A stretch of 64,000 nt of DNA, from assembly GCA_025869365.1 (NCBI GenBank), contig JAOZVV010000173.1, forward strand, positions 62,001 to 126,000. The letters are read 5' to 3'. Both the position numbers and the translations under genes were made by a program. Below are positions 1-64,000 of the stretch, piece by piece (the stretch's first letter is position 1; each line of letters starts with the position of its first letter). The notes under the pieces were generated by a model. That model was given only the letters and a program-made list of their open reading frames with translations. It searched no databases and was not told the origin of the DNA. This DNA is from Pseudonocardia sp. Lineage in GTDB: Bacteria; Actinomycetota; Actinomycetes; Mycobacteriales; Pseudonocardiaceae.

Positions 1-1565
1 TCGTCCACGCTCAGGTCGGGCACCTCGATGCCGTCGATCTTGGCCTGGCGCAGCCGGACCATGCGGTCGTGGTTGTCCGGGTCGTAGGAGATCGAGCCAC
101 GCCCGTCGGCCTTCTCCAGCCCGCCGATGCGGTGCTCCAGGCCCGGGGTGCCGGGCACCGCCCACGGGCGGGCCAGGGTGTCGGCATCACGCAGGTAGGG
201 CCAGAACTCCCCGGACCCGTCCGGGGCGTTGGGCTCGGTCGCGAAACCGGGATCCACCGGCTCCAGCGCGCTCGCGTCGGGCACCTTCCACGGCTCCGAG
301 CCGTTGGCCAGCGAACCGTCCGAGAGCAGCATGACCGGGGTCCGGTAGCGCACCGCGATCGCGGCCGCCTCGATCGCGGCGTGGAAACAGTCCCCCGGCG
401 ACTGCGGCGCGATGATCGGCAACGGGGCCTCCCCGTTGCGCCCGTACATCGCCTGCAACAGATCCGCCTGCTCGGTCTTCGTCGGCAACCCCGTGCTCGG
501 CCCACCACGCTGCACGTCCACGACCAGCAACGGCAGCTCCAACGCCACCGCCAACCCGATCGTCTCCGACTTCAACGACACCCCCGGACCCGAGGTGGTC
601 GTCACCCCCAACGCCCCACCGAAGGACGCGCCCAACGCGGCCCCGACCCCGGCGATCTCGTCCTCGGCCTGGAAGGTGGTCACCCCGTAGGCCTTGTGCT
701 TGCTCAACTCGTGCAGGATGTCCGAGGCCGGGGTGATCGGATAGGCCCCCAGGAACACCGGCAACCCGGTGACCCGCCCGGCCGCGACCAGCCCGTAGGA
801 CAACGCGGCGTTCCCGGTGATCTGACGGTAGGTCCCGGTCTGCAGCTTCGCCGGCGCCACCTCGTAGGTCACCGCGAACGCCTCGGTGGTCTCCCCGTAG
901 GCATGCCCGGCCTTGAACGCCAGGATGTTGGCCTCGGCCAGGTCCGGGCGTTTGGCGAACTTCTCCCGCAGGAACCGCTCGGTGCCCTCGTGCGGGCGGT
1001 GATACATCCACGACAACAACCCGAGCGCGAACATGTTCTTCGCCCGCTCGGCGTCCTTCTTGCTCAACCCCGTCGACTCCAACGCACCCTTGGTCAGGGT
1101 GGCCATCGCGACCTCGTGCACCGCGAAATCGGCCAACGAGTCGTCCTCGAGCGGGTTGGCCTCGTACCCGACCTTGGTCAGGTTCCGCTTGGTGAACTCA
1201 TCGGTGTTCACGATGAGCACCCCACCCTTGGGCAGGTCGGCGATGTTCGCCTTCAACGCCGCCGGGTTCATCGCCACCAACACATCCGGGCGGTCCCCCG
1301 GAGTCAGGATGTCGTAGTTGGCGAAATGCAACTGGAACGACGACACCCCCGGCAACGTCCCGGCAGGCGCCCGGATCTCAGCCGGGAAGTTCGGCAACGT
1401 CGACAGATCATTGCCGAACGTCGCGGTCTCGGAGGTGAACCTGTCACCGGTGAGCTGCATCCCGTCACCCGAGTCACCCGCGAAACGGATGACCACCCGA
1501 TCTCGCTGAACCACCTCAGGCTCTCCCTCGGTAGCGTGCTCGACGGCGGTGTCGCTGGTCGTCAT
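1..1565 (-). CDS. korA: 2-oxoglutarate:ferredoxin oxidoreductase subunit alpha (KorA), partial
   Basis: This subunit belongs to the CoA-dependent 2-oxo acid:ferredoxin oxidoreductase that converts 2-oxoglutarate to succinyl-CoA while reducing ferredoxin, an anaplerotic/TCA step in actinobacteria. The frame opens at an ATG at 1565 and runs off the left edge, about 521 codons. The N-terminal gamma-type domain carries RFAGDSGDGMQLTG near residue 28. The central pyrimidine-binding part carries LGAYPITPASDILHEL and GVTTTSGPGVSLKSE, both family hallmarks. KorB would be expected just outside the window. The long open frame on the opposite strand is a codon-bias shadow. The substrate assignment rests on the fused gamma-alpha layout and overall similarity; another 2-oxo acid is possible. 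Confidence 0.93.
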   Translation of the reverse strand, partial: MTTSDTAVEHATEGEPEVVQRDRVVIRFAGDSGDGMQLTGDRFTSETATFGNDLSTLPNFPAEIRAPAGTLPGVSSFQLHFANYDILTPGDRPDVLVAMNPAALKANIADLPKGGVLIVNTDEFTKRNLTKVGYEANPLEDDSLADFAVHEVAMATLTKGALESTGLSKKDAERAKNMFALGLLSWMYHRPHEGTERFLREKFAKRPDLAEANILAFKAGHAYGETTEAFAVTYEVAPAKLQTGTYRQITGNAALSYGLVAAGRVTGLPVFLGAYPITPASDILHELSKHKAYGVTTFQAEDEIAGVGAALGASFGGALGVTTTSGPGVSLKSETIGLAVALELPLLVVDVQRGGPSTGLPTKTEQADLLQAMYGRNGEAPLPIIAPQSPGDCFHAAIEAAAIAVRYRTPVMLLSDGSLANGSEPWKVPDASALEPVDPGFATEPNAPDGSGEFWPYLRDADTLARPWAVPGTPGLEHRIGGLEKADGRGSISYDPDNHDRMVRLRQAKIDGIEVPDLSVD

Positions 1566-1691
1566 ATCGAGGTCAGTCCCCGGTTCCGGTGGGTAAACGA
1601 ATGTCCGGACGAAGGCTAACGTCCGGTATCGACGCCTGTCCCTCGACCCTGCCTGATGTCACAGTCGCCACGTTCCGCCGGACGGGTGAGA

Positions 1692-2450
1692 TCATCGCTT
1701 GCTGATCCGCTTCTGCAGGGCCGTGACCCGCTGTTTGAAGTCCTCCGAGTGCACGGACTCGGCCTGGGCCCTGACCTCGATCTCGGTCGCCTCGGCGTGC
1801 GAGATCGGGCCCGCGGTGATCCGCATCGTGGCCTTGGTCGTCTCGATGAGGCCCCGGGACGCCGACGCGGCCCGGGACGCCAGCTCCTGCGCCCCCGCGA
1901 GCAGCGCCTCGTCGTCGTCGTAGCGGCGGTAGACGAGGCCGAGCCGCTCCGCCTCGGTGGCGTCGAGGACGTCGCAGAACAGCGTGAGGGCCTTGGCCGC
2001 CTGGGTGCCGAGGGCACGGTCGGCCATCCAGGTGTAGCCGCCACCGGGGTGCAGGCCGAGCTGCATGAACCGGGCGTCGAACTTCGCGCCGGGCCCGGCG
2101 AGCCGGACGTCGCAGGCCAGGGCGAGGTTGAGCCCGGCACCGACGGCCGCGCCGTTGACGGCGGCGATGGTGGGCAACGGGCAGTTCGCCACGGCGAGGA
2201 AGCCCGAGTAGACGTTCCGCAACCTCGCCGGATCGGCACTCTGCAGCTCGCCGAGGTCCCCGCCGGCGCAGAACGCGGGCGCCTCCCCGGTGATCACGAT
2301 CGCGCCGACCGAGGGATCGGCCACCGCGTCGTCGAGAGCGCTCACGAGCTTGCCCGCGAGCTCCAGGTTCATGGCGTTGCGCCGTTCGGGGTTGGACACA
2401 GTGAGCAGGGCGACGCCGTCGTCGACCTTTGTCCGCACTTCGCTACTCAT
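1692..2450 (-). CDS. enoyl-CoA hydratase/isomerase family protein
   Basis: A 252-residue crotonase-fold protein, the usual size for single-domain members that hydrate or isomerise enoyl-CoA thioesters in the cytoplasm. Visible signatures are the NPERRNAMN substrate-loop start, the oxyanion-hole stretch FCAGGDLGEL near residue 70, and VNGAAVGAGLNLALACD near residue 105. The usual second catalytic acid region reads FMQLGLHPGGGYTW, so one of the two glutamates of classical hydratases appears replaced. The exact reaction is therefore open. The start is ATG 2450 with no strong Shine-Dalgarno. It is divergent from the thioesterase at 2520 and lies downstream of korA on the same strand with a 126-bp gap. 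Confidence 0.85.
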   Translation of the reverse strand: MSSEVRTKVDDGVALLTVSNPERRNAMNLELAGKLVSALDDAVADPSVGAIVITGEAPAFCAGGDLGELQSADPARLRNVYSGFLAVANCPLPTIAAVNGAAVGAGLNLALACDVRLAGPGAKFDARFMQLGLHPGGGYTWMADRALGTQAAKALTLFCDVLDATEAERLGLVYRRYDDDEALLAGAQELASRAASASRGLIETTKATMRITAGPISHAEATEIEVRAQAESVHSEDFKQRVTALQKRISKR

Positions 2451-2519
2451 GCTGTGATCCTGACATCGAGACGCCGTTCGCGGGTGCTCCGTCCGCGCGA
2501 CATCGATTACGGTCCGCTC

Positions 2520-3071
2520 GTGTCCCGCCCTTTACCGCTGTCCGCCAGACCCCTCGACCCACCGGACTCGGTGGAGCGTCCCGTCCCGGTCGAGGGGGCC
2601 CCGGCGCCCGGGGCGCCCATCCCCAGGCACTACGCCGGATGCTTCGCGTGCGGGGACGGTGAGCACGGCCTGCACCTGCGGTTCGTCGCGGGCGAGGACC
2701 TCAGCGTGACCGGTGAGCTGGTGGTCCGCGAGGCCCACCAGGGAGCACCCGGGCTGATCCACGGCGGGGTGCTCGCCGCGGCCTTCGACGAGACCTTCGG
2801 CGCGCTGAACGAGTTCGTCGGTGAGACGGCCGTCACCGGTCAGCTGAACACGAGCTACCGCAGGCCCGTCCCGGTCGGGTCGACCGTGCACCTGAGCGCG
2901 CGGCTCGAGGGCCGCGAGGGCCGCAAGCTGTGGATGCGCGCCACCGGCCGGCTCGACGACCCGGACGGCCCGCTGGTGGCGGAGGCGTCCGGGCTGTTCG
3001 TGATCGTGTCGCCCAGCCACTTCGCCGAGCACGGGTCCGCCGTCCCGGACCGCAGCGCCGTGAACCCCTAG
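2520..3071 (+). CDS. PaaI-type hotdog thioesterase
   Basis: A 183-residue hotdog-fold acyl-CoA thioesterase of the PaaI/YbgC-like group. The N-terminal motif [15 protein letters not shown] is followed by the hotdog helix segment [17 protein letters not shown], where the conserved HGG and acidic residue sit. I chose GTG 2520 because homology begins a little downstream of it and the frame farther upstream only antisenses the enoyl-CoA hydratase. The gene is divergent from that hydratase with a gap of about 70 bp, so the two may share a promoter region. Substrate unknown; hydrolysis of a CoA thioester is inferred from fold only. Confidence 0.82.
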
Positions 3072-3153
3072 CCGACGCACAGGTCGGGCCCGGAACACCG
3101 CTCCGACCCGGCTCGTTGACGCTGCAGGTACCGAGCGGAGAGGCGAGAGCGGC

Positions 3154-4014
3154 GTGCACAGGCACATGAACGGGTTGCGGACGGCGGTCCTCCTCGGCGG
3201 GATGAGCGCCCTGGTCCTGCTGATCGGCGGCCTGGTCGCCGGACGGACCGGCCTGATCCTCGCGTTCGTCGTCGCGCTCGGGATGAACGGCTACGCCTAC
3301 TTCAACTCCGCGAAGCTCTCGCTGCGCGCGATGCACGCCCGCCCGATCACCGAGACCGAGCATCCGGGCATGTACCGCATCGTCCGGGAGCTCAGCCAGC
3401 GTGCGCGCCAGCCCATGCCACAGCTCTACCTCAGCCCCACCAACGCCCCCAACGCGTTCGCCACCGGGCGCGACGCGCGGCACGCCGCGGTGTGTGCCAC
3501 CACCGGCCTGCTCGACCTGCTCGACGAGCGGGAGCTGCGGGCCGTCCTCGGGCACGAGCTCAGCCACGTCTACAACCGGGACATCCTGATCTCCTGCGTC
3601 GCCGGGGCGATGGCCAGCATGATCGGGTTCCTGGCGAACATCGCGATGTTCAGCGGGCTGTTCGGCGACGGTGACGGCGAGCGGCCCAACCCGGTCGCGG
3701 TGATCCTGATCGCGATCCTCGGGCCGATCGCGGCGGGTGTCGTGCAGATGGCCGTCAGCCGGTCCCGGGAGTACCAGGCGGACGCGTCCGGGTCCGAGCT
3801 GACCGGGGACCCGCTGGCCCTGGCCTCAGCGTTGCGCAAGCTCGAGTACGGCGTCGCCCGGGCCCCGCTCCCACCCGAGCCGAACCTCGTCGCGCAGTCC
3901 CACCTGATGATCGCCAGCCCGTTCCGGCCCGGGGAGCAGATGGCGAGGCTGTTCTCCACCCACCCGCCGATGGCGGACCGGATCCGGCGCCTGGAGGAGA
4001 TGGCCCGCCGCTGA
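3154..4014 (+). CDS. htpX: M48-family zinc metalloprotease HtpX
   Basis: Membrane-bound zinc endopeptidase involved in quality control of membrane proteins. The 286-residue length is normal for actinobacterial HtpX. Two hydrophobic segments lie at about residues 8-30 and 31-50, the zinc motif HELSH sits at about 134-138, two more membrane segments follow at about 145-165 and 175-195, and the third zinc ligand is the glutamate of SREYQAD near 206. The GTG start at 3154 is preceded seven bases upstream by AGGCGAG; an internal ATG at 3166 is the alternative. It converges on the coiled-coil protein gene ending at 4020. Confidence 0.93.
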
Positions 4015-4019
4015 GCCGG

Positions 4020-4820
4020 CTAGTCGGGTGCGGGGCCTTCCCCGCGGGCGAGCCGCTCGACCTCCGCCACCCCGCCCCGCAACGCGTCCAGCTCGCCGCC
4101 GAGCTCGTCGACGACCCGCCTGCCCGGCCCGTCCCCGGACGACGCCGCCATGGCGAGCACCTCGACCGCCCGGGTGTTCAGGCTCTCCAGGCCCAGCGCC
4201 GCCGACTGCAGGCGGGCGAGCGCGGTCTCCCGCGCCTGCGCCAGCCTCGAGTACGCCGCCAGTTGCTGCTCGACGCTCGCGAGCCCGGACTCGTGCTCGG
4301 CGCGGACCTCACCGCTGCGGGCCCGCCGGATCTCCGACGCCAGCCGGGCGCGCTCGTCGCCGAGGTCGCGGGCCGGGATCCGGGCCATGGCCTGCTCGAA
4401 CGCCGTGGCCTGGCCGGCCAGCCTGCGGACCGCGGTGTCCGTCGTCGAGGCCTTGTCCCGGACGTCCCGGACCTGCTCGCGGGTGACGCCCGCCGCGGCG
4501 CCCTCCACCGTCTCGTCGAGCCTGTGCAGGGCCGCGTCCGCGCGGTCCAGCCAGCGACGCGCCTCGGTGCCCCGCGGCGGTTCCGGCAGTTCGGTGGGGC
4601 CCGGCGGGTCGTGCGGCGACGGCAGGCCGGGGGCGGAGCGCCGGTTCAGCAAGGCGTCGCTGCCGACCTTCACGCCGTAGACGACGGCGGCGACCCCCAC
4701 GCCGAGCGCCACCCCCACGCCGCCGGCCGGGATGACGGCCCAGGCCATCCCGCCCGCGACCGCGCCGACCACGGCGGCCCAGGGGTCCACGAGCCGTTCC
4801 CGGAGTCCCACGCGATGCAT
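4020..4820 (-). CDS. membrane-anchored coiled-coil protein of unknown function
   Basis: A 266-residue protein that I cannot assign to a named family. Residues 10-50 form one or two closely spaced hydrophobic helices rich in Gly/Ala/Val. A proline-rich linker follows (about 65-85), then a long Ala/Arg/Glu-rich helical region from about 85 to the end with coiled-coil-like heptads. It lies 16 bp downstream of the substrate-binding/VWA fusion on the same strand, so the two are probably co-transcribed. The ATG at 4820 directly abuts GGGAGG, leaving no spacer. The GTG at 4811, nine bases from that sequence, may be the true start. The C-terminus is acidic and lacks motifs. Confidence 0.7.
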   Translation of the reverse strand: MHRVGLRERLVDPWAAVVGAVAGGMAWAVIPAGGVGVALGVGVAAVVYGVKVGSDALLNRRSAPGLPSPHDPPGPTELPEPPRGTEARRWLDRADAALHRLDETVEGAAAGVTREQVRDVRDKASTTDTAVRRLAGQATAFEQAMARIPARDLGDERARLASEIRRARSGEVRAEHESGLASVEQQLAAYSRLAQARETALARLQSAALGLESLNTRAVEVLAMAASSGDGPGRRVVDELGGELDALRGGVAEVERLARGEGPAPD

Positions 4821-4836
4821 CCTCCCAGCTCAGGGA

Positions 4837-6657
4837 TCAGAAGTTCGAGATCACGTTCGTCATCACGCTGCGGATGCTCTGCTCGTCCCCCGAGTCGTAG
4901 GCCGCCGCCCGGGTCGCCTTCGCGATCCGGGTCAGCACGTCCAGCGAGGCGTCCTCGCCGTAGGCGATCGGGAAGACCCGGACGAGCCGTGACGTGTCCT
5001 CCGTGTCCAGCCCGGTGACCAGGCCGTCGAGGTCGTCGTCCGGCGGGTACTCGTTCACCCCGTCCGTCAGCAGCACGACGGCGTTGATCCGGTTCGGGTC
5101 GTACGTCGCCTCGACCTGGGCGACGGCCGCCTTCGTCGTCGCGTACAGCGCCGTCCCGCCGCCGGGCTCCAGCGAGGTGATCACCCGCTGGTAGTCGTCC
5201 CGCACCTGGGCGACCGGCCCCGGCGGGACCACCACGCGGTACGGCACCCTGCTCCCGCCGAGCGGGGTGCTGAACGTCCACAGGCTCAGGACGTCGGAGT
5301 CCCCGAGCTGCCCGAGACCCTCGACGGCCGCCTCCTTCGCCAGGTCCAGCCGTGTCCCGGTGCCGACGGGTTCGCCCATGGAGCCGGACACGTCGAGCAC
5401 GAACACCAGGTTGGCCTTCTTCCGCAGGTCCTTCCAGGACGCGACGACCTGGTCCAGCACCGCCGCACCGGGCGGCTTCAGCACGGTGAACGCCCTGTCC
5501 GGCAACAGCCCGTTCTCGCGGGACAGCGGGGCACCGGGGACCCCCTCGAAGGTCCGGAACGCGGCGTCGGTGAAGCGCCTCTGCTGCTCCTCCGCACGCA
5601 GGAAGCCGAGGAAGTCCGCCGCGGCGGCACGCTTCGGGTCGTCGACCCAGCTCGCGGTCAGCGTCATGAACGGGTTGTCCGACACGAGTGTGCCGTCCCG
5701 CGGGTACACCGCGACGAGCGGGACACGCGGCTTCGGGCCCTGACCGGCCGTCGCCGGGTCACCGCTCGGGTTGCCCTGGTTGTAGTCCCAGACGGACTTC
5801 TCCTCGACGGTCACCGCGCTGATGTAGGACAGCGCGTTCCCGCGGGACGCGGCCTCGGAGAGGTTCTGCAGGAACGTCAGCGTGGTGTCCCCGTAGTGCA
5901 CGACGCTGCTCTCGACGCCCTGGACGAACTGCCGGTACTGCGGGTCCGCGACGTCCGCCGCGGTCAGGTCCGTCGACCGTCCGGTGGCGGCGAAGAAGGC
6001 GGCGACGGTGGCGTTGAGCCCGGAGGTCGAGAGCGTCGGGTTGGTCTTGCCGAGGGTGAACGTCCCCCACTCGGGATGTCCCTGGCCGCCCCAGCCGGCC
6101 GGGTCCGCCGCGAGCGCGGCCAGGTCGGTCCAGCCGATCTCCTTGTCCGGCCAGCCCAACGCCTCGGCCATGGGCTGCGGCATCGCGATGACCAGCGGCG
6201 TCTGCGCGATGGAGGGCTTGTCCACCGGGACCAGGGCGGGCCGGTCCGCCGAGGTCAGCCGCTGCTGCAGGACCGACGCCCAGGAGCTCGCCGCGGGCGA
6301 CCAGACGTCCGGTCGTGGCCCGTTCACGGCCTCGTTCCAGTCCGCCGCCAGCGCCTCCGCCGCCGCACCCGAGGCCAGCGGGGTCACCCGGACGTCCGCG
6401 CAGCCGCCGTTCACGTCCCGGTCCGCGCGGTTGTAGTCGTCCGCGACCGCGGTGAGCAGGGCCGCCTTCTCCGTCGACGCGGTGACGTTCAGCGGGGTGC
6501 AGTCCGCCCGTTGCGCGCGGGTGGGGACGTCCCCGCCGGTGTCGTCGCCACCGGTGACGGCGACCCGGACGACGACGACCAGGGCCGCGCCCACCGCGAG
6601 GGCGATCACCAGCGCGATCCGGTTGCGGCGACGGGGTGTTCCGGACGGTCGGGTCAA
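4837..6657 (-). CDS. substrate-binding plus von Willebrand factor A domain protein
   Basis: A 606-residue secreted or lipid-face protein. The N-terminus has basic residues then one hydrophobic helix (about 13-33), a signal anchor. Residues 55-390 resemble a periplasmic substrate-binding domain (extracellular solute-binding type 1/11), and a VWA domain follows with the metal-site motif DVSGSMGEP starting at about residue 422 and LLTDGVNEYPPDDD near 520. The start is TTG at 6657, chosen because a perfect AAGGAGG lies six bases upstream. VWA domains bind protein or metal partners; the ligand of the first domain is unknown. The gene heads a two-gene unit with the coiled-coil membrane protein. Confidence 0.85.
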   Translation of the reverse strand: MTRPSGTPRRRNRIALVIALAVGAALVVVVRVAVTGGDDTGGDVPTRAQRADCTPLNVTASTEKAALLTAVADDYNRADRDVNGGCADVRVTPLASGAAAEALAADWNEAVNGPRPDVWSPAASSWASVLQQRLTSADRPALVPVDKPSIAQTPLVIAMPQPMAEALGWPDKEIGWTDLAALAADPAGWGGQGHPEWGTFTLGKTNPTLSTSGLNATVAAFFAATGRSTDLTAADVADPQYRQFVQGVESSVVHYGDTTLTFLQNLSEAASRGNALSYISAVTVEEKSVWDYNQGNPSGDPATAGQGPKPRVPLVAVYPRDGTLVSDNPFMTLTASWVDDPKRAAAADFLGFLRAEEQQRRFTDAAFRTFEGVPGAPLSRENGLLPDRAFTVLKPPGAAVLDQVVASWKDLRKKANLVFVLDVSGSMGEPVGTGTRLDLAKEAAVEGLGQLGDSDVLSLWTFSTPLGGSRVPYRVVVPPGPVAQVRDDYQRVITSLEPGGGTALYATTKAAVAQVEATYDPNRINAVVLLTDGVNEYPPDDDLDGLVTGLDTEDTSRLVRVFPIAYGEDASLDVLTRIAKATRAAAYDSGDEQSIRSVMTNVISNF

Positions 6658-6742
6658 CCCGGGCCTCCTTGGGTCGGCGGGCGCCCACGCTCACCGGTGG
6701 ACGGGTCCTTGATCGTTCGTCGCGACCGGATCGTTGCGGTCC

Positions 6743-7672
6743 CTACGGTTCGACGGCCGCCCGGGCCGTGGAGGCACCGTGCGCCGCCGCCACGGCCATC
6801 ACGTACTCGCCGTAGCCGGACTTCGCCTGCGCCGCACCGAGGGCGTGGCAGGCGTCCGCGTCGATGAAGCCGCGCTGCAGGGCGATCTCCTCGACGCACG
6901 CGATCCGCACGCCCGTCCGGTGCTCCAGCACCTGGACGTACTGGCCCGCCTCGAGCAGCGAGTCGTGCGTCCCGGTGTCCAGCCAGGCGAAACCGCGGCC
7001 GAGGTCGACGAGCCGGGCCTCGCCCGCGTCCACGTACGCGCGGTTGACGTCGGTGATCTCCAGCTCCCCGCGCGGCGACGGCTTGAGGGTGGCGGCGATG
7101 CCGACGACCTGGGAGTCGTAGAGGTAGAGCCCGGTGATGGCCCGGTTGGACCGGGGGTGCTCGGGCTTCTCCTCGATGTCGATCAACCGGCCGTCGTCGT
7201 CCGCGACACCCACGCCGTAGCGCTGCGGATCGCGCACCGGATAGCCGAACAGGACCGCCCCGTTGCCCTCCGGGTCCGCCGCGCCCCGGACGATCCGGGC
7301 CGAGCACTCGCGCAGCGTCTCGGCGAACCGCTGGCCGTGGAAGATGTTGTCCCCCAGGACGAGCGCGCAGGAGTCGTCCCCGATGTGCTCCTCGCCGATC
7401 AGGAACGCCTGGGCGATGCCGTCCGGGCTCGGCTGGGCGGCGTAGGTCAGCGTGAGCCCGAGCTCCGAGCCGTCCCCGAGGAGCCTGCGGAACAGTGCCT
7501 GCTCCTCGGGCGTGGTGATCACCAGGATCTCCCGGATCCCGGCGAGCATCAGCACCGAGAGCGGATAGTAGATCATCGGCTTGTCGTAGACCGGCAGGAG
7601 CTGCTTCGACACCCCTCGGGTGATCGGATGCAGTCGCGTGCCGGTGCCGCCGGCCAGGATGATCCCCTTCAT
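6743..7672 (-). CDS. rfbA: glucose-1-phosphate thymidylyltransferase
   Basis: Makes dTDP-glucose from glucose-1-phosphate and dTTP, the first step of dTDP-L-rhamnose supply for the arabinogalactan linker and other glycans. The nucleotidyltransferase signature [20 protein letters not shown] lies right at the N-terminus, followed by VLGDNIFHG and the sugar-site [11 protein letters not shown]. The ATG at 7672 gives 309 residues, the usual family length. It sits about nine bases after GGGAGG, whereas an ATG at 7690 would fall just upstream of that Shine-Dalgarno sequence. No other rhamnose genes are adjacent; the neighbours are the VWA protein and a divergent AraC regulator. Confidence 0.95.
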
Positions 7673-7725
7673 TGCCGAGGATCCTCCCATGCGAAAGCGT
7701 CGGTCCCGTACGCCATGCTGCCGGG

Positions 7726-8541
7726 GTGACCGAATCGTCCACCACCAGTGAGTACGGCGTCCTCGGCGTGCGGGGGGTGGACTTCACCCTGGAACGGTTC
7801 GCGCCGGCGCCGGATCTGGCCGGGCTCGTCGAACGGCACTGGGTCGTGAGCTGGGCACTGCCGCCGGGGAGACGGGCCTCGGTCACCCTGCTGCCGCATC
7901 CCTGCGTCAACGTGGTTCTGGACCGGGGGAACCTCGCGATCGCGGGGGTCGGCCGGGAGCGCTTCACCTATCCCTACGCCGGCGAGGGGCGGGTGTTCGG
8001 CGTGAAGTTCCGGCCGGGTGCGTTCCTGCCGTTCCTCGGCGAGCCGGTCTCGTCGATCACGGACGTCACGATGCCCGCGTCCCGGCTCTGGGGCCGTCCC
8101 GCGGACGAGCTCGCGGCGGCGATGACGGGCCCCGTCCCCGAGCTGATCGAGCGTGCGGAGGCGTTCCTGCGCGCGCGGTGGCCGGAGCCGGATCCCCACG
8201 TCGTGCTGGTGGGGGGCATCGTGGCGGCGCTGCTGCGGGACCGGTCGACGAGCCGGGTGGAGGACGTCGTCGAGCGGTTCGGGATCGCGCCGCGCACCCT
8301 GCAGCGGTTGTTCGCCCGCTACGTCGGGGTGAGCCCGAAGTGGGTGCTGCGCCGCTACCGGCTGCACGAGGCCGCCGCCCGGCTGGCCGAGGAGCAGGAC
8401 CGGCCGTGGGCCGAGGTGGCCGCGGAGCTCGGCTACTTCGACCAGTCGCACTTCATCCGGGACTTCACCGCGGCGATCGGCCTGACCCCGGTCGCCTACG
8501 CGCAGGCGTGCCGGAGGCACCAGGAGCCGGTCAGTGCCTGA
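7726..8541 (+). CDS. AraC-family transcriptional regulator
   Basis: A roughly 271-residue regulator with an N-terminal DUF6597-like sensing region (about residues 20-130, including a [15 protein letters not shown] stretch) and a C-terminal double helix-turn-helix. Recognition segments are [19 protein letters not shown] and [20 protein letters not shown] at 7726 was chosen because the homology starts just after it; an in-frame ATG at 7672 would overlap the divergent rfbA start codon. No clear Shine-Dalgarno is visible, so leaderless translation is possible. The gene is 38 bp ahead of a thioesterase, a possible target. The effector is unknown. Confidence 0.85.
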
Positions 8542-8578
8542 TCTGGGTTTCTCATCGATATCCAGATAGGCTCGGCCC

Positions 8579-9073
8579 ATGACCGACGTGCGGCTGGACC
8601 GGGAACGCGCCTACAGCTGGGACGATCCGCGCGGCATGGCTGCCGGGGCGGAGCTCGACGGGCTCACGCTGCTGCGGAGGGTGGCGGACGGATCGCTCCC
8701 GGCGCCGCCCATCGCGCAGACCATGGGCTTCGATCTCGAGTCGGTGGAGCGCGGCCGTGCCGTCTTCGTGCTCACGCCGGCGGAGTACCACTACAACCCG
8801 ATCGGCTCGGTCCACGGCGGCGTCTACGCGACGCTGCTGGACTCGGCGTGCGGGTGTGCCGTCCACAGCACGCTGCCGGCCGGGGTCCGGTACACCAGCG
8901 TGGACCTGAACGTGAAGTTCCTCGGCCGGATGACCACGGACACGGGGCTGGTGCGCTGCGAGGGCTGGATCGTGCACGGCGGCCGTTCGACCGTGCTGGC
9001 CAGGGCGGAGCTGCGGAACGAGGCGGGAAGGCTGCTCGGTGAGGCGACCTCGACCTGCCTGATCCTGCACTGA
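8579..9073 (+). CDS. PaaI-family hotdog thioesterase
   Basis: A 164-residue single hotdog-domain protein of the PaaI/DUF4442-like group, expected to cleave short or aromatic acyl-CoA thioesters. The core signature is YNPIGSVHGGVYATLLDSA at about residues 77-95, with the catalytic-site HGG and downstream Asp. The second half carries YTSVDLNVKFLGRM, the typical central strand. It lies 37 bp downstream of the AraC regulator, so a regulator-target unit is plausible. It is not closely similar to the other hotdog protein at 2520, which has the CFACG N-terminus. Substrate not deducible. Confidence 0.85.
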   Translation: MTDVRLDRERAYSWDDPRGMAAGAELDGLTLLRRVADGSLPAPPIAQTMGFDLESVERGRAVFVLTPAEYHYNPIGSVHGGVYATLLDSACGCAVHSTLPAGVRYTSVDLNVKFLGRMTTDTGLVRCEGWIVHGGRSTVLARAELRNEAGRLLGEATSTCLILH

Positions 9074-9184
9074 TCGCCCGACCGGCACCGCCGGATCCCG
9101 GTGTTCCGGCCCGGAGGTCGATCTTCATTTCTGCACATGTGAACGATCGTGCAGACTAGGAAGTCGACCAGGGGAGGCTCATCG

Positions 9185-9838
9185 GTGGAACGGCACATAG
9201 TCCTCGTCGCCCGGCCCACGCCGTCGGGTGTGGACGAGCGGTCGTTGGCCGCGCTGGCGGCGGGGGTCGCCGAGCGGGCCGGCCGTCCGGCCCGGGTCGC
9301 GTACCTGGACCAGGCGGATCCGTCGGTCGCGGCGGTGCTCGACGAGATCGCGGCGATCGCGGGTCCCCGCGACGAGGTCGTCCTCGTGCCCCTGGCCCTG
9401 CCGGCGGATGCGTACCTGCGCAACTGGGCCGCCCGCGCCGTCGCCCACTGGCACGAGTCCCGCGGAGCGGACCTGCACGTCGTCCTGAGCCCACCGCCCA
9501 CGGCCGCGCCCGGGATGGCGGATGTGCTGGCGGGCCTGGCACTCGGCGAGTCGACGCCCGTGGCGGTCAGCCCGGCTGCGTTCCGCAGTCCGGCCTGGTC
9601 GGTGCGCGAGGACCCCGCCCGGCACGTGCTGGTGTGCCGCGGGCCTCGGTGCACCGTCTACGGCGCGGGAGACACGCACCGTGCCCTCGCGGCCGCGGCA
9701 CGGGACCAGGACGTGCTGGTCACCCCGGTGGGGTGCCTCGGCCCGTGCAACCTCGGCCCGCTGGTCGTCGACAACCCCGCGGGGGAGTGGCACGAGTCCG
9801 TCGACGCCGAGCGGGCCCGCGCGCTGCTGGGCTCGTGA
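9185..9838 (+). CDS. CbiX-like chelatase domain fused to thioredoxin-like [2Fe-2S] ferredoxin domain
   Basis: About 217 residues in two parts. The N-terminal half (about 1-125) resembles the CbiX/SirB-type chelatase fold with VERHIVLVARPTP and VVLVPLALPADAYL. The C-terminal part has the cysteine pattern of thioredoxin-like [2Fe-2S] ferredoxins: LVCRGPRCTVYG and later VGCLGPCNLGPLVV. The GTG start at 9185 is supported by GGGGAGG six bases upstream. It converges with the riboswitch-controlled metal-type importer ending at 9928, so a role in cobalt or nickel handling or corrinoid assembly is a reasonable inference. Direct metal insertion into a tetrapyrrole is not proven by sequence, since chelatase histidines are hard to place. 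Confidence 0.75.
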   Translation: MERHIVLVARPTPSGVDERSLAALAAGVAERAGRPARVAYLDQADPSVAAVLDEIAAIAGPRDEVVLVPLALPADAYLRNWAARAVAHWHESRGADLHVVLSPPPTAAPGMADVLAGLALGESTPVAVSPAAFRSPAWSVREDPARHVLVCRGPRCTVYGAGDTHRALAAAARDQDVLVTPVGCLGPCNLGPLVVDNPAGEWHESVDAERARALLGS

Positions 9839-9927
9839 CCGACGCATCGCCCGCCGCTCGGGGGCCCGGATCCGCCGCGGCGCCGTCCGGTGACGGCCTG
9901 CCGCCGTCGCGGAGAGCCCCGACGTGG

Positions 9928-11460
9928 TCATCGTCGATCGGCTGCCGTGGCCTCCTCGCCCCCGGACGGCCCGCACCCGACGGGTGAGGGTTCGAGTTCC
10001 CGGAGGCAGCCGGAGCTCATGGTCAGGATCCGGTCCGCGTAACCCGCCAGGCGGGGTTCGTCGTGGCTGACGACGAGCAGCGCCGCGCCGGCGTCGGCGA
10101 TCTCGCGCAGGAGCGAGGTGATGGTGGCGGCGCTGGAGACGTCGAGGCTCGCGGTGGGTTCGTCGGCGATCAGCAGCGCCGGTCGGGCGACGAGCGCGCG
10201 GGCCACGGCGACGCGTTGGGCCTGGCCGACCGAGAGGCTGCCCGGGAGCCGATCGACGTCGATGTCCGCGAGACCGACCCGCTCCAGGGCGCGGGCGGCG
10301 AGTTCCCGTCGAGCGCGGCGGGAATGGCGTTCGGCCCGCGCGCGGAGGGGTTCGGTGAGGGTGCGCCACAGTGCCCACCGGCGGTCCAGGCTCGCGACCG
10401 GGTCCTGGAAGACCGGCATGACGTACCCGGGGCGCAGTGGGCGTCGGCGGCCCAGTGCTGCCGTGGCCCAGAGGTCGTGGCCGTCGAGGACGACCGTGCC
10501 GCTGTCGGGCCGTTCCATTCCTCCGACCAGGCGGGCGAGCGTGGATTTGCCCGATCCGGACCGGCCGAGCACCCCGACGATCTCGCCGCGGCGGATCGTG
10601 AGGTCAGCGCCGTCGACGGCGGTCGTCATGCCCCCGCGGTGGCGGTAGGACCGCGACACCGCCCGCACCTCGGCGACCACGGGCTCGGCGGATCGCACGG
10701 ACACGCGTCGGGGCCCGACGACGGCGGCGGCGACGAGATCGATCGTCTCCGGCGCGGTGGGTGCGCGCAGGAGCTCGGTCGCGGCGCCGCGCTCGACGCC
10801 ACGCCCGTGGGCGAGGACGAGTACCGACGTGGCGTGACGGGCGACCAGGGCGAGGTCGTGGCTGATCAGCAGCAGTGCACCGCAGGTCCGCCGGACGAGG
10901 TCGAGGACGTCGTCGGCGAGCTCGGTGTCCAAGGCGCTGGTCGGCTCGTCGGCGAGGGTGAGGAGCGGGGTGTGGGCCGTGGCCGCGACGAGCGTGGCGC
11001 GCTGCAGCATGCCGCCGGACCACTGGTGCGGATGCTGTGCGGCCCGCGTGTCCGGATCGTCGATGCCCACCCCGGCCAGTGCGGAGGTCACCGCGCCGGC
11101 GGCTGGGCGCCGTCGGTGCACCGACCAGGCCTCGGTGACGTGGTGGTGCACCGTGCGCAGGGGATCGCACGCGGCGAAGGGGTCCTGGGGGACGTAGCCG
11201 ACGACCAGGCCGCGCAGCTCCCGGCGCACGTCCTCCGATGCGCCGAGGACCTCCCGCCCGCCCACCCGGATGCTCCCCGTCGTCCGGGTGCCGGCCGGTA
11301 GCAGGCCGAGGATCGCGCGGACGAGGGTGGTCTTGCCGCTGCCCGAACGGCCGACGACGGCGTAGGACTGCCCCTCCTCGATCCTGAGGTCGACCTGGTC
11401 GAGGGCGCGGTGGCCACCGGGGTAGGTGACGGTGAGGGACTCGACGACGAGGGGGGTCAC
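9928..11460 (-). CDS. ABC transporter ATPase with two fused nucleotide-binding domains (peptide/nickel type)
   Basis: A 510-residue protein carrying both ATPases of a peptide/nickel (OppDF/NikDE) importer. Domain 1 has Walker A GRSGSGKTT near residue 38, signature QWSGGMLQRATLVA and Walker B LLTLADEPTSALD. Domain 2 has GRSGSGKST near 300, signature SLSVGQAQRVAVARA and LLIADEPTASLD. The second signature reads LSVGQ rather than LSGGQ. GTG 11460 overlaps the permease stop as GTGA, indicating translational coupling. It is the last gene of the operon behind the cobalamin riboswitch. The long frame upstream of 11460 only shadows the permease. Cobalt or nickel import is inferred from the riboswitch. 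Confidence 0.88.
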   Translation of the reverse strand: MTPLVVESLTVTYPGGHRALDQVDLRIEEGQSYAVVGRSGSGKTTLVRAILGLLPAGTRTTGSIRVGGREVLGASEDVRRELRGLVVGYVPQDPFAACDPLRTVHHHVTEAWSVHRRRPAAGAVTSALAGVGIDDPDTRAAQHPHQWSGGMLQRATLVAATAHTPLLTLADEPTSALDTELADDVLDLVRRTCGALLLISHDLALVARHATSVLVLAHGRGVERGAATELLRAPTAPETIDLVAAAVVGPRRVSVRSAEPVVAEVRAVSRSYRHRGGMTTAVDGADLTIRRGEIVGVLGRSGSGKSTLARLVGGMERPDSGTVVLDGHDLWATAALGRRRPLRPGYVMPVFQDPVASLDRRWALWRTLTEPLRARAERHSRRARRELAARALERVGLADIDVDRLPGSLSVGQAQRVAVARALVARPALLIADEPTASLDVSSAATITSLLREIADAGAALLVVSHDEPRLAGYADRILTMSSGCLRELEPSPVGCGPSGGEEATAADRR

Positions 11461-12341
11461 GAGGGCCTGCCGGGGTCGGTGGCGTCGCGCAGCGCGTCGC
11501 TGATCAGGGCGGCTGCGGTGACCGAGAGGATGAGGCCCAGGCCGGGCCCGATCAGTTGCCAGGGTGCGTAGGCGAAGGTGTTGCGGCCGTCGGAGAGCAT
11601 GTTGCCCCACTCCGCGGTCGGGGGCTGGGCGCCGAGCCCGAGGAACGAGAGCCCGCCGAGCGCGAGGACGGTCTCGCCGAGGCCGAGGGTGGCCGCGACC
11701 AGGACCTGCGAGGTCGCAGCGGGTACGACGTGGCCGATCGTGGTGCGGATCGGGCCGATGCCGGCCATCCGGGCGGCGACGACGTCCGGTCGGCGGGCGC
11801 TGCCGCGGGCGACGCTGCGGGCCAGCCGGGCCAGGCCGGCCCAGCTCGTCGCGGACATCGCGAGCACGAGGTTCCAGAAGCCGGGGCCGAGGACCCCGAC
11901 GACGGCGAGGGTCAGGACCAGCGCGGGGAGCCCGAGCAGGACGTCGGTGGCGCGGGTCAGGACGGTGTCGACGATCCCGCCGACGGCGCCGGCGAGGGTC
12001 CCGACGATCAGGCCGACGGCTGCCGCGATGGTCATGACGAGCAGCGCCGCGCCGAGGGAGGCCTGCGCGCCGACGACGCTCCGTGCGAGCAGGTCCCGGC
12101 CGGCCTGGTCGGTCCCGAACGGGTGCGACGCGCTGGGCGCGGCCAGCTGGTCGGTGTAGTCCGGCAGGTTCGGGTCCGGGACGAACCAGGGCCCGACCAG
12201 CGCCAGGAGGACGAGGACCATGGCGAGGGCCAACCCCACGCGGGCGGCCGGCCTGCGCAGCAGGGCACGCCACACACCGCGCCGGGCGTCCGGGAACGGT
12301 TCCGGCACGCCCGCTCTGGTGAGGATCCCGAGGGCGCTCAC
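11457..12341 (-). CDS. ABC transporter permease, DppC/NikC type
   Basis: A 294-residue inner membrane permease of the peptide/nickel family. After a cytoplasmic N-terminus, a first membrane helix lies at about residues 34-54, followed by the usual HPFGTDQAGRDLLARSVVGA family motif. Four to five further helices follow, and the ATPase-coupling loop AARMAGIGPIRTTIGHVVPAA lies near residue 195. The GTG start at 12341 overlaps the upstream permease stop as GTGA. It belongs to the five-part operon running from the binding protein at 14886 to the fused ATPase. The substrate is inferred to be cobalt/nickel or a metallophore because of the B12 riboswitch; sequence alone does not exclude peptides. Confidence 0.88.
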   Translation of the reverse strand: MSALGILTRAGVPEPFPDARRGVWRALLRRPAARVGLALAMVLVLLALVGPWFVPDPNLPDYTDQLAAPSASHPFGTDQAGRDLLARSVVGAQASLGAALLVMTIAAAVGLIVGTLAGAVGGIVDTVLTRATDVLLGLPALVLTLAVVGVLGPGFWNLVLAMSATSWAGLARLARSVARGSARRPDVVAARMAGIGPIRTTIGHVVPAATSQVLVAATLGLGETVLALGGLSFLGLGAQPPTAEWGNMLSDGRNTFAYAPWQLIGPGLGLILSVTAAALISDALRDATDPGRPS

Positions 12342-13276
12342 GATGACGTGCGCTGCCGCAGGCGCGGGTCGATCGCGGCGCAGACGAGGTCGACGAGCAG
12401 GCTCATGACGACGTAGACGACCACGGCGACGAGGGTGAACCCCACGACGACGGGCATGTCCCGGGCGTTGATCGCCTCGACGGTGTAGCGGCCGATACCG
12501 GGCCAGGTGAACACGCTCTCGACGATCGGCGCCCCGCCGATCAGCGCGGCCGAGCCCAGCCCGATCATGGTGAGGAACGGTGGGGCGGCGTTGGGGAGCT
12601 GGTGCACCCGTAGCCGCCGCCGGCGGCTCGCGCCCCGGGCCGCGCTGACCTGCAGGTAGGGGGCGGACCGCGCTTCCAGGAGGCTGGTCCGCAACACCCG
12701 TGACCAGCCCGCCGCGGAGGCGAGTGCGAGGGTCAGGGCCGGGAGGAACACCGTCGCCCACGTCCCGTCGGCGATCACCCTGCCGAGCCCGGCGCGGACG
12801 ACGAGCACGTCCAGGACCACCACCCCGAGCACGAAGCTGGGCACGACGAGCATCACCAGCGCGACCGCCCGCGCCGCGACGTCGGGCCAACGACCCGGAG
12901 CCGCGGCCGCGGCCGCGCCGAGCACCAGTGCGAGCGCGACGGCCAGGACGAGGGCGGCCCCGGTGAGGCGCAGGGTGGCAGGGAGACGGGTGACGAACTC
13001 CTGGATCACCGGGCTGCCCGTGCGCCAGGAGATGCCGAGGTCCCCGGTGAGCACGCCGCCGGCCCAGCGGGCGAACCGGACCACGAGTGGATCGTCGAGC
13101 CGCAGTTCCTCGCGGACGGCGGCGATCGCGGGCGGGCTCGGTTCGGTGATCCCGCGTGCCTCCAGCACCCGGCGGGCCGGATCACCCGGGGTGACCGCGA
13201 GCATCCCGAAGACCAGCACCCCCGCCCCGGCCAGGGTGACGAACGCCTGGCCGAGGCGGCGGAGGACGACCGCCAA
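12338..13276 (-). CDS. ABC transporter permease, DppB/NikB type
   Basis: The membrane partner of the NikC-like permease, about 312 residues. It starts LAVVLRRLGQAFVTLAGAGV with the first helix, then the large extracellular loop motif VREELRLDDPLVVRFARWAGG. Conserved GDLGISWRTGSPV follows, then helices and the coupling loop SAARGASRRRRLRVHQLPNA. The start is uncertain. TTG 13276, three bases after the binding-protein stop, gives the usual N-terminus. GTG 13324 would add 16 residues and overlap the previous gene by 46 bases. Neither has a good Shine-Dalgarno, which suggests translational coupling. Confidence 0.85.
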   Translation of the reverse strand: MAVVLRRLGQAFVTLAGAGVLVFGMLAVTPGDPARRVLEARGITEPSPPAIAAVREELRLDDPLVVRFARWAGGVLTGDLGISWRTGSPVIQEFVTRLPATLRLTGAALVLAVALALVLGAAAAAAPGRWPDVAARAVALVMLVVPSFVLGVVVLDVLVVRAGLGRVIADGTWATVFLPALTLALASAAGWSRVLRTSLLEARSAPYLQVSAARGASRRRRLRVHQLPNAAPPFLTMIGLGSAALIGGAPIVESVFTWPGIGRYTVEAINARDMPVVVGFTLVAVVVYVVMSLLVDLVCAAIDPRLRQRTSS

Positions 13277-13278
13277 CG

Positions 13279-14886
13279 TCAGCCGGCCGCGGAGGCGGCA
13301 GGGCCGGTGCGGGCGTCGACCCACAGGTTGGAGATCGGGACCTGGTAGTCCTTCCAGGCCGGCCCGGTGACGACCGCCGGAAGGCGGGTGCCGAGGTAGC
13401 CGAGGTAGCCGTTGTCGGCGACCCGGCGCTGGATCCGGCGGAGGAGATCGTCCCTGGACGACGCGTTCAGCTCCACTGCGACCTCGTCGATGAGCGAGTC
13501 GAGGACCGGGTCGGCGGTGCCGGTGGCATTGCTGGGGCCGTCGGAACGCAGATAGTTGATCAGCGGGGTGACGTGGTCACCGCCGAAGGACACGAACCCG
13601 TTGCCCGCCACCGCGGCGTGCCAGCCCGTCTTCTCCTCCAGCGCCGAGGTGATGTCGGGAACCTGCTCGATCTCCACGCCGACCCCGAGCTCGGCCAGCT
13701 GGGCCTGCACGGCCAGGGCCAGGGCGCCGGAGTCCGGCTGCTGCGGGTAGGTCAGCAGCGAGAAGCGGAGCGGCGTGCCCGCCCGGCTGCGGGGACCGGT
13801 TCCCGCGCGGGTCCAGCCCGCCTGATCCAGCAGGGCACCGGCTGCGGCGACGTCGGTCGACTGGGTCTTCTCCGCCCACGGACGGGAATCGGTGTACAGC
13901 CCGGTGGCCGGCACGTAGAGCTTGTTCATCACCTGGTCGGCGAGCTGGTCGTAGTCGATTCCCGCGTACACGGCCCGCCGGACGAGCGGGTCGTCGAAGG
14001 GAGCCTCGCGCTGGTTGAGTTCCAGCATGAAGGTCGGACCGAGCGGCTGCCCGGTCACGTAGAACGAGTCCGTGCGGTCCTTCAGGGTCGGCGCCGAGGC
14101 GGTGGGCGGATACAGCGCGATGTCCGCCTCGCCGGCCTGAACCGCCTGGATACGGGCGGAGACCTCGGGCACGAACCGCACGGTCAGGTCCTGCAGACCG
14201 GGCGGGCCGCCCCAGTAGTCGGGACGGGGGGAGAGCTGCATCGACTCGGTGTCGAGGCTGTCCACGACATAGGGAGCGGTGAACAGGCCCGCCTTCAGCA
14301 GATCCGCCGCGGGGGCGCCGGACGCGACGTGTCGCTGGTAGGCGGCGACGTCGTAGACCGGGACCATCGACTCGTCCGCGAGCAGCGACGGCACGTTCGG
14401 GGCCGGGCGCGTGGTCGTGAGCGTGGCTTCGAGCGGCCCGGTCGCCGTGGCCGACGCACCGGGTAGCGCTGCTGTGAGATCGGGGTTGTCGGCCAGTTGA
14501 GCGGCCAGCAGCGCTGCGAGCGCGGTGCCGTCGAGGGCCGAGGTGTTCTGGAACGTGATGCCCGGCCGCAGGGTCAGGACCCAGGACAGCGGCTGCGGGT
14601 TGGTCAGCGAGTCGAGGACCCAGGGGCTCGGGGCGCCTCCGCGCTCGGGCCGCATCAGGAGCTCGATGTAGCCGAACTCCGGGCCCCAGTACCCGTTCTC
14701 CAACGGGTCGAGATCGTCGATCGCGAAACCGGTGGCCAGGGTGAGGGTGGTCGGCCGTGGGGCCGACTCCGGCGGCGCTCCCGTCGTCGCACAACCGGCG
14801 AGGACCGCGGCGGCGAGGGCCAGCACGACGACGGCGCGCCGTCGTCGGGACAGGGGCCGTCGGGGCAGGGGGTAGCGCAACTTCAT
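13279..14886 (-). CDS. ABC transporter substrate-binding lipoprotein, family 5
   Basis: A 535-residue extracellular solute-binding protein of the peptide/nickel class (SBP_bac_5). The N-terminus is basic, then a hydrophobic segment and a lipobox LAGC at about residue 32, so it should be a membrane-anchored lipoprotein. Inside are family landmarks such as WVLTLRPGITFQNTS, ELNQREAPFDDPLVRRAVY and SRPWAEKT. ATG 14886 was chosen because GGAGAGG lies nine bases upstream; a GTG at 14907 would lie upstream of that Shine-Dalgarno. It is the first gene after the cobalamin riboswitch, which makes cobalt, nickel or a complexed form the likely ligand. Confidence 0.9.
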   Translation of the reverse strand: MKLRYPLPRRPLSRRRRAVVVLALAAAVLAGCATTGAPPESAPRPTTLTLATGFAIDDLDPLENGYWGPEFGYIELLMRPERGGAPSPWVLDSLTNPQPLSWVLTLRPGITFQNTSALDGTALAALLAAQLADNPDLTAALPGASATATGPLEATLTTTRPAPNVPSLLADESMVPVYDVAAYQRHVASGAPAADLLKAGLFTAPYVVDSLDTESMQLSPRPDYWGGPPGLQDLTVRFVPEVSARIQAVQAGEADIALYPPTASAPTLKDRTDSFYVTGQPLGPTFMLELNQREAPFDDPLVRRAVYAGIDYDQLADQVMNKLYVPATGLYTDSRPWAEKTQSTDVAAAGALLDQAGWTRAGTGPRSRAGTPLRFSLLTYPQQPDSGALALAVQAQLAELGVGVEIEQVPDITSALEEKTGWHAAVAGNGFVSFGGDHVTPLINYLRSDGPSNATGTADPVLDSLIDEVAVELNASSRDDLLRRIQRRVADNGYLGYLGTRLPAVVTGPAWKDYQVPISNLWVDARTGPAASAAG

Positions 14887-14929
14887 CGGGCGTCGCCTCT
14901 CCAGCACTTCGTGGATGACTGCGTACGTC

Positions 14930-15105
14930 GTGGCCGGTCTCCTGGCTGACGGGCGACGTCCGGGGGACGTCGGTCCGCTCCGCCTTCCCGGGGGTGAACC
15001 CAGTGGCTGCCGGCACCCTCTCCCGGCGTGGAACGGACGAACCCGATCACAGTGGCGAAGGCCGCGTCGGTGTCACACCGACTTCCCGATCACCACGACC
15101 AGCTG
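14930..15105 (-). promoter_or_regulatory. cobalamin (adenosylcobalamin) riboswitch
   Basis: Read on the minus strand, this leader contains an exact match to the B12-box consensus, AGCCAGGAGACCGGCC (complement at 14932-14947). Upstream it has the other conserved blocks in the right order: a GGGAAGTCGGTGTGA start, CTTCGCCACTGTGATC, GCCGGCAGCCACTGG and CCGGGAAGGC. It ends about 45 bases before the ATG of the substrate-binding protein at 14886. When corrinoid is plentiful it should fold and switch off the importer operon, as known for B12 riboswitches. I see no strong terminator stem after it, so control of translation initiation is more likely than attenuation. Confidence 0.93.
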
Positions 15106-15134
15106 AAGCTAGCAGTCGGACATGCTGCCGAGAA

Positions 15135-15157
15135 GTGACGAACCTCGCGAACGTCAC
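15135..15157. promoter_or_regulatory. candidate operator, 6-bp inverted repeat upstream of the riboswitch
   Basis: GTGACG and CGTCAC form a perfect inverted repeat separated by 11 bases (AACCTCGCGAA). It lies about 30 bases upstream of the 5' end of the cobalamin riboswitch, where the promoter of the importer operon should be. The binding factor is unknown. It could also be chance in GC-rich DNA. Confidence 0.35.
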
Positions 15158-15243
15158 GGGTGCCCGGCATGTCGCGACCTGCCGCGCGGCGCGTAGGCCC
15201 TGGTCAGGGCACTGGACCGCGGAGACCTCGCCCCCGATGGTCA

Positions 15244-15260
15244 TTGCACGATCATTGCAT
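15244..15260. promoter_or_regulatory. candidate Nur box (nickel-responsive Fur-family site)
   Basis: TTGCAC-GATCA-TTGCAT matches the TTGCAA-N5-TTGCAA pattern remembered for the Streptomyces nickel regulator Nur, differing only at the last base of each half. A third half-site TTGCAG follows at 15261-15266. It lies between the NiCoT gene end (15305) and the riboswitch, upstream of the metal-importer operon. No nur gene is seen in this window. Confidence 0.4.
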
Positions 15261-15269
15261 TTGCAGATG

Positions 15270-15289
15270 ATCCCCAGTAGTGCGGGGAT
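15270..15289. terminator. small hairpin downstream of the NiCoT gene
   Basis: ATCCCC and GGGGAT form a 6-bp stem with an 8-base loop just after the NiCoT stop codon at 15305. It lacks a T-tract and could be a weak terminator or a regulatory dyad overlapping the Nur-like region. Confidence 0.3.
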
Positions 15290-15304
15290 ACGGGCCCGCT
15301 CGGG

Positions 15305-16477
15305 TCAGCTCTCCGCGTCGGGGCGATGGTCGGAGGCGGGCGTGTCCGCGCTCCCGCGGAGCGGGGTCGACCACCGCTCCTCCACGTGTCCGAACCGCCA
15401 CACGGCCAGGGCGACGAGCCAGGACAGGGCGAACAGCGCCACGATGCCGTAGCCGGCGTAGTCGAGGGGGATCGACGCGATCGCCGCCAGCGGGCCCGTC
15501 TCGATCCCGGCCTCGTCGACGATCACCGAGACGAGCTCGATGGTGCCGATGACCAGGGCGACCGCCACGGAGATGGCGGTGATGGTGATGTTGTAGAAGA
15601 CCTTGCGGACCGGCTTGGCGAAGGCCCAGCCGTAGGCGAAGTTCATGAAGACGCCGTCGAGGGTGTCCATCAGGCACATGCCGGCGGCGAACAGGATCGG
15701 CAGCACCAGGATCGCGTAGAACGGCAGGTCGAAGGCGGCGGTCCCGCCGGCCAGGACGAGGAGGCCGACCTCGGTGGCCGTGTCGAAGCCCAGGCCGAAC
15801 AGGACGCCGACCGGGTAGATCTGCCAGGGCCTGGTGATCGACCTGGTGAGCCCGCCGAGGAAGCGGTTCATGAAGCCTCGGTTGTCGAGCCGGTCCTCGA
15901 GCTCGCGCTCGTCGAAGTCGCCGCGGCGCATCCGACGGAAGATCGCGACGATGCCGACGAGGACGATCAGGTTGAGGATCCCGATGACCCAGAGGAACAC
16001 CCCGGAGACCGAGGCGCCGATGATCCCGGTGACGGAGTGCAGCGGGGACGAGTCGTCCTCGACCTCGCCGGCGAGGGCGCGCACGCCGACGGAGAGCAGG
16101 AACACGAGCAGGAACACGATCGTCGAGTGGCCGAGGGAGAACCAGAACCCGACGGACAGCGGGCGGCGTCGGCCCTCGCCGCGGTCGGCGAGAAGCGTGC
16201 GGGTGGTGTTGTCCACGGCGGCGATGTGGTCGGCGTCGAAGGCGTGCCGCAGTCCGAAGGTGTAGGCGAGGATGCCGACACCCACGGTGTAGGCGCCGGA
16301 CTGGCCCAGGTCGTAGTGCTCCGGAATCACGACGGTGATGAGGACGCCGAATCCGACAATGTGGAGAAGGGCGATGAAGGAAACCATTCCGGCGATCGAC
16401 CGCCGGTCCTGACGGCTCAGCGATCGTCGAATGCCGGACCAGCGACTCGTGCGGGAAGACAGCGCGGAAGTAGTCAT
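15305..16477 (-). CDS. NiCoT-family nickel/cobalt transporter
   Basis: A 390-residue membrane permease for Ni2+ or Co2+. The family signature RHAFDADHIAAVDNTTR lies in the second transmembrane helix, and the later motifs LGFDTATEVGLLVLAG and GMCLMDTLDGVFMNFAYGWA are also intact. About eight hydrophobic helices are visible. ATG 16477 follows GGTGAGG; an upstream in-frame start at 16534 would add 19 residues without family similarity. It is transcribed toward the B12-riboswitch operon, so two metal-uptake systems sit in tandem. Which metal it prefers cannot be read from sequence; the setting suggests cobalt and/or nickel. Confidence 0.93.
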   Translation of the reverse strand: MTTSALSSRTSRWSGIRRSLSRQDRRSIAGMVSFIALLHIVGFGVLITVVIPEHYDLGQSGAYTVGVGILAYTFGLRHAFDADHIAAVDNTTRTLLADRGEGRRRPLSVGFWFSLGHSTIVFLLVFLLSVGVRALAGEVEDDSSPLHSVTGIIGASVSGVFLWVIGILNLIVLVGIVAIFRRMRRGDFDERELEDRLDNRGFMNRFLGGLTRSITRPWQIYPVGVLFGLGFDTATEVGLLVLAGGTAAFDLPFYAILVLPILFAAGMCLMDTLDGVFMNFAYGWAFAKPVRKVFYNITITAISVAVALVIGTIELVSVIVDEAGIETGPLAAIASIPLDYAGYGIVALFALSWLVALAVWRFGHVEERWSTPLRGSADTPASDHRPDAES

Positions 16478-16973
16478 GAGGGCCTCACCGGAACACCGAT
16501 CGCCGCTGCTCACAGGGTGAACCCTGATGTGCACGTTCGACCGGAAACCTACTCAGCGTGCTTTGGCTTTTGCAAGACGCTGGCGTAAGGATGCCGGGTA
16601 ATGCGCATGATCGACCGGTTGCGGGAAATAGGCGCTATGCCGTCTTCGGCTGTTCTCCGGGTCACGTCGCAATGGAGTGCGGGCGGCATTTCGTGCAGTG
16701 ACCGTGGAGCGCGACGCCCACCCGGCAGCGAAACGGGGCCGGCTCCGCCGTCGGGCCGCCCCGTTCCTCGTCCGCTCGATCCGCTCCGACCTGCGTGCCC
16801 TGACGCCGGACACACGCGTGACGCCGACCACGGCCGCCGTCATGACCACATTCGGACTCGGCGTCCACGCGTCAAGAACCCGCTCGGAGGGCTGCGCGAG
16901 GTGAAGGTGAGGGCGCATACCTGGGTCGTGGCGCCGGAGCGGCGCCCCACCCGATGCCCGAAACGGAGTCCCG
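16478..16973. other. 496-bp intergenic region between NiCoT gene and lysA
   Basis: The region contains the divergent control regions. An inverted repeat CAGGGT-GA-ACCCTG lies at 16513-16526 in the leader of the NiCoT gene. A TTGCAA half-site at 16570-16575 is followed after five bases by TGGCGT, a half-matched Nur-like arrangement. A short open frame at about 16698-16904 (+) has no Shine-Dalgarno and no recognisable motif, so I do not call it a gene. I see no riboswitch here. Confidence 0.4.
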
Positions 16974-18260
16974 GTGACCCTCGCCGATCTCATCCCGACA
17001 CTGCGCCCCACCCTCGCTGCCCGGCTGGAGCCCGGCCTGTGGCCGGTCACCGCCGCCGCGACCTGTGACGGCCGGATCTCGGTCGGCGGCTGCGACCTCG
17101 GCGAGCTGGCCGAGCGTCACGGAACGCCGCTGCAGGTCCTCGATGTCGTCGACGTGCGGGATCGGTGCCGGGCTTACACACGCGCCCTGCCCGACGCCGA
17201 GATCACCTATGCGGGAAAGGCGCTCCTCACCCCGGCGGTGGCGCGGCTGGTGGCCGCGGAGGGCCTGTCGATCGACACGTGCTCCGGGGGCGAGGTGAGG
17301 ATCGCCGCCGCCGCGGGGGTGCCCGGAGAACGGATCCTGCTGCACGGCAACGTGAAGACCGACGCAGACCTGCGTGCGGCCGGCGACGCCGGAGTAGGCC
17401 GGATCGTGATCGACTCCTTCGACGAGATCGCGCGGATCGCCGAACACGCTCGCGGCGTCCAGGACGTGATGATCCGGGTGACCCCCGGCGTCGACGCCCA
17501 TACTCTGCCCGGGCTCACGACCGGCACCGTGAACCAGCAGTTCGGGCTGCCCTTCCCCGACGCGGCGATCGCGGCGAAGGAGATCGGCACGCACCCGCAG
17601 CTGCGGCTGGTCGGGCTGCACTGCCATCTCGGTTCACAGATCACCTCGACCGCGCCCTACGTCGACGCCCTCCACCGCGTCGTCGGGTTCGCCGCCGAGC
17701 AGGACATCGACCTGCGGGTGCTGGACATGGGTGGCGGTCACGCCGTGGACATCCGCGGGGACGCCCATGACGGGCCGGCCACGCTGGACCCGAAGAACCT
17801 CGCCCGGGACGTGCTCCGGGCACTGCATGGTGCGTGCGCGTATCACCGGATCCCGGTGCCTCGCCTCGTCGTGGAGCCGGGCCGGGCGATCGTCGCCCGT
17901 GCCGGTGTGACCCTGTACCGGGTATGGGCCGTCAAGCACATCGGCGACACGACCTTCGTCGCGGTGGACGGTGGGATGAGCGACAACCCCCGTCCTGCCC
18001 TCTACGGTGCCCGGTATCCCGTGCGGCGCATCGGGAAGCCGGTGCGGGCGCCGCTCTCGCCCATGACGGTGGTCGGACGGCACTGCGAGTCCACCGACCG
18101 AATCGCCGAGGGCGTGCCACTGCCCGCGGACATCGCGGCCGGAGACCTGGTCGCGGTGCCCTGCACCGGCGCCTACACCCGCTCCATGGCGTCGACCTAC
18201 AACGCCGTCGCCCCCACACCGATGCTCGGCGTCGGTGCCGGTGCGGCCCTGCCGATCTGA
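16974..18260 (+). CDS. lysA: diaminopimelate decarboxylase
   Basis: PLP-dependent fold-III decarboxylase that turns meso-diaminopimelate into L-lysine, the last step of lysine synthesis. The 428 residues match the family. The PLP lysine is in EITYAGKALLTPAV (near residue 82), the GGG phosphate loop is in LRVLDMGGGHAVDI, EPGRAIVARAG follows, and the C-terminal active-site motif VVGRHCESTDRI contains the CESxD signature. The GTG start at 16974 has GGAG four bases upstream. No homoserine dehydrogenase or threonine genes follow, unlike the common thr cluster; a tiny membrane protein gene follows instead after ten bases. Confidence 0.95.
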   Translation: MTLADLIPTLRPTLAARLEPGLWPVTAAATCDGRISVGGCDLGELAERHGTPLQVLDVVDVRDRCRAYTRALPDAEITYAGKALLTPAVARLVAAEGLSIDTCSGGEVRIAAAAGVPGERILLHGNVKTDADLRAAGDAGVGRIVIDSFDEIARIAEHARGVQDVMIRVTPGVDAHTLPGLTTGTVNQQFGLPFPDAAIAAKEIGTHPQLRLVGLHCHLGSQITSTAPYVDALHRVVGFAAEQDIDLRVLDMGGGHAVDIRGDAHDGPATLDPKNLARDVLRALHGACAYHRIPVPRLVVEPGRAIVARAGVTLYRVWAVKHIGDTTFVAVDGGMSDNPRPALYGARYPVRRIGKPVRAPLSPMTVVGRHCESTDRIAEGVPLPADIAAGDLVAVPCTGAYTRSMASTYNAVAPTPMLGVGAGAALPI

Positions 18261-18270
18261 GGGGACAGCC

Positions 18271-18465
18271 ATGATCGGCGCCGTTGTGCTGTCCGTGGTC
18301 CTCGTCCTCAGCCTGGCCCTGGTCGCCGTGCTCGACCGAGGACGGACGAGGCAGGAACACCGTCCGAACCCGGACGGTGAGATCGTCACCTGGCCCGCCG
18401 CACACGAGTGGATCACCGCTCGTCTGCGGCGTCACCACCTGACCCGCGCGAACCCGCCGCGCTGA
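18271..18465 (+). CDS. small single-pass membrane protein
   Basis: A 64-residue peptide starting MIGAVVLSVVLVLSLALVAV, i.e. a membrane helix at residues 2-21, followed by a basic, polar tail. It begins ten bases after the lysA stop with an AGGGG Shine-Dalgarno, so it is probably translated from the lysA transcript. No family recognised. Confidence 0.55.
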   Translation: MIGAVVLSVVLVLSLALVAVLDRGRTRQEHRPNPDGEIVTWPAAHEWITARLRRHHLTRANPPR

Positions 18466-18599
18466 CGGCCGGCATGCGGACCCGACGCCCACCTCGCGAC
18501 CGCGAGGTGGGCGTCGTCGTTGCCCCGGTCGGGTGGTGCTCGTCAAGGGCACGTCAACATGGGTTGCCGACCCCACGGGCCGGGTGTTCCCTCAGACGT

Positions 18600-19328
18600 G
18601 TGACCAGGCATTCTCGAGCATCGGCCCTCGGCTGGGCGTTCGCCGCACCGCTTGCCGCGGCCGCGGCGATGAGCCTCCTGCGCGACTGGGTCGCGAACAC
18701 CAGCATGGCGCTCGTGCTGGTGCTGGTGGTGCTCGCCGTCGCGCTGCGCGGCGACCGCTGGGCGGGGCTGCTCGCCGCGGCCACCGCCGCGGCGGCGTTC
18801 GACTTCCTCCTGACCGCACCCTTCTACGACTTCGCCATCCACGGCGCGAGGGACGTCGAAACCGCGGCACTGCTGCTCCTCGTCGGAGGTGCGGTGACCG
18901 AGTTGGCGCAATGGGCTCGCCGCGAGCTCGCCCGGGCGGCGCAGCAGGAGGGCTACGTCGACGGCCTGGTCAGGGCGGCGCGAATGGCGGCCGACGGCGT
19001 CGGGACGGACGAGGCGGCCGAGGTGGTGGCGACGATGATCGCGGAGGTGCTCGACCTCGACGGCTGCCGCTACACCACGCAGCCCGCCGACCCACAGCGG
19101 CCGCGGCTGCACCCTGACGGCACGGTGTCCTGGCGCGGCTATCCGGCGGACGTCTACCTGCACGGTCTGCCGACCATGGATCTCGTGGAGCTCCCCGCGC
19201 CGCACACCGGCGGGATGTTCCTGCTGAGCGCCGCGACCAGGGTGCGTAAGCCGTCGGCCGAGCAGCTTCGGATCGCGGTCTCGCTCGCCGCTCAGGTGAG
19301 TGCCGGGAGCCCACTGCAGCCGCGGTGA
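18600..19328 (+). CDS. DUF4118 (KdpD-like membrane domain) protein
   Basis: About 242 residues. Four hydrophobic segments between residues 10 and 105, including AFDFLLTAPFYDFAIHGARD, are the four-helix DUF4118 domain normally found in the middle of the sensor kinase KdpD. The C-terminal half resembles the GAF-like segment after that domain but has no histidine kinase core. GTG 18600 is the best start because homology begins there. It sits immediately upstream of the kdp operon, 168 bp before the first small gene. A helper or decoy role in K+ sensing is an inference. No kinase, phospho-acceptor or ATP site is present. Confidence 0.75.
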   Translation: MTRHSRASALGWAFAAPLAAAAAMSLLRDWVANTSMALVLVLVVLAVALRGDRWAGLLAAATAAAAFDFLLTAPFYDFAIHGARDVETAALLLLVGGAVTELAQWARRELARAAQQEGYVDGLVRAARMAADGVGTDEAAEVVATMIAEVLDLDGCRYTTQPADPQRPRLHPDGTVSWRGYPADVYLHGLPTMDLVELPAPHTGGMFLLSAATRVRKPSAEQLRIAVSLAAQVSAGSPLQPR

Positions 19329-19496
19329 GCAGCAGCAGGCGGTGACCCAGGTCGCAGGGCCGTCAAGATCGCATCAAGATCGCCCCCATCGGCGTCAAGC
19401 CCTCGTAGTCCCTCTTCTCGCCGCGGCCCCGCCGGGCACACACTCGCCTCCGGCTCCGCCAGAAGTCCTGGCGGAGAGTGATGAGGGAGTTGTCCG

Positions 19497-19580
19497 GTGG
19501 CCGATGTGCTCTACGCACTGCTGCTGGTCGGCGGGTTCGCCGTCCTGGTGCTGTGCCTTCGTGGCCTGGAGCGCCTGTGA
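19497..19580 (+). CDS. 27-residue membrane peptide preceding kdpF
   Basis: Translates to a single hydrophobic helix starting MADVLYALLLVGGFAVLVLC and ending RGLERL. The GTG start at 19497 has a GAGGGAG Shine-Dalgarno seven bases upstream, and its stop overlaps the kdpF start (GTGA). Such a miniprotein is easily missed. The good ribosome site and coupling argue that it is real. It may be a small subunit like KdpF or a leader peptide setting kdp translation. Confidence 0.6.
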   Translation: MADVLYALLLVGGFAVLVLCLRGLERL

Positions 19581-19678
19581 GTACCGCAGACGTCGTGACG
19601 AACGTGGTGGGCGGGATCGTGGCGCTCGCGCTGCTGGTCTACCTCGTGGTGGCGCTGCTGCGGCCGGAGAGGTTCTGA
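19577..19678 (+). CDS. kdpF: K+-transporting ATPase subunit KdpF
   Basis: A 33-residue single-helix subunit that stabilises the KdpFABC complex. The sequence ends LVVALLRPERF, the typical KdpF terminus. The GTG at 19577 overlaps the preceding miniprotein stop, and kdpA begins two bases after this stop. The helix spans about residues 8-28. Confidence 0.85.
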   Translation: MSTADVVTNVVGGIVALALLVYLVVALLRPERF

Positions 19679-19679
19679 C

Positions 19680-21338
19680 GTGAGCGACACTCTCGCGGGC
19701 CTGCTCCAGGTCGTGCTGCTGCTGGTCCTGCTCGCGGCCTGCTACGCGCCGCTGGGCGACTACATGGCCAAGGTCTTCTCGTCCGAGAAGGACTGGAAGG
19801 TCGAGGCCGCCCTGTACCGCCTGGTGCGGGTCGACGCGCGCTCCGGGCAGCGCTGGCCCACCTACGCGATGGGCGTGCTGGGCTTCTCGTTCGTCTCGAT
19901 CGTGCTGCTCTACCTGCTGCAACGCCTTCAGCCGCTGCTGCCGATGTCGTTCGGCCGTGGTGCCGTCGCCCCGTCGACGGCGTTCAACACGGCGATCTCG
20001 TTCGTGACCAACACGAACTGGCAGTCCTACGTCCCGGAGACCACGCTCGGCAACACGGTGCAGATGGCGGGTCTGACGGTGCAGAACATCCTCTCCGCCG
20101 CGGTCGGTCTCGCGGTGGCCGCGGCGCTGATCCGCGGGTTCGTCCGCGCGGGCACCGACCGGATCGGCAACTTCTGGGTCGACCTGACCCGCGCCACGGT
20201 CCGGATCATGCTGCCGCTGTCGATCGTCGCGGCGATCGGACTGCTGATCATGGGGGTGACGATGTCGCTGCACTCGGGTGTCGACGTCACCGGCGTCGAC
20301 GACGCGACGCACACCCTTCCGCTCGCGCCGACCGCCTCCCAGGAGGCCGTCAAGATGCTGGGCACCAACGGCGGCGGCATCTTCAACGCCAACTCCGCGC
20401 ACCCGTTCGAGAACCCGAACGGGCTGTCCGACCTGTTCGAGATCTTCCTGATGCTCGTCATCCCCGTCGCGATGACCCGCACGTTCGGCACCATGGTGGG
20501 TAACCGCCGTCAGGGCACTGTGCTGCTCGCGGTGATGGGCGCGCTGTGGGGCGCGCTGCTCGCCGTCGCGTGGTTCGCCGAGACCCACCCCAACGGGGCA
20601 GCGGGGATCGCCGCCGGGTCGATGGAGGGCAAGGAGACCCGCTTCGGCATCCCGACCTCGATCCTGTTCGGGGTCTCGACGACCGGGACGTCGACCGGCG
20701 CGGTGAACTCGCTGCACGACAGCTACACCGGTGGCGCGGGCGGGGTGACCCTGCTGAACATGCTGCTCGGCGAGGTCGCACCCGGCGGCGTCGGCGCCGG
20801 CCTGATCGGCATCCTGGTGATCGCGATCATCGCGATGTTCCTCGCCGGGCTGATGGTCGGACGCACACCGGAGTACCTGGGCAAGAAGCTCGGACAGCGC
20901 GAGGTCAAGTTCGCCGCCGTGTACATCCTGGTGATGCCGGCGATCGTGCTGATCGGCGCCGGCCTGGCGATCGCGCTGCCGAGCACGCTCGACGCGCTGA
21001 ACAACGACGGCGCGCACGGCTTCTCCGAGGTCCTCTACGCCTTCGCCAGCGCGGCGAACAACAACGGCAGCGCCTTCGCCGGCATCACCGTGACCAGCGA
21101 CTTCTTCCAGAGCGCCCTCGGTCTGGCGATGCTGTTCGGCCGTTTCGTGCTCGTCCTGGCCGTGCTGGCGCTCGCCGGGTCCCTGGCGCAGCAGAAACGC
21201 GTCGAGGCGACAGCCGGGACGCTGGCCACGGACAAGCCGCTGTTCGGCGTCCTCGTCGGCGGCACCCTGATCCTCGTCGCCGCACTCACCTTCTTCCCGG
21301 CGCTCGCGCTCGGGCCGCTCGCGGAGGCACTCGCATGA
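19680..21338 (+). CDS. kdpA: K+-transporting ATPase subunit A
   Basis: The channel-like K+-binding subunit of the Kdp P-type ATPase, 552 residues with ten or more membrane helices. The four selectivity-filter-like loops are recognisable: [10 protein letters not shown] near 117, [18 protein letters not shown] near 228, [15 protein letters not shown] near 332 and [12 protein letters not shown] near 458. The GTG start follows kdpF by one base. Its stop overlaps the kdpB ATG as ATGA, so subunits A and B are translationally coupled. Confidence 0.97.
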
Positions 21339-23383
21339 CCACCACCCCCACCCTGGAACGCCAGTCGGCGGAGAAGGTCTCCTCCGGAGGGCCCGTCAAG
21401 GCCGGCGCGTTCCGGCCCGCGCAGCTGTGGGCGTCGCTGCCCGACGCGCTGCGCAAGCTCGATCCGCGCACCCAGCTGCGTAACCCGGTCATGTTCGTCG
21501 TCTGGGTCGGGTCGGTGCTGGTCACGGTCGACGCGATCTGGCACCCGAGTGTGTTCGGGTGGTTGCTCGCGCTGTGGCTCTGGTTCACCGTCCTGTTCGC
21601 GAACCTCGCCGAGGCCGTCGCGGAGGGCCGCGGGAAGGCGCAGGCGGAGAGCCTGCGCAGGACCAAGCGGGACACCGTCGCCCGGCTCGAGGACGGCACC
21701 ACCAAGGGGGCCACCGAGCTGCGGATCGGGGACCGCGTGGTCGTCGTGGCGGGGGAGACCATCCCCGGGGACGGCGACGTCGTCGAGGGCATCGCCACGG
21801 TCGACGAGTCGGCGATCACCGGCGAGTCCGCCCCCGTCGTCCGGGAGGCCGGCGGGGACCGCTCCAGCGTCACGGGTGGGACGACGGTGCTGTCCGACCG
21901 GATCGTCGTGGAGATCAGGACGAAGCCGGGGGAGTCCTTCGTGGACCGGATGATCGCCCTGGTCGAAGGGGCCTCCCGGCAGAAGACGCCGAACGAGATC
22001 GCCCTGACCATCCTGCTCTCCGCGCTGACGATCATCTTCCTGCTCGCCGTCGTGGCGCTGCAGCCGATGAGCGCCTACGCGGGCGGACCGCAGTCCGTCG
22101 TCGTGCTGGTCGCGTTGCTCGTCTGCCTGATCCCCACGACGATCGGGGCGCTGCTCTCGGCCATCGGGATCGCGGGCATGGACCGGCTCGTGCAGCGCAA
22201 CGTGCTCGCGAAGTCCGGCCGGGCGGTCGAGGCGGCCGGGGACATCGACACCCTGCTCCTGGACAAGACGGGCACGATCACCTTCGGCAACCGGCGGGCC
22301 ACCGAGCTGTTGCCGGTCGGTGGGGTGTGCGCGCAGGAGCTCGCGGTGGCGGCGCGGTTGTCCAGCCTCGCCGACCAGACCCCGGAGGGCCGCAGCGTCG
22401 TCGACCTGTGCGCGCGGGAGTTCGGGCTGCCGGCCGAGGCGTCCGCGGACGAGGCCCGGGCGGAGTTCGTCCCCTTCACCGCCCAGACGCGGATGTCCGG
22501 CCTGGACGTCGGGGACCGGCGGATCCGCAAGGGCGCCGCGTCGTCGGTGCTCGCGGCGACCGGGGTGCAGAGCGGGGAGGTGACGCGCCTGGTCGACATG
22601 ATCTCCGACGAGGGCGGCACCCCGCTGGTGGTGTCCGACAACGACCGTGTCCTCGGTGTGATCCGGCTGTCCGATGTGGTCAAGCCCGGGATCGCCGAGC
22701 GTTTCGCCGAGCTGCGGGCCATGGGCATCCGGACGGTGATGGTGACCGGTGACAACCCGCGCACCGCCCGGGCGATCGCCGCCGAGGCGGGCGTCGACGA
22801 CCACATCGCCGAGGCCACGCCCGAGGACAAGATGGCCTACATCAAGGCCGAGCAGGAGGGCGGGCGGCTCGTCGCGATGACCGGCGACGGGACGAACGAC
22901 GCGCCCGCGCTGGCCCAGGCGGACGTGGGCGTCGCGATGAACACGGGGACGGCCGCGGCCAAGGAGGCCGGCAACATGGTCGACCTCGACTCGGACCCCA
23001 CGAAGCTGATCGAGATCGTGGAGATCGGCAAGCAGCTGCTGATCACCCGGGGCGCGCTGACCACCTTCTCGGTGGCCAACGACCTGGCGAAGTACTTCGC
23101 GATCCTGCCCGCCATGTTCGCCGCGCTGTACCCGTCGCTGGGAGCGCTGAACATCATGGGGCTGCACTCGCCGCAGTCCGCGATCACCTCGGCGGTGATC
23201 TTCAACGCGCTCATCATCATCGCGCTGATCCCGCTCGCCCTGCGCGGCGTACGGTACCGGCCCAGCGCGGCATCGGCGCTGCTCCGGCGCAACCTGCTGG
23301 TCTACGGCCTCGGCGGCGTCATCACGCCCTTCGTGGGCATCTTCCTCATCGACCTTCTCGTCCGACTCATCCCGGGGATGTGA
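21335..23383 (+). CDS. kdpB: K+-transporting ATPase subunit B
   Basis: The catalytic P-type ATPase subunit, 682 residues. The phosphorylated aspartate lies in [11 protein letters not shown] (Asp about 310), the actuator loop is TGESAPV, the nucleotide domain has FTAQTRMSG and KGA, and the hinge is [20 protein letters not shown] with [15 protein letters not shown]. Membrane helices occupy about 45-95, 230-285 and three at the C-terminus. Start ATG 21335 overlaps the kdpA stop. The long frame upstream of it is only a shadow of kdpA. Confidence 0.98.
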
Positions 23384-23384
23384 C

Positions 23385-24002
23385 GTGCTCTCCACACTGC
23401 GCAGGCAGACCTCCACAGGGCTGCGCCTGCTGATCGTGTTCACCGTGCTGTGCGGGATCGTGTTCCCGCTCGTGGTCTGGGGCGTCTCCCGTATCCCCGG
23501 ACTGTCGAACTCCGCCGAGGGCTCGACGATCACCCGCGACGGGACGGCCGTGGGGTCCTCGGTCATCGCCGTCGATCCCGTGCCCGCCGATCCGGCCGCG
23601 GACCCGTACTTCCACACCCGCCCCTCGGCGTCGTCGCAGGACGTGCTGGGACCGGCCGACACCTCCACCTCCGGGGGCTCGAACAAGGCGGGGGACTCCA
23701 GCGATCTGCTGGAGACCGTCTCGCAGCGCAGGGCGTTGATCGCCGAGCGCGAAGGCGTGACGCCCGAGCAGGTTCCCGCGGATGCGGTGGCCGCGAGCGC
23801 GTCGGGCCTCGATCCGGACATCAGCCCGGACTACGCTGCGCTGCAGGCAAACCGGGTTGCCCGGGTCACGGGCCTGTCGATGGCGGAGGTCGAGCGGCTC
23901 GTCGCCGACGCCACGAGCGGTCGGGTGCTCGGCTTCCTCGGGGAACCGACGGTGAACGTGACCGAGCTGAACCTCGCCGTCGCGGACGCACGGGGACGGT
24001 GA
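23385..24002 (+). CDS. kdpC: K+-transporting ATPase subunit C
   Basis: A 205-residue single-pass subunit with one N-terminal helix (about 13-35, LLIVFTVLCGIVFPLVVWGV) and an external domain carrying YFHTRPSAS and GSNKAGDSSDLLETV, both KdpC landmarks. The ending FGFLGEPTVNV-like region reads VLGFLGEPTVNVTELNLAV. It begins one base after kdpB and is eight bases ahead of kdpD. Confidence 0.96.
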   Translation: MLSTLRRQTSTGLRLLIVFTVLCGIVFPLVVWGVSRIPGLSNSAEGSTITRDGTAVGSSVIAVDPVPADPAADPYFHTRPSASSQDVLGPADTSTSGGSNKAGDSSDLLETVSQRRALIAEREGVTPEQVPADAVAASASGLDPDISPDYAALQANRVARVTGLSMAEVERLVADATSGRVLGFLGEPTVNVTELNLAVADARGR

Positions 24003-24009
24003 CCGGCGC

Positions 24010-26595
24010 ATGATCGGGTCCTCGCACAGCGAAGGCGATCCCGCGGCCGAACGCGGCGGTTCCGAGGAGGGCGAGCTGCGGATCCACCTCGGCGCTGCAC
24101 CGGGGGTGGGCAAGACCTACGCCATGCTGTGCGAGGCCCGGCGCCGGCTCGACCGCGGTACGGACGTCGTCGTCGGCGTGGTGGAGACGCACGGCCGGGA
24201 GAAGACCGCCGCCCTGCTCGACGGGCTCGAGGTCTTGCCCCGCCGGTCCACCACGGTCGGGGACGAGCTGGACGTGCAGGCCGTGCTCGACCGCCGCCCC
24301 GAGGTCGTGCTCATCGACGAGCTCGCCCACACCAACGCGCCCGGCTCGCGTCACCAGAAACGCTGGGAAGACGTCGAGGAGATCCTCGCCGCCGGGATCG
24401 ACGTCCTGACCACGGTCAACGTCCAGCACCTCGAGTCGCTCAACGACGTCGTGGAGCGGATCACCGGGGTGCGTCAACGTGAGACCGTCCCGGACGAGTT
24501 CGTGCGCAGCGCCGAGCAGATCGAATTGATCGACATCACCCCGGAGGCGCTGCGGCGGCGCCTCGCACACGGAAACGTCTACGGCGCGGAGAAGATCGAC
24601 GCCGCGCTGGCCAACTACTTCCAGGTCGGCAACCTGATCGCGCTGCGCGAGCTCGCGTTGCTGTGGGTGGCCGACGAGGTCGACGTGGCCATGCGGCGGC
24701 ACCGCAGTGAGAAGCACATCTCCGAGACCTGGGAGACCCGCGAGCGCGTCGTGGTCGCGCTCACCGGCGGCCCGGAATCCGAGACCGTGCTCCGCCGCGC
24801 CACCCGAATCGCCAAACGCGCCGGCCAGGCGGACCTGCTGGCGGTCCACGTGCTGCGTGGCGACGGGCTCACCGGGGCCCCCGTCGGTGCCACCACCGCC
24901 CTGCGGAAACTGGCCGACGACGTCGGCGCGACCTTCCACACCGTCGTCGGCGACAGCGGGGCGAGCGGGGTGACCGATGCGTTGCTGGAGTTCGCCCGCG
25001 GCGCCAACGCCACGCAGCTCGTCCTCGGCACCTCCCGGCGCTCCCGGTTCGCCCGGCTGTTCGACATCGGCATCGGTGCCCGGGTGGTCCAGGAGTCCGG
25101 GACGATCGACGTCCACATGGTCACCCACGCCGCCGCGGGTGCCAACGGGTTGAGGTTGCCTCCGCGGATCCACAGCGCCGTCCCGATGGACAGGCGGATC
25201 CTCGGGTGGGTCCTGGCCGTTGTCGGGCCCGGCATCGCGACGCTGGTCGGAGCCTCGCTCTACGAGGTCGTCGGCCTCTCCACCGACGTCGTGCTGTTCT
25301 TCCTGGCCACCGTGGTCGCGGCGCTGATCGGTGGCTTCGGTCCCGCGGTGTTCGCCGCGCTGCTGGGTGGGTTGCTGCTCAACTTCTTCCTCACCCCGCC
25401 GCTGTACTCGTTCACCATCGGCCAGCCCGAGAACGTCGTCACCGTTGCCGCGATGATCGTCGTCGCGGTGCTGGTCGCGCTCGTCGTCGACCGCGCCGCC
25501 CGCCGCGGCGAACAGGCGGCCCGGGCGCGGACGGAGGCAGCGCTGCTGGCCTCCTTCGCACGCACCGTGCTGACCAGGGCAGATCCACTACCGCGACTAC
25601 TCGAGAAGGTGCGTGAGGCGTTCGCCCTCCGCTGCGTGGCGCTGTTGGAAGAACAGTCCGACGGCAAGTGGAGCCGGCTCGCGGTGTCCGGCCCACCGGA
25701 GTGCGGGCGGCCCGAGGACGCGGACGTCGACGTCGAGGTGGAGGACGGGCTGCACCTGATCGGCACCGGTCGCAACCTGCCCGCCCACGACCGGCGACTA
25801 CTGGAGACCGTCGGAGGGCAGGCCCTGTTGGCACTGCGCGGGCAGCGTGCGGCCGAGGAAGCAGAGCAGGCCCGCCGCCGCGCCGAGGCCAACGAGACCC
25901 GCGGCGCGCTGCTGTCGGCCGTCGGCCATGACCTCCGCACCCCGCTGACCTCCATCAAGGCCTCGATCGGAAGCCTGCGCGACCCGCTGCTACGCCTGTC
26001 CGGCGCGGACCGGGCCGAGCTGCTGGAGACCGTCGAGCAGTCCACGGACCGGTTGAGCGGGCTGGTGGACAACCTGCTGGACTCCTCCCGCCTGGCGGCC
26101 GGCGCGGTGGAACCGCTGCTGGAGCGCGTCGGCTACGACGAGATCGGCGCACGGGCGCTCATCGGACTCCCGGACGCGGAACGCGTCCTCTTCGAGATCC
26201 CCGTCGACATCCCGGACGTGGTCGCCGACATCGGGCTACTGGAGCGTGTGGTGGCGAACCTCGTGGACAACGCCCTCCGACACGGCCGGGGCGCGCCGGT
26301 GGTGTTGCGCGCGAGCGCACACGAGGGACGCGTGGAACTCCGGGTCGTCGACTCGGGGCCCGGGGTGCCGAAGAAGCAGCGCGAGAAGCTGTTCGCGCCG
26401 TTCCAGAAGCTGGGGGACCGTCGCACGTCGGACATCGGGCTCGGCCTGTCGGTGGCGCGCGGGCTGACCGAGGTCATGAACGGCGCCCTTACCGCCGAGG
26501 ACACCCCTGGTGGTGGGTTGACCACGGTGGTGTCCCTGCCGGTGGCGGTCGCCGCCGGTGGCCGGACGACCGTCGCTCAGGGCGCCGCGTCGTGA
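24010..26595 (+). CDS. kdpD: osmosensitive K+ channel sensor histidine kinase KdpD
   Basis: Sensor kinase for K+ limitation, 861 residues, the normal full length. Residues 20-230 are the KdpD domain with Walker A GAAPGVGKT (28-36) and LIDELAHTNAPGSRHQKRW. Next come a USP-like domain (about 245-375), the four-helix DUF4118 region (about 395-500), GAF-like and helical segments, then the kinase core with phospho-acceptor His about 640 in VGHDLRTPLTSIK, N box VVANLVDNALRHG and GLGLSVARG. Its stop overlaps the GTG of kdpE, so the pair is made together. Located directly after kdpC as expected. Confidence 0.97.
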   Translation: MIGSSHSEGDPAAERGGSEEGELRIHLGAAPGVGKTYAMLCEARRRLDRGTDVVVGVVETHGREKTAALLDGLEVLPRRSTTVGDELDVQAVLDRRPEVVLIDELAHTNAPGSRHQKRWEDVEEILAAGIDVLTTVNVQHLESLNDVVERITGVRQRETVPDEFVRSAEQIELIDITPEALRRRLAHGNVYGAEKIDAALANYFQVGNLIALRELALLWVADEVDVAMRRHRSEKHISETWETRERVVVALTGGPESETVLRRATRIAKRAGQADLLAVHVLRGDGLTGAPVGATTALRKLADDVGATFHTVVGDSGASGVTDALLEFARGANATQLVLGTSRRSRFARLFDIGIGARVVQESGTIDVHMVTHAAAGANGLRLPPRIHSAVPMDRRILGWVLAVVGPGIATLVGASLYEVVGLSTDVVLFFLATVVAALIGGFGPAVFAALLGGLLLNFFLTPPLYSFTIGQPENVVTVAAMIVVAVLVALVVDRAARRGEQAARARTEAALLASFARTVLTRADPLPRLLEKVREAFALRCVALLEEQSDGKWSRLAVSGPPECGRPEDADVDVEVEDGLHLIGTGRNLPAHDRRLLETVGGQALLALRGQRAAEEAEQARRRAEANETRGALLSAVGHDLRTPLTSIKASIGSLRDPLLRLSGADRAELLETVEQSTDRLSGLVDNLLDSSRLAAGAVEPLLERVGYDEIGARALIGLPDAERVLFEIPVDIPDVVADIGLLERVVANLVDNALRHGRGAPVVLRASAHEGRVELRVVDSGPGVPKKQREKLFAPFQKLGDRRTSDIGLGLSVARGLTEVMNGALTAEDTPGGGLTTVVSLPVAVAAGGRTTVAQGAAS

Positions 26596-27380
26596 CCGGT
26601 GTCAGTGACACACGACGGGCGACCGATACGGGCAAGGCGGGCGCGATACGTGTGCTGGTCGTCGACGACGACCCGCAGATCCTCCGTGCGCTGCAGATCA
26701 ACCTGACCGCACACAGCTATCACGTCGTCACCGCCCGGGACGGCCGCTCGGCCCTGACGTCCGTCGGGGACGTGCACCCGGACATCGTGGTGCTCGACCT
26801 CGGCCTGCCCGATCTGGCCGGCACCGAAGTCATTGCGGGACTGAGGGCGTGGACACAGGTGCCGATCGTGGTGTTGTCCGCCCGCACCGACTCCGCCGAC
26901 AAGGTCACCGCCCTCGATGCGGGCGCCGACGACTACATCACCAAGCCGTTCGGCATGGCGGAGCTGCTGGCTCGGCTGCGTGCCGCTGTGCGCCGCTCGG
27001 CCACCGCAACGGGTGGCGGGGAGAGGATCGTGACGTTCGCCGACGTCGAGATCGACCTCGCCCGCAAGCGAGTGCGCCGAAACGGACGAGACGTGCACCT
27101 GACCCCTACCGAGTGGGAGATGCTGGAGCTACTGGTGCAGCACCGGGGCAAGCTGGTGTCCCAGCGGGACCTGTTGCTCCACGTCTGGGGCCCGCGGCGG
27201 GAGGATCGCACCAACTACCTGCGGGTCTACCTGGCTCAGCTGCGCCGCAAGCTCGAGCCCAATCCCTCCCACCCACGCCACCTCATCACCGAACCCGGGA
27301 TGGGGTACCGCTTCGAGACCGTCTCGGACACCGACGAGCCCGTCGTGGCGGTCGCCGGCGATGGCGAGCAGGCGCGGTGA
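26592..27380 (+). CDS. kdpE: response regulator KdpE, OmpR family
   Basis: A DNA-binding response regulator, 262 residues, that turns on kdpFABC. The receiver domain has VLVVDDDPQILRAL, the phosphorylated Asp in DIVVLDLGLPD (near residue 66) and the conserved Lys in DDYITKPFGMAEL. The C-terminal winged helix has LTPTEWEMLELLVQHRGKLV and TNYLRVYLAQLRRKLEPNP. GTG 26592 overlaps the kdpD stop. An N-terminal tail of about 17 residues precedes the receiver, and a short acidic tail follows the wing. Confidence 0.96.
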   Translation: MTGVSDTRRATDTGKAGAIRVLVVDDDPQILRALQINLTAHSYHVVTARDGRSALTSVGDVHPDIVVLDLGLPDLAGTEVIAGLRAWTQVPIVVLSARTDSADKVTALDAGADDYITKPFGMAELLARLRAAVRRSATATGGGERIVTFADVEIDLARKRVRRNGRDVHLTPTEWEMLELLVQHRGKLVSQRDLLLHVWGPRREDRTNYLRVYLAQLRRKLEPNPSHPRHLITEPGMGYRFETVSDTDEPVVAVAGDGEQAR

Positions 27381-27570
27381 GGCGGCGACCGCGCCCGTCG
27401 GCGCGCCATCCCGTCTGGTTCGTCGTGCGGAGTACGTAGCCGTGTCGTTCCTCGCCGGGAGCCCACAGGTCAGGATCATCTTTGTGGAAGCCGTTGTCTT
27501 CGCCTGAAGGGTCGGCGCTCACGTCGGAGCTGGCGCTCCGTCCCTGGTCGGAACGCCAGACCCCGCCGGA

Positions 27571-28062
27571 TCACCTGTAGTTGGTGAACTGCAGCGCGAT
27601 CCCGAAGTCCCTGCCCTTGAGCAGGGCGATGACGGACTGCAGATCGTCCTTCTTCTTGCCGGTGACGCGCAGCTGGTCGCCCTGGATCTGCGCCTGGACG
27701 CCCTTGAACTTCTCGTCCCGGATGGCCTTGCTGATCTCCTTGGCCTTGTCCTGCTCGATGCCCTGCAGGATCTTGCCGGCGATCTTGTAGGTCTTGCCGG
27801 AGATGGTGGGCTCGTCCGCCTCGAAGGCCTTCATGGAGATGTTGCGCTTGATCAGCTTCTCCTTGAAGACGTCGACGGCGGCCTTCGCGCGCTCCTCGGT
27901 CTCGGACTCGATCGTGATGGCCTCCTCGCCGGCCCACGAGATCGAGGTGTTCGTGCCCCGGAAGTCGAAGCGCTGCGAGAGCTCCTTCGCCGCCTGGTTC
28001 AGCGCGTTGTCGACCTCCTGGCGGTCGACCTTGCTCACCACGTCGAAAGACGGGTCGGCCAT
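27571..28062 (-). CDS. YajQ-family nucleotide-binding protein
   Basis: A 163-residue cytoplasmic protein of the YajQ/DUF520 family, two ferredoxin-like domains; some members bind cyclic di-GMP or other nucleotides. Family signatures are [20 protein letters not shown] at the start, [27 protein letters not shown], and the end [14 protein letters not shown] 28062 is preceded by GAGGAGG. It faces kdpE convergently with a 190-bp gap in which I find no clear terminator. Its start is about 95 bp from tRNA-Tyr on the other strand. Confidence 0.93.
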
Positions 28063-28156
28063 GGGGTCCTCCTCGTGCGGCGGGCACCCCTCTGCAGGGC
28101 CCGCGATCGGTCTGTCGTATCCTTCTCCACGCACGTCGGCACGCCGACAAGCACCC

Positions 28157-28238
28157 GGCAGGTTGCCCGAGTGGCCAAAGGGAGCGGACTGTAAATCCGT
28201 CGGCTTAGCCTACGAAGGTTCGAATCCTTCACCTGCCA
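28157..28238 (+). tRNA. tRNA-Tyr (GTA)
   Basis: The acceptor GGCAGGT pairs with ACCTGCC at the 3' end, the anticodon loop CTGTAAA gives GTA, there is a long class-II variable arm and the T-loop GTTCGAATC. It is 82 nt without an encoded CCA tail. A strong terminator follows at 28249, and a decayed partial copy lies about 0.5 kb downstream. Confidence 0.96.
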
Positions 28239-28248
28239 CACCCTGTGA

Positions 28249-28290
28249 GAACGGCCCCTCACCAGCGGAAACGCTGGCGGGGGGCCGTTC
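28249..28290 (+). terminator. intrinsic terminator after tRNA-Tyr
   Basis: GAACGGCCCC pairs with GGGGCCGTTC around an inner stem ACCAGCG/CGCTGG, followed by TTGTGTG. The stem of nearly 20 bp begins ten bases after the tRNA. Confidence 0.85.
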
Positions 28291-28722
28291 TTGTGTGTCC
28301 GGCGCTGTCCGGCTACGACCGGGCGTCCCCGGGTGGCCGTGGCAAATGCGTGGCAACGTCGACACGGAGCGAGCGCGTCGCTTCGGTGCCGACGTGCCGC
28401 CACGGCACGGCGAAGGTGCGTTGGGTCGGGGCGACCTGCTGTCGGCTCGACGTTGCTCCCGTCAGCAGGCGGCCGACCTCGTACGAGGGGCAGCTGCCTC
28501 GGCCTGTCCTACGCCCTACGACCGATCTCGCGGTCGTTAGGGCGGCGCGGCGACACGGTCCAGGAGGTTAACGGAGCGGGCTCCGCCCACACCCGGCACC
28601 ACTTCGGAGATCGCCACCAGGTCCCGGGGTGCGAGGGCATGGAACAGCCGTCACGGACTATGCGCGGACGCAGACGCAGGGTCCGCGACTTCGCTGCAGG
28701 TCAGAGCCGGTATGACAGCTCT

Positions 28723-28818
28723 CTGCAAATTTGTCGGCGTAGCCTACGAATCCTTCACCTGTCGCACCCTGTGAGAACGGCCCCTGAACTGCGGAGACGC
28801 GGTCCAGGGGCCGTTTTC
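28723..28818 (+). pseudogene. decayed duplicate of tRNA-Tyr 3' half plus its terminator
   Basis: The sequence from the anticodon loop to the terminator repeats 28189-28290 with substitutions: CTGCAAATTTGTCGGCGTAG here versus CTGTAAATCCGTCGGCTTAG in the gene. Eight bases of the T arm (between the two CGA triplets) are deleted, then ATCCTTCACCTG and ACCCTGTGAGAACGGCCCC are shared. The copied hairpin ACGGCCCCTG/CAGGGGCCGT is still able to form, followed by TTTTC. The 5' half of the tRNA is not recognisable. It may be an att-type scar or a local duplication. Confidence 0.75.
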
Positions 28819-28934
28819 GTCCGTCCGGCGTCAGGAGGTGCTCGGCGGGCCGGTGTGGAACATGCGTGACACGCCGCCGGGCGGCTCGGTCGAGGCCGGA
28901 GCCGCCCCACGCGCTGCACAGATGCCGGGCGGCC

Positions 28935-29483
28935 TCAGCGGCTCTCCGCTGTCCGACCGCGCTTGACCGCGCCGACGATGACCTTGACGGCCAGGCCGAG
29001 AACCACCAGGTCGGCGATCATCTGCACGGTGACCAGCACGCGGGCGGGTTGGGTGCGTGCGGTGATGTCCCCGAAGCCGACGGTGCTGAACACGGTGACC
29101 GTGAAGTACAGGCCGTCGATGTGGCTCAGGGGCTCGCCGAAGCTGTCGGGGGACAGCCCCGCCAGCACGACGTAGGTGGCGGCGAACAGCAACAGGAAGA
29201 ACGGCACACTCGTGGCCAGCGCCTCCACGGCCCGCAGCATCGGGAACGGCGATCGGATGATCCAGTGGACCTGAGCGGCGACCAGGGCGATGAATCCCGT
29301 CAGCCCGACCAGGAGCATGGCCAGGGCCGCCGGGACCGAGCAGTTGTCCAGAGGCAACACGTCGTAGAGGGTCACCAGCACGGCGACCGACGTGGCGACC
29401 CGCAGGACCGTCCAGGCGATCCGGCCCGTTGAGGGCCGGGCCTCCGCCGTCATCGGGAGGGCCGTGCCGTCGGGGGCGGTCAT
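28935..29483 (-). CDS. two-TM potassium channel family protein
   Basis: About 182 residues with four hydrophobic segments. The last two flank a pore loop with the K+ selectivity filter TVGFGD (within VTVFSTVGFGDITAR). The N-terminal half adds two helices, so this is a short channel of the Ion_trans_2 group in the plasma membrane. There is no cytoplasmic RCK/TrkA-N domain in the protein. The start is uncertain: ATG 29483 has GGAG close by, GTG 29534 would add 17 residues and ATG 29453 would remove 10. It may complement the nearby Kdp system in K+ balance, but it is not part of that operon. Confidence 0.88.
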   Translation of the reverse strand: MTAPDGTALPMTAEARPSTGRIAWTVLRVATSVAVLVTLYDVLPLDNCSVPAALAMLLVGLTGFIALVAAQVHWIIRSPFPMLRAVEALATSVPFFLLLFAATYVVLAGLSPDSFGEPLSHIDGLYFTVTVFSTVGFGDITARTQPARVLVTVQMIADLVVLGLAVKVIVGAVKRGRTAESR

Positions 29484-29789
29484 GATCTCCACCGCAGTGT
29501 CGTCGCCTGCATCTGGGTCTCCTCGCGGGATCACCCGAGTTCGCGATCAGCTCGTATACGCGACACGACCTCGTGGCGCGCGGCGCCTCGATGGTCGCCG
29601 GGCGACACGAGCCGGGTCAGGGCCGAAAGCCTCGAAAACGGGTGGCCTTCGGTGCGACGGACGGCATCGAGCACTCCCGTCTCGGAGCGCCGCCTCGACC
29701 TCTCCGGCAGGCCTCGGCATCCTGGCCGGCGATGCATCTCGGGCCTTCGGCCGGATAATCCTTCGGGACGACGCATACCAGGGGGCCAC
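29484..29789. other. 306-bp divergent intergenic region
   Basis: Separates the K+ channel gene (minus) from the membrane protein gene (plus) and should hold both promoters. I see no long repeat, RNA gene or strong dyad. GTG 29534 inside it is an alternative start of the channel gene. Confidence 0.4.
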
Positions 29790-30260
29790 ATGTCTGACCA
29801 GGACGAGGACGCGCCGGCGCCCTTGGAGCCACGCATCGCGGCAGCCGTCGTCGACATCCTCGTCTACGTGGTCGTCCTGAACCTCTTCGTGGAGTACCTC
29901 CCCCAGGTGATCACCGAGACCTTCACCCTCTCCCTGCTCACCGCTGCCTTGCTGAAGGGGATTCTCGAGGTCGTCGTGGCCGCGAAGAACAGGGTCAAGG
30001 CGCGGTGGCGCGCAGCGACGACGCCGATCGGCAAGGTGATCGCGGCGGTCATGCTCTGGGCGGTCCTCTTCGGGAGCAAGTTCCTCGTCCTGGAGGCCGT
30101 CGATCTCGTCTTCGGCGCGCGGGTCAGCCTCGGCGGCTTCTGGTCGGTGACGCTGCTGATCCTCGCCCTGCTGCTGTCCCGGGCCGCCGTCCAGCGGCTG
30201 CTCCAGAGCCATCGTGTCCGCGTTCGACCCGAGCGGCCCCGACGGGGGAGCGGGGAGTAG
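29790..30260 (+). CDS. integral membrane protein of unknown function
   Basis: A 156-residue protein with an acidic N-terminus, then hydrophobic segments at about 17-40, 48-65, 85-105 and 118-140, the second and third separated by a basic stretch KNRVKARWR. ATG 29790 is preceded by a G-rich GGGGGCC. No family recognised; the arrangement resembles small actinobacterial multi-pass membrane proteins. The C-terminus is strongly basic. The next gene starts 242 bp downstream. Confidence 0.65.
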   Translation: MSDQDEDAPAPLEPRIAAAVVDILVYVVVLNLFVEYLPQVITETFTLSLLTAALLKGILEVVVAAKNRVKARWRAATTPIGKVIAAVMLWAVLFGSKFLVLEAVDLVFGARVSLGGFWSVTLLILALLLSRAAVQRLLQSHRVRVRPERPRRGSGE

Positions 30261-30502
30261 GGCCATGCCGTTGCCGAACCGGCGACTCCCGCACCGTCCC
30301 GCGGGCGGTCGACAGGCACTCATCGGACGAGGAGCATCAGGTGCTCGCCGTGCCGGTCGACAGTGCGTCGCGACCCGGTCGATCGGCCCTGGTCCGTCGT
30401 CGCGGGGGCACGGATAATTCTTCGCCGACGTTCCCGGCCGGGACCCTCGAGCACTCCGGTGCGCCACTCACGCAGGTCACGGTCTCGGAGGAGGGGTCTG
30501 CA

Positions 30503-31255
30503 ATGGGGGCACGCGACGCGGTGCTCGGCGCCGAGAGCCGCTTCTTCATGGGCCGGGTCATGCCGCGCGATTTTCTCGGCTCCATCGACGAGTACCTCGT
30601 CCGGGCGGCGCCCGAGCAGAGGGCGGGGATGATCGACGCCATCCAGGCTCGCGCGAAGGAACTCGCCGAGGTCGACGCGGACCTGGCCGTCGACGCGGCG
30701 GGGACCGGGGCCGTGGCGCTCGGTGCGGTGGTGCTCGCCTCGTTCGAGACGCTCCTGCCGTTGTTCGACGGCGACGAGCGTCGCACGATCCTGCTGCTCC
30801 AGCACGCCATGGGCCCGGTCCTGCGACGTCCCTACGAGCTGGTGTTCGAGCGACTCGGCAGGAAGGACCACCCTCTCGACGCCATCCAGAAGGCGTGCAG
30901 CGGAAACAAGGGGATGTACGGCGCCGGCTTGGGACATCGACTACCGGCGGCCACGGTCCGACCTCTCGAGATGACGGTCCACCGCTGCCTCTGGCGGGAC
31001 CTCTTCACCCGGCACGACGTCCCGCTCGTCAACACCGTCCTGTGTGCGTGGGACACCAACTGGATGCGCGCGATCGACCCGGCGGTCAGCGGGCTGCGCG
31101 CGGAACGCACCGAACTGCTCTCGCTCGGGGACGGCCGGTGCAGGTTCGCCGTCGAGGAGACCGACGATCCCCTGCACGGCTACACCGACGCGCTCGACAG
31201 GCGCTTCGTCGAGGCACCGGAGCGGGACGCACGACAGGACGCGTCGCAACCGTGA
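30503..31255 (+). CDS. L-2-amino-thiazoline-4-carboxylate hydrolase-like protein
   Basis: A 250-residue protein with the C-terminal pattern of the ATC hydrolase family: CLWRDLFTRHDVPLVNTVLC, a following acidic AWDTNWMRAIDP, then ELLSLGDGRCRFAVEE with the conserved Gly-Cys-Phe ending. Characterised members open the thiazoline ring of ATC on the way to L-cysteine, but most homologues are untested. ATG 30503 follows GGAGGAGGGG by six bases, a strong site; longer frames upstream antisense nothing convincing. It is soluble, without a signal peptide. The gene precedes the HelR-like ATPase on the same strand, with a separate promoter for the latter. Confidence 0.65.
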   Translation: MGARDAVLGAESRFFMGRVMPRDFLGSIDEYLVRAAPEQRAGMIDAIQARAKELAEVDADLAVDAAGTGAVALGAVVLASFETLLPLFDGDERRTILLLQHAMGPVLRRPYELVFERLGRKDHPLDAIQKACSGNKGMYGAGLGHRLPAATVRPLEMTVHRCLWRDLFTRHDVPLVNTVLCAWDTNWMRAIDPAVSGLRAERTELLSLGDGRCRFAVEETDDPLHGYTDALDRRFVEAPERDARQDASQP

Positions 31256-31282
31256 CGTCCGAGCGACAGAGACACGCCCACC

Positions 31283-31297
31283 ATCCCGGAACGGGAT
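31283..31297. repeat. short inverted repeat between ATC-hydrolase-like gene and helR-like gene
   Basis: ATCCCG-GAA-CGGGAT, a 6-bp perfect dyad 28 bases after the stop codon at 31255 and just upstream of the -35 element of the next promoter. It could be a weak terminator or an operator. Confidence 0.35.
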
Positions 31298-31299
31298 GA

Positions 31300-31342
31300 T
31301 TGCGCAGGTGAATGCAGAGCAGCTATTCTGACGAGTGCATTC
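31300..31342 (+). promoter_or_regulatory. putative promoter and dyad operator of the HelR-like gene
   Basis: TTGCGC (31300-31305), an 18-bp spacer and TATTCT (31324-31329) form a good vegetative promoter. Transcription would start at about 31335-31337, where the GTG start codon also lies, suggesting a leaderless mRNA. A perfect 7-bp inverted repeat GAATGCA (31310-31316) / TGCATTC (31336-31342) brackets the -10 element, the position of a repressor site. It lacks the rifamycin-associated element I would expect for a rifampicin-induced helR. Confidence 0.5.
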
Positions 31343-33620
31343 AGAAAATGAATTCGTGGCTCTGCACTCTCATTCTAACACGGGTGACGACGGCGTCGAC
31401 AGTCCCCCTTTCGAGGACGAGATCGCCGCGGAGACCGGGCGGATCCGGCGGCTGCACGCGCTGCTCGCCGCGGAGATCGCGGCCGCCGCGGCCCAGGCGC
31501 GGGGCAACCTCGCCGCGGCGACGGGCGGGCAGCTCAGCGCACGCTGGGAACGCGACGTCTCCGTACACCGCTGGTCGGAGCGGTCGACCGCGCTGAGCGC
31601 CGCCCGCTCGGGCCTGTGTTTCGGACGGCTCGACCACAGCGACCGGACGACGAACTACATCGGCCGCGTCGGGCTCACCGATCCCGAGGACTCCGAGAGC
31701 GCGCTCACGGACTGGCGGGCGCCCGCCGCCCGGCCGTTCTACTGCGCGACGTTGGCCACGCCGCTCGGTGTGACCCGACGGCGGCATTTCCAGCTCGCCG
31801 GAACAGCGCCGGACGAGCGCGTCGAGGATTTCCACGACGACGTCCTGGATCGCGATGTCGATTCCGGATCCGCGTCCGATCCGGCGCTGCTCGCCGCGTT
31901 GAAGGCGCCGCGCGGGTCGACCATGCGCGACATCGTGACGACGATCCAGGCGGAGCAGGACGCGATCATCCGGCTGCCGCTCTCCGGTGCCGTCGTGATC
32001 GAGGGCGGTCCGGGGACCGGCAAGACCGCGGTGGCGCTGCACCGCGTCGCCTACCTGCTCTACACCCATCGCGAACGGCTGGCCCGCAGCGGCGTGCTGG
32101 TCGTCGGCCCCAGCGCCGGGTTCATCTCCTACGTCGGGGGTGTGCTCCCCGCGCTGGGCGAGTCGGCGGTCGTCTTCACTACCCCGGGCCGCCTCGCCCA
32201 CGGCGTCGTCGCCACCGCCGTCGACACCGACGAGGTGGCCCGTACGAAGGGCGGGCTCGCGATGCTGGAGGTCCTGCGCCGCGCCGTCGCCGACCGGGAG
32301 GAGCTGCCCGACGAGCCGATCGCGATCGACCTCGACGACGTCACCGTCGAGGTCGACCGGGCGACGGCGGCGGAGGCCCGTCGACGGGCCCGCGCCACCG
32401 GCCTGGCGCACAACCCCGCCCGGACGACGTTCCGGGACGCGCTCGGGGGGTTGCTCGTGGGGCAGGGGCTGGAGAAGCTCGACCGGGGCCTGGCGGACCC
32501 GCCCGAGCTCGCCGAGCTGCTGAGGGACCTCGACATCCCCGAGATCGAGCCGGCGGGCGCGGACGAGGTGTCGGCCGGGATGCGCGCCGAACTGCGGGAG
32601 GACCTGCGCTCGAACCTCGACTTCCATGCCGCGGTCGAGGCGCTGTGGCCGGTGTTGACGCCGGAACGGGTGCTCGCGGACCTGTTCGCGTCCGCGGACC
32701 GGCTGTCCTCGGCGGGAGCCGGAGCGGAGCTCCACCGGCCGACGACCTCGGCCTGGACGGTGGCGGACGCGCCGCTGCTCGACGAACTGGCCGAGCTGCT
32801 CGGACCGCTGCCGACCCGGCCGGGAGGCGCCGAACGCGAGCCCGACAGCGCCTACGCCCGGGAGGTGCTGAGCATCCTGGAGTCGGCCGATCGGAACCTC
32901 GCCGGGGAGGATCCCGACGAGCTGCGCCCGACGGACTTCGTCACCGCGGACGTGCTGGCCTCCCGGCACGTCCCCGAGCATCTCGCGAGTGTCGCCGAGC
33001 GGGCGGCCGCGGACCGGGACTGGCGGTACGGGCACCTCGTCGTCGACGAGGCACAGGAGCTCTCGGCGATGGACTGGCACGTCCTGTTGCGGCGCTGCCC
33101 GTTCCGTTCGATCACCGCGGTGGGCGACCTCGCGCAACGCAGCGCCCCCGCGGGGGCGCGGGCGTGGGCGGACGTGCTCGCCCCGCACCTCGGTTCCCGG
33201 TGGACGTCTCGGTCGCTGACGGTCAACTACCGCACCCCGGCCGAGATCATGGAGCTGGCCGCCGAGGTGCTGGCCGAGTTCGCACCGGACCTGCAGCCGC
33301 CCGGGTCCGTGCGGGCGACCGGCGAGCAGCCGTGGCAGCGGACCGTGCCCACGAGCGGTCTCGCGGCCGAGGTGCGCGAGGCCGTCGCGGCCGAGGCCGC
33401 CCAGCTGGGCCGCGGGACGCTGGCGGTGATCGCCGCCGAGGTGGGCGATCTGGCCGGCCTCCCCGCCGAGGTGCACACGCCGCTGTCCGCGAAGGGCCTC
33501 GAGTTCGACGTCGTTGTGATCGTCGATCCGGAGCGGATCCGGGCGCACAACCCGGCCGATCTCTACGTCTCGGTCACCCGTGCGACGCGGCGGCTCGGGC
33601 TGCTGCACGTGCGGCGGTGA
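31335..33620 (+). CDS. HelD/HelR-family RNA polymerase-associated ATPase
   Basis: A 761-residue superfamily 1 helicase-like protein. The N-terminal helical region (about 25-75) matches the HelD arm that inserts into RNA polymerase. Walker A GGPGTGKT lies near 224-231, Walker B is LVVDEAQELSAMDW near 570, motif III GDLAQRS, and motif VI YVSVTRATRRLGLLHV at the C-terminus. Members release stalled RNA polymerase from DNA, and the HelR branch gives rifamycin tolerance. GTG 31335 coincides with the inferred transcription start; GTG 31356 is an alternative. The next gene encodes a pentapeptide-repeat protein 49 bp downstream, so the two may be co-transcribed. Confidence 0.85.
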   Translation: MHSENEFVALHSHSNTGDDGVDSPPFEDEIAAETGRIRRLHALLAAEIAAAAAQARGNLAAATGGQLSARWERDVSVHRWSERSTALSAARSGLCFGRLDHSDRTTNYIGRVGLTDPEDSESALTDWRAPAARPFYCATLATPLGVTRRRHFQLAGTAPDERVEDFHDDVLDRDVDSGSASDPALLAALKAPRGSTMRDIVTTIQAEQDAIIRLPLSGAVVIEGGPGTGKTAVALHRVAYLLYTHRERLARSGVLVVGPSAGFISYVGGVLPALGESAVVFTTPGRLAHGVVATAVDTDEVARTKGGLAMLEVLRRAVADREELPDEPIAIDLDDVTVEVDRATAAEARRRARATGLAHNPARTTFRDALGGLLVGQGLEKLDRGLADPPELAELLRDLDIPEIEPAGADEVSAGMRAELREDLRSNLDFHAAVEALWPVLTPERVLADLFASADRLSSAGAGAELHRPTTSAWTVADAPLLDELAELLGPLPTRPGGAEREPDSAYAREVLSILESADRNLAGEDPDELRPTDFVTADVLASRHVPEHLASVAERAAADRDWRYGHLVVDEAQELSAMDWHVLLRRCPFRSITAVGDLAQRSAPAGARAWADVLAPHLGSRWTSRSLTVNYRTPAEIMELAAEVLAEFAPDLQPPGSVRATGEQPWQRTVPTSGLAAEVREAVAAEAAQLGRGTLAVIAAEVGDLAGLPAEVHTPLSAKGLEFDVVVIVDPERIRAHNPADLYVSVTRATRRLGLLHVRR

Positions 33621-33669
33621 GGCGCGCCGGATCGCCGGGCGGGCCGATCGCCCGTGGCACCCTGCGGAG

Positions 33670-34359
33670 ATGACCGTGCTGGAGGACCGGGCCGCCGACG
33701 ATCCGGAGGTGCTCGCCGCCGTCGCCGCAGGCGGCGGTGGTGAGCGGGTGTTCCGCCGCTGCACGTTCGACGAGGCGGACCTGGCGAGCGTCGACCTCTC
33801 CGGCGCCACCTTCGAGCAGTGCTCGCTGGCCCGCGCGTCCCTGGGCGACGCGGACCTGGACGGGGTCCACGTGGTGGGCGGCAGCTTCGCGGGGGCGGAC
33901 CTGACCGGTGCCGAGCTGAGCGAGGCGCGCTTCCGCGACGTCGACCTCTCCGGGGCCCGGTTCACCGGCGCGCTGCTCAGCGAGGCCCGGTTCGAGGGCT
34001 GCCGGCTCATCGGGGCGGACCTGACGTCGCTGCGCGGGGTCGTCCTAACCTTCCGTTTCGACGGCAGCGTCCTGCAGCTCGCGAACCTGCAGGACGCGCA
34101 GCTCAAGGGCCTGCGCCTGACCGGCGTCGACCTCACCGACGCGGACCTGCGCGGGGCGGACCTGCGGGACACCGTGTTCGTCGACTGCGCGCTGCGCGGC
34201 ACGGACCTCTCCCACACCCGGTTGCAGGGGGCGGACCTGCGCGGCGCGGATCTCGGTGAGCTCACCGCGGACGCGCCCCGGCACCTCGCCGGCGCGATCA
34301 TCTCTCCGGCCCAGGCGGCGGACGTGTGTGCCGCGCTGGGACTCACGGTCGCCGGCTGA
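33670..34359 (+). CDS. pentapeptide-repeat protein
   Basis: A 229-residue protein made largely of pentapeptides of the A(D/N)Lxx type between residues about 28 and 205 (for example ADLASVDLSGATF, ADLTGAELSEARF, ADLRGADLRDTVF), expected to form a right-handed quadrilateral beta-helix. No signal peptide or membrane segment is seen. Known relatives (MfpA, Qnr) mimic DNA and protect DNA gyrase from fluoroquinolones, but many have unknown roles. The ATG at 33670 has GGAG only one base upstream, too close to act. The gene follows the HelR-like ATPase closely and its 3' end overlaps the convergent methyltransferase gene by 17 bp. Confidence 0.85.
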   Translation: MTVLEDRAADDPEVLAAVAAGGGGERVFRRCTFDEADLASVDLSGATFEQCSLARASLGDADLDGVHVVGGSFAGADLTGAELSEARFRDVDLSGARFTGALLSEARFEGCRLIGADLTSLRGVVLTFRFDGSVLQLANLQDAQLKGLRLTGVDLTDADLRGADLRDTVFVDCALRGTDLSHTRLQGADLRGADLGELTADAPRHLAGAIISPAQAADVCAALGLTVAG

Positions 34360-35149
34360 GCACCTCACCCCGCCGCGGGCGTACGGACGTCCCGACGACG
34401 ATCGTCGCGCCGAGGTCCTCGAAGCGCACGACGCGGGTGGCCAGCCCCGCGGCCTCGACCGCGGCCACGGTCAGCGGTGCCTGGCGCTCGCTCGTCTCGA
34501 TCAGCAGGTGACCGCCCGGCGCCAACCACTCCGGGGAACCGGCCGCGACCCGGCGCTGGACGTCGAGGCCGTCCGCGCCGCCGTCGAGCGCGACGTGGTG
34601 TTCGTGATCGCGGGCCTCCGGCGGCATCAACCGGATCTCGCCGGTCGGGACGTACGGGGCGTTGACGGCCAGCACGTCCACCCGTCCGCGCAGGCCGGGC
34701 GGCAACGGGGCGTAGAGGTCGCCCTCGAGCACCCGCTCGGCCGGGAGGTTGCGGCGGGCGCACCGCACCGCGGCCGGGTCGACGTCCGCGGCGAACACCT
34801 CGATCCCGTCGACGGCGGCGATCAACGCGGCCGCCACCGCGCCCACCCCGCAGCACAGGTCGACGGCCACGCACCCGGGCGTCGCGAGTGCGATCGCGCG
34901 TTCGGCGAGGAACTCCGTACGCCGCCGCGGCACGAACACCCCGGGCTCGACGGCGAGGCGCAGCCCGCGGAACTCCGCCCAGCCCACGATCTGCTCCAGC
35001 GGCAGCCCGGCCACCCGGCGCTCCACCATGGCCTCCAGCTCCGCGACGGACGAGGCGGCGGCGGCGAGCAGCTCCGCCTCGTCCTCGGCGAAGACGCATC
35101 CGGCGGAGCGCAGCCGGGCGACGACGGGATCGAGGGAAGGGGTGGTCAC
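34343..35149 (-). CDS. putative protein N5-glutamine methyltransferase (PrmC-like)
   Basis: A 268-residue SAM-dependent methyltransferase like HemK/PrmC, which methylates the GGQ glutamine of release factors. The N-terminal helical domain ends with PLEQIVGWAEFRGLRLAVEPGVFVPRRRTEFL, the PrmC linker. The SAM site is VDLCCGVGAVAAAL, and the catalytic motif reads NAPYVP instead of the usual NPPY, a change also typical of the actinobacterial second paralogue group. It is monocistronic, convergent with the pentapeptide gene (17-bp overlap) and followed by the sigma factor gene upstream on the same strand. Confidence 0.85.
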   Translation of the reverse strand: MTTPSLDPVVARLRSAGCVFAEDEAELLAAAASSVAELEAMVERRVAGLPLEQIVGWAEFRGLRLAVEPGVFVPRRRTEFLAERAIALATPGCVAVDLCCGVGAVAAALIAAVDGIEVFAADVDPAAVRCARRNLPAERVLEGDLYAPLPPGLRGRVDVLAVNAPYVPTGEIRLMPPEARDHEHHVALDGGADGLDVQRRVAAGSPEWLAPGGHLLIETSERQAPLTVAAVEAAGLATRVVRFEDLGATIVVGTSVRPRRGEVLSRRP

Positions 35150-35171
35150 GAGACCGGGGACGCTACACCGG

Positions 35172-36134
35172 CTAGAGGTACTCGCGGAGTGATCGGGACC
35201 GCGCGGGGTGGCGGAGCTTGGTCATCGTGCGGGACTCGATCTGCCGGATCCGCTCCCGGCTCACCCCGTAGATCCGGCTGATCTCGTCCAGGGTGTGCGG
35301 GCGACCGTCCGCGAAGCCGAAGCGGAGCCGGACGATGTGGGACTCCCGGTCCGTCAGCGTCGCGAGGACCGCGCCGAGCTCGTCCTGCATGAGCCCGAAC
35401 CCGACGACGTCCGCCGCGACCGGCGCGAAGGAGTCCTCGAGCAGGTCCCCGAGCGCGCCCGTGCCGTCCTCGGACAGCGTGGCGTCGAGCGAGATCGGGG
35501 TGCGGGACTGGTCCAGGATCTCGACGACCTGCTCCTCGGTGACCCCGAGCCGCGTCGCCAGGGCTGCCGTGCCGGGCTCGTCGCCGGTCTCGCTGACCAG
35601 CTCGCGACGGGCGCGGCGCAGCTTGTTCAGCAGCTCCGCCTTGTGCGCGGGGATGCGGATGGTGCGGGACTGGTCGGACAGGGCGCGCCCCACGGCCTGC
35701 CGGATCCACCACGTGGCGTACGTGGAGAACTTGTAGCCGGTCCGGTGGTCGAACTTCTCCACGGCCCGCAGCAGGCCGAGGTTGCCCTCCTGGATCAGGT
35801 CCAGGAACGGCACGTTGTGGCCTGTGTAGCGCTTCGCCACGGACACGACCAGCCGCAGGTTCGCGGTGACCAGCCGGTCCCGGGCGCGTTCCCCGTCCCG
35901 CATCAGCCAGCGCAGGTCCCGCGCCTCGTCCGGGACGACACCGTTCGTCGTGGCGATCTGGAGCCGCTCACCGGCGAACAGCCCGGCCTCGATGCGCGTC
36001 GCGAGGTCCACCTCGTCCTGTGCGGTGAGCAGCGCGACGCGGCCGATCTCGCGCAGGTAGGCGCGGACGGAGTCCGCGGGCGCACCGCCGGTCTCCCGGC
36101 TCGCCACTCGTGGGGCGGTCGCGGTCGCTGCCAT
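35172..36134 (-). CDS. primary-like RNA polymerase sigma factor (SigA/SigB/Hrd group)
   Basis: A 320-residue group 1/2 sigma-70 factor. Region 1.2 is [21 protein letters not shown]. Region 2 carries [41 protein letters not shown] and [13 protein letters not shown]. Region 3 follows, and region 4 ends with [20 protein letters not shown] and [20 protein letters not shown]. It lacks the long N-terminal extension of the essential actinobacterial SigA, so a SigB/HrdD-like alternative primary sigma is more likely. It is divergent from a TetR gene whose operator lies at 36201-36231. The divergent region is 139 bp. Confidence 0.93.
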
Positions 36135-36200
36135 GAAACGTGCTCCTCGCGGTCGCGTCGTGGGGGTGATCCGGAGCCTTGCGGGAAGTCGGTCGCTATG

Positions 36201-36231
36201 GCGCTACGGTGTAGACGCTACGCTGTAGCGC
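36201..36231. promoter_or_regulatory. compound operator between sigma factor and TetR genes
   Basis: A perfect outer inverted repeat GCGCTAC (36201-36207) / GTAGCGC (36225-36231) encloses two direct 13-bp copies, CGCTACGGTGTAG and CGCTACGCTGTAG, with a 14-bp period. Each copy is itself a CTACG-TGTAG-type near-palindrome. The position, 42 bp before the TetR GTG and 67 bp before the sigma start, suits autoregulation by the TetR protein. Confidence 0.6.
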
Positions 36232-36273
36232 AATCTTTCTCCACCGCACCCTCCACCAGGGAGAACGCAGTCC

Positions 36274-36972
36274 GTGACCGTCGAGCCCGTTGACCAGCGC
36301 ACCGTTCGCCGCCGGCCCGCGCTCACCCGCCGTGAGGTGCTCACCGTCGCGCTCCGGCTGATCGACTCGGCCGGCGTGGAAGCCCTCTCGATGCGCCGCC
36401 TCGGCAAGGCGCTGGACCGGGACCCGATGCGCCTCTACCGTTTCGCCGCGAGCAAGGACGCCCTGCTCGACGACGTCGTGGAGCTGGTTCTGGAGGAGCT
36501 CGTGGTCCCCGGGGCCGTGGACGGGGACTGGCAGGGCGTCCTGCGCCGCACCGCGCACGACTTCCGGCGCCTCGCCCTGGCCCACCCCAACGTCGTCCCG
36601 CTGCTCGTCACGCGGCCGCTGTCCACCCCGCTCGGACTGCGCCCGGCCGGCACGCTGCGACCGCTGGAGAGCCTGCTCGGCCTGCTCGTCGACGCCGGCT
36701 TCGACGCCCGCGGCGCCCTGCACGGCTACCGCCTCTACATGGGTTTCCTGCACGGCTTCGTCCTCACCGAGCTGCAGGAACGGGTCAGCGTCCCCGAGGA
36801 GACGGACGCGCTGCTGCGGCTGGGCCTGCACCGGCTGCCGCCGCGCGAGTTCCCCCGGCTCCGCGGCCTGGCCGCCGAGCTCGCCTCGTTCGACGGCGAG
36901 CGGGAGCTGGACCAGGGACTGGACATCGTCGTGGGCGGGCTGGCCAGGCGGGTGCCCGCCACCCCCGGGTGA
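36274..36972 (+). CDS. TetR-family regulator with TetR class C-terminal domain
   Basis: A 232-residue repressor. The N-terminal helix-turn-helix (about 18-62) reads TRREVLTVALRLIDSAGVEA and MRRLGKALDRDPMRLYRFAASKDALL; the longer C-terminal domain resembles TetR_C_1 of tetracycline-type repressors. The GTG at 36274 follows CAGGGAGAACGCAGTCC. A dyad operator sits just upstream, next to the divergent sigma factor gene, so it may control itself and the sigma gene. No efflux pump is adjacent, so the inducer is unknown. Confidence 0.88.
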   Translation: MTVEPVDQRTVRRRPALTRREVLTVALRLIDSAGVEALSMRRLGKALDRDPMRLYRFAASKDALLDDVVELVLEELVVPGAVDGDWQGVLRRTAHDFRRLALAHPNVVPLLVTRPLSTPLGLRPAGTLRPLESLLGLLVDAGFDARGALHGYRLYMGFLHGFVLTELQERVSVPEETDALLRLGLHRLPPREFPRLRGLAAELASFDGERELDQGLDIVVGGLARRVPATPG

Positions 36973-37060
36973 CGCGGGCCGAGTAACCCGGGCCGGCCCC
37001 GGGTACTCCCTGCTCACGGGGCCGGCGACGAGCGTCGCCCCGGACCGGGAGGAGCGGACG

Positions 37061-37453
37061 ACGGACACCCAGCCCGGCGGTTCCTTCGCCGTCTCCTTCG
37101 CCATTTCCTTCGACGACGCCACATGCCTGCCCGCCCTGCGCGCGCGGATCCGCGCGATGCTGCGCGGGGCCGGACCGGAGATGCTGGTCGACGCCGAGCT
37201 GGTCTGCACGGAGCTCGTGACGAACGCGGTCGAGCACGCGGCCGGGCCGCGGTCCGTACGGGTCGCGATGGCGGACGAGGACCTGCGGATCGAGGTCGAC
37301 GACGCCAGCCCGGAGAAGCCGCTGACCCCCGGGGTCTCGCGTCTCGGCGGCATGCGGGGCCGCGGCCTCGTGATCGTCGACGCCGTCACGCGCTGGGGGA
37401 TCGACCGGGGCCGGTCGACCAAGACGGTCTGGGCGGCGATCCCGCGCACCTGA
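37061..37453 (+). CDS. anti-sigma-type ATP-binding protein (HATPase_c_2) with apparent non-canonical start
   Basis: The protein has the serine-kinase anti-sigma fold: DAELVCTELVTNAVEHA (N box), VDDASPEKP and MRGRGLVIVDAVTRWGI (G boxes). An ATG at 37157 would remove the first strand and helix. Conserved-looking sequence (SFDDATCLPALRARIRAM) continues upstream in frame with no ATG, GTG or TTG. A strong GGGAGGAG at 37047-37054 sits six bases before an ACG at 37061, giving 130 residues. So either ACG initiates or a start codon was lost. It may antagonise a sigma or anti-anti-sigma factor; partner unknown. Confidence 0.65.
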   Translation, partial: TDTQPGGSFAVSFAISFDDATCLPALRARIRAMLRGAGPEMLVDAELVCTELVTNAVEHAAGPRSVRVAMADEDLRIEVDDASPEKPLTPGVSRLGGMRGRGLVIVDAVTRWGIDRGRSTKTVWAAIPRT

Positions 37454-37620
37454 GCCGAGCGGCTCGGTCCGCGAGATCGTCCACGGCGTGCTCGATGTCG
37501 TCGACCCGCCGGCGGAGGTCGTTCGGGGCCGGCATCGCAGGGGACGCCGGACCCGCCCGGGGATCCTCGACAAGGTCGCACCGACGACGCCCGGGCGCCG
37601 GGACGGCCGGCCCCGGGCCG

Positions 37621-38211
37621 TCACCGCGCATAGGTCGCCAGCTGATCGGCGAAGGCGTCGAGGGCGGTCAGTGCCGCGGCGCCGTCCCTGTCGACGAGCC
37701 AGGCCAGGGTCACCCCGTCCGTCACCACCACGAGCATCCGCGCGAGCTGGGGGACCGGGACGGACCAGGTCACCCCGCAGCCGTCCGCGATGATCTCCAG
37801 GGTGGTGCGGGCGGTCCGGTGGTAGGCCGCGTACTGCTGCTGGGCCACGCCGGCGAGCGTCGGCTCGTTGAGGGCGTGCTGGGTCAGCGCCATCAGGACG
37901 GGCTCGCGGTCCGGCTCCGCCTCGACCGTCGCCCAGTACTCGCGCAGCGTCGCGCGCAGTGAGCCCTGCACGCTGTCGCGGATGTGCACCTTGCTCGCCT
38001 GCGCCTCGACGAGCGCCGCGACGGTCTGCTCGGTGAGCTCGGTGAGGAGCTCCTGCTTGGACGCGAAGCAGTAGTGGAAGGAGGCGAGGGACGCGCCGGC
38101 CTCGGCGCAGACCCGCCGGGTGGTGACGGCGGCGAACCCCTCCTTCGCGATCACCCGGAACGCGGCCGCGACGAGCTGCCTGCGGCGTTCGGTGGCCGGT
38201 ACCCGCGGCAT
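37621..38211 (-). CDS. TetR/AcrR-family transcriptional regulator
   Basis: A 196-residue repressor with the N-terminal helix-turn-helix RRQLVAAAFRVIAKEGFAAV and TRRVCAEAGASLASFHYCF at residues about 9-50, and a C-terminal ligand domain resembling the BetI-type group. ATG 38211 has GAGG six bases upstream. It is divergent from the permease operon at 38326 with 114 bp between, so it probably controls the permease / lactone oxidase / D-amino-acid enzyme genes. Longer upstream frames are antisense to the permease. Confidence 0.88.
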   Translation of the reverse strand: MPRVPATERRRQLVAAAFRVIAKEGFAAVTTRRVCAEAGASLASFHYCFASKQELLTELTEQTVAALVEAQASKVHIRDSVQGSLRATLREYWATVEAEPDREPVLMALTQHALNEPTLAGVAQQQYAAYHRTARTTLEIIADGCGVTWSVPVPQLARMLVVVTDGVTLAWLVDRDGAAALTALDAFADQLATYAR

Positions 38212-38325
38212 TCGTGACCTCCTCGTCCCAGGACTGGGTCGATCGTCCAAGACGCTTGACACAGTGTGGCCCGCGTCCCAGTCTGTTCCGCAACCCCAGG
38301 GAGGGTCGACAGCTCGGGAGCGGAG

Positions 38326-39762
38326 ATGGCGGAGCAGTTCGGGTACGCGGCGCAGTTCCCCAAGGTCCTGCGCCGGTTCGCCCTGTTCGCGATCGCCTTC
38401 TCCATCGTCTCGATCACCACCGGCATCATCGTGAACTACTCCTACGGTCTCACCGAACTGGGGCCCGCGACCGTCTGGCTGTGGCCGGTCGCGGCGGTGG
38501 GGCAGTTCCTGGTGGTGTTGGTCCTGGCCGAGCTCGCGGGGCACTTCCCGCTGGCCGGGGCCAACTACCAGTGGACGGCACGGCTGGTGGGCACGCGCTT
38601 CGGGTACGTCGTCGGCTCGCTGGGGGTGGTGTACGGCGCGGTCGGGCTCCCCGGGATCGCGCTGCTCGGCCTCGCCCCGCTGGCCGCGACCGTCTTCGGG
38701 CTGGATCCCGAGGACACCCGGCTCTGCGTGTTCATCGCCGTGCTGGCCCTGGTGCTCGCCTATCTGATCAACATCGTCCGGGTGCAGCTCGCGGCCCGGG
38801 TGAACAACGTCGCGGTGTTCGCCGAGATCATCGGGACCGTCGTGCTGAGCGTGATCGTGTTCGTCGCCTGGGTCCGCGGTGGGGGCGACGCCCCGGCCCC
38901 GCACGGGTTCGGCTTCCTGTCCACGACGAACGAGGGTGCGGCCTTCCCGGACGCGCTCGTCGGCGGGGCCCTGATCGGGATCTTCACGCTGGTGGGGTTC
39001 GAGGCGGCGGCGGACATGGCCGAGGAGGCCGTCGACGCCCGGCGCACCGTGCCGCGGGCGATGATCCTGTCCGTCGTGGTGTCGAGCCTGCTCGGGATGC
39101 TGGCGCTCGTCGGGTTCACGCTGGCGATCCCGGACCTCGGCGCGATCGAGGCGTCGTCCGTGCCGCTGGCGGACATCGCGGCCTACTGGCTCGGGCCGGT
39201 GCTGACGCGGGTCTTCCTGGCGGTCGTCGTGTTCTCGATGCTCGCGCTCGTCGTGGTGGCGGCCGCGTCGAACTCACGGCTGATCTTCGCGATGGCGCGC
39301 GACGGGCTGCTGCCGTTCTCCGGGGTGCTCAAGCGGGTCAACGCGGGCACGCGCACCCCGGTGCCGGCGCTCGTGGCGTCCCTGCTGGTGTGCCTGCTCC
39401 TGCTCGCGTACGGCACCCTCGACGGCGACGCGTTCGGCGTGCTCGTCGGGGCGACCGCGCTGGTGCCCTACCTCGTCTACCTGCTGACCCTCGGCGGCTA
39501 TCTCGCCCGGCGACGCTCGATCGTCGACGCGGGGGAGGGCGGGTTCCGGCTGGGCGTGTTCGCCGTCCCGGTGGCCGCGCTGGCCCTGCTCTGGCTGGTC
39601 GCCGTCGTCGCGGCGCTGACGCTGCCCGAGGCGTTCCGCTCGGCGGACTACGTTGTCCTGGGCGCGCTCGCGCTGGCCGGGATCTGGTACGTCGCGGTGC
39701 TGCGGCGCAAGCTGAGGGACGGCACGGCGGGGCTGGACCTGGAGGAGCGGGTGGACGCATGA
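38326..39762 (+). CDS. APC-superfamily amino acid permease
   Basis: A 478-residue transporter with about twelve membrane helices, beginning AEQFGYAAQFPKVLRRFALF before the first helix, as in the GABA/choline-type eukaryotic-like APC permeases. ATG 38326 follows GGGAGCGGAG closely. The consensus helix-1 stretch SITTGIIVNYSYGLTELGP and the loop GFEAAADMAEEAVDARRTVPRA are typical of the family. Its stop overlaps the next ATG as ATGA, so it is coupled to the lactone oxidase. The substrate is unknown; a D-amino acid, amine or polyol-derived acid fits the neighbours. Confidence 0.88.
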   Translation: MAEQFGYAAQFPKVLRRFALFAIAFSIVSITTGIIVNYSYGLTELGPATVWLWPVAAVGQFLVVLVLAELAGHFPLAGANYQWTARLVGTRFGYVVGSLGVVYGAVGLPGIALLGLAPLAATVFGLDPEDTRLCVFIAVLALVLAYLINIVRVQLAARVNNVAVFAEIIGTVVLSVIVFVAWVRGGGDAPAPHGFGFLSTTNEGAAFPDALVGGALIGIFTLVGFEAAADMAEEAVDARRTVPRAMILSVVVSSLLGMLALVGFTLAIPDLGAIEASSVPLADIAAYWLGPVLTRVFLAVVVFSMLALVVVAAASNSRLIFAMARDGLLPFSGVLKRVNAGTRTPVPALVASLLVCLLLLAYGTLDGDAFGVLVGATALVPYLVYLLTLGGYLARRRSIVDAGEGGFRLGVFAVPVAALALLWLVAVVAALTLPEAFRSADYVVLGALALAGIWYVAVLRRKLRDGTAGLDLEERVDA

Positions 39763-41054
39763 CCTGGCAGAACTGGGCGGGGAACCAGCGCACCTACCCG
39801 GTGCGGTTCGTCGAGGCCAGGGACGCGGGCGAGGTCTCGGACGCGGTCAAGGCCGCCGCGCGGGACGGGCTGAGGGTCAAGGCGCTCGGGAGCGGGCACT
39901 CGTTCACCGGCATCGCCGTGGCGCAGGACGTGGCGCTGCTCGTGCCGTCCGATCCCGCCGCGGTGCGGGTGGACGGCCCGCTCGTGACCGTGCCCGCAGG
40001 GCTCACCCTGCACCGGCTGAACGAGCTGCTGTGGGAGCGCGGGCTCGCGCTGCCCAACCTCGGCGACATCGACGCCCAGACCGTCGCCGGCGCGATCTCC
40101 ACCGGCACCCACGGCACCGGCGCCACCCACCAGGGCATCGCGGCGCAGGTCCGGGCGCTGGAGATCGTGCTGGCGGACGGGTCGGTGCTGGCGTGCTCGC
40201 CGGCGGAGCATCCGGAGCTGTTCTCCGCGGCGCGGGTCGGGCTCGGCGCGCTGGGGATCCTGACGAGTGTGACCCTGCAGGCCGTGCCCGCGTTCCGGTT
40301 GCACGCCGTCGAGAAGGCGCTGCCGCTCGAGCAGGTGCTCGCGGAGCTCGACGGGCTCGCCGCCGGGAACGACCACTTCGAGTTCTACTGGTTCCCGCAC
40401 ACGGAGATCGCCGCGACCAAGCGCAACAACCGGACCGAGGCCACCGGCCCGACTCGCGGCCGCGTCGCGGAGTGGGTGGGGGACGACCTGCTCGGCAACG
40501 GGGCGTTCGCGATGGCCTGCCGGGTCGGCGCGCGGATGCCGCGGCTCGTCCCGGGGCTGAACCGGCTCGCGGCGCGGCAGTTCGCGGACGCCGAGTACGT
40601 CGATCGCTCGTACCGGGTGTTCTGCTCGCCGCGGCGGGTGCGGTTCCTGGAGACGGAGTACGCGGTGCCGCGCGAGGCGTTGCCGGAAGCCCTTGCGGGG
40701 CTGCGGGTCGCGGCCCAGCGGCACGGGCAGGCCGTCACCTTCCCGGTGGAGGTGCGGGTCACCGCGGGGGACGACATCCCGCTCTCGACGGCGTCGGGCC
40801 GGGACACCGCGTACGTCGCCGTGCACGTCTACAAGGGACAGCCGCACGAGGCGTACTTCGGCGCCGTCGAGTCCGTGATGACCGCGCTCGACGGGCGTCC
40901 GCACTGGGGCAAGCTGCACACCCGCGCCGCGGACACGCTGCGGGACTCCTATCCGGGCTTCGACGCCTTCGTCGCCCTGCGGGATCGGCTCGACCCGGAG
41001 GGCCGGTTCACCAACCCCTACCTGGACCGGGTGCTGGGAGTGCCCACCGCATGA
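39759..41054 (+). CDS. FAD-linked D-arabinono-1,4-lactone oxidase family protein
   Basis: A 431-residue flavoprotein of the VAO superfamily. The N-terminal FAD domain has VKALGSGHSFTGIAVAQD, whose His is the usual covalent flavin site, and LPNLGDIDAQTVAGAISTGT followed by THGTG. The C-terminal ALO domain ends with GRPHWGKLHTR and DPEGRFTNPYLDRVLG. Members oxidise aldonolactones or alditols with O2. It overlaps both neighbours by ATGA, sitting between a permease and a D-threonine-aldolase-like enzyme, so all three probably serve one catabolic route. The natural substrate cannot be told apart from sequence. Confidence 0.88.
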   Translation: MTWQNWAGNQRTYPVRFVEARDAGEVSDAVKAAARDGLRVKALGSGHSFTGIAVAQDVALLVPSDPAAVRVDGPLVTVPAGLTLHRLNELLWERGLALPNLGDIDAQTVAGAISTGTHGTGATHQGIAAQVRALEIVLADGSVLACSPAEHPELFSAARVGLGALGILTSVTLQAVPAFRLHAVEKALPLEQVLAELDGLAAGNDHFEFYWFPHTEIAATKRNNRTEATGPTRGRVAEWVGDDLLGNGAFAMACRVGARMPRLVPGLNRLAARQFADAEYVDRSYRVFCSPRRVRFLETEYAVPREALPEALAGLRVAAQRHGQAVTFPVEVRVTAGDDIPLSTASGRDTAYVAVHVYKGQPHEAYFGAVESVMTALDGRPHWGKLHTRAADTLRDSYPGFDAFVALRDRLDPEGRFTNPYLDRVLGVPTA

Positions 41055-42073
41055 GGATCGCCGACCTGACCACGCCCGCCCTGCTCGTGGACGTCGACGC
41101 GCTGGAGGCCAACCTCGCGGACATGGCGGCGGCGCTGCCGGGTTCCCGGATGCGCCCGCACGTCAAGGCGCACAAGACGACCGCGCTCGCCGCCCGGCAG
41201 TCCGCGGTGGGTCACACCGGGTTCACCTGCGCGACGATCCGCGAGGTCGAGGGCATGGTGGCGGCCGGGCTGGGCCAGGACCTGTTGCTGGCCAACGAGG
41301 TCCTCGACGCCCGGCGGCTCGGCCCGCTCGTCGATGCCGGCGCGCGCGTCACCCTCGCGATCGACTCGGACCGGACCCTGGCAGCGGCGGTGGCGGGCGG
41401 GGTCCGCGAGGTGCTGATCGACGTCAACGTGGGGCTGCCGCGCTGCGGGATCGCGCCGTCGGGGGCCGGCCGGCTGGCGGACGCGGCCCGGGCCGCGGGA
41501 CTCGGGGTCCGGGGCGTCATGGGCTACGAGGGTCACCTGATGATGCTGCCGGACGTCGCGGAGCGGGCGAAGCTGACCGAGGAGGCCATGATGCGCCTGC
41601 TGGCGGCGCACGCGGACGTCGGCGGGGACGTCGTGTCCGGCGGCGGGACCGGCACCTACGCGCTGAACACCTGGGCGAACGAGATCCAGGCGGGCTCGTA
41701 CGCGCTGATGGACACGGCCTACTCGGCGGCGGGCGTGCCGTTCCGGCAGGCGCTGACCGTGCTGGCCACGGTCATCTCCGCCACCGCGCCGGCCGGGGAG
41801 ATGCCGGGCTACGCGGTCGCGGACGTCGGACTCAAGTCCCTGGGGATGGACCACGGCAACCCGACGGTCCCCGGCGCGCAGGTGTGGTTCTGCTCGGACG
41901 AGCACACGACGTTCGGCGGGGACGCCCTGCCCGAGGTGGGGGACCGGGTGCGGGTCCTGCCCGCGCACGTCGACCCGACGGTCGCCCTGCACGAGCGGAT
42001 GCACCTGGTCCGGGGAGAGGGCCCGGACGCGGAGGTGCTCGACAGCTGGGCGGTGGACCTGCGCGGCTGGTGA
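41051..42073 (+). CDS. D-threonine aldolase / D-serine dehydratase-like PLP enzyme
   Basis: A 340-residue fold-III PLP enzyme of the DSD1/low-specificity D-threonine aldolase family. It begins DLTTPALLVDVDALEANLAD, and the PLP lysine is in RPHVKAHKT at about residue 38. The substrate-side DVNVGLPRCGI and GYEGHLMM follow, and the metal site near the C-terminus contains LPAHVDPTVALHERMHLV. It would cleave or dehydrate D-beta-hydroxy amino acids using PLP and a divalent ion. ATG 41051 overlaps the oxidase stop. It ends the three-gene operon, followed by a very strong hairpin. Confidence 0.87.
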   Translation: MRIADLTTPALLVDVDALEANLADMAAALPGSRMRPHVKAHKTTALAARQSAVGHTGFTCATIREVEGMVAAGLGQDLLLANEVLDARRLGPLVDAGARVTLAIDSDRTLAAAVAGGVREVLIDVNVGLPRCGIAPSGAGRLADAARAAGLGVRGVMGYEGHLMMLPDVAERAKLTEEAMMRLLAAHADVGGDVVSGGGTGTYALNTWANEIQAGSYALMDTAYSAAGVPFRQALTVLATVISATAPAGEMPGYAVADVGLKSLGMDHGNPTVPGAQVWFCSDEHTTFGGDALPEVGDRVRVLPAHVDPTVALHERMHLVRGEGPDAEVLDSWAVDLRGW

Positions 42074-42079
42074 GCCCAG

Positions 42080-42134
42080 GTTCAGGAAAGCCACATTCAT
42101 GTAAGCGCATTACATGAATGTGGCTTTCCTGAAC
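42080..42134. terminator. bidirectional terminator-like hairpin, perfect 25-bp stem
   Basis: Two perfectly complementary 25-base arms (42080-42104 and 42110-42134), beginning GTTCAGGAAAGCCACATTC, with loop GCGCA. It lies between two convergent genes (stops at 42073 and 42136). The stem is only about 40 percent GC in a GC-rich chromosome and has no T-tract, so it is unusual for a terminator. Confidence 0.75.
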
Positions 42135-42135
42135 A

Positions 42136-42432
42136 TCAGGGGCGGCCGCGCGACACCGCCACGAACACCGCGGGCTCGGATCCCGGGTTGTGGACCGACC
42201 GCAGGTCCAGGCCCGTGAACCACAGGACGCTGCCCTCGGCGAACCGGCGTGCGCCCCCGTGCCGGCACCGGAGCTCGATCTCCCCCGCCGTCATCACCAC
42301 GAGGATGCCGATCCACTCCTGCTCGACGTGCGGGCGGGACTCCCCGGGCTCGATCACGAATGTCCGGCGCACGAACGCGACGGGGCCGGGGCTGCCCCCG
42401 GGCTCACCCCGACCCGTGTCGGCCTCGCTCAC
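42136..42432 (-). CDS. small cupin-like protein
   Basis: A 98-residue single-domain protein with the cupin pattern: FVIEPGESRPHVEQEWIGIL (motif 1 with a His and Glu) and ARRFAEGSVLWFTGLDLRSV (motif 2) followed by VHNPGSEPAVFVAVSRG. Cupins of this size often sense or bind a small molecule. GTG 42432 follows GGAGAG by five bases, which decides the start. Its stop codon abuts the 25-bp hairpin arm. The patatin gene lies 86 bp downstream of its start on the same strand and upstream in transcription, so the two may be co-transcribed. Confidence 0.7.
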   Translation of the reverse strand: MSEADTGRGEPGGSPGPVAFVRRTFVIEPGESRPHVEQEWIGILVVMTAGEIELRCRHGGARRFAEGSVLWFTGLDLRSVHNPGSEPAVFVAVSRGRP

Positions 42433-42518
42433 GTCGACTCTCCACCCCTCGTCCGAAGAGCCGATGTGCGGCCCACACCGGTAGCGACCGGGACGGCACC
42501 GGAAAGTCATCGCCGCGA

Positions 42519-43517
42519 TCACGCACCGGCCGAGTCCAACGCCTCCCTGGCCGCCTCGTAGCCGAGGGCGGACGCCCGCTCGACGCGCGGCACGTCGGTG
42601 GTGAGGCCGCGGACTCCGGCGCTGCTCAGCGGGGTGATCGGGTAGACGTGGACGCCGTCGCGGTGCGGATGGGCCGCGTCGGAGAGCAGGGTGAGGGTCT
42701 CCGCGTAGCGCCGGACGTCCTGGGTCATCGCGCCGAGGCCGGGCACCAGCACGTCCAGCGAACGCGCCCACCACGGTGCCCGGGCGGCGGCATGCGAGCG
42801 ACGCAGCTCGGGCACCGTTCTCGTCAGCAGGGCGAGAACGTGTGTCGCGCCGTCCTGCAGCGCGCGCAGGACGGGCAGCGGATCGCCGATCGAGCCGTCG
42901 ATCCAGCGGCGCCCGTGCAGCGTGACGGGAGGGCCGGTGAGCAGCGGGATGGCCGCCGTCGCGCGCATCGCGAGCTGCCACTCGGCGGCCGTCGCGAGCC
43001 CGGTGAGCACGTGCGGGCTCAGGTCCGCGGGATCGGTGACCATCACCCGCAGCGGGGCGGGGGAGTCCCGCAGCGCGTCCCAGTCCGTCGGCCGCGACCG
43101 CAGCAGGATCCCGTCGACGAGATGGTCGAGGGAGACCATGGGCCGGCGCGTGCCGAACCGGCGGCGGTCGATGAAAGCCCGGCACGCCATGTCGTCCGGG
43201 AAGATCCGCGCCGCCTCCGGGCCGTTCCCGAGCAGCAGCGCCGCCCCCACGAACGCCCCCGCCGACGCCCCGTAGACGACGTCGAACCCGCTGTTGAGGC
43301 CCGCGTCCTGCAACGCGTGCACCATGCCGCCGGCATAGGACCCCCGCATCCCGCCGCCCCCGACGACGAGCGCGACCCGATGCGGGTCCGAGCGGCCGAG
43401 CGGCGTGCTCCCGGCGTCCCGGCGACGCAGCAGGACCCGCAGCACGTCGCCGTCCCCAGGCAGCGGGGCGGGCTCCGGCATGCTTGCGTGGATCTCCGGC
43501 CGCATGCGGACCATCAT
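42519..43517 (-). CDS. patatin-like phospholipase
   Basis: A 332-residue lipid acyl hydrolase of the bacterial patatin/RssA group. The oxyanion motif GGGGMRGSYAGG lies near residue 52, the serine nucleophile is in YGASAGAF near 82, and the dyad acid is in WIDGSIGD (DG motif) near 207. There is no signal peptide, so it is probably cytoplasmic or membrane-associated. It is divergent from the crotonase gene at 43562, with 44 bp between. The substrate, phospholipid or neutral lipid, is unknown. Confidence 0.88.
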   Translation of the reverse strand: MMVRMRPEIHASMPEPAPLPGDGDVLRVLLRRRDAGSTPLGRSDPHRVALVVGGGGMRGSYAGGMVHALQDAGLNSGFDVVYGASAGAFVGAALLLGNGPEAARIFPDDMACRAFIDRRRFGTRRPMVSLDHLVDGILLRSRPTDWDALRDSPAPLRVMVTDPADLSPHVLTGLATAAEWQLAMRATAAIPLLTGPPVTLHGRRWIDGSIGDPLPVLRALQDGATHVLALLTRTVPELRRSHAAARAPWWARSLDVLVPGLGAMTQDVRRYAETLTLLSDAAHPHRDGVHVYPITPLSSAGVRGLTTDVPRVERASALGYEAAREALDSAGA

Positions 43518-43561
43518 CGCGCGGCGGCCGGGTGGGCGCTGACCGCGGGAGGAGCCGGGAC

Positions 43562-44314
43562 GTGGACGGAGTGCAGGTGCGGGACGAGGGCCCGGTCCGG
43601 CGGATCACCCTGAACCGCCCCCGGACACGCAACGCGCTCACCCGTGAGGATCTGCGAGACCTCCGGGACGCGTTCGACCTCGGCCCGGCCGTCCGCGCGG
43701 TCGTCCTGGACGCCGCGGGGGACCGGGCGTTCTGCGCGGGGATGAACGTCGACGTCTTCCTCGCGCTCGGCTCGGAGGCGGAGGCACGCGCGTTCATCGA
43801 CGGCCTGCGCGCGCTGCTGCGGACGGTCCGGACCGCACCGGTGACCACGATCTGCGCGATCGACGGCTACTGCCTCGGCGCCGCGTTCGAACTGGCGCTG
43901 GCCTGCGACCTGCGCGTCGCCACGACCCGTGCGTCGTTCGGGCTCCCGGAGATCAAGCTCGGCGTCCCGTCCGTCGTCGACGCCGCGCTGCTGCAGCAGT
44001 ACGTCGGGCTGTCGCTGGCGAAGGAGATCATCCTGACCGGGGACACCTACCCGGTCGCCCGCCTCGCCGGGATCTGCACCGCGGTCGTGGAGCCGGGGGA
44101 GCTGGGCCCGCGGACCGAGGAGCTGGTCGGGAAGGTCGCCGGGCACACCCGCACCGTGCTGGCGTCGCAGAAGCGGCTCTTCGAGACCTGGCAGAACACC
44201 GGCCTCGCGGACGGTGCCCGCGCCAGCGTCGAGGAGTTCGCCACCACCTTCGCCGCCCGTGAGACCCGCGAACAGCTGGCGAGCTACCGCGCGGGGCTCG
44301 GCGGTCGCCGCTGA
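43562..44314 (+). CDS. enoyl-CoA hydratase/isomerase family protein
   Basis: A 250-residue crotonase-fold protein. NRPRTRNALTREDL begins the fold, FCAGMNVDVFLAL gives the first oxyanion strand, and AIDGYCLGAAFELALACDLR the second. The region FGLPEIKLGVPSVVDAALL carries the glutamate (PEIKLG) typical of active hydratases. GTG 43562 was chosen because GGGAGGAG stands seven bases upstream. It is a second crotonase in the window with a more classical active site than the one at 1692. It is divergent from the patatin gene, which may link it to fatty acid turnover. Confidence 0.87.
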   Translation: MDGVQVRDEGPVRRITLNRPRTRNALTREDLRDLRDAFDLGPAVRAVVLDAAGDRAFCAGMNVDVFLALGSEAEARAFIDGLRALLRTVRTAPVTTICAIDGYCLGAAFELALACDLRVATTRASFGLPEIKLGVPSVVDAALLQQYVGLSLAKEIILTGDTYPVARLAGICTAVVEPGELGPRTEELVGKVAGHTRTVLASQKRLFETWQNTGLADGARASVEEFATTFAARETREQLASYRAGLGGRR

Positions 44315-44482
44315 CGGGCCGGGTTCTCGGGCTCCGAGGATCCGGCGATTTCTTCACCGGTCCCGGTCCCGGGCCCGGCCCGCACCGTGCCCGGAGCACG
44401 AAGAGCGGCCCGGCTTTCGTGTCCCGGACACGAACCGATTCGACGTGACCGGTGTCACGGTAGGGGGGACACCCGTAGAGCG

Positions 44483-45427
44483 ATGGAGGCAACGTTGCCC
44501 GTCCACCCGGAAGCCCAGGCACTGCTCGGCGCACTGGCGGAGGCCGGTATGCCGCCCTTCCCCCAGATGACGGTCCCGATGGCCCGCGCCGCCACCAAGG
44601 GGTTCCTCGACCTCCAGGGTGAACCCGAGCCGATCGCCGTCGACAACCGGCGTATCGACGGGCCGGCCGGCCAGATCCCGGTCCGCATCTACACCCCGGA
44701 CGGCGACGGCCCCAAGCCGTTGATCGTCTACTACCACGGCGGCGGCTGGGTCATCGGTGACCTGGAGATCGTCGACCGGCCGCTGCGCACCGTCGCGAAC
44801 CGCACCGGCGCGGTGATCGTCTCGGTGGACTACCGGCTCGCGCCGGAGCACCGGGCCCCCGCCGCCTTCGACGACTGCTACGCCGCCACCGTCTGGGCCG
44901 CCGCCAACGCGGCCGAGCTGGGGGCGGACCCGGCGCAGCTGATCATCGCGGGCGACTCGGCCGGTGGGCACCTGGCCGCGTCCGTCGCCCAGGCCGCGAA
45001 GGACCGGGGCGGTCCCCCGATCGCGGCCCAGCTGCTGCTCTACCCCGTCACGGACTTCGACTTCTCCACGCCGTCCTACACGGACAACGCGGACGGGTAC
45101 CTGCTCACCCGCGGTGCGATGGAGTGGTTCTGGGCCCACTACCTCGGTGCGCAGGACGTCGACGTGGAGTACCTGACCCCCGGCCGGCGCGAGGACCTCA
45201 CGGGCCTGCCGCCCGCGTTCATCGCGACGTCCGAGTTCGACCCGCTGCGCGACGAGGGCGAGGCCTACGCCAAGAAGCTCGAGGCGGCGGGCGTCGCCGT
45301 CACGGCCAAGCGTTACGACGGGATGCTGCACGACTTCCTCTGGACCCTGGGGGCAACCCCGTCGGGTGCGGTGATCATCGACGACATCGCCGCGGCCGTG
45401 GACGCGGCGCTCGGAAGGACCCGATGA
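44483..45427 (+). CDS. alpha/beta hydrolase, hormone-sensitive-lipase type esterase
   Basis: A 314-residue carboxylesterase. The HSL oxyanion motif HGGGWVIGD is near residue 84, the nucleophile lies in GDSAGGHLA near 157, the acid in EFDPLRDEG and the His in MLHDFLW. ATG 44483 is listed; a TTG at 44495 with GGAGG five bases upstream gives the shorter MPVHPEAQALL-type start usual for the family. Its stop overlaps the next gene ATG as ATGA. Coupled to a Baeyer-Villiger monooxygenase, it should hydrolyse the ester product of that enzyme. Confidence 0.9.
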   Translation: MEATLPVHPEAQALLGALAEAGMPPFPQMTVPMARAATKGFLDLQGEPEPIAVDNRRIDGPAGQIPVRIYTPDGDGPKPLIVYYHGGGWVIGDLEIVDRPLRTVANRTGAVIVSVDYRLAPEHRAPAAFDDCYAATVWAAANAAELGADPAQLIIAGDSAGGHLAASVAQAAKDRGGPPIAAQLLLYPVTDFDFSTPSYTDNADGYLLTRGAMEWFWAHYLGAQDVDVEYLTPGRREDLTGLPPAFIATSEFDPLRDEGEAYAKKLEAAGVAVTAKRYDGMLHDFLWTLGATPSGAVIIDDIAAAVDAALGRTR

Positions 45428-46893
45428 GCGCGCAGGAGGAGTTCGCCGTCGCGATCCTCGGCGCCGGCATCGGCGGGCTCGGGATGGGCATGAGGCTCAC
45501 CCAGTCCGGCGAGCACTCGTTCGTCATCCTGGAGAAGGCGTCGGACGTCGGCGGCACGTGGCGGGACAACTCCTACCCGGGCGCGAGCTGTGACGTGCAG
45601 TCCCACCTGTACTGGTTCTCCTTCGACGAGCAGCCGGACTGGAGCCGGGTCTTCGCGTTCCAACCGGAGATCAAGGCGAACATCGACCGGCTCGTCGACC
45701 GGATGGGGCTGCGCCGCCACATCCGGCTGGACACCGAGGTGACCGGGGCGCACTGGGACGAGGCGGCCGGGGTCTGGCGGATCGCCGTGGCCGGAGGTGA
45801 CGAGGTCCGGGCGAGAGCCCTCGTCACCGCGTGGGGCCAGCTCAACCGGCCGAGCTTCCGGGACATCCCGGGGCGGGAGGACTTCCGCGGGGACTCCTGG
45901 CACTCGGCCCGCTGGAACCACGACGTCGACCTCACCGGCAAGCGGGTGGCGTGCATCGGCAACGGCGCCAGCGCGGCCCAGCTCATCCCGGAGGTCGCGG
46001 CGGTCGCGGGTTCGCTGACGGTGTTCCAGCGGACCCCGAACTACGTCGTCCCGCGCGAGGACCGGCCCTACGAGCAGGACGAGCGCGCCGCGTTCCTCGA
46101 GCGGCCGGACACGCTGCAGGCCAGCCGGGACGGCTTCTACTGGGAGCACGAGGGCTGGATGGGGGCGATGAAGCAGGGCACCGAGGTCGCCGCGGAGTTC
46201 ACCCAGGCCGCCCGCGACCACCTCGAGGCGCAGGTGCCGGACGAGGCCCTGCGCGAGGTGCTCTGGCCGGACTACCCGATCGGCTGCAAGCGGATCATCA
46301 TCGCGGACACGTTCTACCCCGCGCTGATGCGGGAGAACGTCTCGCTGGTGACGGACAAGATCGAGGGCGTCGAGGAGGCGGGCGTCCGCACCTCGGACGG
46401 CACGCTCCACGAGTTCGACGTGATCATCTACTCGACCGGCTTCGAGACGCTGTCGTTCAACAGCGCCCTCGACGTGACCGGCCGGGACGGGACGACGCTG
46501 TCCGAGGCGTGGCGGGACGGACCGCAGGCCTACCTCGGCGTGACGGTCTCCGGTTTCCCCAACCTGTTCATGCTCTACGGCCCGAACACGAACCTCGGCC
46601 ACAACTCGATCATCGCGATGCTCGAGTGCCAGTTCGACTACGTGCTGCAGGGCCTGGAGGTCTCCCGGCAGAAGGAGGCGGCGATCGACGTCCGCGCGGA
46701 CGTGCAGCGGCAGTTCAACGACGAGCTGCAGGCGGAGCTGAGGGACAGCTCCTTCGCCGGAAGCTGCAACAGCTGGTACAAGACGCCGGCCGGACGGATC
46801 ACCAACAACTGGATGGGCAGTGTCGAGGACTACCGGGCGGCCACCCGGGAGCTCGACCCCGACGCGTACGACCTGGTACCCACCGGCGCGTGA
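45424..46893 (+). CDS. flavin-containing Baeyer-Villiger type monooxygenase
   Basis: A 489-residue FAD/NADPH monooxygenase. The first dinucleotide motif is ILGAGIGGLGMGM, followed by KASDVGGTWRDNSYPGASCD. The BVMO fingerprint FxGxxxHxxxW is present as FRGDSWHSARW near residue 158, and the NADPH motif is GNGASAAQLIPEV near 180. It would insert oxygen beside a ketone to give an ester or lactone. ATG 45424 overlaps the esterase stop, so the pair acts in one pathway. The regulator of the PucR type just downstream may control it. Ketone substrate unknown. Confidence 0.9.
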   Translation: MSAQEEFAVAILGAGIGGLGMGMRLTQSGEHSFVILEKASDVGGTWRDNSYPGASCDVQSHLYWFSFDEQPDWSRVFAFQPEIKANIDRLVDRMGLRRHIRLDTEVTGAHWDEAAGVWRIAVAGGDEVRARALVTAWGQLNRPSFRDIPGREDFRGDSWHSARWNHDVDLTGKRVACIGNGASAAQLIPEVAAVAGSLTVFQRTPNYVVPREDRPYEQDERAAFLERPDTLQASRDGFYWEHEGWMGAMKQGTEVAAEFTQAARDHLEAQVPDEALREVLWPDYPIGCKRIIIADTFYPALMRENVSLVTDKIEGVEEAGVRTSDGTLHEFDVIIYSTGFETLSFNSALDVTGRDGTTLSEAWRDGPQAYLGVTVSGFPNLFMLYGPNTNLGHNSIIAMLECQFDYVLQGLEVSRQKEAAIDVRADVQRQFNDELQAELRDSSFAGSCNSWYKTPAGRITNNWMGSVEDYRAATRELDPDAYDLVPTGA

Positions 46894-46976
46894 GGTTCCG
46901 GCCGGGCCCTACGGGGCCCGGCCGGATTTCCCTCGCCAGGCCTTGCCGAACGTTCGGCAGTCCCTAGTCTGAACCC

Positions 46977-48257
46977 GTGCCGCCACCGTCGACGGATCTC
47001 CTCGGCGCACCTTCGCGCGTCGCGGAGTGCGTCGTGTCCATCGCCGCGCGGCTCGGCGAGCAGGTCGTCGAGGTGACGAGGGACCTGCGGGACGTCCTGT
47101 CGGGTGAGATCGCCGAGCTGGACGGGGACCCGCGGATCGTCGAGCTGCTCGGCGCGAGCATCGAGGGCAACGTCGCCACGATCCTGCACATGCTCCAGCA
47201 CGACATCCCCGCGGAGCACGTCGAACCGCCGTCGGCGGCCTTCGAGTACGCGCGCCGGCTGGCCCAGCGCGGCGTCCCCGTCAACGCGCTGCTGCGCGCC
47301 TACCGGCTCGGTCACGACCGGCTGCTGGCCTGGACGTTCGAGGAGCTGGACCGTCGCGACGAGGACCCGGCGGTGGCGCTGGGCGTCGTGCGGCGGATGG
47401 TCGCGGACACCTTCGGCTACGTCGACTGGATCTCCCAGCAGGTCGCCGAGGTCTACGAGGAGGAGCGCGAGCGCTGGCTCGCCAACCGCAACACGCTGCG
47501 CGCGGGCCGGATCCGGGCGCTGCTCGACGGCACCCTGGGCGGGACCGATCCGCTGGACGTCGACGCGCTGGAGGCGGTCCTCGGCTACGCGTTGCGCGGA
47601 CGGCACCTCGCCCTGGTGCTGTGGTCGACGGGTGGCGAGCTCGCCGGACCGGAACGCCTGGTCGGCGCCCTGGGCGAGCACCTCGGCTGCCGGAGCAGGC
47701 CTCTGTTCGTCGCCTACGACCACGCGACGGCGTGGGCCTGGCTGCCCCTCGGGCGCGCCCCGACGCCCGATCCCGCCGCCGTCGGCGCGTTCGTCCGGGA
47801 GCTCGACCCCGGCGTCCGGCTGGCCTTCGGCGATCCCGGCGCCGGGATCGCGGGATTCCGGACGAGCCATCGCCAGGCCGTGCGGGCCCAGTCCGTCGCG
47901 CTCGTCGCGGGGGCGGAGGCGGACATCGCGACCTCGTTCGCGGACGTCGGGGCCGTGTCCCTGCTGTGCGGGGACCTCGAGGCCGCCCGGGCCTGGGTCG
48001 CGGAGGCGCTCGGCGGGCTCGCCCTGGACGACCCGCCGCACGCCCGGCTCCGCGAGACGCTGCGGGTCTTCCTCGCCTGCGGCGGCAGCTACACCACCGC
48101 CGCGGACCGGCTGACCATGCACAAGAACTCGGTGAAGTACCGGGTGAACCGCGCCGAACAGGAGCGCGGCCGCCCGATCACCGAGGCCAGGCTGGACGTG
48201 GAACTGGCGCTGCTGGCCACGAGGTGGCTGGGGCGCACGGTCCTCACCCCACCCTGA
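46977..48257 (+). CDS. PucR-family transcriptional regulator
   Basis: A 426-residue regulator with an N-terminal RsbT-co-antagonist-like helical region (about 30-165), a GGDEF-like central segment and the C-terminal PucR helix-turn-helix, LRVFLACGGSYTTAADRLTM and HKNSVKYRVNRAEQERGRPI. Such proteins usually activate nearby catabolic genes. The GTG at 46977 begins 84 bp after the monooxygenase stop on the same strand. There is no clear Shine-Dalgarno, so the gene may be leaderless. Regulation of the BVMO/esterase genes is a position-based inference. Confidence 0.87.
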   Translation: MPPPSTDLLGAPSRVAECVVSIAARLGEQVVEVTRDLRDVLSGEIAELDGDPRIVELLGASIEGNVATILHMLQHDIPAEHVEPPSAAFEYARRLAQRGVPVNALLRAYRLGHDRLLAWTFEELDRRDEDPAVALGVVRRMVADTFGYVDWISQQVAEVYEEERERWLANRNTLRAGRIRALLDGTLGGTDPLDVDALEAVLGYALRGRHLALVLWSTGGELAGPERLVGALGEHLGCRSRPLFVAYDHATAWAWLPLGRAPTPDPAAVGAFVRELDPGVRLAFGDPGAGIAGFRTSHRQAVRAQSVALVAGAEADIATSFADVGAVSLLCGDLEAARAWVAEALGGLALDDPPHARLRETLRVFLACGGSYTTAADRLTMHKNSVKYRVNRAEQERGRPITEARLDVELALLATRWLGRTVLTPP

Positions 48258-48279
48258 GCGGGCTCCCGCCCCGGACACC

Positions 48280-48301
48280 GCGCCGTGGCTCCACGACGCG
48301 C
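48280..48301. repeat. 22-bp near-palindrome, copy 1
   Basis: Arms CGCGCCGTGG and CCACGACGCG around CT; one mismatch in the dyad. It lies 22 bp after the PucR-type gene stop. A second copy is 41 bp downstream. Confidence 0.6.
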
Positions 48302-48320
48302 TCTCCGGCCCTGAACTCTC

Positions 48321-48342
48321 GCGTCGTGGCTCCATGACGCGG
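48321..48342. repeat. 22-bp near-palindrome, copy 2
   Basis: Arms CGCGTCGTGG and CCATGACGCG around CT, also with one mismatch, differing from copy 1 at two positions. A shorter related fragment (CGTGTCCTGGCTCC) follows at about 48376. It is a possible REP-like element or operator pair upstream of the serine hydrolase gene. Confidence 0.6.
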
Positions 48343-48458
48343 GTCCGAGTCCCGTTGTCGGGACGCGACGGCCCGTGTCCTGGCTCCGGTTCCGAGATCG
48401 TCACGATTGACGACGCGAGCCCACCGCCGGCCACCCGGCCGCGGGTAAGGTCGGCCGG

Positions 48459-49697
48459 GTGACCTCTCTGAAGATCGAGGCGGAGGCCGCCGAGGTCGGC
48501 ATGGACGCCGCCCGGCTCGGCCGGATCGACCCCCATTTCCAGCGCTACGTGGACGACGGGAAGCTCGCCGGCTACTCCCTCGCGATCGCCCGCCGCGGCA
48601 AGATCGTCCACCTGGGTCAGTACGGGCTACGGGACGTCGAGGCCGACCTCCCCGTCACCGACGACACGATCTGGCGCATCTACTCGATGACCAAGCCGAT
48701 CACGTCGGTCGCGGCGCTGATGCTCTGGGAGGAGGGCGCGCTCGAGCTGACGGACCCGATCTCCCGCTACATCCCGGCGTTCGCGGACATGCGGGTCTAC
48801 CGGTCGGGCTCCGCGCTCAACCCCGGCACCGAGGCGGCCACCGAGCCGATCCGCGTGTGGCACCTGCTCACCCACACCTCGGGCCTCACCTACGGCTTCC
48901 ATCACGCCCACCCCGTGGACGAGATGTACCGCGGCAAGGGCTACGAGTTCGGGGTGCCCCGCGGCCAGGACCTCGCGACCGCCTGCGAGGGCTACGCGAG
49001 CATCCCGCTGCTGTTCCAGCCGGGCACCGAATGGAACTACTCCGTCGCGACGGACGTGCTCGGCCGCGTCGTCGAGGTCGCCTCCGGGCAGACCCTGGAC
49101 GCGTTCTTCGCGGACCGGATCCTCGACCCGCTGGGGATGACGGACACGACGTTCCACGTGAGCACACCGGAGGACCTCTCCCGGCTCGCGAGCCTGTACG
49201 CGCCGAAACCCGGTGGCGGCCTCGTCCGCAGCGGGGCGATGGGGGACGCGATCACGCGGGAGCCCACGTTCCTCTCCGGCGGCGGCGGCCTCGCCTCGAC
49301 GCTGCACGACTACCACCGCTTCACCCAGATGCTCGCGGGCGGCGGTGAGCTCGACGGCGTCCGGATCCTCGGACCGCGCACCCTGGACTACGCGACCAGC
49401 AACCACCTGCCCGGCAACGCGGACCTGGACTCGTTCGGGCGGCCGATCTTCGCCGAGTCCGCGTTCCAGGGTGTCGGGTTCGGGCTCGGGTTCTCGGTGA
49501 TGATCGACCCGGCGGCGGGCAAGCAGCTCGGCAGCGTCGGCGAGTTCGCCTGGGGCGGCCTGGCCAGCACCGCCTTCTACGTCGATCCGGTCGAGGACAT
49601 CACGGGGGTCTTCATGACGCAGCTGATGCCGTCGAGCACCTATCCGATCCGTCCGCAGCTGCGGACGCTCGTCACCCAGGCGGTGGTGGACCGATGA
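48459..49697 (+). CDS. serine hydrolase, beta-lactamase/EstB-type esterase family
   Basis: A 412-residue class C beta-lactamase-fold hydrolase. The nucleophile motif SMTK (SxxK) is in IWRIYSMTKPITSVA near residue 76, the second motif YSV is in WNYSVATDVLGRV near 191 in place of YxN, and the third triad region near the end reads FAWGGLASTAF. No signal peptide is visible, so an intracellular esterase like EstB is more likely than a true beta-lactamase. The GTG at 48459 opens the frame. Its stop overlaps the following membrane protein start as ATGA. Confidence 0.87.
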   Translation: MTSLKIEAEAAEVGMDAARLGRIDPHFQRYVDDGKLAGYSLAIARRGKIVHLGQYGLRDVEADLPVTDDTIWRIYSMTKPITSVAALMLWEEGALELTDPISRYIPAFADMRVYRSGSALNPGTEAATEPIRVWHLLTHTSGLTYGFHHAHPVDEMYRGKGYEFGVPRGQDLATACEGYASIPLLFQPGTEWNYSVATDVLGRVVEVASGQTLDAFFADRILDPLGMTDTTFHVSTPEDLSRLASLYAPKPGGGLVRSGAMGDAITREPTFLSGGGGLASTLHDYHRFTQMLAGGGELDGVRILGPRTLDYATSNHLPGNADLDSFGRPIFAESAFQGVGFGLGFSVMIDPAAGKQLGSVGEFAWGGLASTAFYVDPVEDITGVFMTQLMPSSTYPIRPQLRTLVTQAVVDR

Positions 49698-50110
49698 CGT
49701 ACACGGAGCGCCCGGGATCGCCCGTGCTGGCCTTCGCGATCCGGGTGGTCGTGGTGGCGATCGCCCTGTGGATCGCCACGATCCTGGTCGACGGCATCTC
49801 CCTCGGCGGCTCGACGACCGCTGCCCGGGTGGGCACGCTCGTCGTCGTCGCGCTGATCTTCGGCATCGTCAACGCGGTGATCAAACCGGTGATCAAGGTG
49901 CTGAGCTGCCCGCTCTACGTGCTGACCCTCGGGCTCTTCGGGCTGATCGTGAACGCCCTGCTGTTCTGGCTGGTCGGGACGCTGAGCAGCAACCTCGGCC
50001 TCCGGTTCACCGTCGACGGGTTCTGGCCCGGCTTCTGGGGTGCGGTGATCGTGGCGGTGGTCGGGTTCGTGCTGCACCTGCTCATCCCGGACAGCCTCGA
50101 CCGGCGCTGA
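49694..50110 (+). CDS. phage holin-family / DUF360-like four-helix membrane protein
   Basis: A 138-residue membrane protein with four hydrophobic helices (about 13-33, 44-62, 73-97, 110-132). The conserved LIFGIVNAVIKPVIKVLSCP and LFGLIVNALLFWLV stretches mark the phage_holin_4_2/YvlD-type family. Despite the name, no phage genes are near. The ATG at 49694 overlaps the serine hydrolase stop, so it is coupled to it. The family function is unknown; roles in envelope stress have been suggested for relatives. Confidence 0.85.
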   Translation: MTYTERPGSPVLAFAIRVVVVAIALWIATILVDGISLGGSTTAARVGTLVVVALIFGIVNAVIKPVIKVLSCPLYVLTLGLFGLIVNALLFWLVGTLSSNLGLRFTVDGFWPGFWGAVIVAVVGFVLHLLIPDSLDRR

Positions 50111-50128
50111 CCCCGGACCCGGCGCCGC

Positions 50129-50818
50129 TCAGACGGGCCAGCGCTCCTGGCGGTAGCCGGCGTCCCAGAACATCCACTCGTAGCGCGACGTCGTCGTGAA
50201 GTGCTCCCGCACCCGCGTGAGCTCCCCCTCGGAGAGGCCGTCGCCGATCCGGTCCGTCACCGCGAGGACGGCGTCGACGACGGCCTGGAAGTCCCCGCCG
50301 CCGTAGGTGCTGATCCAGCGTGCGTAGAGCGGGTCCGGTGAGCCCTTCGCCAACAGGTGCTCGCCGACCCGCGCGTAGATCCAGTAGCAGGGGAGCACGG
50401 CCGCGACGGCCTCCGCGTACGAGCCCGCGTAGGCCGTCGCCAGCAGGTAGCTGACGTACGCGCGGGTCGCGGGGGCGACCGGCTCGGCCGCGGCCTGCTC
50501 CGCGGTGAGCCCGAGCCCGCCGAGCAGGTCCGCGTGCAACTCCTGCTCGGCCGCGACCGCCCCGCCCGCATGCTCGGCGAACATCGCCAGCTGGTGCTCG
50601 TCGGGCGCCTTCGCCGCGCAGATCGCCAGCGCCTTCGCGTAACCGCGCAGGTAGTGGGCGTCCTGGACGATGTAGTGCCGGAACGCGGCGTGCGGCAGGG
50701 TCCCGTCGGTGAGTCCGGTGACGAACGGGTGGTCCAGGACCGCGGCGTAGATGTCCGCGATGTCCGCCCACAGGACGTCGGTGGTGCGGGTCGTCGGTGT
50801 AGTCGGTGTCGTGCTCAT
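50129..50818 (-). CDS. tenA: TenA-family protein (thiaminase II / aminopyrimidine aminohydrolase)
   Basis: A 229-residue all-alpha TenA protein that salvages thiamine pyrimidine by hydrolysing amino-aminomethyl-pyrimidine or cleaving thiamine. Family signatures are HPFVTGLTDGTLPHAAFRHY, IVQDAHYLRGYAKALAICAA, ELHADLL and the putative catalytic cysteine in AAVLPCYWIYARVGEHL. The conserved end EWMFWDAGYRQERWP contains the C-terminal Trp/Glu. ATG 50818 was preferred over an upstream frame to 50914. No other thiamine gene and no TPP riboswitch is visible next to it. Confidence 0.92.
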   Translation of the reverse strand: MSTTPTTPTTRTTDVLWADIADIYAAVLDHPFVTGLTDGTLPHAAFRHYIVQDAHYLRGYAKALAICAAKAPDEHQLAMFAEHAGGAVAAEQELHADLLGGLGLTAEQAAAEPVAPATRAYVSYLLATAYAGSYAEAVAAVLPCYWIYARVGEHLLAKGSPDPLYARWISTYGGGDFQAVVDAVLAVTDRIGDGLSEGELTRVREHFTTTSRYEWMFWDAGYRQERWPV

Positions 50819-50927
50819 GGCGCCAAACCTAGGTGGCTGCTCCGCGCGGAAGCCCGGTCGGGTCAGCGCACGGCCCGCGGCCCGGCGAGCGGCGCCCGGT
50901 AGCGGATCACGCACGGAGTGTTCTCCC

Positions 50928-50959
50928 AGAGTGAGAGACTCGTCACTCTCGGGTATCCT
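50928..50959 (+). promoter_or_regulatory. dyad and -10 element before the 72-residue gene
   Basis: A perfect 7-bp inverted repeat AGAGTGA (50928-50934) / TCACTCT (50943-50949) is followed five bases later by TATCCT (50954-50959), a plausible -10 element. It lies about 100 bases before the ATG at 51061. A repressor or activator site is likely; no convincing -35 hexamer is seen. Confidence 0.45.
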
Positions 50960-51060
50960 GAAACCGGGTGGACAACGTGGTGCGTCACGATGGACGCCTC
51001 GGATGGCGACTCAACGGCGAGCGCGCGCCGACCGTAGTTCCACGCCACGGAGGTAGCGGA

Positions 51061-51279
51061 ATGAGTCCCGTACCCATGGACCACCACGAGAAGATGCGCC
51101 TGCGCGCAGCGGCGTTCCGCGTGACCCGGCTGTACCCGGGTCCCGTGGGCGAGATGCTGTCGCGGGAGCTGCTCACCTGGGAGGAGTTCGGCTACCGCCT
51201 CGGCGGCGGCCAACTGGTCATGCGCCTGGTGGACCACGTCCTCAAGACGCCCCTGAACCAGGCCGAGGTCGCGGCCTGA
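51061..51279 (+). CDS. conserved small actinobacterial protein of unknown function
   Basis: A 72-residue soluble protein starting MSPVPMDHHEKMRLRAAAFR, then VTRLYPGPVGEMLSRELLTW, predicted mostly helical. I recognise no domain. ATG 51061 has GGAGG eight bases upstream, and a dyad-marked promoter lies further up. Its stop codon begins a 14-bp tandem repeat array. It is monocistronic and divergent from tenA with a 242-bp control region. Confidence 0.65.
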   Translation: MSPVPMDHHEKMRLRAAAFRVTRLYPGPVGEMLSRELLTWEEFGYRLGGGQLVMRLVDHVLKTPLNQAEVAA

Positions 51280-51350
51280 CCCGGTCGATCTGACCCGGTC
51301 GATCTGACCAGGTCGCCCTGACCCGGGCGATCCCCGACCCGGGCGATCCC
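51277..51350. repeat. 14-bp direct tandem repeats starting at a stop codon
   Basis: Two identical units TGACCCGGTCGATC, then TGACCAGGTCGCCC, TGACCCGGGCGATC and a fifth diverged unit ending GACCCGGGCGATCCC. The first unit contains the TGA stop of the 72-residue gene. Translation through the array would meet further in-phase TGA codons, so slippage here would not extend the protein. Confidence 0.8.
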
Positions 51351-51419
51351 GCCCCCGACGCCCTGACCGGCTGTACGGCCCGGCTCCCCGTGTTCCCCGG
51401 AGCGGCCCCGGATGCCGGA

Positions 51420-51719
51420 TCAGTGCGCGGGATCGGTGATGCTCGACGCGGGTTCGGCCCCGCCCGGGCGGATCCCGCTCAGGCCACTCCCGTTCACGGC
51501 CGTGCTCACGGCGGCGGCGAGGACGAGCATGGCCAGGAGCGTCACGACGCTGCCCAGGCGGCCGACCACGGCCCAGGCCGTGGCCGGCGGCCTGCGACGG
51601 CTCGGGACGCGCTGCTCCGGCAGGCCCGCGGGCGGGACGGCTCGCAGAGCGTGTCGCGGACCCGGGATCACCGGTGCGTCCGCCGCGGCGTGCTGCGGCG
51701 ACGTCGTCGGCACCGTCAT
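51420..51719 (-). CDS. small single-pass membrane protein
   Basis: A 99-residue protein with a proline-rich, basic N-terminal half and one hydrophobic helix (AVVGRLGSVVTLLAMLVLAA, about 50-70), followed by a short outside tail. Start ATG 51719. No family recognised. Proline-rich cytoplasmic tails of this type are common in actinobacterial orphan membrane proteins. The composition is arginine- and proline-rich enough that I hold it only moderately likely to be real. Confidence 0.5.
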   Translation of the reverse strand: MTVPTTSPQHAAADAPVIPGPRHALRAVPPAGLPEQRVPSRRRPPATAWAVVGRLGSVVTLLAMLVLAAAVSTAVNGSGLSGIRPGGAEPASSITDPAH

Positions 51720-51908
51720 CTCGGATCCCCGTCTCCTCGCGAGCAGTGACCGCCGCTCCGGCGATCGGTGTAGAGGATCCCTGGACCGTTCGGCGGAGTC
51801 CCTACGCTCGGGTCATCGCTCGACTACCCGCTGTCGTTAGCCGGTTGTCACCCGATCGGGTTCCGAGAGAGGTCCGGTGACCTCACCGCACGGCCTCCCC
51901 GCACGGCC

Positions 51909-53195
51909 TCACCGCGCGCCACCGGGTGTGAAGGCGACCGGCAGGTGCTTGATGCCGTTGATGAACATCGACCGCAGCCGCTCCGGCTCACCCGTCACGT
52001 GGATGTCCGGGATCCGGGTGAGCAGCTCGCGGAACATCACCGACATCTCGCGGCGGGCGAGGTGCGCGCCGAGGCAGTAGTGCGGGCCGGCACCGCCGAA
52101 CCCGACGTGCGGGTTCGGGGAGCGCCGGACGTCGAAACCGTCCGGGTTCGTGAAGTGCTCGGGATCGCGGTTCGCGGCCCAGTAGAGCAGCAGCACCTTC
52201 TCCCCGGCGCCGAGCTCCTTGCCGCCGAGCACCGCATCCGTCTCCAGCGTGCGCCGCATGAAGATCACCGGTGACGCCCAGCGGACGATCTCGTCGACCG
52301 CGGTGGGGGTGACGCCGTCGATGTCCGCCAACCAGATGTCGCGCTGCTCGGGGTGCTCGGTGAGCAGGTTGATGCCCCAGCTGATGGCGTTGCGGGTGGT
52401 CTCGTTCCCCGCGACGACGAGCAGCACGAAGAAGCTCGCCAGCTCCTCCGGGGTGAGCCGCTCGCCGTCGATCTCGGCGTTGACCAGTGCGGACGTGACG
52501 TCGTCCGTCGGGTTCTTCGTGCGCTCCTCGCCGAGCTCCTTCATCAGGCCGGCGAGGTCCGCACCGGCGCCGAGCAGCGCGGCGAGGATGTTGTCCGCAT
52601 CCGGCACGTACTCCGGGTCCGCGGCACCGAGGATGACGTTGGAGCGGTCGAAGACGAAGTCGTACTGGCTCGCCGGGACGCCCATCATGTCGCAGACGAT
52701 CTTCAGCGGGAGCCTGGCGGAGATCTGGGTGACCGCGTCGCACTCGCCCGCGTCGATCACGTCGTCCACGATCTGCCGGGCGGACCGCTCGACGTCCTCG
52801 GTGAGCTGCGCGAGGCGGCGCGGGGTGAAACCCCGGGAGACGATGCGACGGAGCCGGGCATGCCGGGGGTCGTCCATGTTGATCATCGAGCCGAAGAACT
52901 CGTTGAACTCCGGCGGCAGGTCCACCACGGAGGTCGAACCGCTGCCCGAGCGGAAGATCTGCGGGTTCCGGCTGGCCTCGACGACGTCGTCGAGCCTGGT
53001 CAGGGCGTGGTAACCGGGCCCCTGGGGGGCGTAGGTGAGCTGCGGCTCGGGGTAGAAGGGGATCGGCTCGTCTCTCCGCAGCCGGGCGAACGCGGCCGCC
53101 CGCTCCGGGATCGGCACGGTCCAGAAACCCTCGACATCGGACAGGTCCGGTCGCGGCGCGGCGGCGGCGTCGGGCGGTCGTTCGGTCGTCGACAT
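51909..53195 (-). CDS. cytochrome P450
   Basis: A 428-residue soluble bacterial P450. The I-helix motif is VVAGNETTRNAISWG near residue 265, the ExxR pair is EIVRW, and the haem loop is FGGAGPHYCLGAHLAR with the ligand Cys near 374. The stretch INMDDPRHARLRRIVSRGFT is characteristic of the CYP124/125/142 steroid or branched-lipid hydroxylase groups, so oxidation of a sterol side chain or methyl-branched lipid is possible. ATG 53195. It lies 66 bp downstream of the LuxR/AAA regulator on the same strand, so it could be in that transcript. No ferredoxin gene is adjacent. Confidence 0.92.
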   Translation of the reverse strand: MSTTERPPDAAAAPRPDLSDVEGFWTVPIPERAAAFARLRRDEPIPFYPEPQLTYAPQGPGYHALTRLDDVVEASRNPQIFRSGSGSTSVVDLPPEFNEFFGSMINMDDPRHARLRRIVSRGFTPRRLAQLTEDVERSARQIVDDVIDAGECDAVTQISARLPLKIVCDMMGVPASQYDFVFDRSNVILGAADPEYVPDADNILAALLGAGADLAGLMKELGEERTKNPTDDVTSALVNAEIDGERLTPEELASFFVLLVVAGNETTRNAISWGINLLTEHPEQRDIWLADIDGVTPTAVDEIVRWASPVIFMRRTLETDAVLGGKELGAGEKVLLLYWAANRDPEHFTNPDGFDVRRSPNPHVGFGGAGPHYCLGAHLARREMSVMFRELLTRIPDIHVTGEPERLRSMFINGIKHLPVAFTPGGAR

Positions 53196-53261
53196 CGGTG
53201 TCGTCCCTCCCGCCGGCCGAGGGCGACCGGCCCGCTCCGAGCATAGTTACCGAACGGTCAC

Positions 53262-56200
53262 TCAGGGAACGTCCGCGCCCGGTCCCGCGGCGAGGAGGCC
53301 ACGTTCGTGGGCGAGCGAGACGGCCTCCGTGCGGCTGGCCGCGCCGAGCTTCGCCATCACCCGGGACAGGTGCACGCTGACCGTCTTCTCGCTGATGAAG
53401 AGCTCCTCGCCGACCTGGCGGTTCGTCCGGCCACCGGCCACCAGCGCGAGGACGGCCCGCTCCCGCGGGGTGAACGGGCCGTCCGAGGCGGGCGCGGCCG
53501 GGGCGAGCCGCAACCCCGAGCGGGCGGCGAACCCCCGGACCGCGGTGGCCAGCGGAGCGGCGCCGAGCCTCTCCGCCGCCTCGAGTGCCGCCCGGAGATC
53601 CGCCGTCGCGTCCTCGCGCAACGCGGTGGCCCCGGCCCGCCCGTCCGCACGGTCGCGGCCGGTGTCGACCGCGGCGTCGACCAGCGCCTCCGCCCGGCGG
53701 AGGCGAGCGATCGCCTGCCGGTGGGCATCGAACGCGAACGCCTCCACGACCACGGCCCAGGCCTGCGGGTCCGATCGGCCGTGTACCCGGCCGAGCTCCG
53801 CGCGGACCTGGGCGAGCCACGCCCGGCCCTCGGGCCCGAGCGTCCCGGCCCGGGGCATCCCGTTCGCCGCGACGTTCTCGGCCGCGGCCGCCAGCGCGTC
53901 CGCCGCGGCCAGGTTCTCCGCGGACCGGTCCAGCTCGGCCCGCCCGGCGAGGCCCAGCCCGCAGAGCATGATCTCGGCGAGGTCCAGGGTGAAGACGCGG
54001 CGCAGCCGGGTCAGCGTCCGGTCGATCCGCCGGGCGGCCTCCGCCGGCTCGCCGCGCCAGAGCGCGGACTCGGCGCCCGCGCGCCCGATCAGCAGGAGCA
54101 CCTGGTCGTCGTGGGTGTCCATCGCGACGAGCTCGGCCCACCGCGCCTCGACGTCACGGCCGCGGGCGATCTCCACGAGCAGGCCCGCGGCGGCGAGCCG
54201 GCCCGCGACCGTCGCGGACACCGAGGCCCCGCCGAGCCGGGCGGTGCGCTCCGCGGCGTCCCACTCGCCCGCCATGAAGAGGGTGATCACGTGGGCCACC
54301 CGGAGGTCCATCCCGTACGCGCTCCAGGTGGAGCCGGTCTCCGCGGTCCGCTGCTCCGCCGCGGCGAACTCGGCCGCGGCCTCGGCCAACCGCGTCTCGT
54401 CCAGGAACGAGATGCCGCGGTTGTAGAAGATCCGCAGCTCGACGCCGACGTTCCCGGAACCCCGGGCCAGCGGCAGGGCCTCGGACAGCAGGGCCCGCGA
54501 GTGCTCGGTGCGCCCCGCGTGCTCCTCCGAGACCGCGAGTGTGATCAGCGCATCCGTCTCCGCCGCCGCGATGTCGTGCGGATCGTCGTGCGGCCCGGGT
54601 TCCTCCGGGTCCCCGGAACGGGCCCGGAACAGGGCTGCCGCGGCGCGGGCGATCTGCAGGGCCTCCTCGGCCTCGGCCCGCATCTCGTCCACCTCGTCCG
54701 CCCGCCAGCACGCCCGCGCCAGCACGGCGTGTGCCCAGGCCCGGTCCGCGGACGCCGGCTCGCGCGCCAGCAGGGCGACCGCCTCGCGGGCGACGGCGAG
54801 CGGCTCGTCCCCGTAGTCGTTGCGGTCCAGCAGTCGCATCGCCAGCCGCACCCGGACGTCCGCGGCGCGGTGCGGGTCCTCCTCCGGATCCACCAGCTGC
54901 ACCGCCCGCCGCGCCAGGGCGACCCCCCGGTCCGGGTCCCCGGTGGCGCTCGCGGACCAGGCCGCGGCCAGCGTCACCTGGACCTCGTCCGTGCCGGTGA
55001 CCTGCTCGGGGTCCGGCACCGCGGGCCAGAGCCCGACGGCCCGTTCGGCGTGCACCAGCACCTCCGCCGGCGCACCCTGGCGATCGGCCTCCCGTGCAGC
55101 CCGCACCGACGCGTCGAGGGCCCGCGGCAGGTCGTGCGCGGCGAGGGCGTGCCGGGCCAGCTCGGCGGCGGCGCCCGGCTCGTCCGGTGCCGAGGACAGC
55201 AGCGCGGCATAGCGGCCGTGCAGGCGGCTCCGCTCCCCGGGGAGCAGGTCGTGGTAGACGGCCTCGCGGAGCAGTGCGTGCCGGAACGAGTAGCCCTCGG
55301 CGTACCCCGGTCCGGACTCGGCGACCAGCACGTGCCGGGTGATCGCCTCGCGCAGCGCGGCCTCCAGCGCGTCGACGTCCAGCCCGTCCGTCCCCTGGGC
55401 GCAGATCGCGCCCAGCCGGTCGTGCCGCACCCGTCGCCCGGCCACGGACGCCGCGCGTATCACCTGCTGGACCTGCGCCGGGAGGCGTTCGATGCGCGCG
55501 AGCAGCACGTCCGACAGCGCGCCGGAGAGCTCGCCGGGGGAGCCCGAGTCGTCCCACGCGGTGACGAGTTCCTCGGCGAAGAACGCGTTCCCCTCGCTGC
55601 GCCGGGCCAGCTCGAAGGCGTCGGTCTCGCCGAGCAGGTCCCCGCCCAGCCGCTCGACGAGCTCGACGGCGTCCGCCGGGGGCAGCGGGCCCAGCTCGAG
55701 CCGCTCGACCGCGGGCAGCCGGACGAGCTCCGACAGCGCCGGCCGCAGCGGATGGCGCCGGTGCAGGTCGTCCGTGCGGTAGGTGGCCAGGACCATCAGC
55801 CGCTGGTCGTCCAGCCTGGAGAGCAGGAAGGTCAGCAGGTCCCGGGTGGACCGGTCCGCCCAGTGCAGGTCCTCCAGCAGCAGGAGCACGGGCAGCCGCT
55901 CGGCCGCCGCCTCCAACCCGGAGAGCACGGCGTCGAAGATCCGGAGCTGTCCGAGCTCCCGCTCCTCCCGGGCGCGGGCGTCCGGATGTCCGGTGGGGCT
56001 CAGCCGCAGGAGCTCGGGGCTGTTCTCGGCCAGCTCCGGGCGGGCCGCCAGGAGGCTGCCGACCACCTCGGTGAACGGCAGGTAGGGCAGTGCGGACTCG
56101 GCGGCGTCGATGCAGCGGCCGACGAGCACCAGCGTCGCCGGCCGGGCCTCGTCGAGGAGCTCACCGGCCAGCCGGGACTTGCCCACGCCGGCGTCCCCGC

Positions 56201-56321
56201 CGAGCAGCACCCCGCACGCCGTACCGGACCGGGAACGGGCCAGCGCAGCGGTCAGCGCGGCCCGCTCGGCGCGACGGCCGACCAGGCCGATCCCGACCCC
56301 CGGTCTCGGCACGGTGGTCAT
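53262..56321 (-). CDS. large ATP-binding LuxR-family (LAL/MalT-type) regulator
   Basis: A 1019-residue AAA/STAND-type transcription regulator. Walker [10 protein letters not shown] lies at residues 41-49, Walker B is in [18 protein letters not shown], and long helical TPR-like repeats fill about 400-930. The C-terminal LuxR helix-turn-helix reads [20 protein letters not shown] and [19 protein letters not shown]. The ATG at 56321 overlaps the stop of the bL32-extension gene as ATGA, so its translation is coupled to the zinc-starvation genes upstream. It may control the P450 gene downstream. The upstream in-frame extension is only antisense shadow. Confidence 0.9.
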
Positions 56322-56761
56322 GTTTGCACGGCACCCCGACGATTCCGCGCGAGTTGCGGGGCGATGGGCGCCGGGGGCTGCGGGCGCCGGGTGGCCGCCC
56401 GCGCGGCACGGGCCAGGGCGACCAGGCGGGAGCGTGCGGCGTCCGCGAGCATGGCCCGGCGGCGGTCGGCGATCTCGGACTGGAGGAAGTACTCGGTCGT
56501 CATGTCGTCGAGACTCGCGCTGAGGCCCTCCTCCCGGCATCGGGCGATCACGTCGTCCGCGGACCCCGGCCGTCGGGAGTGGGGTAAGGGGTCCCCGCTC
56601 AGGGCCTCAGGAGGCCGCGCGCAGGCCTTCACCAGCCGTCGCGGCACCAGGTGTCGCCGCCCGTCCACCGCGACGGGGACCGGGTCCGGGCGCTCGGCCT
56701 TCCGGTTCGCCCGCCGGCTGCGGGTGTTCGAGGGGGACGTGCGGCCCTTCGGGACGGCCAT
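56318..56761 (-). CDS. rpmF: cysteine-free (C-minus) ribosomal protein bL32 with unusual C-terminal extension
   Basis: The first 55 or so residues are bL32: [19 protein letters not shown], then [19 protein letters not shown], the zinc-independent type lacking the four-cysteine ribbon. Normal C-minus bL32 ends near there; here the frame continues for about 90 residues to 56318. The first part of the extension is low-complexity and contains a rare TTA codon (56585-56587). The last 61 residues (from an ATG at 56503) are a helical, Ala/Arg-rich peptide. A TGA in the +1 frame at the expected bL32 end suggests a frameshift fused two genes. TGATG overlap with MRF upstream. Confidence 0.75.
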
Positions 56762-58023
56762 CAGGGTGTCTCCCCGGCGCGGTGCCCGGGCAGGTGGTCG
56801 GGCAGGTGGTCGGTCGTCGCCGAGAGATCGGCCGTCGGCTCGCAGGGATCGGTGTGCCACCAGCCGAAGGGGTCGGGCAGGACCCGCCAGGCGGCCGGGC
56901 CGCCGGCCAGCTCGTCGTCGGTCAGGAGAGCGCCGTGCAGGGCGGTGTCGAGGACGTCGATCCCGTCCGCGTCGAGGTCGTGGGCCAGGACGACCAGGTC
57001 CTGGGCGCGGTCGCCGAAGTCCGGGTGCCAGCCGAGGGCGGCCAGCGCGCGCCGTTCCCGGGGGACGTGCTCCCACGCGTCGGCCTCCTGCGCCGCGAGC
57101 CATTCGCCGACATGCCCGACGCGCAGCCCGCCGCCCGCGGACTCGACCCACAACACGTCGTCCGGGCGGGTGGCGAGCCAGATCCGTCCACGGGTGCGCA
57201 CCACCCCGTCCAGGAGCAGGTCGATCGCGTCGTGGAGCCGCCCCGGGTGGAAGGGGCGACGTGCGGAGAACACGTGCAGCCGGACACCGCAGTCCGGCGT
57301 CAGCGGAGGTGCGCCGCGGAGCAGGGGGCCGTGGACGTCGTCCGGGACGCCGCGCCGTGCGGCCGCGGGCAGGTCGTCGAGGTCGAGGACGGCCGCGTCC
57401 AGCTCGGCGAGCGGGATCCGCGCCGCGGCGGGCGCCAGCCTGGCCAGGACGGCGTCGAGGCGGGCGAGCTCCCAGGCCTCGGCGCTGCCGGTCCGCACGA
57501 TCAGGTCCGCGAACTCCGCCTGGCCGACGGCCACCTGGGCGAGCGTGCGCTCGTCGTCCGGCAGCTCGGCGAGCCCCCGGTCCCGGACGGGGCCGTCGCC
57601 GGCCGCGTCGTCGAGCCAGGTCCGGGCGTCGACGACGGTGAGGACGCCGCGCAGGTCCACGAGGTCGGTGAGCACGACGCCGTCGACGAGGACGTGCCGC
57701 AGCGCCCAGCAGACCTGCTCGGGCTCCAGCGCCGGATCGAGGTGCAGCACGACCCGGCGCACCGTTCCGGCCAGCGCCCTGAGCTGCGGCAACAGGTCCT
57801 CCCGCAGCGTGCAGGAGACGCAGCCGTGGGTGAGGTGCAGGTCCGTCCAGGTGTCCGTTCCGGGGCCTCGGACACGACGGTGGACGGTGCCCGAGGCGAC
57901 GTCGCGCAGGTCGTGGTGCAGCACGACGGCCTCGGGGTCCGCCGCGAGGATGCGGAGGATCGTCCGCTCGACGCCGGTGGGCGGCAGCCCGGCCAGGACG
58001 AGCAGCTCGGTGGGAGGGGGCAC
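56761..58023 (-). CDS. mrf: ribosome hibernation factor-recruiting GTPase MRF (COG0523-like)
   Basis: About 420 residues, closely matching the mycobacterial MRF (Rv0106 type), which recruits the hibernation factor to zinc-depleted, cysteine-free ribosomes. Shared stretches are [48 protein letters not shown] and [16 protein letters not shown]. As in MRF, the GxxGxGKT Walker A of CobW-type GTPases is not intact ([14 protein letters not shown]). GTG 58023 was chosen because AAGGAG stands six bases upstream; the GTG at 58053 lies upstream of that site. It is divergent from the alternative ribosomal protein genes across one Zur-like box, and its stop overlaps the bL32 start. Confidence 0.92.
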
Positions 58024-58077
58024 GGGGTTCTCCTTCTGCGGGGACGGGAACACGGGGGTTCAGCCTGCTGTTACTGT

Positions 58078-58098
58078 AAATGAAAATCAATGTCGTTT
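58078..58098. promoter_or_regulatory. putative Zur box in the divergent zinc-starvation promoter
   Basis: A 21-bp dyad: left part AAATGAAAATC, right part AATGTCGTTT, with pairs matching at AAA/TTT, GA/TC and alternating inner positions. It resembles the TGAAAATNATTTTCA-type Zur site of actinobacteria. It lies between MRF (minus) and bL33 (plus), so one zinc-loaded repressor dimer or two could silence both arms. It is strikingly AT-rich for this genome. Confidence 0.75.
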
Positions 58099-58113
58099 GA
58101 CGAGGAGGGTGGC

Positions 58114-58278
58114 ATGGCCCGCAACCAGCTCCGGCCGATCGTGCGGTTGCGCTCGACGGAGGGCACCGGCACGACCTACGTGACCCGCAAGAACCGGCGC
58201 AGCGACCCGGACCGGATGGTCCTGCGCAAGTACGATCCGGCGGTCCGCCGGCACGTCGACTTCCGCGAGGAGCGCTGA
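58114..58278 (+). CDS. rpmG: cysteine-free ribosomal protein bL33 (C-minus paralogue)
   Basis: A 54-residue bL33 without any cysteine: [20 protein letters not shown] is the family core and the protein ends VDFREER. It replaces the zinc-binding bL33 (encoded at 59219) when zinc is scarce. ATG 58114 follows GAGGAGGG by six bases, which decides against the in-frame ATG at 58090 that overlaps the Zur-like box. It is the first gene of the alternative ribosomal protein operon. Confidence 0.93.
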
Positions 58279-58279
58279 C

Positions 58280-58528
58280 GTGGCACCTCGCCCGGAGCGC
58301 ACCGGTCGTCCGCTGCGCAGGAAGGTCAACCCGCTGCACCAGCGGCGGATCACCGAGGTGGACTGGAAGGATGCCGCGCTGCTGCGCACCTTCATCTCCG
58401 ACCGCGGCAAGATCCGCGCCCGCCGGGTGACGGGGCTGACGCCGCAGCAGCAGCGGCAGGTGGCCGTCGCGATCCGGAACGCGCGCGAGATGGCGCTGCT
58501 GCCCTACCCGCACGCCGGGCGGGGGTGA
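58280..58528 (+). CDS. rpsR: cysteine-free ribosomal protein bS18 (C-minus paralogue)
   Basis: An 82-residue small-subunit protein: [20 protein letters not shown] and [20 protein letters not shown] are the bS18 core, and the end is REMALLPYP. No cysteine is present, unlike the zinc-type bS18. The GTG start is one base after the bL33 stop. It is expected to be made under zinc limitation with its neighbours. Confidence 0.94.
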
Positions 58529-58770
58529 CGGCCGTGTCCCGCAGATGCCGGCTGACCGGCCGCGAGCCGGGCTTCGGGCGGACCGTGTCCCACTCGAACC
58601 GGCGTACCGCACGCCGGTTCGACCCGAACGTGCAGTCCCGCCGCTACTGGCTGGCGTCGGAGCGTCGGTTCGTCCGGCTCCGGCTCTCGGTGAAGGGGAT
58701 CAGGACGGTGGACCGGATCGGCGTCGAGGCCGCCGTGGCCCGGATCCGTGCCACGGGGGAGAAGGTCTGA
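58525..58770 (+). CDS. rpmB: ribosomal protein bL28 (zinc-independent type)
   Basis: An 81-residue bL28: [20 protein letters not shown] begins the fold and [13 protein letters not shown] continues it. A single cysteine remains, so the paired cysteines of the zinc-type protein are absent. GTG 58525 overlaps the bS18 stop as GTGA. It ends the operon before a strong GC-rich hairpin. The alternative uS14 gene usually found beside these three is missing here. Confidence 0.92.
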
Positions 58771-58790
58771 CGCCCGGGATCGCAGGGGAG

Positions 58791-58836
58791 GTCCCGGCCC
58801 GGCCCGGCGCGCCCACGGGGGTGCCGGGCCCGGGAC
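58791..58836 (+). terminator. GC-rich terminator after the alternative ribosomal protein operon
   Basis: GTCCCGGCCCGGC pairs with GCCGGGCCCGGGAC allowing a small bulge, with a loop of about 20 bases. It begins 21 bases after the bL28 stop. No T-tract, as is common in high-GC actinobacteria. Confidence 0.6.
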
Positions 58837-58997
58837 GGGGCCGCGACCCGTGGCGGGGCGCTGCACGTCCCGGCACCCCCCGTGACCAGCCCGAACGGGA
58901 AGGTCCACCCCCGGATTTCGGTACCGTGTGCGAGGTTGTGTAGTCTTGTCGAGGCCCACCGGGGAGAAGCAGTCGAACTCGTCGGGAAGGCCATGCC

Positions 58998-59073
58998 GCC
59001 CCTTTAGCTCAGTCGGCAGAGCGTCTCCATGGTAAGGAGAAGGTCTACGGTTCGATTCCGTAAAGGGGCTCCA
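58998..59073 (+). tRNA. tRNA-Thr (GGT)
   Basis: The acceptor GCCCCTT pairs with AAGGGGC, the anticodon loop CATGGTAAG reads GGT, and the T-loop is GTTCGATTC. Encoded CCA at 59071-59073. Confidence 0.96.
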
Positions 59074-59100
59074 GCGAAGCGGCAGTGACGGGCTTCGCAT

Positions 59101-59176
59101 GGCGGCGTAGCTCAGTCGGTAGAGCAAGCGGCTCATAATCGCTGTGTCGCCGGTTCAAGTCCGGCCGCCGCTACCA
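59101..59176 (+). tRNA. tRNA-Met (CAT), elongator type
   Basis: The acceptor GGCGGCG pairs with CGCCGCT (first pair G-T), the anticodon loop CTCATAA reads CAT, the T-loop is GTTCAAGTC, and CCA is encoded at 59174-59176. The anticodon stem lacks the three G-C pairs of initiators, so it should be elongator tRNA-Met; a CAT tRNA modified for isoleucine is less likely. Confidence 0.93.
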
Positions 59177-59218
59177 CACCGATCTGACTTTTGAAGTACC
59201 TGCTGGGAGGCACCTCCG

Positions 59219-59386
59219 ATGGGCAAGGCCACCGACGTTAGGCCCAAGATCACGCTGGCCTGCGAGGAGTGCAAGCACCGGAACTACATCACCAAGAAGA
59301 ACCGGCGCAACGACCCCGACCGCCTCGAGGTCAAGAAGTTCTGCCCGAACTGCAAGACGCACCGGGCGCACCGCGAGACCCGCTGA
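59219..59386 (+). CDS. rpmG: zinc-type (C-plus) ribosomal protein bL33
   Basis: A 55-residue bL33 with two CxxC pairs, [12 protein letters not shown] and [11 protein letters not shown], forming the zinc site. The core [16 protein letters not shown] is shared with the cysteine-free paralogue at 58114. ATG 59219 follows TGGGAGG. It opens the rpmG-hadA-hadB unit directly after tRNA-Met, the order known in mycobacteria. Both forms of bL33 are thus encoded within 1.2 kb. Confidence 0.95.
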
Positions 59387-59389
59387 CGC

Positions 59390-59833
59390 GTGCCCGACGA
59401 GTCCTACGTCGGCCGCTCGCTCCCGACCGCCGGCCCGTTCCAGGTCGGCCGGGAGAAGATCCGCGAGTTCGCCACCGCCATCGGTGACGACGCGCGGATC
59501 TTTCACGATGTCGAGGCCGCCCGAGCAGCCGGACACCCCGATCTGGTCGCTCCGCCGACCTTCTCGGTGTCCTTCACCATGCCGCTGCTCGAGGCGTTCC
59601 TCCGTGATCCCGCCTTCGGGTGGGACTACACGCGCATGGTCCACGGTGACCAGCGCATCACGTTCCACCGGCCGATCCACGCCGGGGACGAACTCTTCAC
59701 CACGGTCGTCGTCGACGATCTCCGGAGCCGCGCCGGCAGTCACATGCTGACGGTCCGCTGCGAGATCGTGGACTCCGCGGACACCCCGGTCGCCACCACG
59801 ACCGCGCTCCTCGTCACCCAGGCGCAGTCATGA
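59390..59833 (+). CDS. hadA: (3R)-hydroxyacyl-ACP dehydratase subunit HadA
   Basis: A 147-residue hotdog protein with an N-terminal MaoC-like domain: VGRSLPTAGPFQVGREKIRE and the FATAIGDDARIFHD stretch. HadA is the substrate-binding subunit that pairs with HadB in the FAS-II dehydration step; in mycobacteria this makes mycolic acid precursors. GTG 59390 follows the bL33 stop by three bases. It overlaps hadB by ATGA. Confidence 0.93.
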   Translation: MPDESYVGRSLPTAGPFQVGREKIREFATAIGDDARIFHDVEAARAAGHPDLVAPPTFSVSFTMPLLEAFLRDPAFGWDYTRMVHGDQRITFHRPIHAGDELFTTVVVDDLRSRAGSHMLTVRCEIVDSADTPVATTTALLVTQAQS

Positions 59834-60252
59834 GCGACATCGCCAAGGGGGACGAGCTCCCCGCGCTGCAGGTGCATCTCACCCGGGCGGACCTGGTCCG
59901 CTACGCCGGTGCCTCCGGGGACTTCAACCCGATCCACTGGAGCGAGCGCATCGCCACCGGCGCGGGGCTGCCCGGCGTCATCGCCCACGGGATGCTGACC
60001 ATGGCCACCGCGGGCCGGCTCGTCACGAACTGGATCGGGGACCCCACCGCGATCCGGACGTTCGGCGTCCGCTTCACCCGCCCGGTTCTCGTCCCGGACG
60101 ACGACGAGGGCGCCCTGGTGGACATCACCGGCGTGGTCGGTGAGGTCACCGAATCGGACGGCGCGCGCATCGCCCGGGTGGACATCACCGCGAAGTTCGA
60201 CGGCAAGACCGTGCTCGGCCGAGCCTCGGCCGAGGTCCGCCTGCCTTCCTGA
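59830..60252 (+). CDS. hadB: (3R)-hydroxyacyl-ACP dehydratase subunit HadB
   Basis: The catalytic partner of HadA, 140 residues, MaoC/hydratase-2 fold. The active-site Asp and His lie in ASGDFNPIHWSERIA near residues 31-36, followed by GVIAHGMLTMATAGRLV. ATG 59830 overlaps the hadA stop. The third subunit gene, hadC, which follows in mycobacteria, is absent; a 69-residue protein gene follows instead. This suggests a single HadAB dimer. Confidence 0.94.
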   Translation: MSDIAKGDELPALQVHLTRADLVRYAGASGDFNPIHWSERIATGAGLPGVIAHGMLTMATAGRLVTNWIGDPTAIRTFGVRFTRPVLVPDDDEGALVDITGVVGEVTESDGARIARVDITAKFDGKTVLGRASAEVRLPS

Positions 60253-60309
60253 GCCGTCGGGCGCGCGGGTCACCCGTCCGGCGTGCCTCGGTTGCCGCAA
60301 TCCCCCGAT

Positions 60310-60344
60310 GTCGAGATGCTGCAGATCACACCGCACATCTCGAC
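60310..60344. promoter_or_regulatory. 9-bp inverted repeat before the 69-residue gene
   Basis: GTCGAGATG (60310-60318) and CATCTCGAC (60336-60344) are perfect complements separated by 17 bases, ending six bases before the Shine-Dalgarno GGGAGG of the gene at 60360. It is either an operator or an mRNA leader hairpin. Confidence 0.45.
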
Positions 60345-60359
60345 TCCGGGAGGTTCAGC

Positions 60360-60569
60360 GTGAAGTTCGGCAAGCTCGTGGACAAGGCGTGGGAGGACAA
60401 GACGGCCGCGGAGATCCTGGCCGCTCCACCATCGGCTCTCGAGGGACTCACCGAGAAGCACGACGAGCAGCTCGCGGCCCTCGGGATCAAGACGATCGGC
60501 GATCTCGGCAAGTGGAAGTACGCGAGGCGTGCGGCCGCCCTGGCGGATCTGGCCGACACCGACAAGTAG
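60360..60569 (+). CDS. small helix-hairpin-helix-like protein of unknown function
   Basis: A 69-residue soluble protein starting MKFGKLVDKAWEDKTAAEIL, then SALEGLTEKHDEQLAALGIK and TIGDLGKWKYARRAAALADL. The EGLTEKHDEQLAALGIKTIGDL part looks like a helix-hairpin-helix (GLT/LGIKTIxDL pattern), as in DNA-binding or nuclease-associated modules. GTG 60360 is preceded by GGGAGG. A dyad lies in the leader and a strong terminator follows. The function is not known. Confidence 0.75.
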   Translation: MKFGKLVDKAWEDKTAAEILAAPPSALEGLTEKHDEQLAALGIKTIGDLGKWKYARRAAALADLADTDK

Positions 60570-60580
60570 GCAGGAACGAC

Positions 60581-60609
60581 GGGGCGGGCACCGATCCGGT
60601 GCCCGCCCC
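60581..60609. terminator. bidirectional terminator between convergent genes
   Basis: GGGGCGGGCACCG (60581-60593) pairs perfectly with CGGTGCCCGCCCC (60597-60609) around a 3-base loop, between the 69-residue gene and the aminotransferase gene ending at 60627. Confidence 0.85.
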
Positions 60610-60626
60610 TCGTCCGCGCGTCGGGG

Positions 60627-61865
60627 CTACTTCGCCTCGGCCAGCAGGGCGCCCATGCGGGTGACGCCGGTGCGCAGGTCCTCGTCCCCCAGGGCGTAGG
60701 ACAGGCGGAAGAAGCCCGGGGTGCCGAAGGCCTCGCCCGGGACGACCGCGACCTCGGCGTGCTCCAGCACCGCCGCGGCCAGGTCCAGGCTGGTCTCGAT
60801 CTTCTGCCCGCGGATCTCCTTGCCGAACAGCCCGTGCACGTCCGGGTAGGCGTAGAACGCCCCCTTCGGCGTCGGGCACTCGACGCCCGGGATCGCCGAG
60901 AGCAGCTCGACGATCAGGCGCCGGCGCCGGTCGAACGCGGTCTTCATCTCCGCCACCTCGTCCAGGGAGCCGGTGAGCGCCTCCACCGCCGCGCGCTGGG
61001 ACACGTTCGCGACGTTCGACGACAGGTGGCTCTGCAGGTTCGTCGCCGCCTTGATGACGTCCGTCGGGCCGATCATCCAGCCCACCCGCCACCCGGTCAT
61101 CGCGTAGGTCTTGGCGACGCCATTGAGGACGACGCACTGCTCGGCCAGCTCGGGCACGGCCACCGGCATGGAGACGACCTCGGCGCCGTCGTAGACGAGG
61201 TGCTCGTAGATCTCGTCCGTCACGACCCAGATCCCGTGCTCGACGGCCCAGCGGCCGACGGCCTCGGTGAGCTCACGGGAGGCGACGGCGCCGGTGGGGT
61301 TCGACGGCGAGCACCACAGCAGCACCTTGGTGTTCTCGGTGCGCGCGGCCTCGAGCTGCTCGACGCTCGGCATGTAGTCCTGGTCCGGCCCGGTCACGAC
61401 GACCTTGGACACGCCGCCGGCGAGGGCGATCGCCTCCGGATAGGTCGTCCAGTACGGGGCGGGGAGGATGACCTCGTCGCCCGGGTCCAGCAGCGTCGCG
61501 AAGGTCTGGTACACGGCCTGCTTGCCGCCGTTGGTGACGAGCACCTGGTTCGCGGCGATCTCGTAGCCGGAGTCCCGCTTCGTCTTCGCCACGATCGCGG
61601 CCTTGAGCTCGGGGAGCCCCCCGGCGGGGGAGTAGCGGTGGTTCTTCGGGTCCGCCGCCGCGGCCTGAGCGGCCTCGACGATCGCCGGCGGCGTCGGGAA
61701 GTCCGGCTCGCCGGCGCCGAACCCGATGACCGGGCGGCCCTCCGCCTTGAGTGCCTTGGCCTTGGCGTCGACCGCGAGCGTGGCGGACTCGGCGATGCCG
61801 CCGATCCGGGCCGAGATCCTGGGCTTCGTTGCGTGGGCAGTCCCTGCCGTCGTAGCTGTGGCCAT
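60627..61865 (-). CDS. aspC: pyridoxal phosphate-dependent aspartate aminotransferase (class I)
   Basis: A 412-residue class I aminotransferase that moves amino groups between aspartate and 2-oxoglutarate. PLP lysine in [37 protein letters not shown] at the start, [20 protein letters not shown] and [16 protein letters not shown] near the end. ATG 61865 lies two bases after TGAGGAC; an upstream GTG at 61883 is possible. It occupies the space where hadC would sit in mycobacteria, in the opposite orientation. Aspartate is the likely but not certain substrate. Confidence 0.93.
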
Positions 61866-62041
61866 GTCCTCAGTCTCGCGCACCCGGCGTACGCTCCCGC
61901 CAGCGGGTTTCGCACCGCGGGCACCCGGCCGGGTCCCGCGTCCGGCCCCGTCCGGCGTGAGGGTAGACTGCTCCTAGCCGGGCACGCCGGTAGTTCAGGT
62001 GTGCCTGTTCCGCATACGTCCCCGGGCGTCGCGGGACGCGT

Positions 62042-62114
<73 letters not shown>

Positions 62115-62226
62115 CAACATTCGCGGTAGGTGCCTCCGTGGACGGCATGACGGACGAGGACGAGTACGGAACAGTTCGGACGAGTGGGCGCGCCCCAGGC
62201 GCACCCGCAGCTGGAGGACTCAGAAC

Positions 62227-62580
62227 GTGAGCGAGGAGCCGGAGCAGCCCGGGCGGGAACGTCCGAGCACCGCCGCGGACCGACGGGGCAAGCGCGTGTC
62301 CCCGGCGTCCACCGGCGCTGGCGCGGTGGCCACGCCTCGCAAGGGTCGTCCGACGCCGTCGCGGGACGGTCGTACCGAGGGCAAGGCCTCGGTCTTCAGC
62401 CGGTTGGTGCGGTTCATCCGCGAGGTCGTCGCGGAGTTGCGCAAGGTCATCTGGCCCACGCGCAAGCAGGTCGTGACCTACACGATCGTCGTGCTCGTCT
62501 TCGTGTCGTTCATGGTGGCTCTGGTGTCGTTGCTGGACTGGGTGTTCGGGCAGGGCGTGCTGTTCCTGTTCGGCACCTGA
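62227..62580 (+). CDS. secE: preprotein translocase subunit SecE
   Basis: A 117-residue single-helix SecYEG subunit with a long hydrophilic N-terminus. The conserved amphipathic region FIREVVAELRKVIWPTRKQV precedes the membrane helix (about 83-104, VVLVFVSFMVALVSLLD). GTG 62227. The N-terminal 55 residues are variable and disordered-looking, usual in actinobacteria. It is followed by nusG after 63 bp, the conserved order. Confidence 0.95.
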   Translation: MSEEPEQPGRERPSTAADRRGKRVSPASTGAGAVATPRKGRPTPSRDGRTEGKASVFSRLVRFIREVVAELRKVIWPTRKQVVTYTIVVLVFVSFMVALVSLLDWVFGQGVLFLFGT

Positions 62581-62643
62581 GCCCGCTCACCCGGAGAAGA
62601 CCCACCACACAGAGCACGACGTGACGAAGGAAGCGAGACGCAC

Positions 62644-63561
62644 GTGACCTCCCCAGACGGCGGCCAGCGGCTGACCGAGAGCGAGATCGAGGCGAACGAC
62701 GCCCTGATCGACGCCACCCCGGACACCGACGACGCCGCAGAGGACACCACCCCCGTCCAGGAGGCCGACGTGGAGGCCGCGCACGGCGCGGACGCCGCCT
62801 CGGACTCCTACACGGAGGACGAGGACGTCGAGACCCCCGGTGCCGCGGCCGAGACGGTCGAGGCCACCGACGAGGAGGCCGGGACCGAGGACGCCGAGGC
62901 GGAGCCCGTCGCCGAGGTCGCCGACGAGGAGCCGGCCGAGGAGCTCGACCCCGTCGAGGAGATGCGTCAGGCCCTGCGCCGCGCCCCCGGCGACTGGTAC
63001 GTCGTGCACTCCTACGCCGGCTACGAGAACAAGGTGAAGACCAACCTCGAGACCCGGGTGCAGACCCTGGACGTCGAGGACTACATCTTCCAGGTCGAGG
63101 TGCCCACCGAAGAGGTCACCGAGATCAAGAACGGCCAGCGCAAGCAGGTGCAGCGCAAGGTGCTGCCCGGCTACATCCTGGTGCGCATGGAGCTCAACGA
63201 CCAGTCGTGGGGCGCCGTCCGCAACACGCCGGGTGTCACGGGCTTCGTCGGCGCGACCTCGCGTCCGTCGCCGTTGACCGTCGACGAGGTGCTGAAGTTC
63301 CTGCTGCCCAAGGAGGAGCCCGCCAAGGACAAGGCCGCCGCGGCCGGGTCCGGTGGTGGCTCCGCCGGCCGGGGCGGCGGCACCGTCGAGGTCGACTTCG
63401 AGGTCGGCGAGTCGGTCACCGTCATGGACGGTCCGTTCGCGACGCTCCCGGCCACGATCAACGAGGTCAACGTCGACGCGCAGAAGCTGAAGGTGCTCGT
63501 GTCCATCTTCGGCCGTGAGACGCCCGTCGAGCTGGCCTTCAGTCAGGTCTCCAAGATCTGA
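62644..63561 (+). CDS. nusG: transcription termination/antitermination factor NusG
   Basis: A 305-residue NusG with a long acidic N-terminal extension of about 105 residues rich in Asp/Glu (typical of actinobacteria but at the long end). The NGN domain follows ([45 protein letters not shown]), then a Gly/Ser-rich linker and the KOW motif [20 protein letters not shown]. It binds RNA polymerase and modulates pausing and Rho termination. GTG 62644. It precedes rplK. Confidence 0.96.
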
Positions 63562-63642
63562 CCTCCACGAACCTCCGCCGCGGAGGCAGGTCCGCGGCGC
63601 GCGCAGTAGCCATGCTGCGCACCGACGAACGAGGAAAATGAG

Positions 63643-64000
63643 ATGCCCCCCAAGAAGCGGAAGCTCTCCGCGATCATCAAGCTCCAGATCAAGGCCGGCG
63701 CGGCCACTCCCGCGCCGCCGGTCGGGCCGGCCCTGGGCCAGCACGGCGTGAACATCATGGAGTTCTGCAAGGCCTACAACGCGGCCACCGAGTCGCAGCG
63801 TGGCGACGTGGTGCCGGTCGAGATCTCGGTGTACGAGGACCGCTCGTTCACCTTCGAGCTCAAGACCCCGCCCGCCGCCCGGCTGCTGCTCAAGGCCGCC
63901 GGTGTCGAGAAGGGCTCGGGCGAGCCGCACGTCAAGAAGGTCGCGTCGGTCACCATGGACCAGGTTCGCGAGATCGCGCAGACCAAGCTGCGGGACCTCA
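63643..64000 (+). CDS. rplK: ribosomal protein uL11, partial
   Basis: The first 119 residues of uL11, cut by the right edge. [20 protein letters not shown], then [20 protein letters not shown], the highly conserved thiostrepton-region N-terminus; then [23 protein letters not shown] 63643 lies 81 bp after nusG. It begins the rplK-rplA operon, which continues outside the window. Confidence 0.97.

Follow-up and report, generated by a model that had tools for sequence, protein, structure and literature searches.

A cobalamin riboswitch placed in front of an importer of the peptide/nickel family raises the question of what that importer carries. The locus lies in the window, a 64,000-nucleotide stretch of DNA from Pseudonocardia sp., and a sequence-only reading had described it as a B12 riboswitch followed on the minus strand by the genes of a family-5 importer: a binding lipoprotein, a pair of permeases and a single protein carrying two ABC domains. 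This order was confirmed by Rfam and Pfam matches. Using cmscan, the Rfam covariance model RF00174 matched 15112–14915 (minus strand) over its full length (model positions 1–189) with 82.8 bits, well over the gathering score of 31.5 (E = 6.7e-19), and the B12 box AGCCAGGAGACC is found within the aptamer at 14947–14936. The span first given, 9928–15105, is correct at the 3′ end of the importer, but the riboswitch begins at 15112. Two other full-length cobalamin riboswitches occur in the source genome, one upstream of a CobN start, the other upstream of a BluB-CobT fusion.

All four importer genes are on the minus strand. The NikA-like solute-binding lipoprotein of family 5 (13279–14886, 535 residues) matches PF00496 with an E value of 9.1e-55. 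It is followed by a NikB/Opp2B-like permease (12338–13270; PF00528; NF045470, 274 bits against a cut-off of 350) and a NikC-like permease (11457–12374; PF00528 and PF12911; TIGR02790, 244 bits against 358), both with uncertain starts. The ATPase (9928–11460) contains two stretches matching PF00005 (ABC_tran). Its listed open reading frame, 12273–9928, starts too early; the GTG at 11460 is the sole in-frame start within 11431–11520 and gives 510 residues. With PF00496, two copies of PF00528 (BPD_transp_1) and two of PF00005, the cassette belongs to the broad NikABCDE peptide/nickel family. The best NCBIfam match is a nickel model for all four components, and none of them passes a NikA, NikB, NikC, NikD or NikE equivalog cut-off. 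The lipoprotein reaches 189.3 bits with its best model, NikA/Opp5A (NF045468, cut-off 600), and 91.8 bits with the NikA model TIGR02294 (cut-off 393). The ATPase is matched best by NikD (TIGR02770), then by YejF, which covers both halves, and then by NikE. Fused twin-ABC importers are already known, and fusion of the ATPases is usual in this importer family: of the 29 loci with both halves covered, 23 show one continuous match.

The cassette is flanked by two genes that were missing from the sequence-only reading. Upstream, adjoining the riboswitch and ending 192 bases before it, is a nickel/cobalt permease of the NiCoT (HoxN/HupN/NixA) family (15305–16477, minus strand, ATG at 16477; PF03824, 305.6 bits), which passes the cut-offs of TIGR00802 (354.9 against 333.05) and of the nickel transporter model NicT (NF052500). 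Just past the ATPase gene, and convergent with the importer, a plus-strand gene (9185–9838) encodes a protein that joins a CbiX-like domain to a [2Fe-2S] ferredoxin-like domain. The GTG at 9185 was taken as its start from the sequence, and the protein was searched as 9191–9838. The match to PF01903 is 22.4 bits for a cut-off of 22, and the 2Fe-2S match is below its cut-off, with four conserved cysteines. Two catalytic histidines are required in the CbiX cobaltochelatase, according to the review text consulted (PMC7689651); no invariant histidine was found in the CbiX-like half among 15 aligned relatives, three of which lack the N-terminal part in the form extracted. The source genome further encodes a CbiM-family and a CbtA-family transporter.

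Between the aptamer and the lipoprotein gene, a likely expression platform spans 14915–14896 on the minus strand and contains a hairpin in which UCCA (14915–14912) pairs with UGGA (14903–14900). Its 3′ arm overlaps a Shine-Dalgarno-like GGAGAGG at 14902–14896. The hairpin loop, CGAAG (14911–14907), is complementary to CUUCG at 15060–15056, and we take these elements to be P13, L13 and L5 of a kissing-loop mechanism. Twelve actinobacterial leaders were aligned; the loop pattern is absent from three of these (L078, L083 and L024), and nine leaders of one type were kept for pair counts. All five loop-loop pairs are standard in 9/9, and one pair is changed on both sides in 2/9. The covariation consists of one pair in two related rows; its score was reached by 17 of 500 shuffles, and one pair with a two-sided change by 202 of 500. 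Sliding the register by +1 raises the covariation from 0.086 to 0.130, but only 48.5% of the cells then pair.

Taken together, these features point to an importer of cobalt or a cobalt chelate whose translation is repressed by B12, a reading predicted from sequence to which we give a probability of roughly 0.7. The transporter would supply B12 synthesis with cobalt, either as free Co(II) or in a small chelate. Plentiful adenosylcobalamin would bind the leader and L5 would kiss the loop of the hairpin overlapping the Shine-Dalgarno sequence, lowering translation of the binding protein and of the genes downstream. When B12 is short, the hairpin would open and cobalt uptake would rise. Because a B12-sensing RNA precedes importer genes of nickel/cobalt type, cobalt uptake probably stops when B12 suffices. 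The CbiX-like/2Fe-2S protein probably handles intracellular cobalt.

The linkage is conserved among relatives. A riboswitch precedes the cassette in at least 14 of 34 loci, in both Actinomycetota and Rhodobacterales, and in three further genomes outside this set (L019, L020 and L024). The riboswitches of L078 and L083 were found by the covariance model but not by a text pattern for the B12 box, so loci marked as having none may hide weak riboswitches; the count also draws on one scan with stricter filters. The CbiX-like/2Fe-2S gene accompanies the cassette in 11/34 loci, again in both groups, and lies between the riboswitch and the binding-protein gene in six Rhodobacterales; the riboswitch-bearing Actinomycetota outside Pseudonocardia (L066, L067, L069–L071, L078 and L083) showed no such gene close to the cassette. 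The tree of these loci omits the partial L079 and L092 and gives no label to L062 (half an operator) or L072 (189 bases upstream only). In L070, metE stands behind another riboswitch near the cassette.

Among close Pseudonocardia orthologs, 10 of 12 are without the riboswitch, and their promoters hold an ArsR/SmtB-like palindrome. Its strict 20-base form, with 2 mismatches, is present at the importer promoter in 6 of 11 operator-type genomes (G005, G007, G009, G020, G056 and G059); only a looser 14-base core fits in G006, G043, G044 and G054, and half of the core in G051. Within the 34 loci the looser core turns up at roughly a dozen further sites, and in L084 it lies upstream of the binding-protein gene of a locus classed as having neither control. 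Operator sites total 41, and 11 of the 35 loci examined place the palindrome beside cbtBA, predicted cobalt transporter genes. The window itself carries a weak match at 9137–9156 (4 mismatches of 16), 28 bases before the GTG at 9185 of the CbiX-like gene; it is the best in the 64-kb window, where the next best has 6 mismatches.

ArsR proteins usually control metal export. The palindrome is no general companion of their genes: three genomes yielded 82 ArsR matches, and no site with 4 or fewer mismatches was found within 1.5 kb of the best 30. Two candidate groups of regulators were noted. One follows cbtA in L096, L105, L107 and L109. The other precedes CbiM; some genomes have weak sites there (4 to 6 mismatches), while others have no site. 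Of 62 Pseudonocardia genomes, 58 contain a match to this second group (E ≤ 1e-10), and in 53 of these the identity is at least 74%. The source genome has such a match, so loss of this group does not explain its riboswitch. We tentatively propose a genus-wide cobalt-acquisition regulon in which an ArsR/SmtB-family protein may control the nik-type cassette, cbtBA, Peripla_BP_2 systems and perhaps cbiMNQO, and in which the importer may have passed between DNA operator and B12 riboswitch. The source genome would then be split, with the importer under RNA and the linked CbiX-like/2Fe-2S gene keeping a weak operator copy.

The importer could instead carry nickel, or nickel and cobalt equally well, with cobalamin read as a proxy for a shared metal pool; we consider this unlikely. 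The top PDB sequence matches of the lipoprotein are nickel-binding proteins (3t66, 1.3e-71; SaNikA, 3.6e-55), ahead of the first chain named as peptide-binding (9pl3, 9.3e-36), and the adjoining NiCoT passes the NicT model. The residue aligned with position 416 of E. coli NikA (hand-counted numbering) does not discriminate, since it is Asp both here and in SaNikA. Nickel users are not lacking either: among 29 carriers, made up of 18 riboswitch and 11 operator-type genomes, 21 have urease and 14 a NiFe-hydrogenase match; these counts are not decisive as a discriminator. However, a cobalamin riboswitch would give no sensible control of nickel uptake, the operator is common to the importer and cbtBA in relatives, and a search covering urease and NiFe hydrogenase but not Ni superoxide dismutase found neither enzyme in 4 of the 18 riboswitch carriers (G069, G117, G168 and G173).

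Corrinoid uptake is often under B12 riboswitches, and import of a corrinoid or of a corrinoid precursor, the latter listed by the sequence-only reading beside cobalt and a cobalt-metallophore complex, would suit a fold that can take large ligands, SapA with heme being among the fold matches. It is nevertheless improbable, since precorrin-8X mutase (CobH/CbiC) is found in all 29 carriers and CobN in 20/20 carriers among relatives; none of these carriers is an evident auxotroph and corrinoid import is not needed. The nearest PDB relatives, moreover, bind nickel. Cobalt or its chelate stands as the likely cargo, given the NikA-like binding protein, the linked CbiX-like gene and the operator common with cbtBA. 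Three comparisons failed to discriminate. B12-synthesis genes are also present in most non-carriers (CobN in 111 of 129), CbiM-family genes are present in the source genome and, in a search of 149 genomes, in 93, among which are many carriers, so that a complementary distribution is rejected, and fold scores for AapF (33.8), GbpA (32.5) and DppA (32.3) are as high as that for E. coli NikA (32.9). An importer of peptides or methionine sources that spares B12-dependent methionine synthase is very improbable: the superfamily is that of Opp/Dpp and B12-sparing genes can be under B12 riboswitches, as metE in L070, but peptide-binding proteins rank under nickel-binding ones by sequence, and the association with the CbiX-like gene, with NiCoT and with the regulation of cbtBA would be left unexplained.

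The placing of a family-5 importer behind a B12 riboswitch has a precedent. In the parts of Zhang et al. (2009) consulted, NikABCDE under a B12 riboswitch is predicted in two Firmicutes and set apart from nickel-specific members, and a table row gives no NikABCDE in 40 actinobacteria (PMC2667541). That system is likewise a family-5 importer; unlike it, the present one has fused ATPases, a linked CbiX-like/2Fe-2S gene and relatives in Actinomycetota and Rhodobacterales. As far as the consulted text of the review goes, many cobalt transporters were found via B12 riboswitches, and CbtJKL of Sinorhizobium meliloti is an ABC cobalt importer with an adenosylcobalamin riboswitch, as proposed here, with a binding protein described as BtuF-like rather than family 5 (PMC7689651). 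NikA (Opp5A) and CntABCDF of Staphylococcus aureus share the binding-protein family and fold of the window's lipoprotein, and in the accounts consulted they carry nickel or cobalt with small chelators. The window's proteins do not reach the cut-offs of the NikA and CntA models, and CntABCDF has separate ATPases, CntD and CntF. We know of no riboswitch in the S. aureus systems. No description of this cassette in Actinomycetota or Rhodobacterales was found in the literature within reach, a weak negative that leaves out supplementary files and subscription papers. The newer part is the possible exchange of RNA and operator together with the proposed common cobalt-type regulon.

Family-5 importers in many bacteria are annotated only as peptide/nickel transporters. 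A conserved riboswitch, a CbiX-like gene and a common operator together offer a way to assign one clade of them to cobalt. Close relatives that keep the same operon under two sensors, a B12-sensing RNA and an ArsR-type site, form a natural test pair, which could show directly what advantage lies in sensing the end product as opposed to something else, probably the metal.

The RF00174 match in front of the importer runs the full length of the Rfam cobalamin model at 15112–14915 on the minus strand and scores 82.8 bits against a gathering score of 31.5 (E 6.7e-19), which bears out the riboswitch proposed there by the sequence-only reading. The 5.27-Mb genome contains four RF00174 matches, this one included. 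A second full-length match lies upstream of a CobN start; a third is about 420 bases ahead of a BluB-CobT fusion, and another gene could fit between. Among B12-synthesis genes, the genome has CobH and CobIJ, both above the cut-offs of their models, and a protein resembling CobG that falls just short of its own.

In the leader, the 5' loop strand CUUCG (15060–15056, minus strand) is complementary to CGAAG (14911–14907, minus strand), the loop of a hairpin situated 3' of the B12 box. This hairpin (UCCA/UGGA) overlaps a Shine-Dalgarno-like GGAGAGG on the minus strand, which is followed by the ATG of the binding-protein gene at 14886. We take this arrangement to be that of a translation-controlling B12 riboswitch. 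The expression-platform analysis covered actinobacterial leaders; in six Rhodobacterales the first gene is farther from the aptamer. The loop-loop layout, as CCUCG/CGAGG or CUUCG/CGAAG, is common to 9 of the 12 aligned leaders and was not found in the other three (L078, L083, and L024). All five pairs are standard in all nine, and a two-sided change occurs at one pair in two of the nine rows, both Pseudonocardia. The controls are modest: the covariation score was reached in 17 of 500 shuffles and one two-sided pair in 202 of 500, and sliding the register by +1 gave a covariation of 0.130 versus 0.086 in the true register, but with 48.5% of cells paired versus 98.6%. The complementarity is therefore clear and its covariation weak.

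The genes 3' of the leader encode, in order, a family-5 binding lipoprotein, a pair of permeases, and a single ATPase with two ABC domains. The ATPase starts at GTG 11460 and not at 12273, the first start of the open reading frame. Across the named loci (those in which the binding protein has a relative), a single unbroken match spans the ATPase in 23 of the 29 in which both halves are covered. The best NCBIfam match of every component is a nickel model, but none passes the curated cut-off, so the importer is not called NikA here. When a profile built from 16 binding-protein relatives was searched against solved structures, the top chains were nickel-binding (3t66, 1.3e-71; SaNikA, 3.6e-55; 4oer NikA, 1.2e-48; E. 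coli NikA, 5.5e-47); chains named as peptide-binding begin at 9.3e-36, and AppA is at 1.6e-34. The AlphaFold2 model of the binding protein (mean pLDDT 87.3, pTM 0.84) is nearest SaNikA (Z 35.8, r.m.s.d. 4.1, 460 aligned) and Bacillus NikA (Z 35.4, r.m.s.d. 3.8, 465 aligned). Because binders of other ligands reach Z 32 to 34, level with E. coli NikA itself at 32.9, the modeled fold would not discriminate between cargoes and does not settle the question. The position of the E. coli NikA metal site was not informative either.

Further links to cobalt come from a neighboring gene and from the gene content of the carriers, the genomes with the cassette. The 3' end of a NiCoT gene (15305–16477, minus strand) is 192 bases upstream of the riboswitch, and its product exceeds the cut-offs of the family model and of the nickel-named model NicT. 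CobH/CbiC is present in all 29 carriers examined. CobN is present in each of the 20 relatives counted as carriers for a binding-protein match of 1e-70 or stronger, versus 111 of 129 other genomes. Of the 29, 21 have urease and 14 a NiFe-hydrogenase match; neither turned up in four of the riboswitch carriers. In Nakamurella leprariae (L070), a second riboswitch (15675–15899), within several kilobases of the cassette, precedes metE (16018–18273), the B12-independent methionine synthase. Elsewhere in the window, two open reading frames at 19680–23383, recognized by eye, resemble kdpA and kdpB (potassium import).

Of the 34 named loci, 14 have the riboswitch in front of the cassette. Eight of these are actinobacterial (L066–L071, L078, and L083: Pseudofrankia, two Nakamurella, Pseudonocardia sp. 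CNS-139, Amycolatopsis, Nocardiopsis, Propioniciclava, and Pilimelia) and six are from Rhodobacterales (L085–L090); L019, L020, and L024 are additional cases beyond the 34. The binding-protein gene of strain CNS-139 (L068, 3524–5105) is in two frames, through assembly error or decay. Seven named loci, six of them from closely related Pseudonocardia and the seventh, L073, more distant, have an ArsR/SmtB-like palindrome core (at most 2 mismatches of 12) before the binding protein, and L062 has half a core. Neither control was found upstream in nine, and three (L072, L079, and L092) could not be judged. For ten Pseudonocardia orthologs (L006–L015), the roughly 1.5 kb upstream, where the contig permits, contained no match to RF00174 at a threshold as loose as E 0.5.

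The palindrome, ATNTGAACANNTGTTCANAT, presumably resembles SmtB operators. With at most 2 mismatches it occurs at 41 sites in 32 of 62 Pseudonocardia genomes, where the reversed pattern gave 0 sites. Among the 35 operator loci examined (L093–L127), 11 adjoin CbtB-CbtA and another 11 adjoin family-5 binding proteins, which are of the window's type in 6 cases; 6 adjoin relatives of Peripla_BP_2 binding proteins, and 1 a histidine phosphatase of a kind found at several cbtBA loci; 4 resemble SOS boxes, and 2 are without explanation. One palindrome at cbtBA, family-5, and Peripla_BP_2-type genes suggests a cobalt-type regulon in Pseudonocardia. CbtAB are predicted cobalt transporters in the available text of PMC2667541, and the available text of a mycobacterial SmtB paper (PMC7174638) gives no SmtB motif for comparison. 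The strict palindrome is at the importer promoter in 6 of the 11 operator-type genomes; in the others the core is looser or only half is present. The regulator may be encoded by one of the ArsR-family genes that follow cbtA (L096, L105, L107, and L109) or by the one that precedes CbiM (L159), the latter matched in 58 of the 62 genomes. At L159 (3394–4911) the ArsR gene, a weak operator, and CbiM lie in series, followed by CbiN-/CbiQ-like open reading frames recognized by eye. In Pseudofrankia (L066), a site at 5785 that closely matches this palindrome precedes a heavy-metal P-type ATPase (3754–5799).

The window's genome has an operator site before cbtBA (L099). The best match in the 64 kb, at 9137–9156 (4 mismatches; next 6), precedes a CbiX-like/2Fe-2S gene (9185–9838, plus strand), so that a gene with an operator match adjoins an importer with a riboswitch. 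Such a gene is beside the cassette in 11 of the 34 named loci (L061, L062, L064, L068, L073, and L085–L090), in the window, and in three further Pseudonocardia loci (L037, L040, and L043). It sits between the riboswitch and the binding-protein gene in the six Rhodobacterales, and none was found near the other riboswitch-bearing actinobacterial cassettes among the named loci. In L085 (Rhodobacteraceae), one or two short open reading frames apparently lie between riboswitch and CbiX-like gene (about 7870–8252, by eye). In the window the CbiX match only just passes its cut-off (22.4 versus 22 bits); it is clear in L061 and L073 and falls short in L062. L085 and L087 show no CbiX match and are tied to the family by 31–33% identity and common cysteines. 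A CbiX-type chelatase is unlikely, since no histidine is invariant in the CbiX-like half of the aligned relatives; the ferredoxin half has one, at its start. A cobalt-carrying or redox role would be a guess.

In a tree of 41 binding-protein rows (quick method, SH-aLRT support), the window belongs to a 22-row clade (support 99) made up of 11 riboswitch, 9 operator, and 2 unlabelled rows. The operator rows are exclusively Pseudonocardia, and all rows from other genera that could be judged have the riboswitch. The three control labels require 8 changes on the tree, below every one of 200 shuffles. The simplest reading is a riboswitch-bearing ancestor followed by a move to the operator within Pseudonocardia; the window's lineage may either have kept or regained the RNA, the tree being compatible with both.

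The pairing of a B12 riboswitch with a family-5 importer is real and has precedents: the available text of PMC2667541 describes B12 riboswitches before NikABCDE-type importers in two Firmicutes, alike in having the riboswitch upstream of an importer of this broad family. Sinorhizobium CbtJKL also has a B12 riboswitch upstream, but its binding protein is BtuF-like, according to the portion of PMC7689651 available, whereas that of the window is family-5. The accessible text of a Roseobacter metal-uptake survey (PMC4771312) reports nikA for a single genome and is silent on the present cassette. A regulon survey (PMC3766115) counts, in its accessible part, 12 cobalt-transport orthologs under the cobalamin riboswitch without names, and its supplements may include the Rhodobacterales case.

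The best explanation, to which we give a probability of roughly 70%, is that the cassette encodes a member of the broad NikABCDE family that imports cobalt (or a cobalt chelate) and is controlled by a cobalamin riboswitch; our confidence is slightly reduced by the modest loop controls and by the match of the neighboring gene to nickel-named NicT. It is set apart from the known cases by the fused ATPase, the CbiX-like/2Fe-2S partner in some members of the family, and the occurrence in two phyla, as well as by the exchange, in closely related genomes, of control by RNA for control by an ArsR-like operator.
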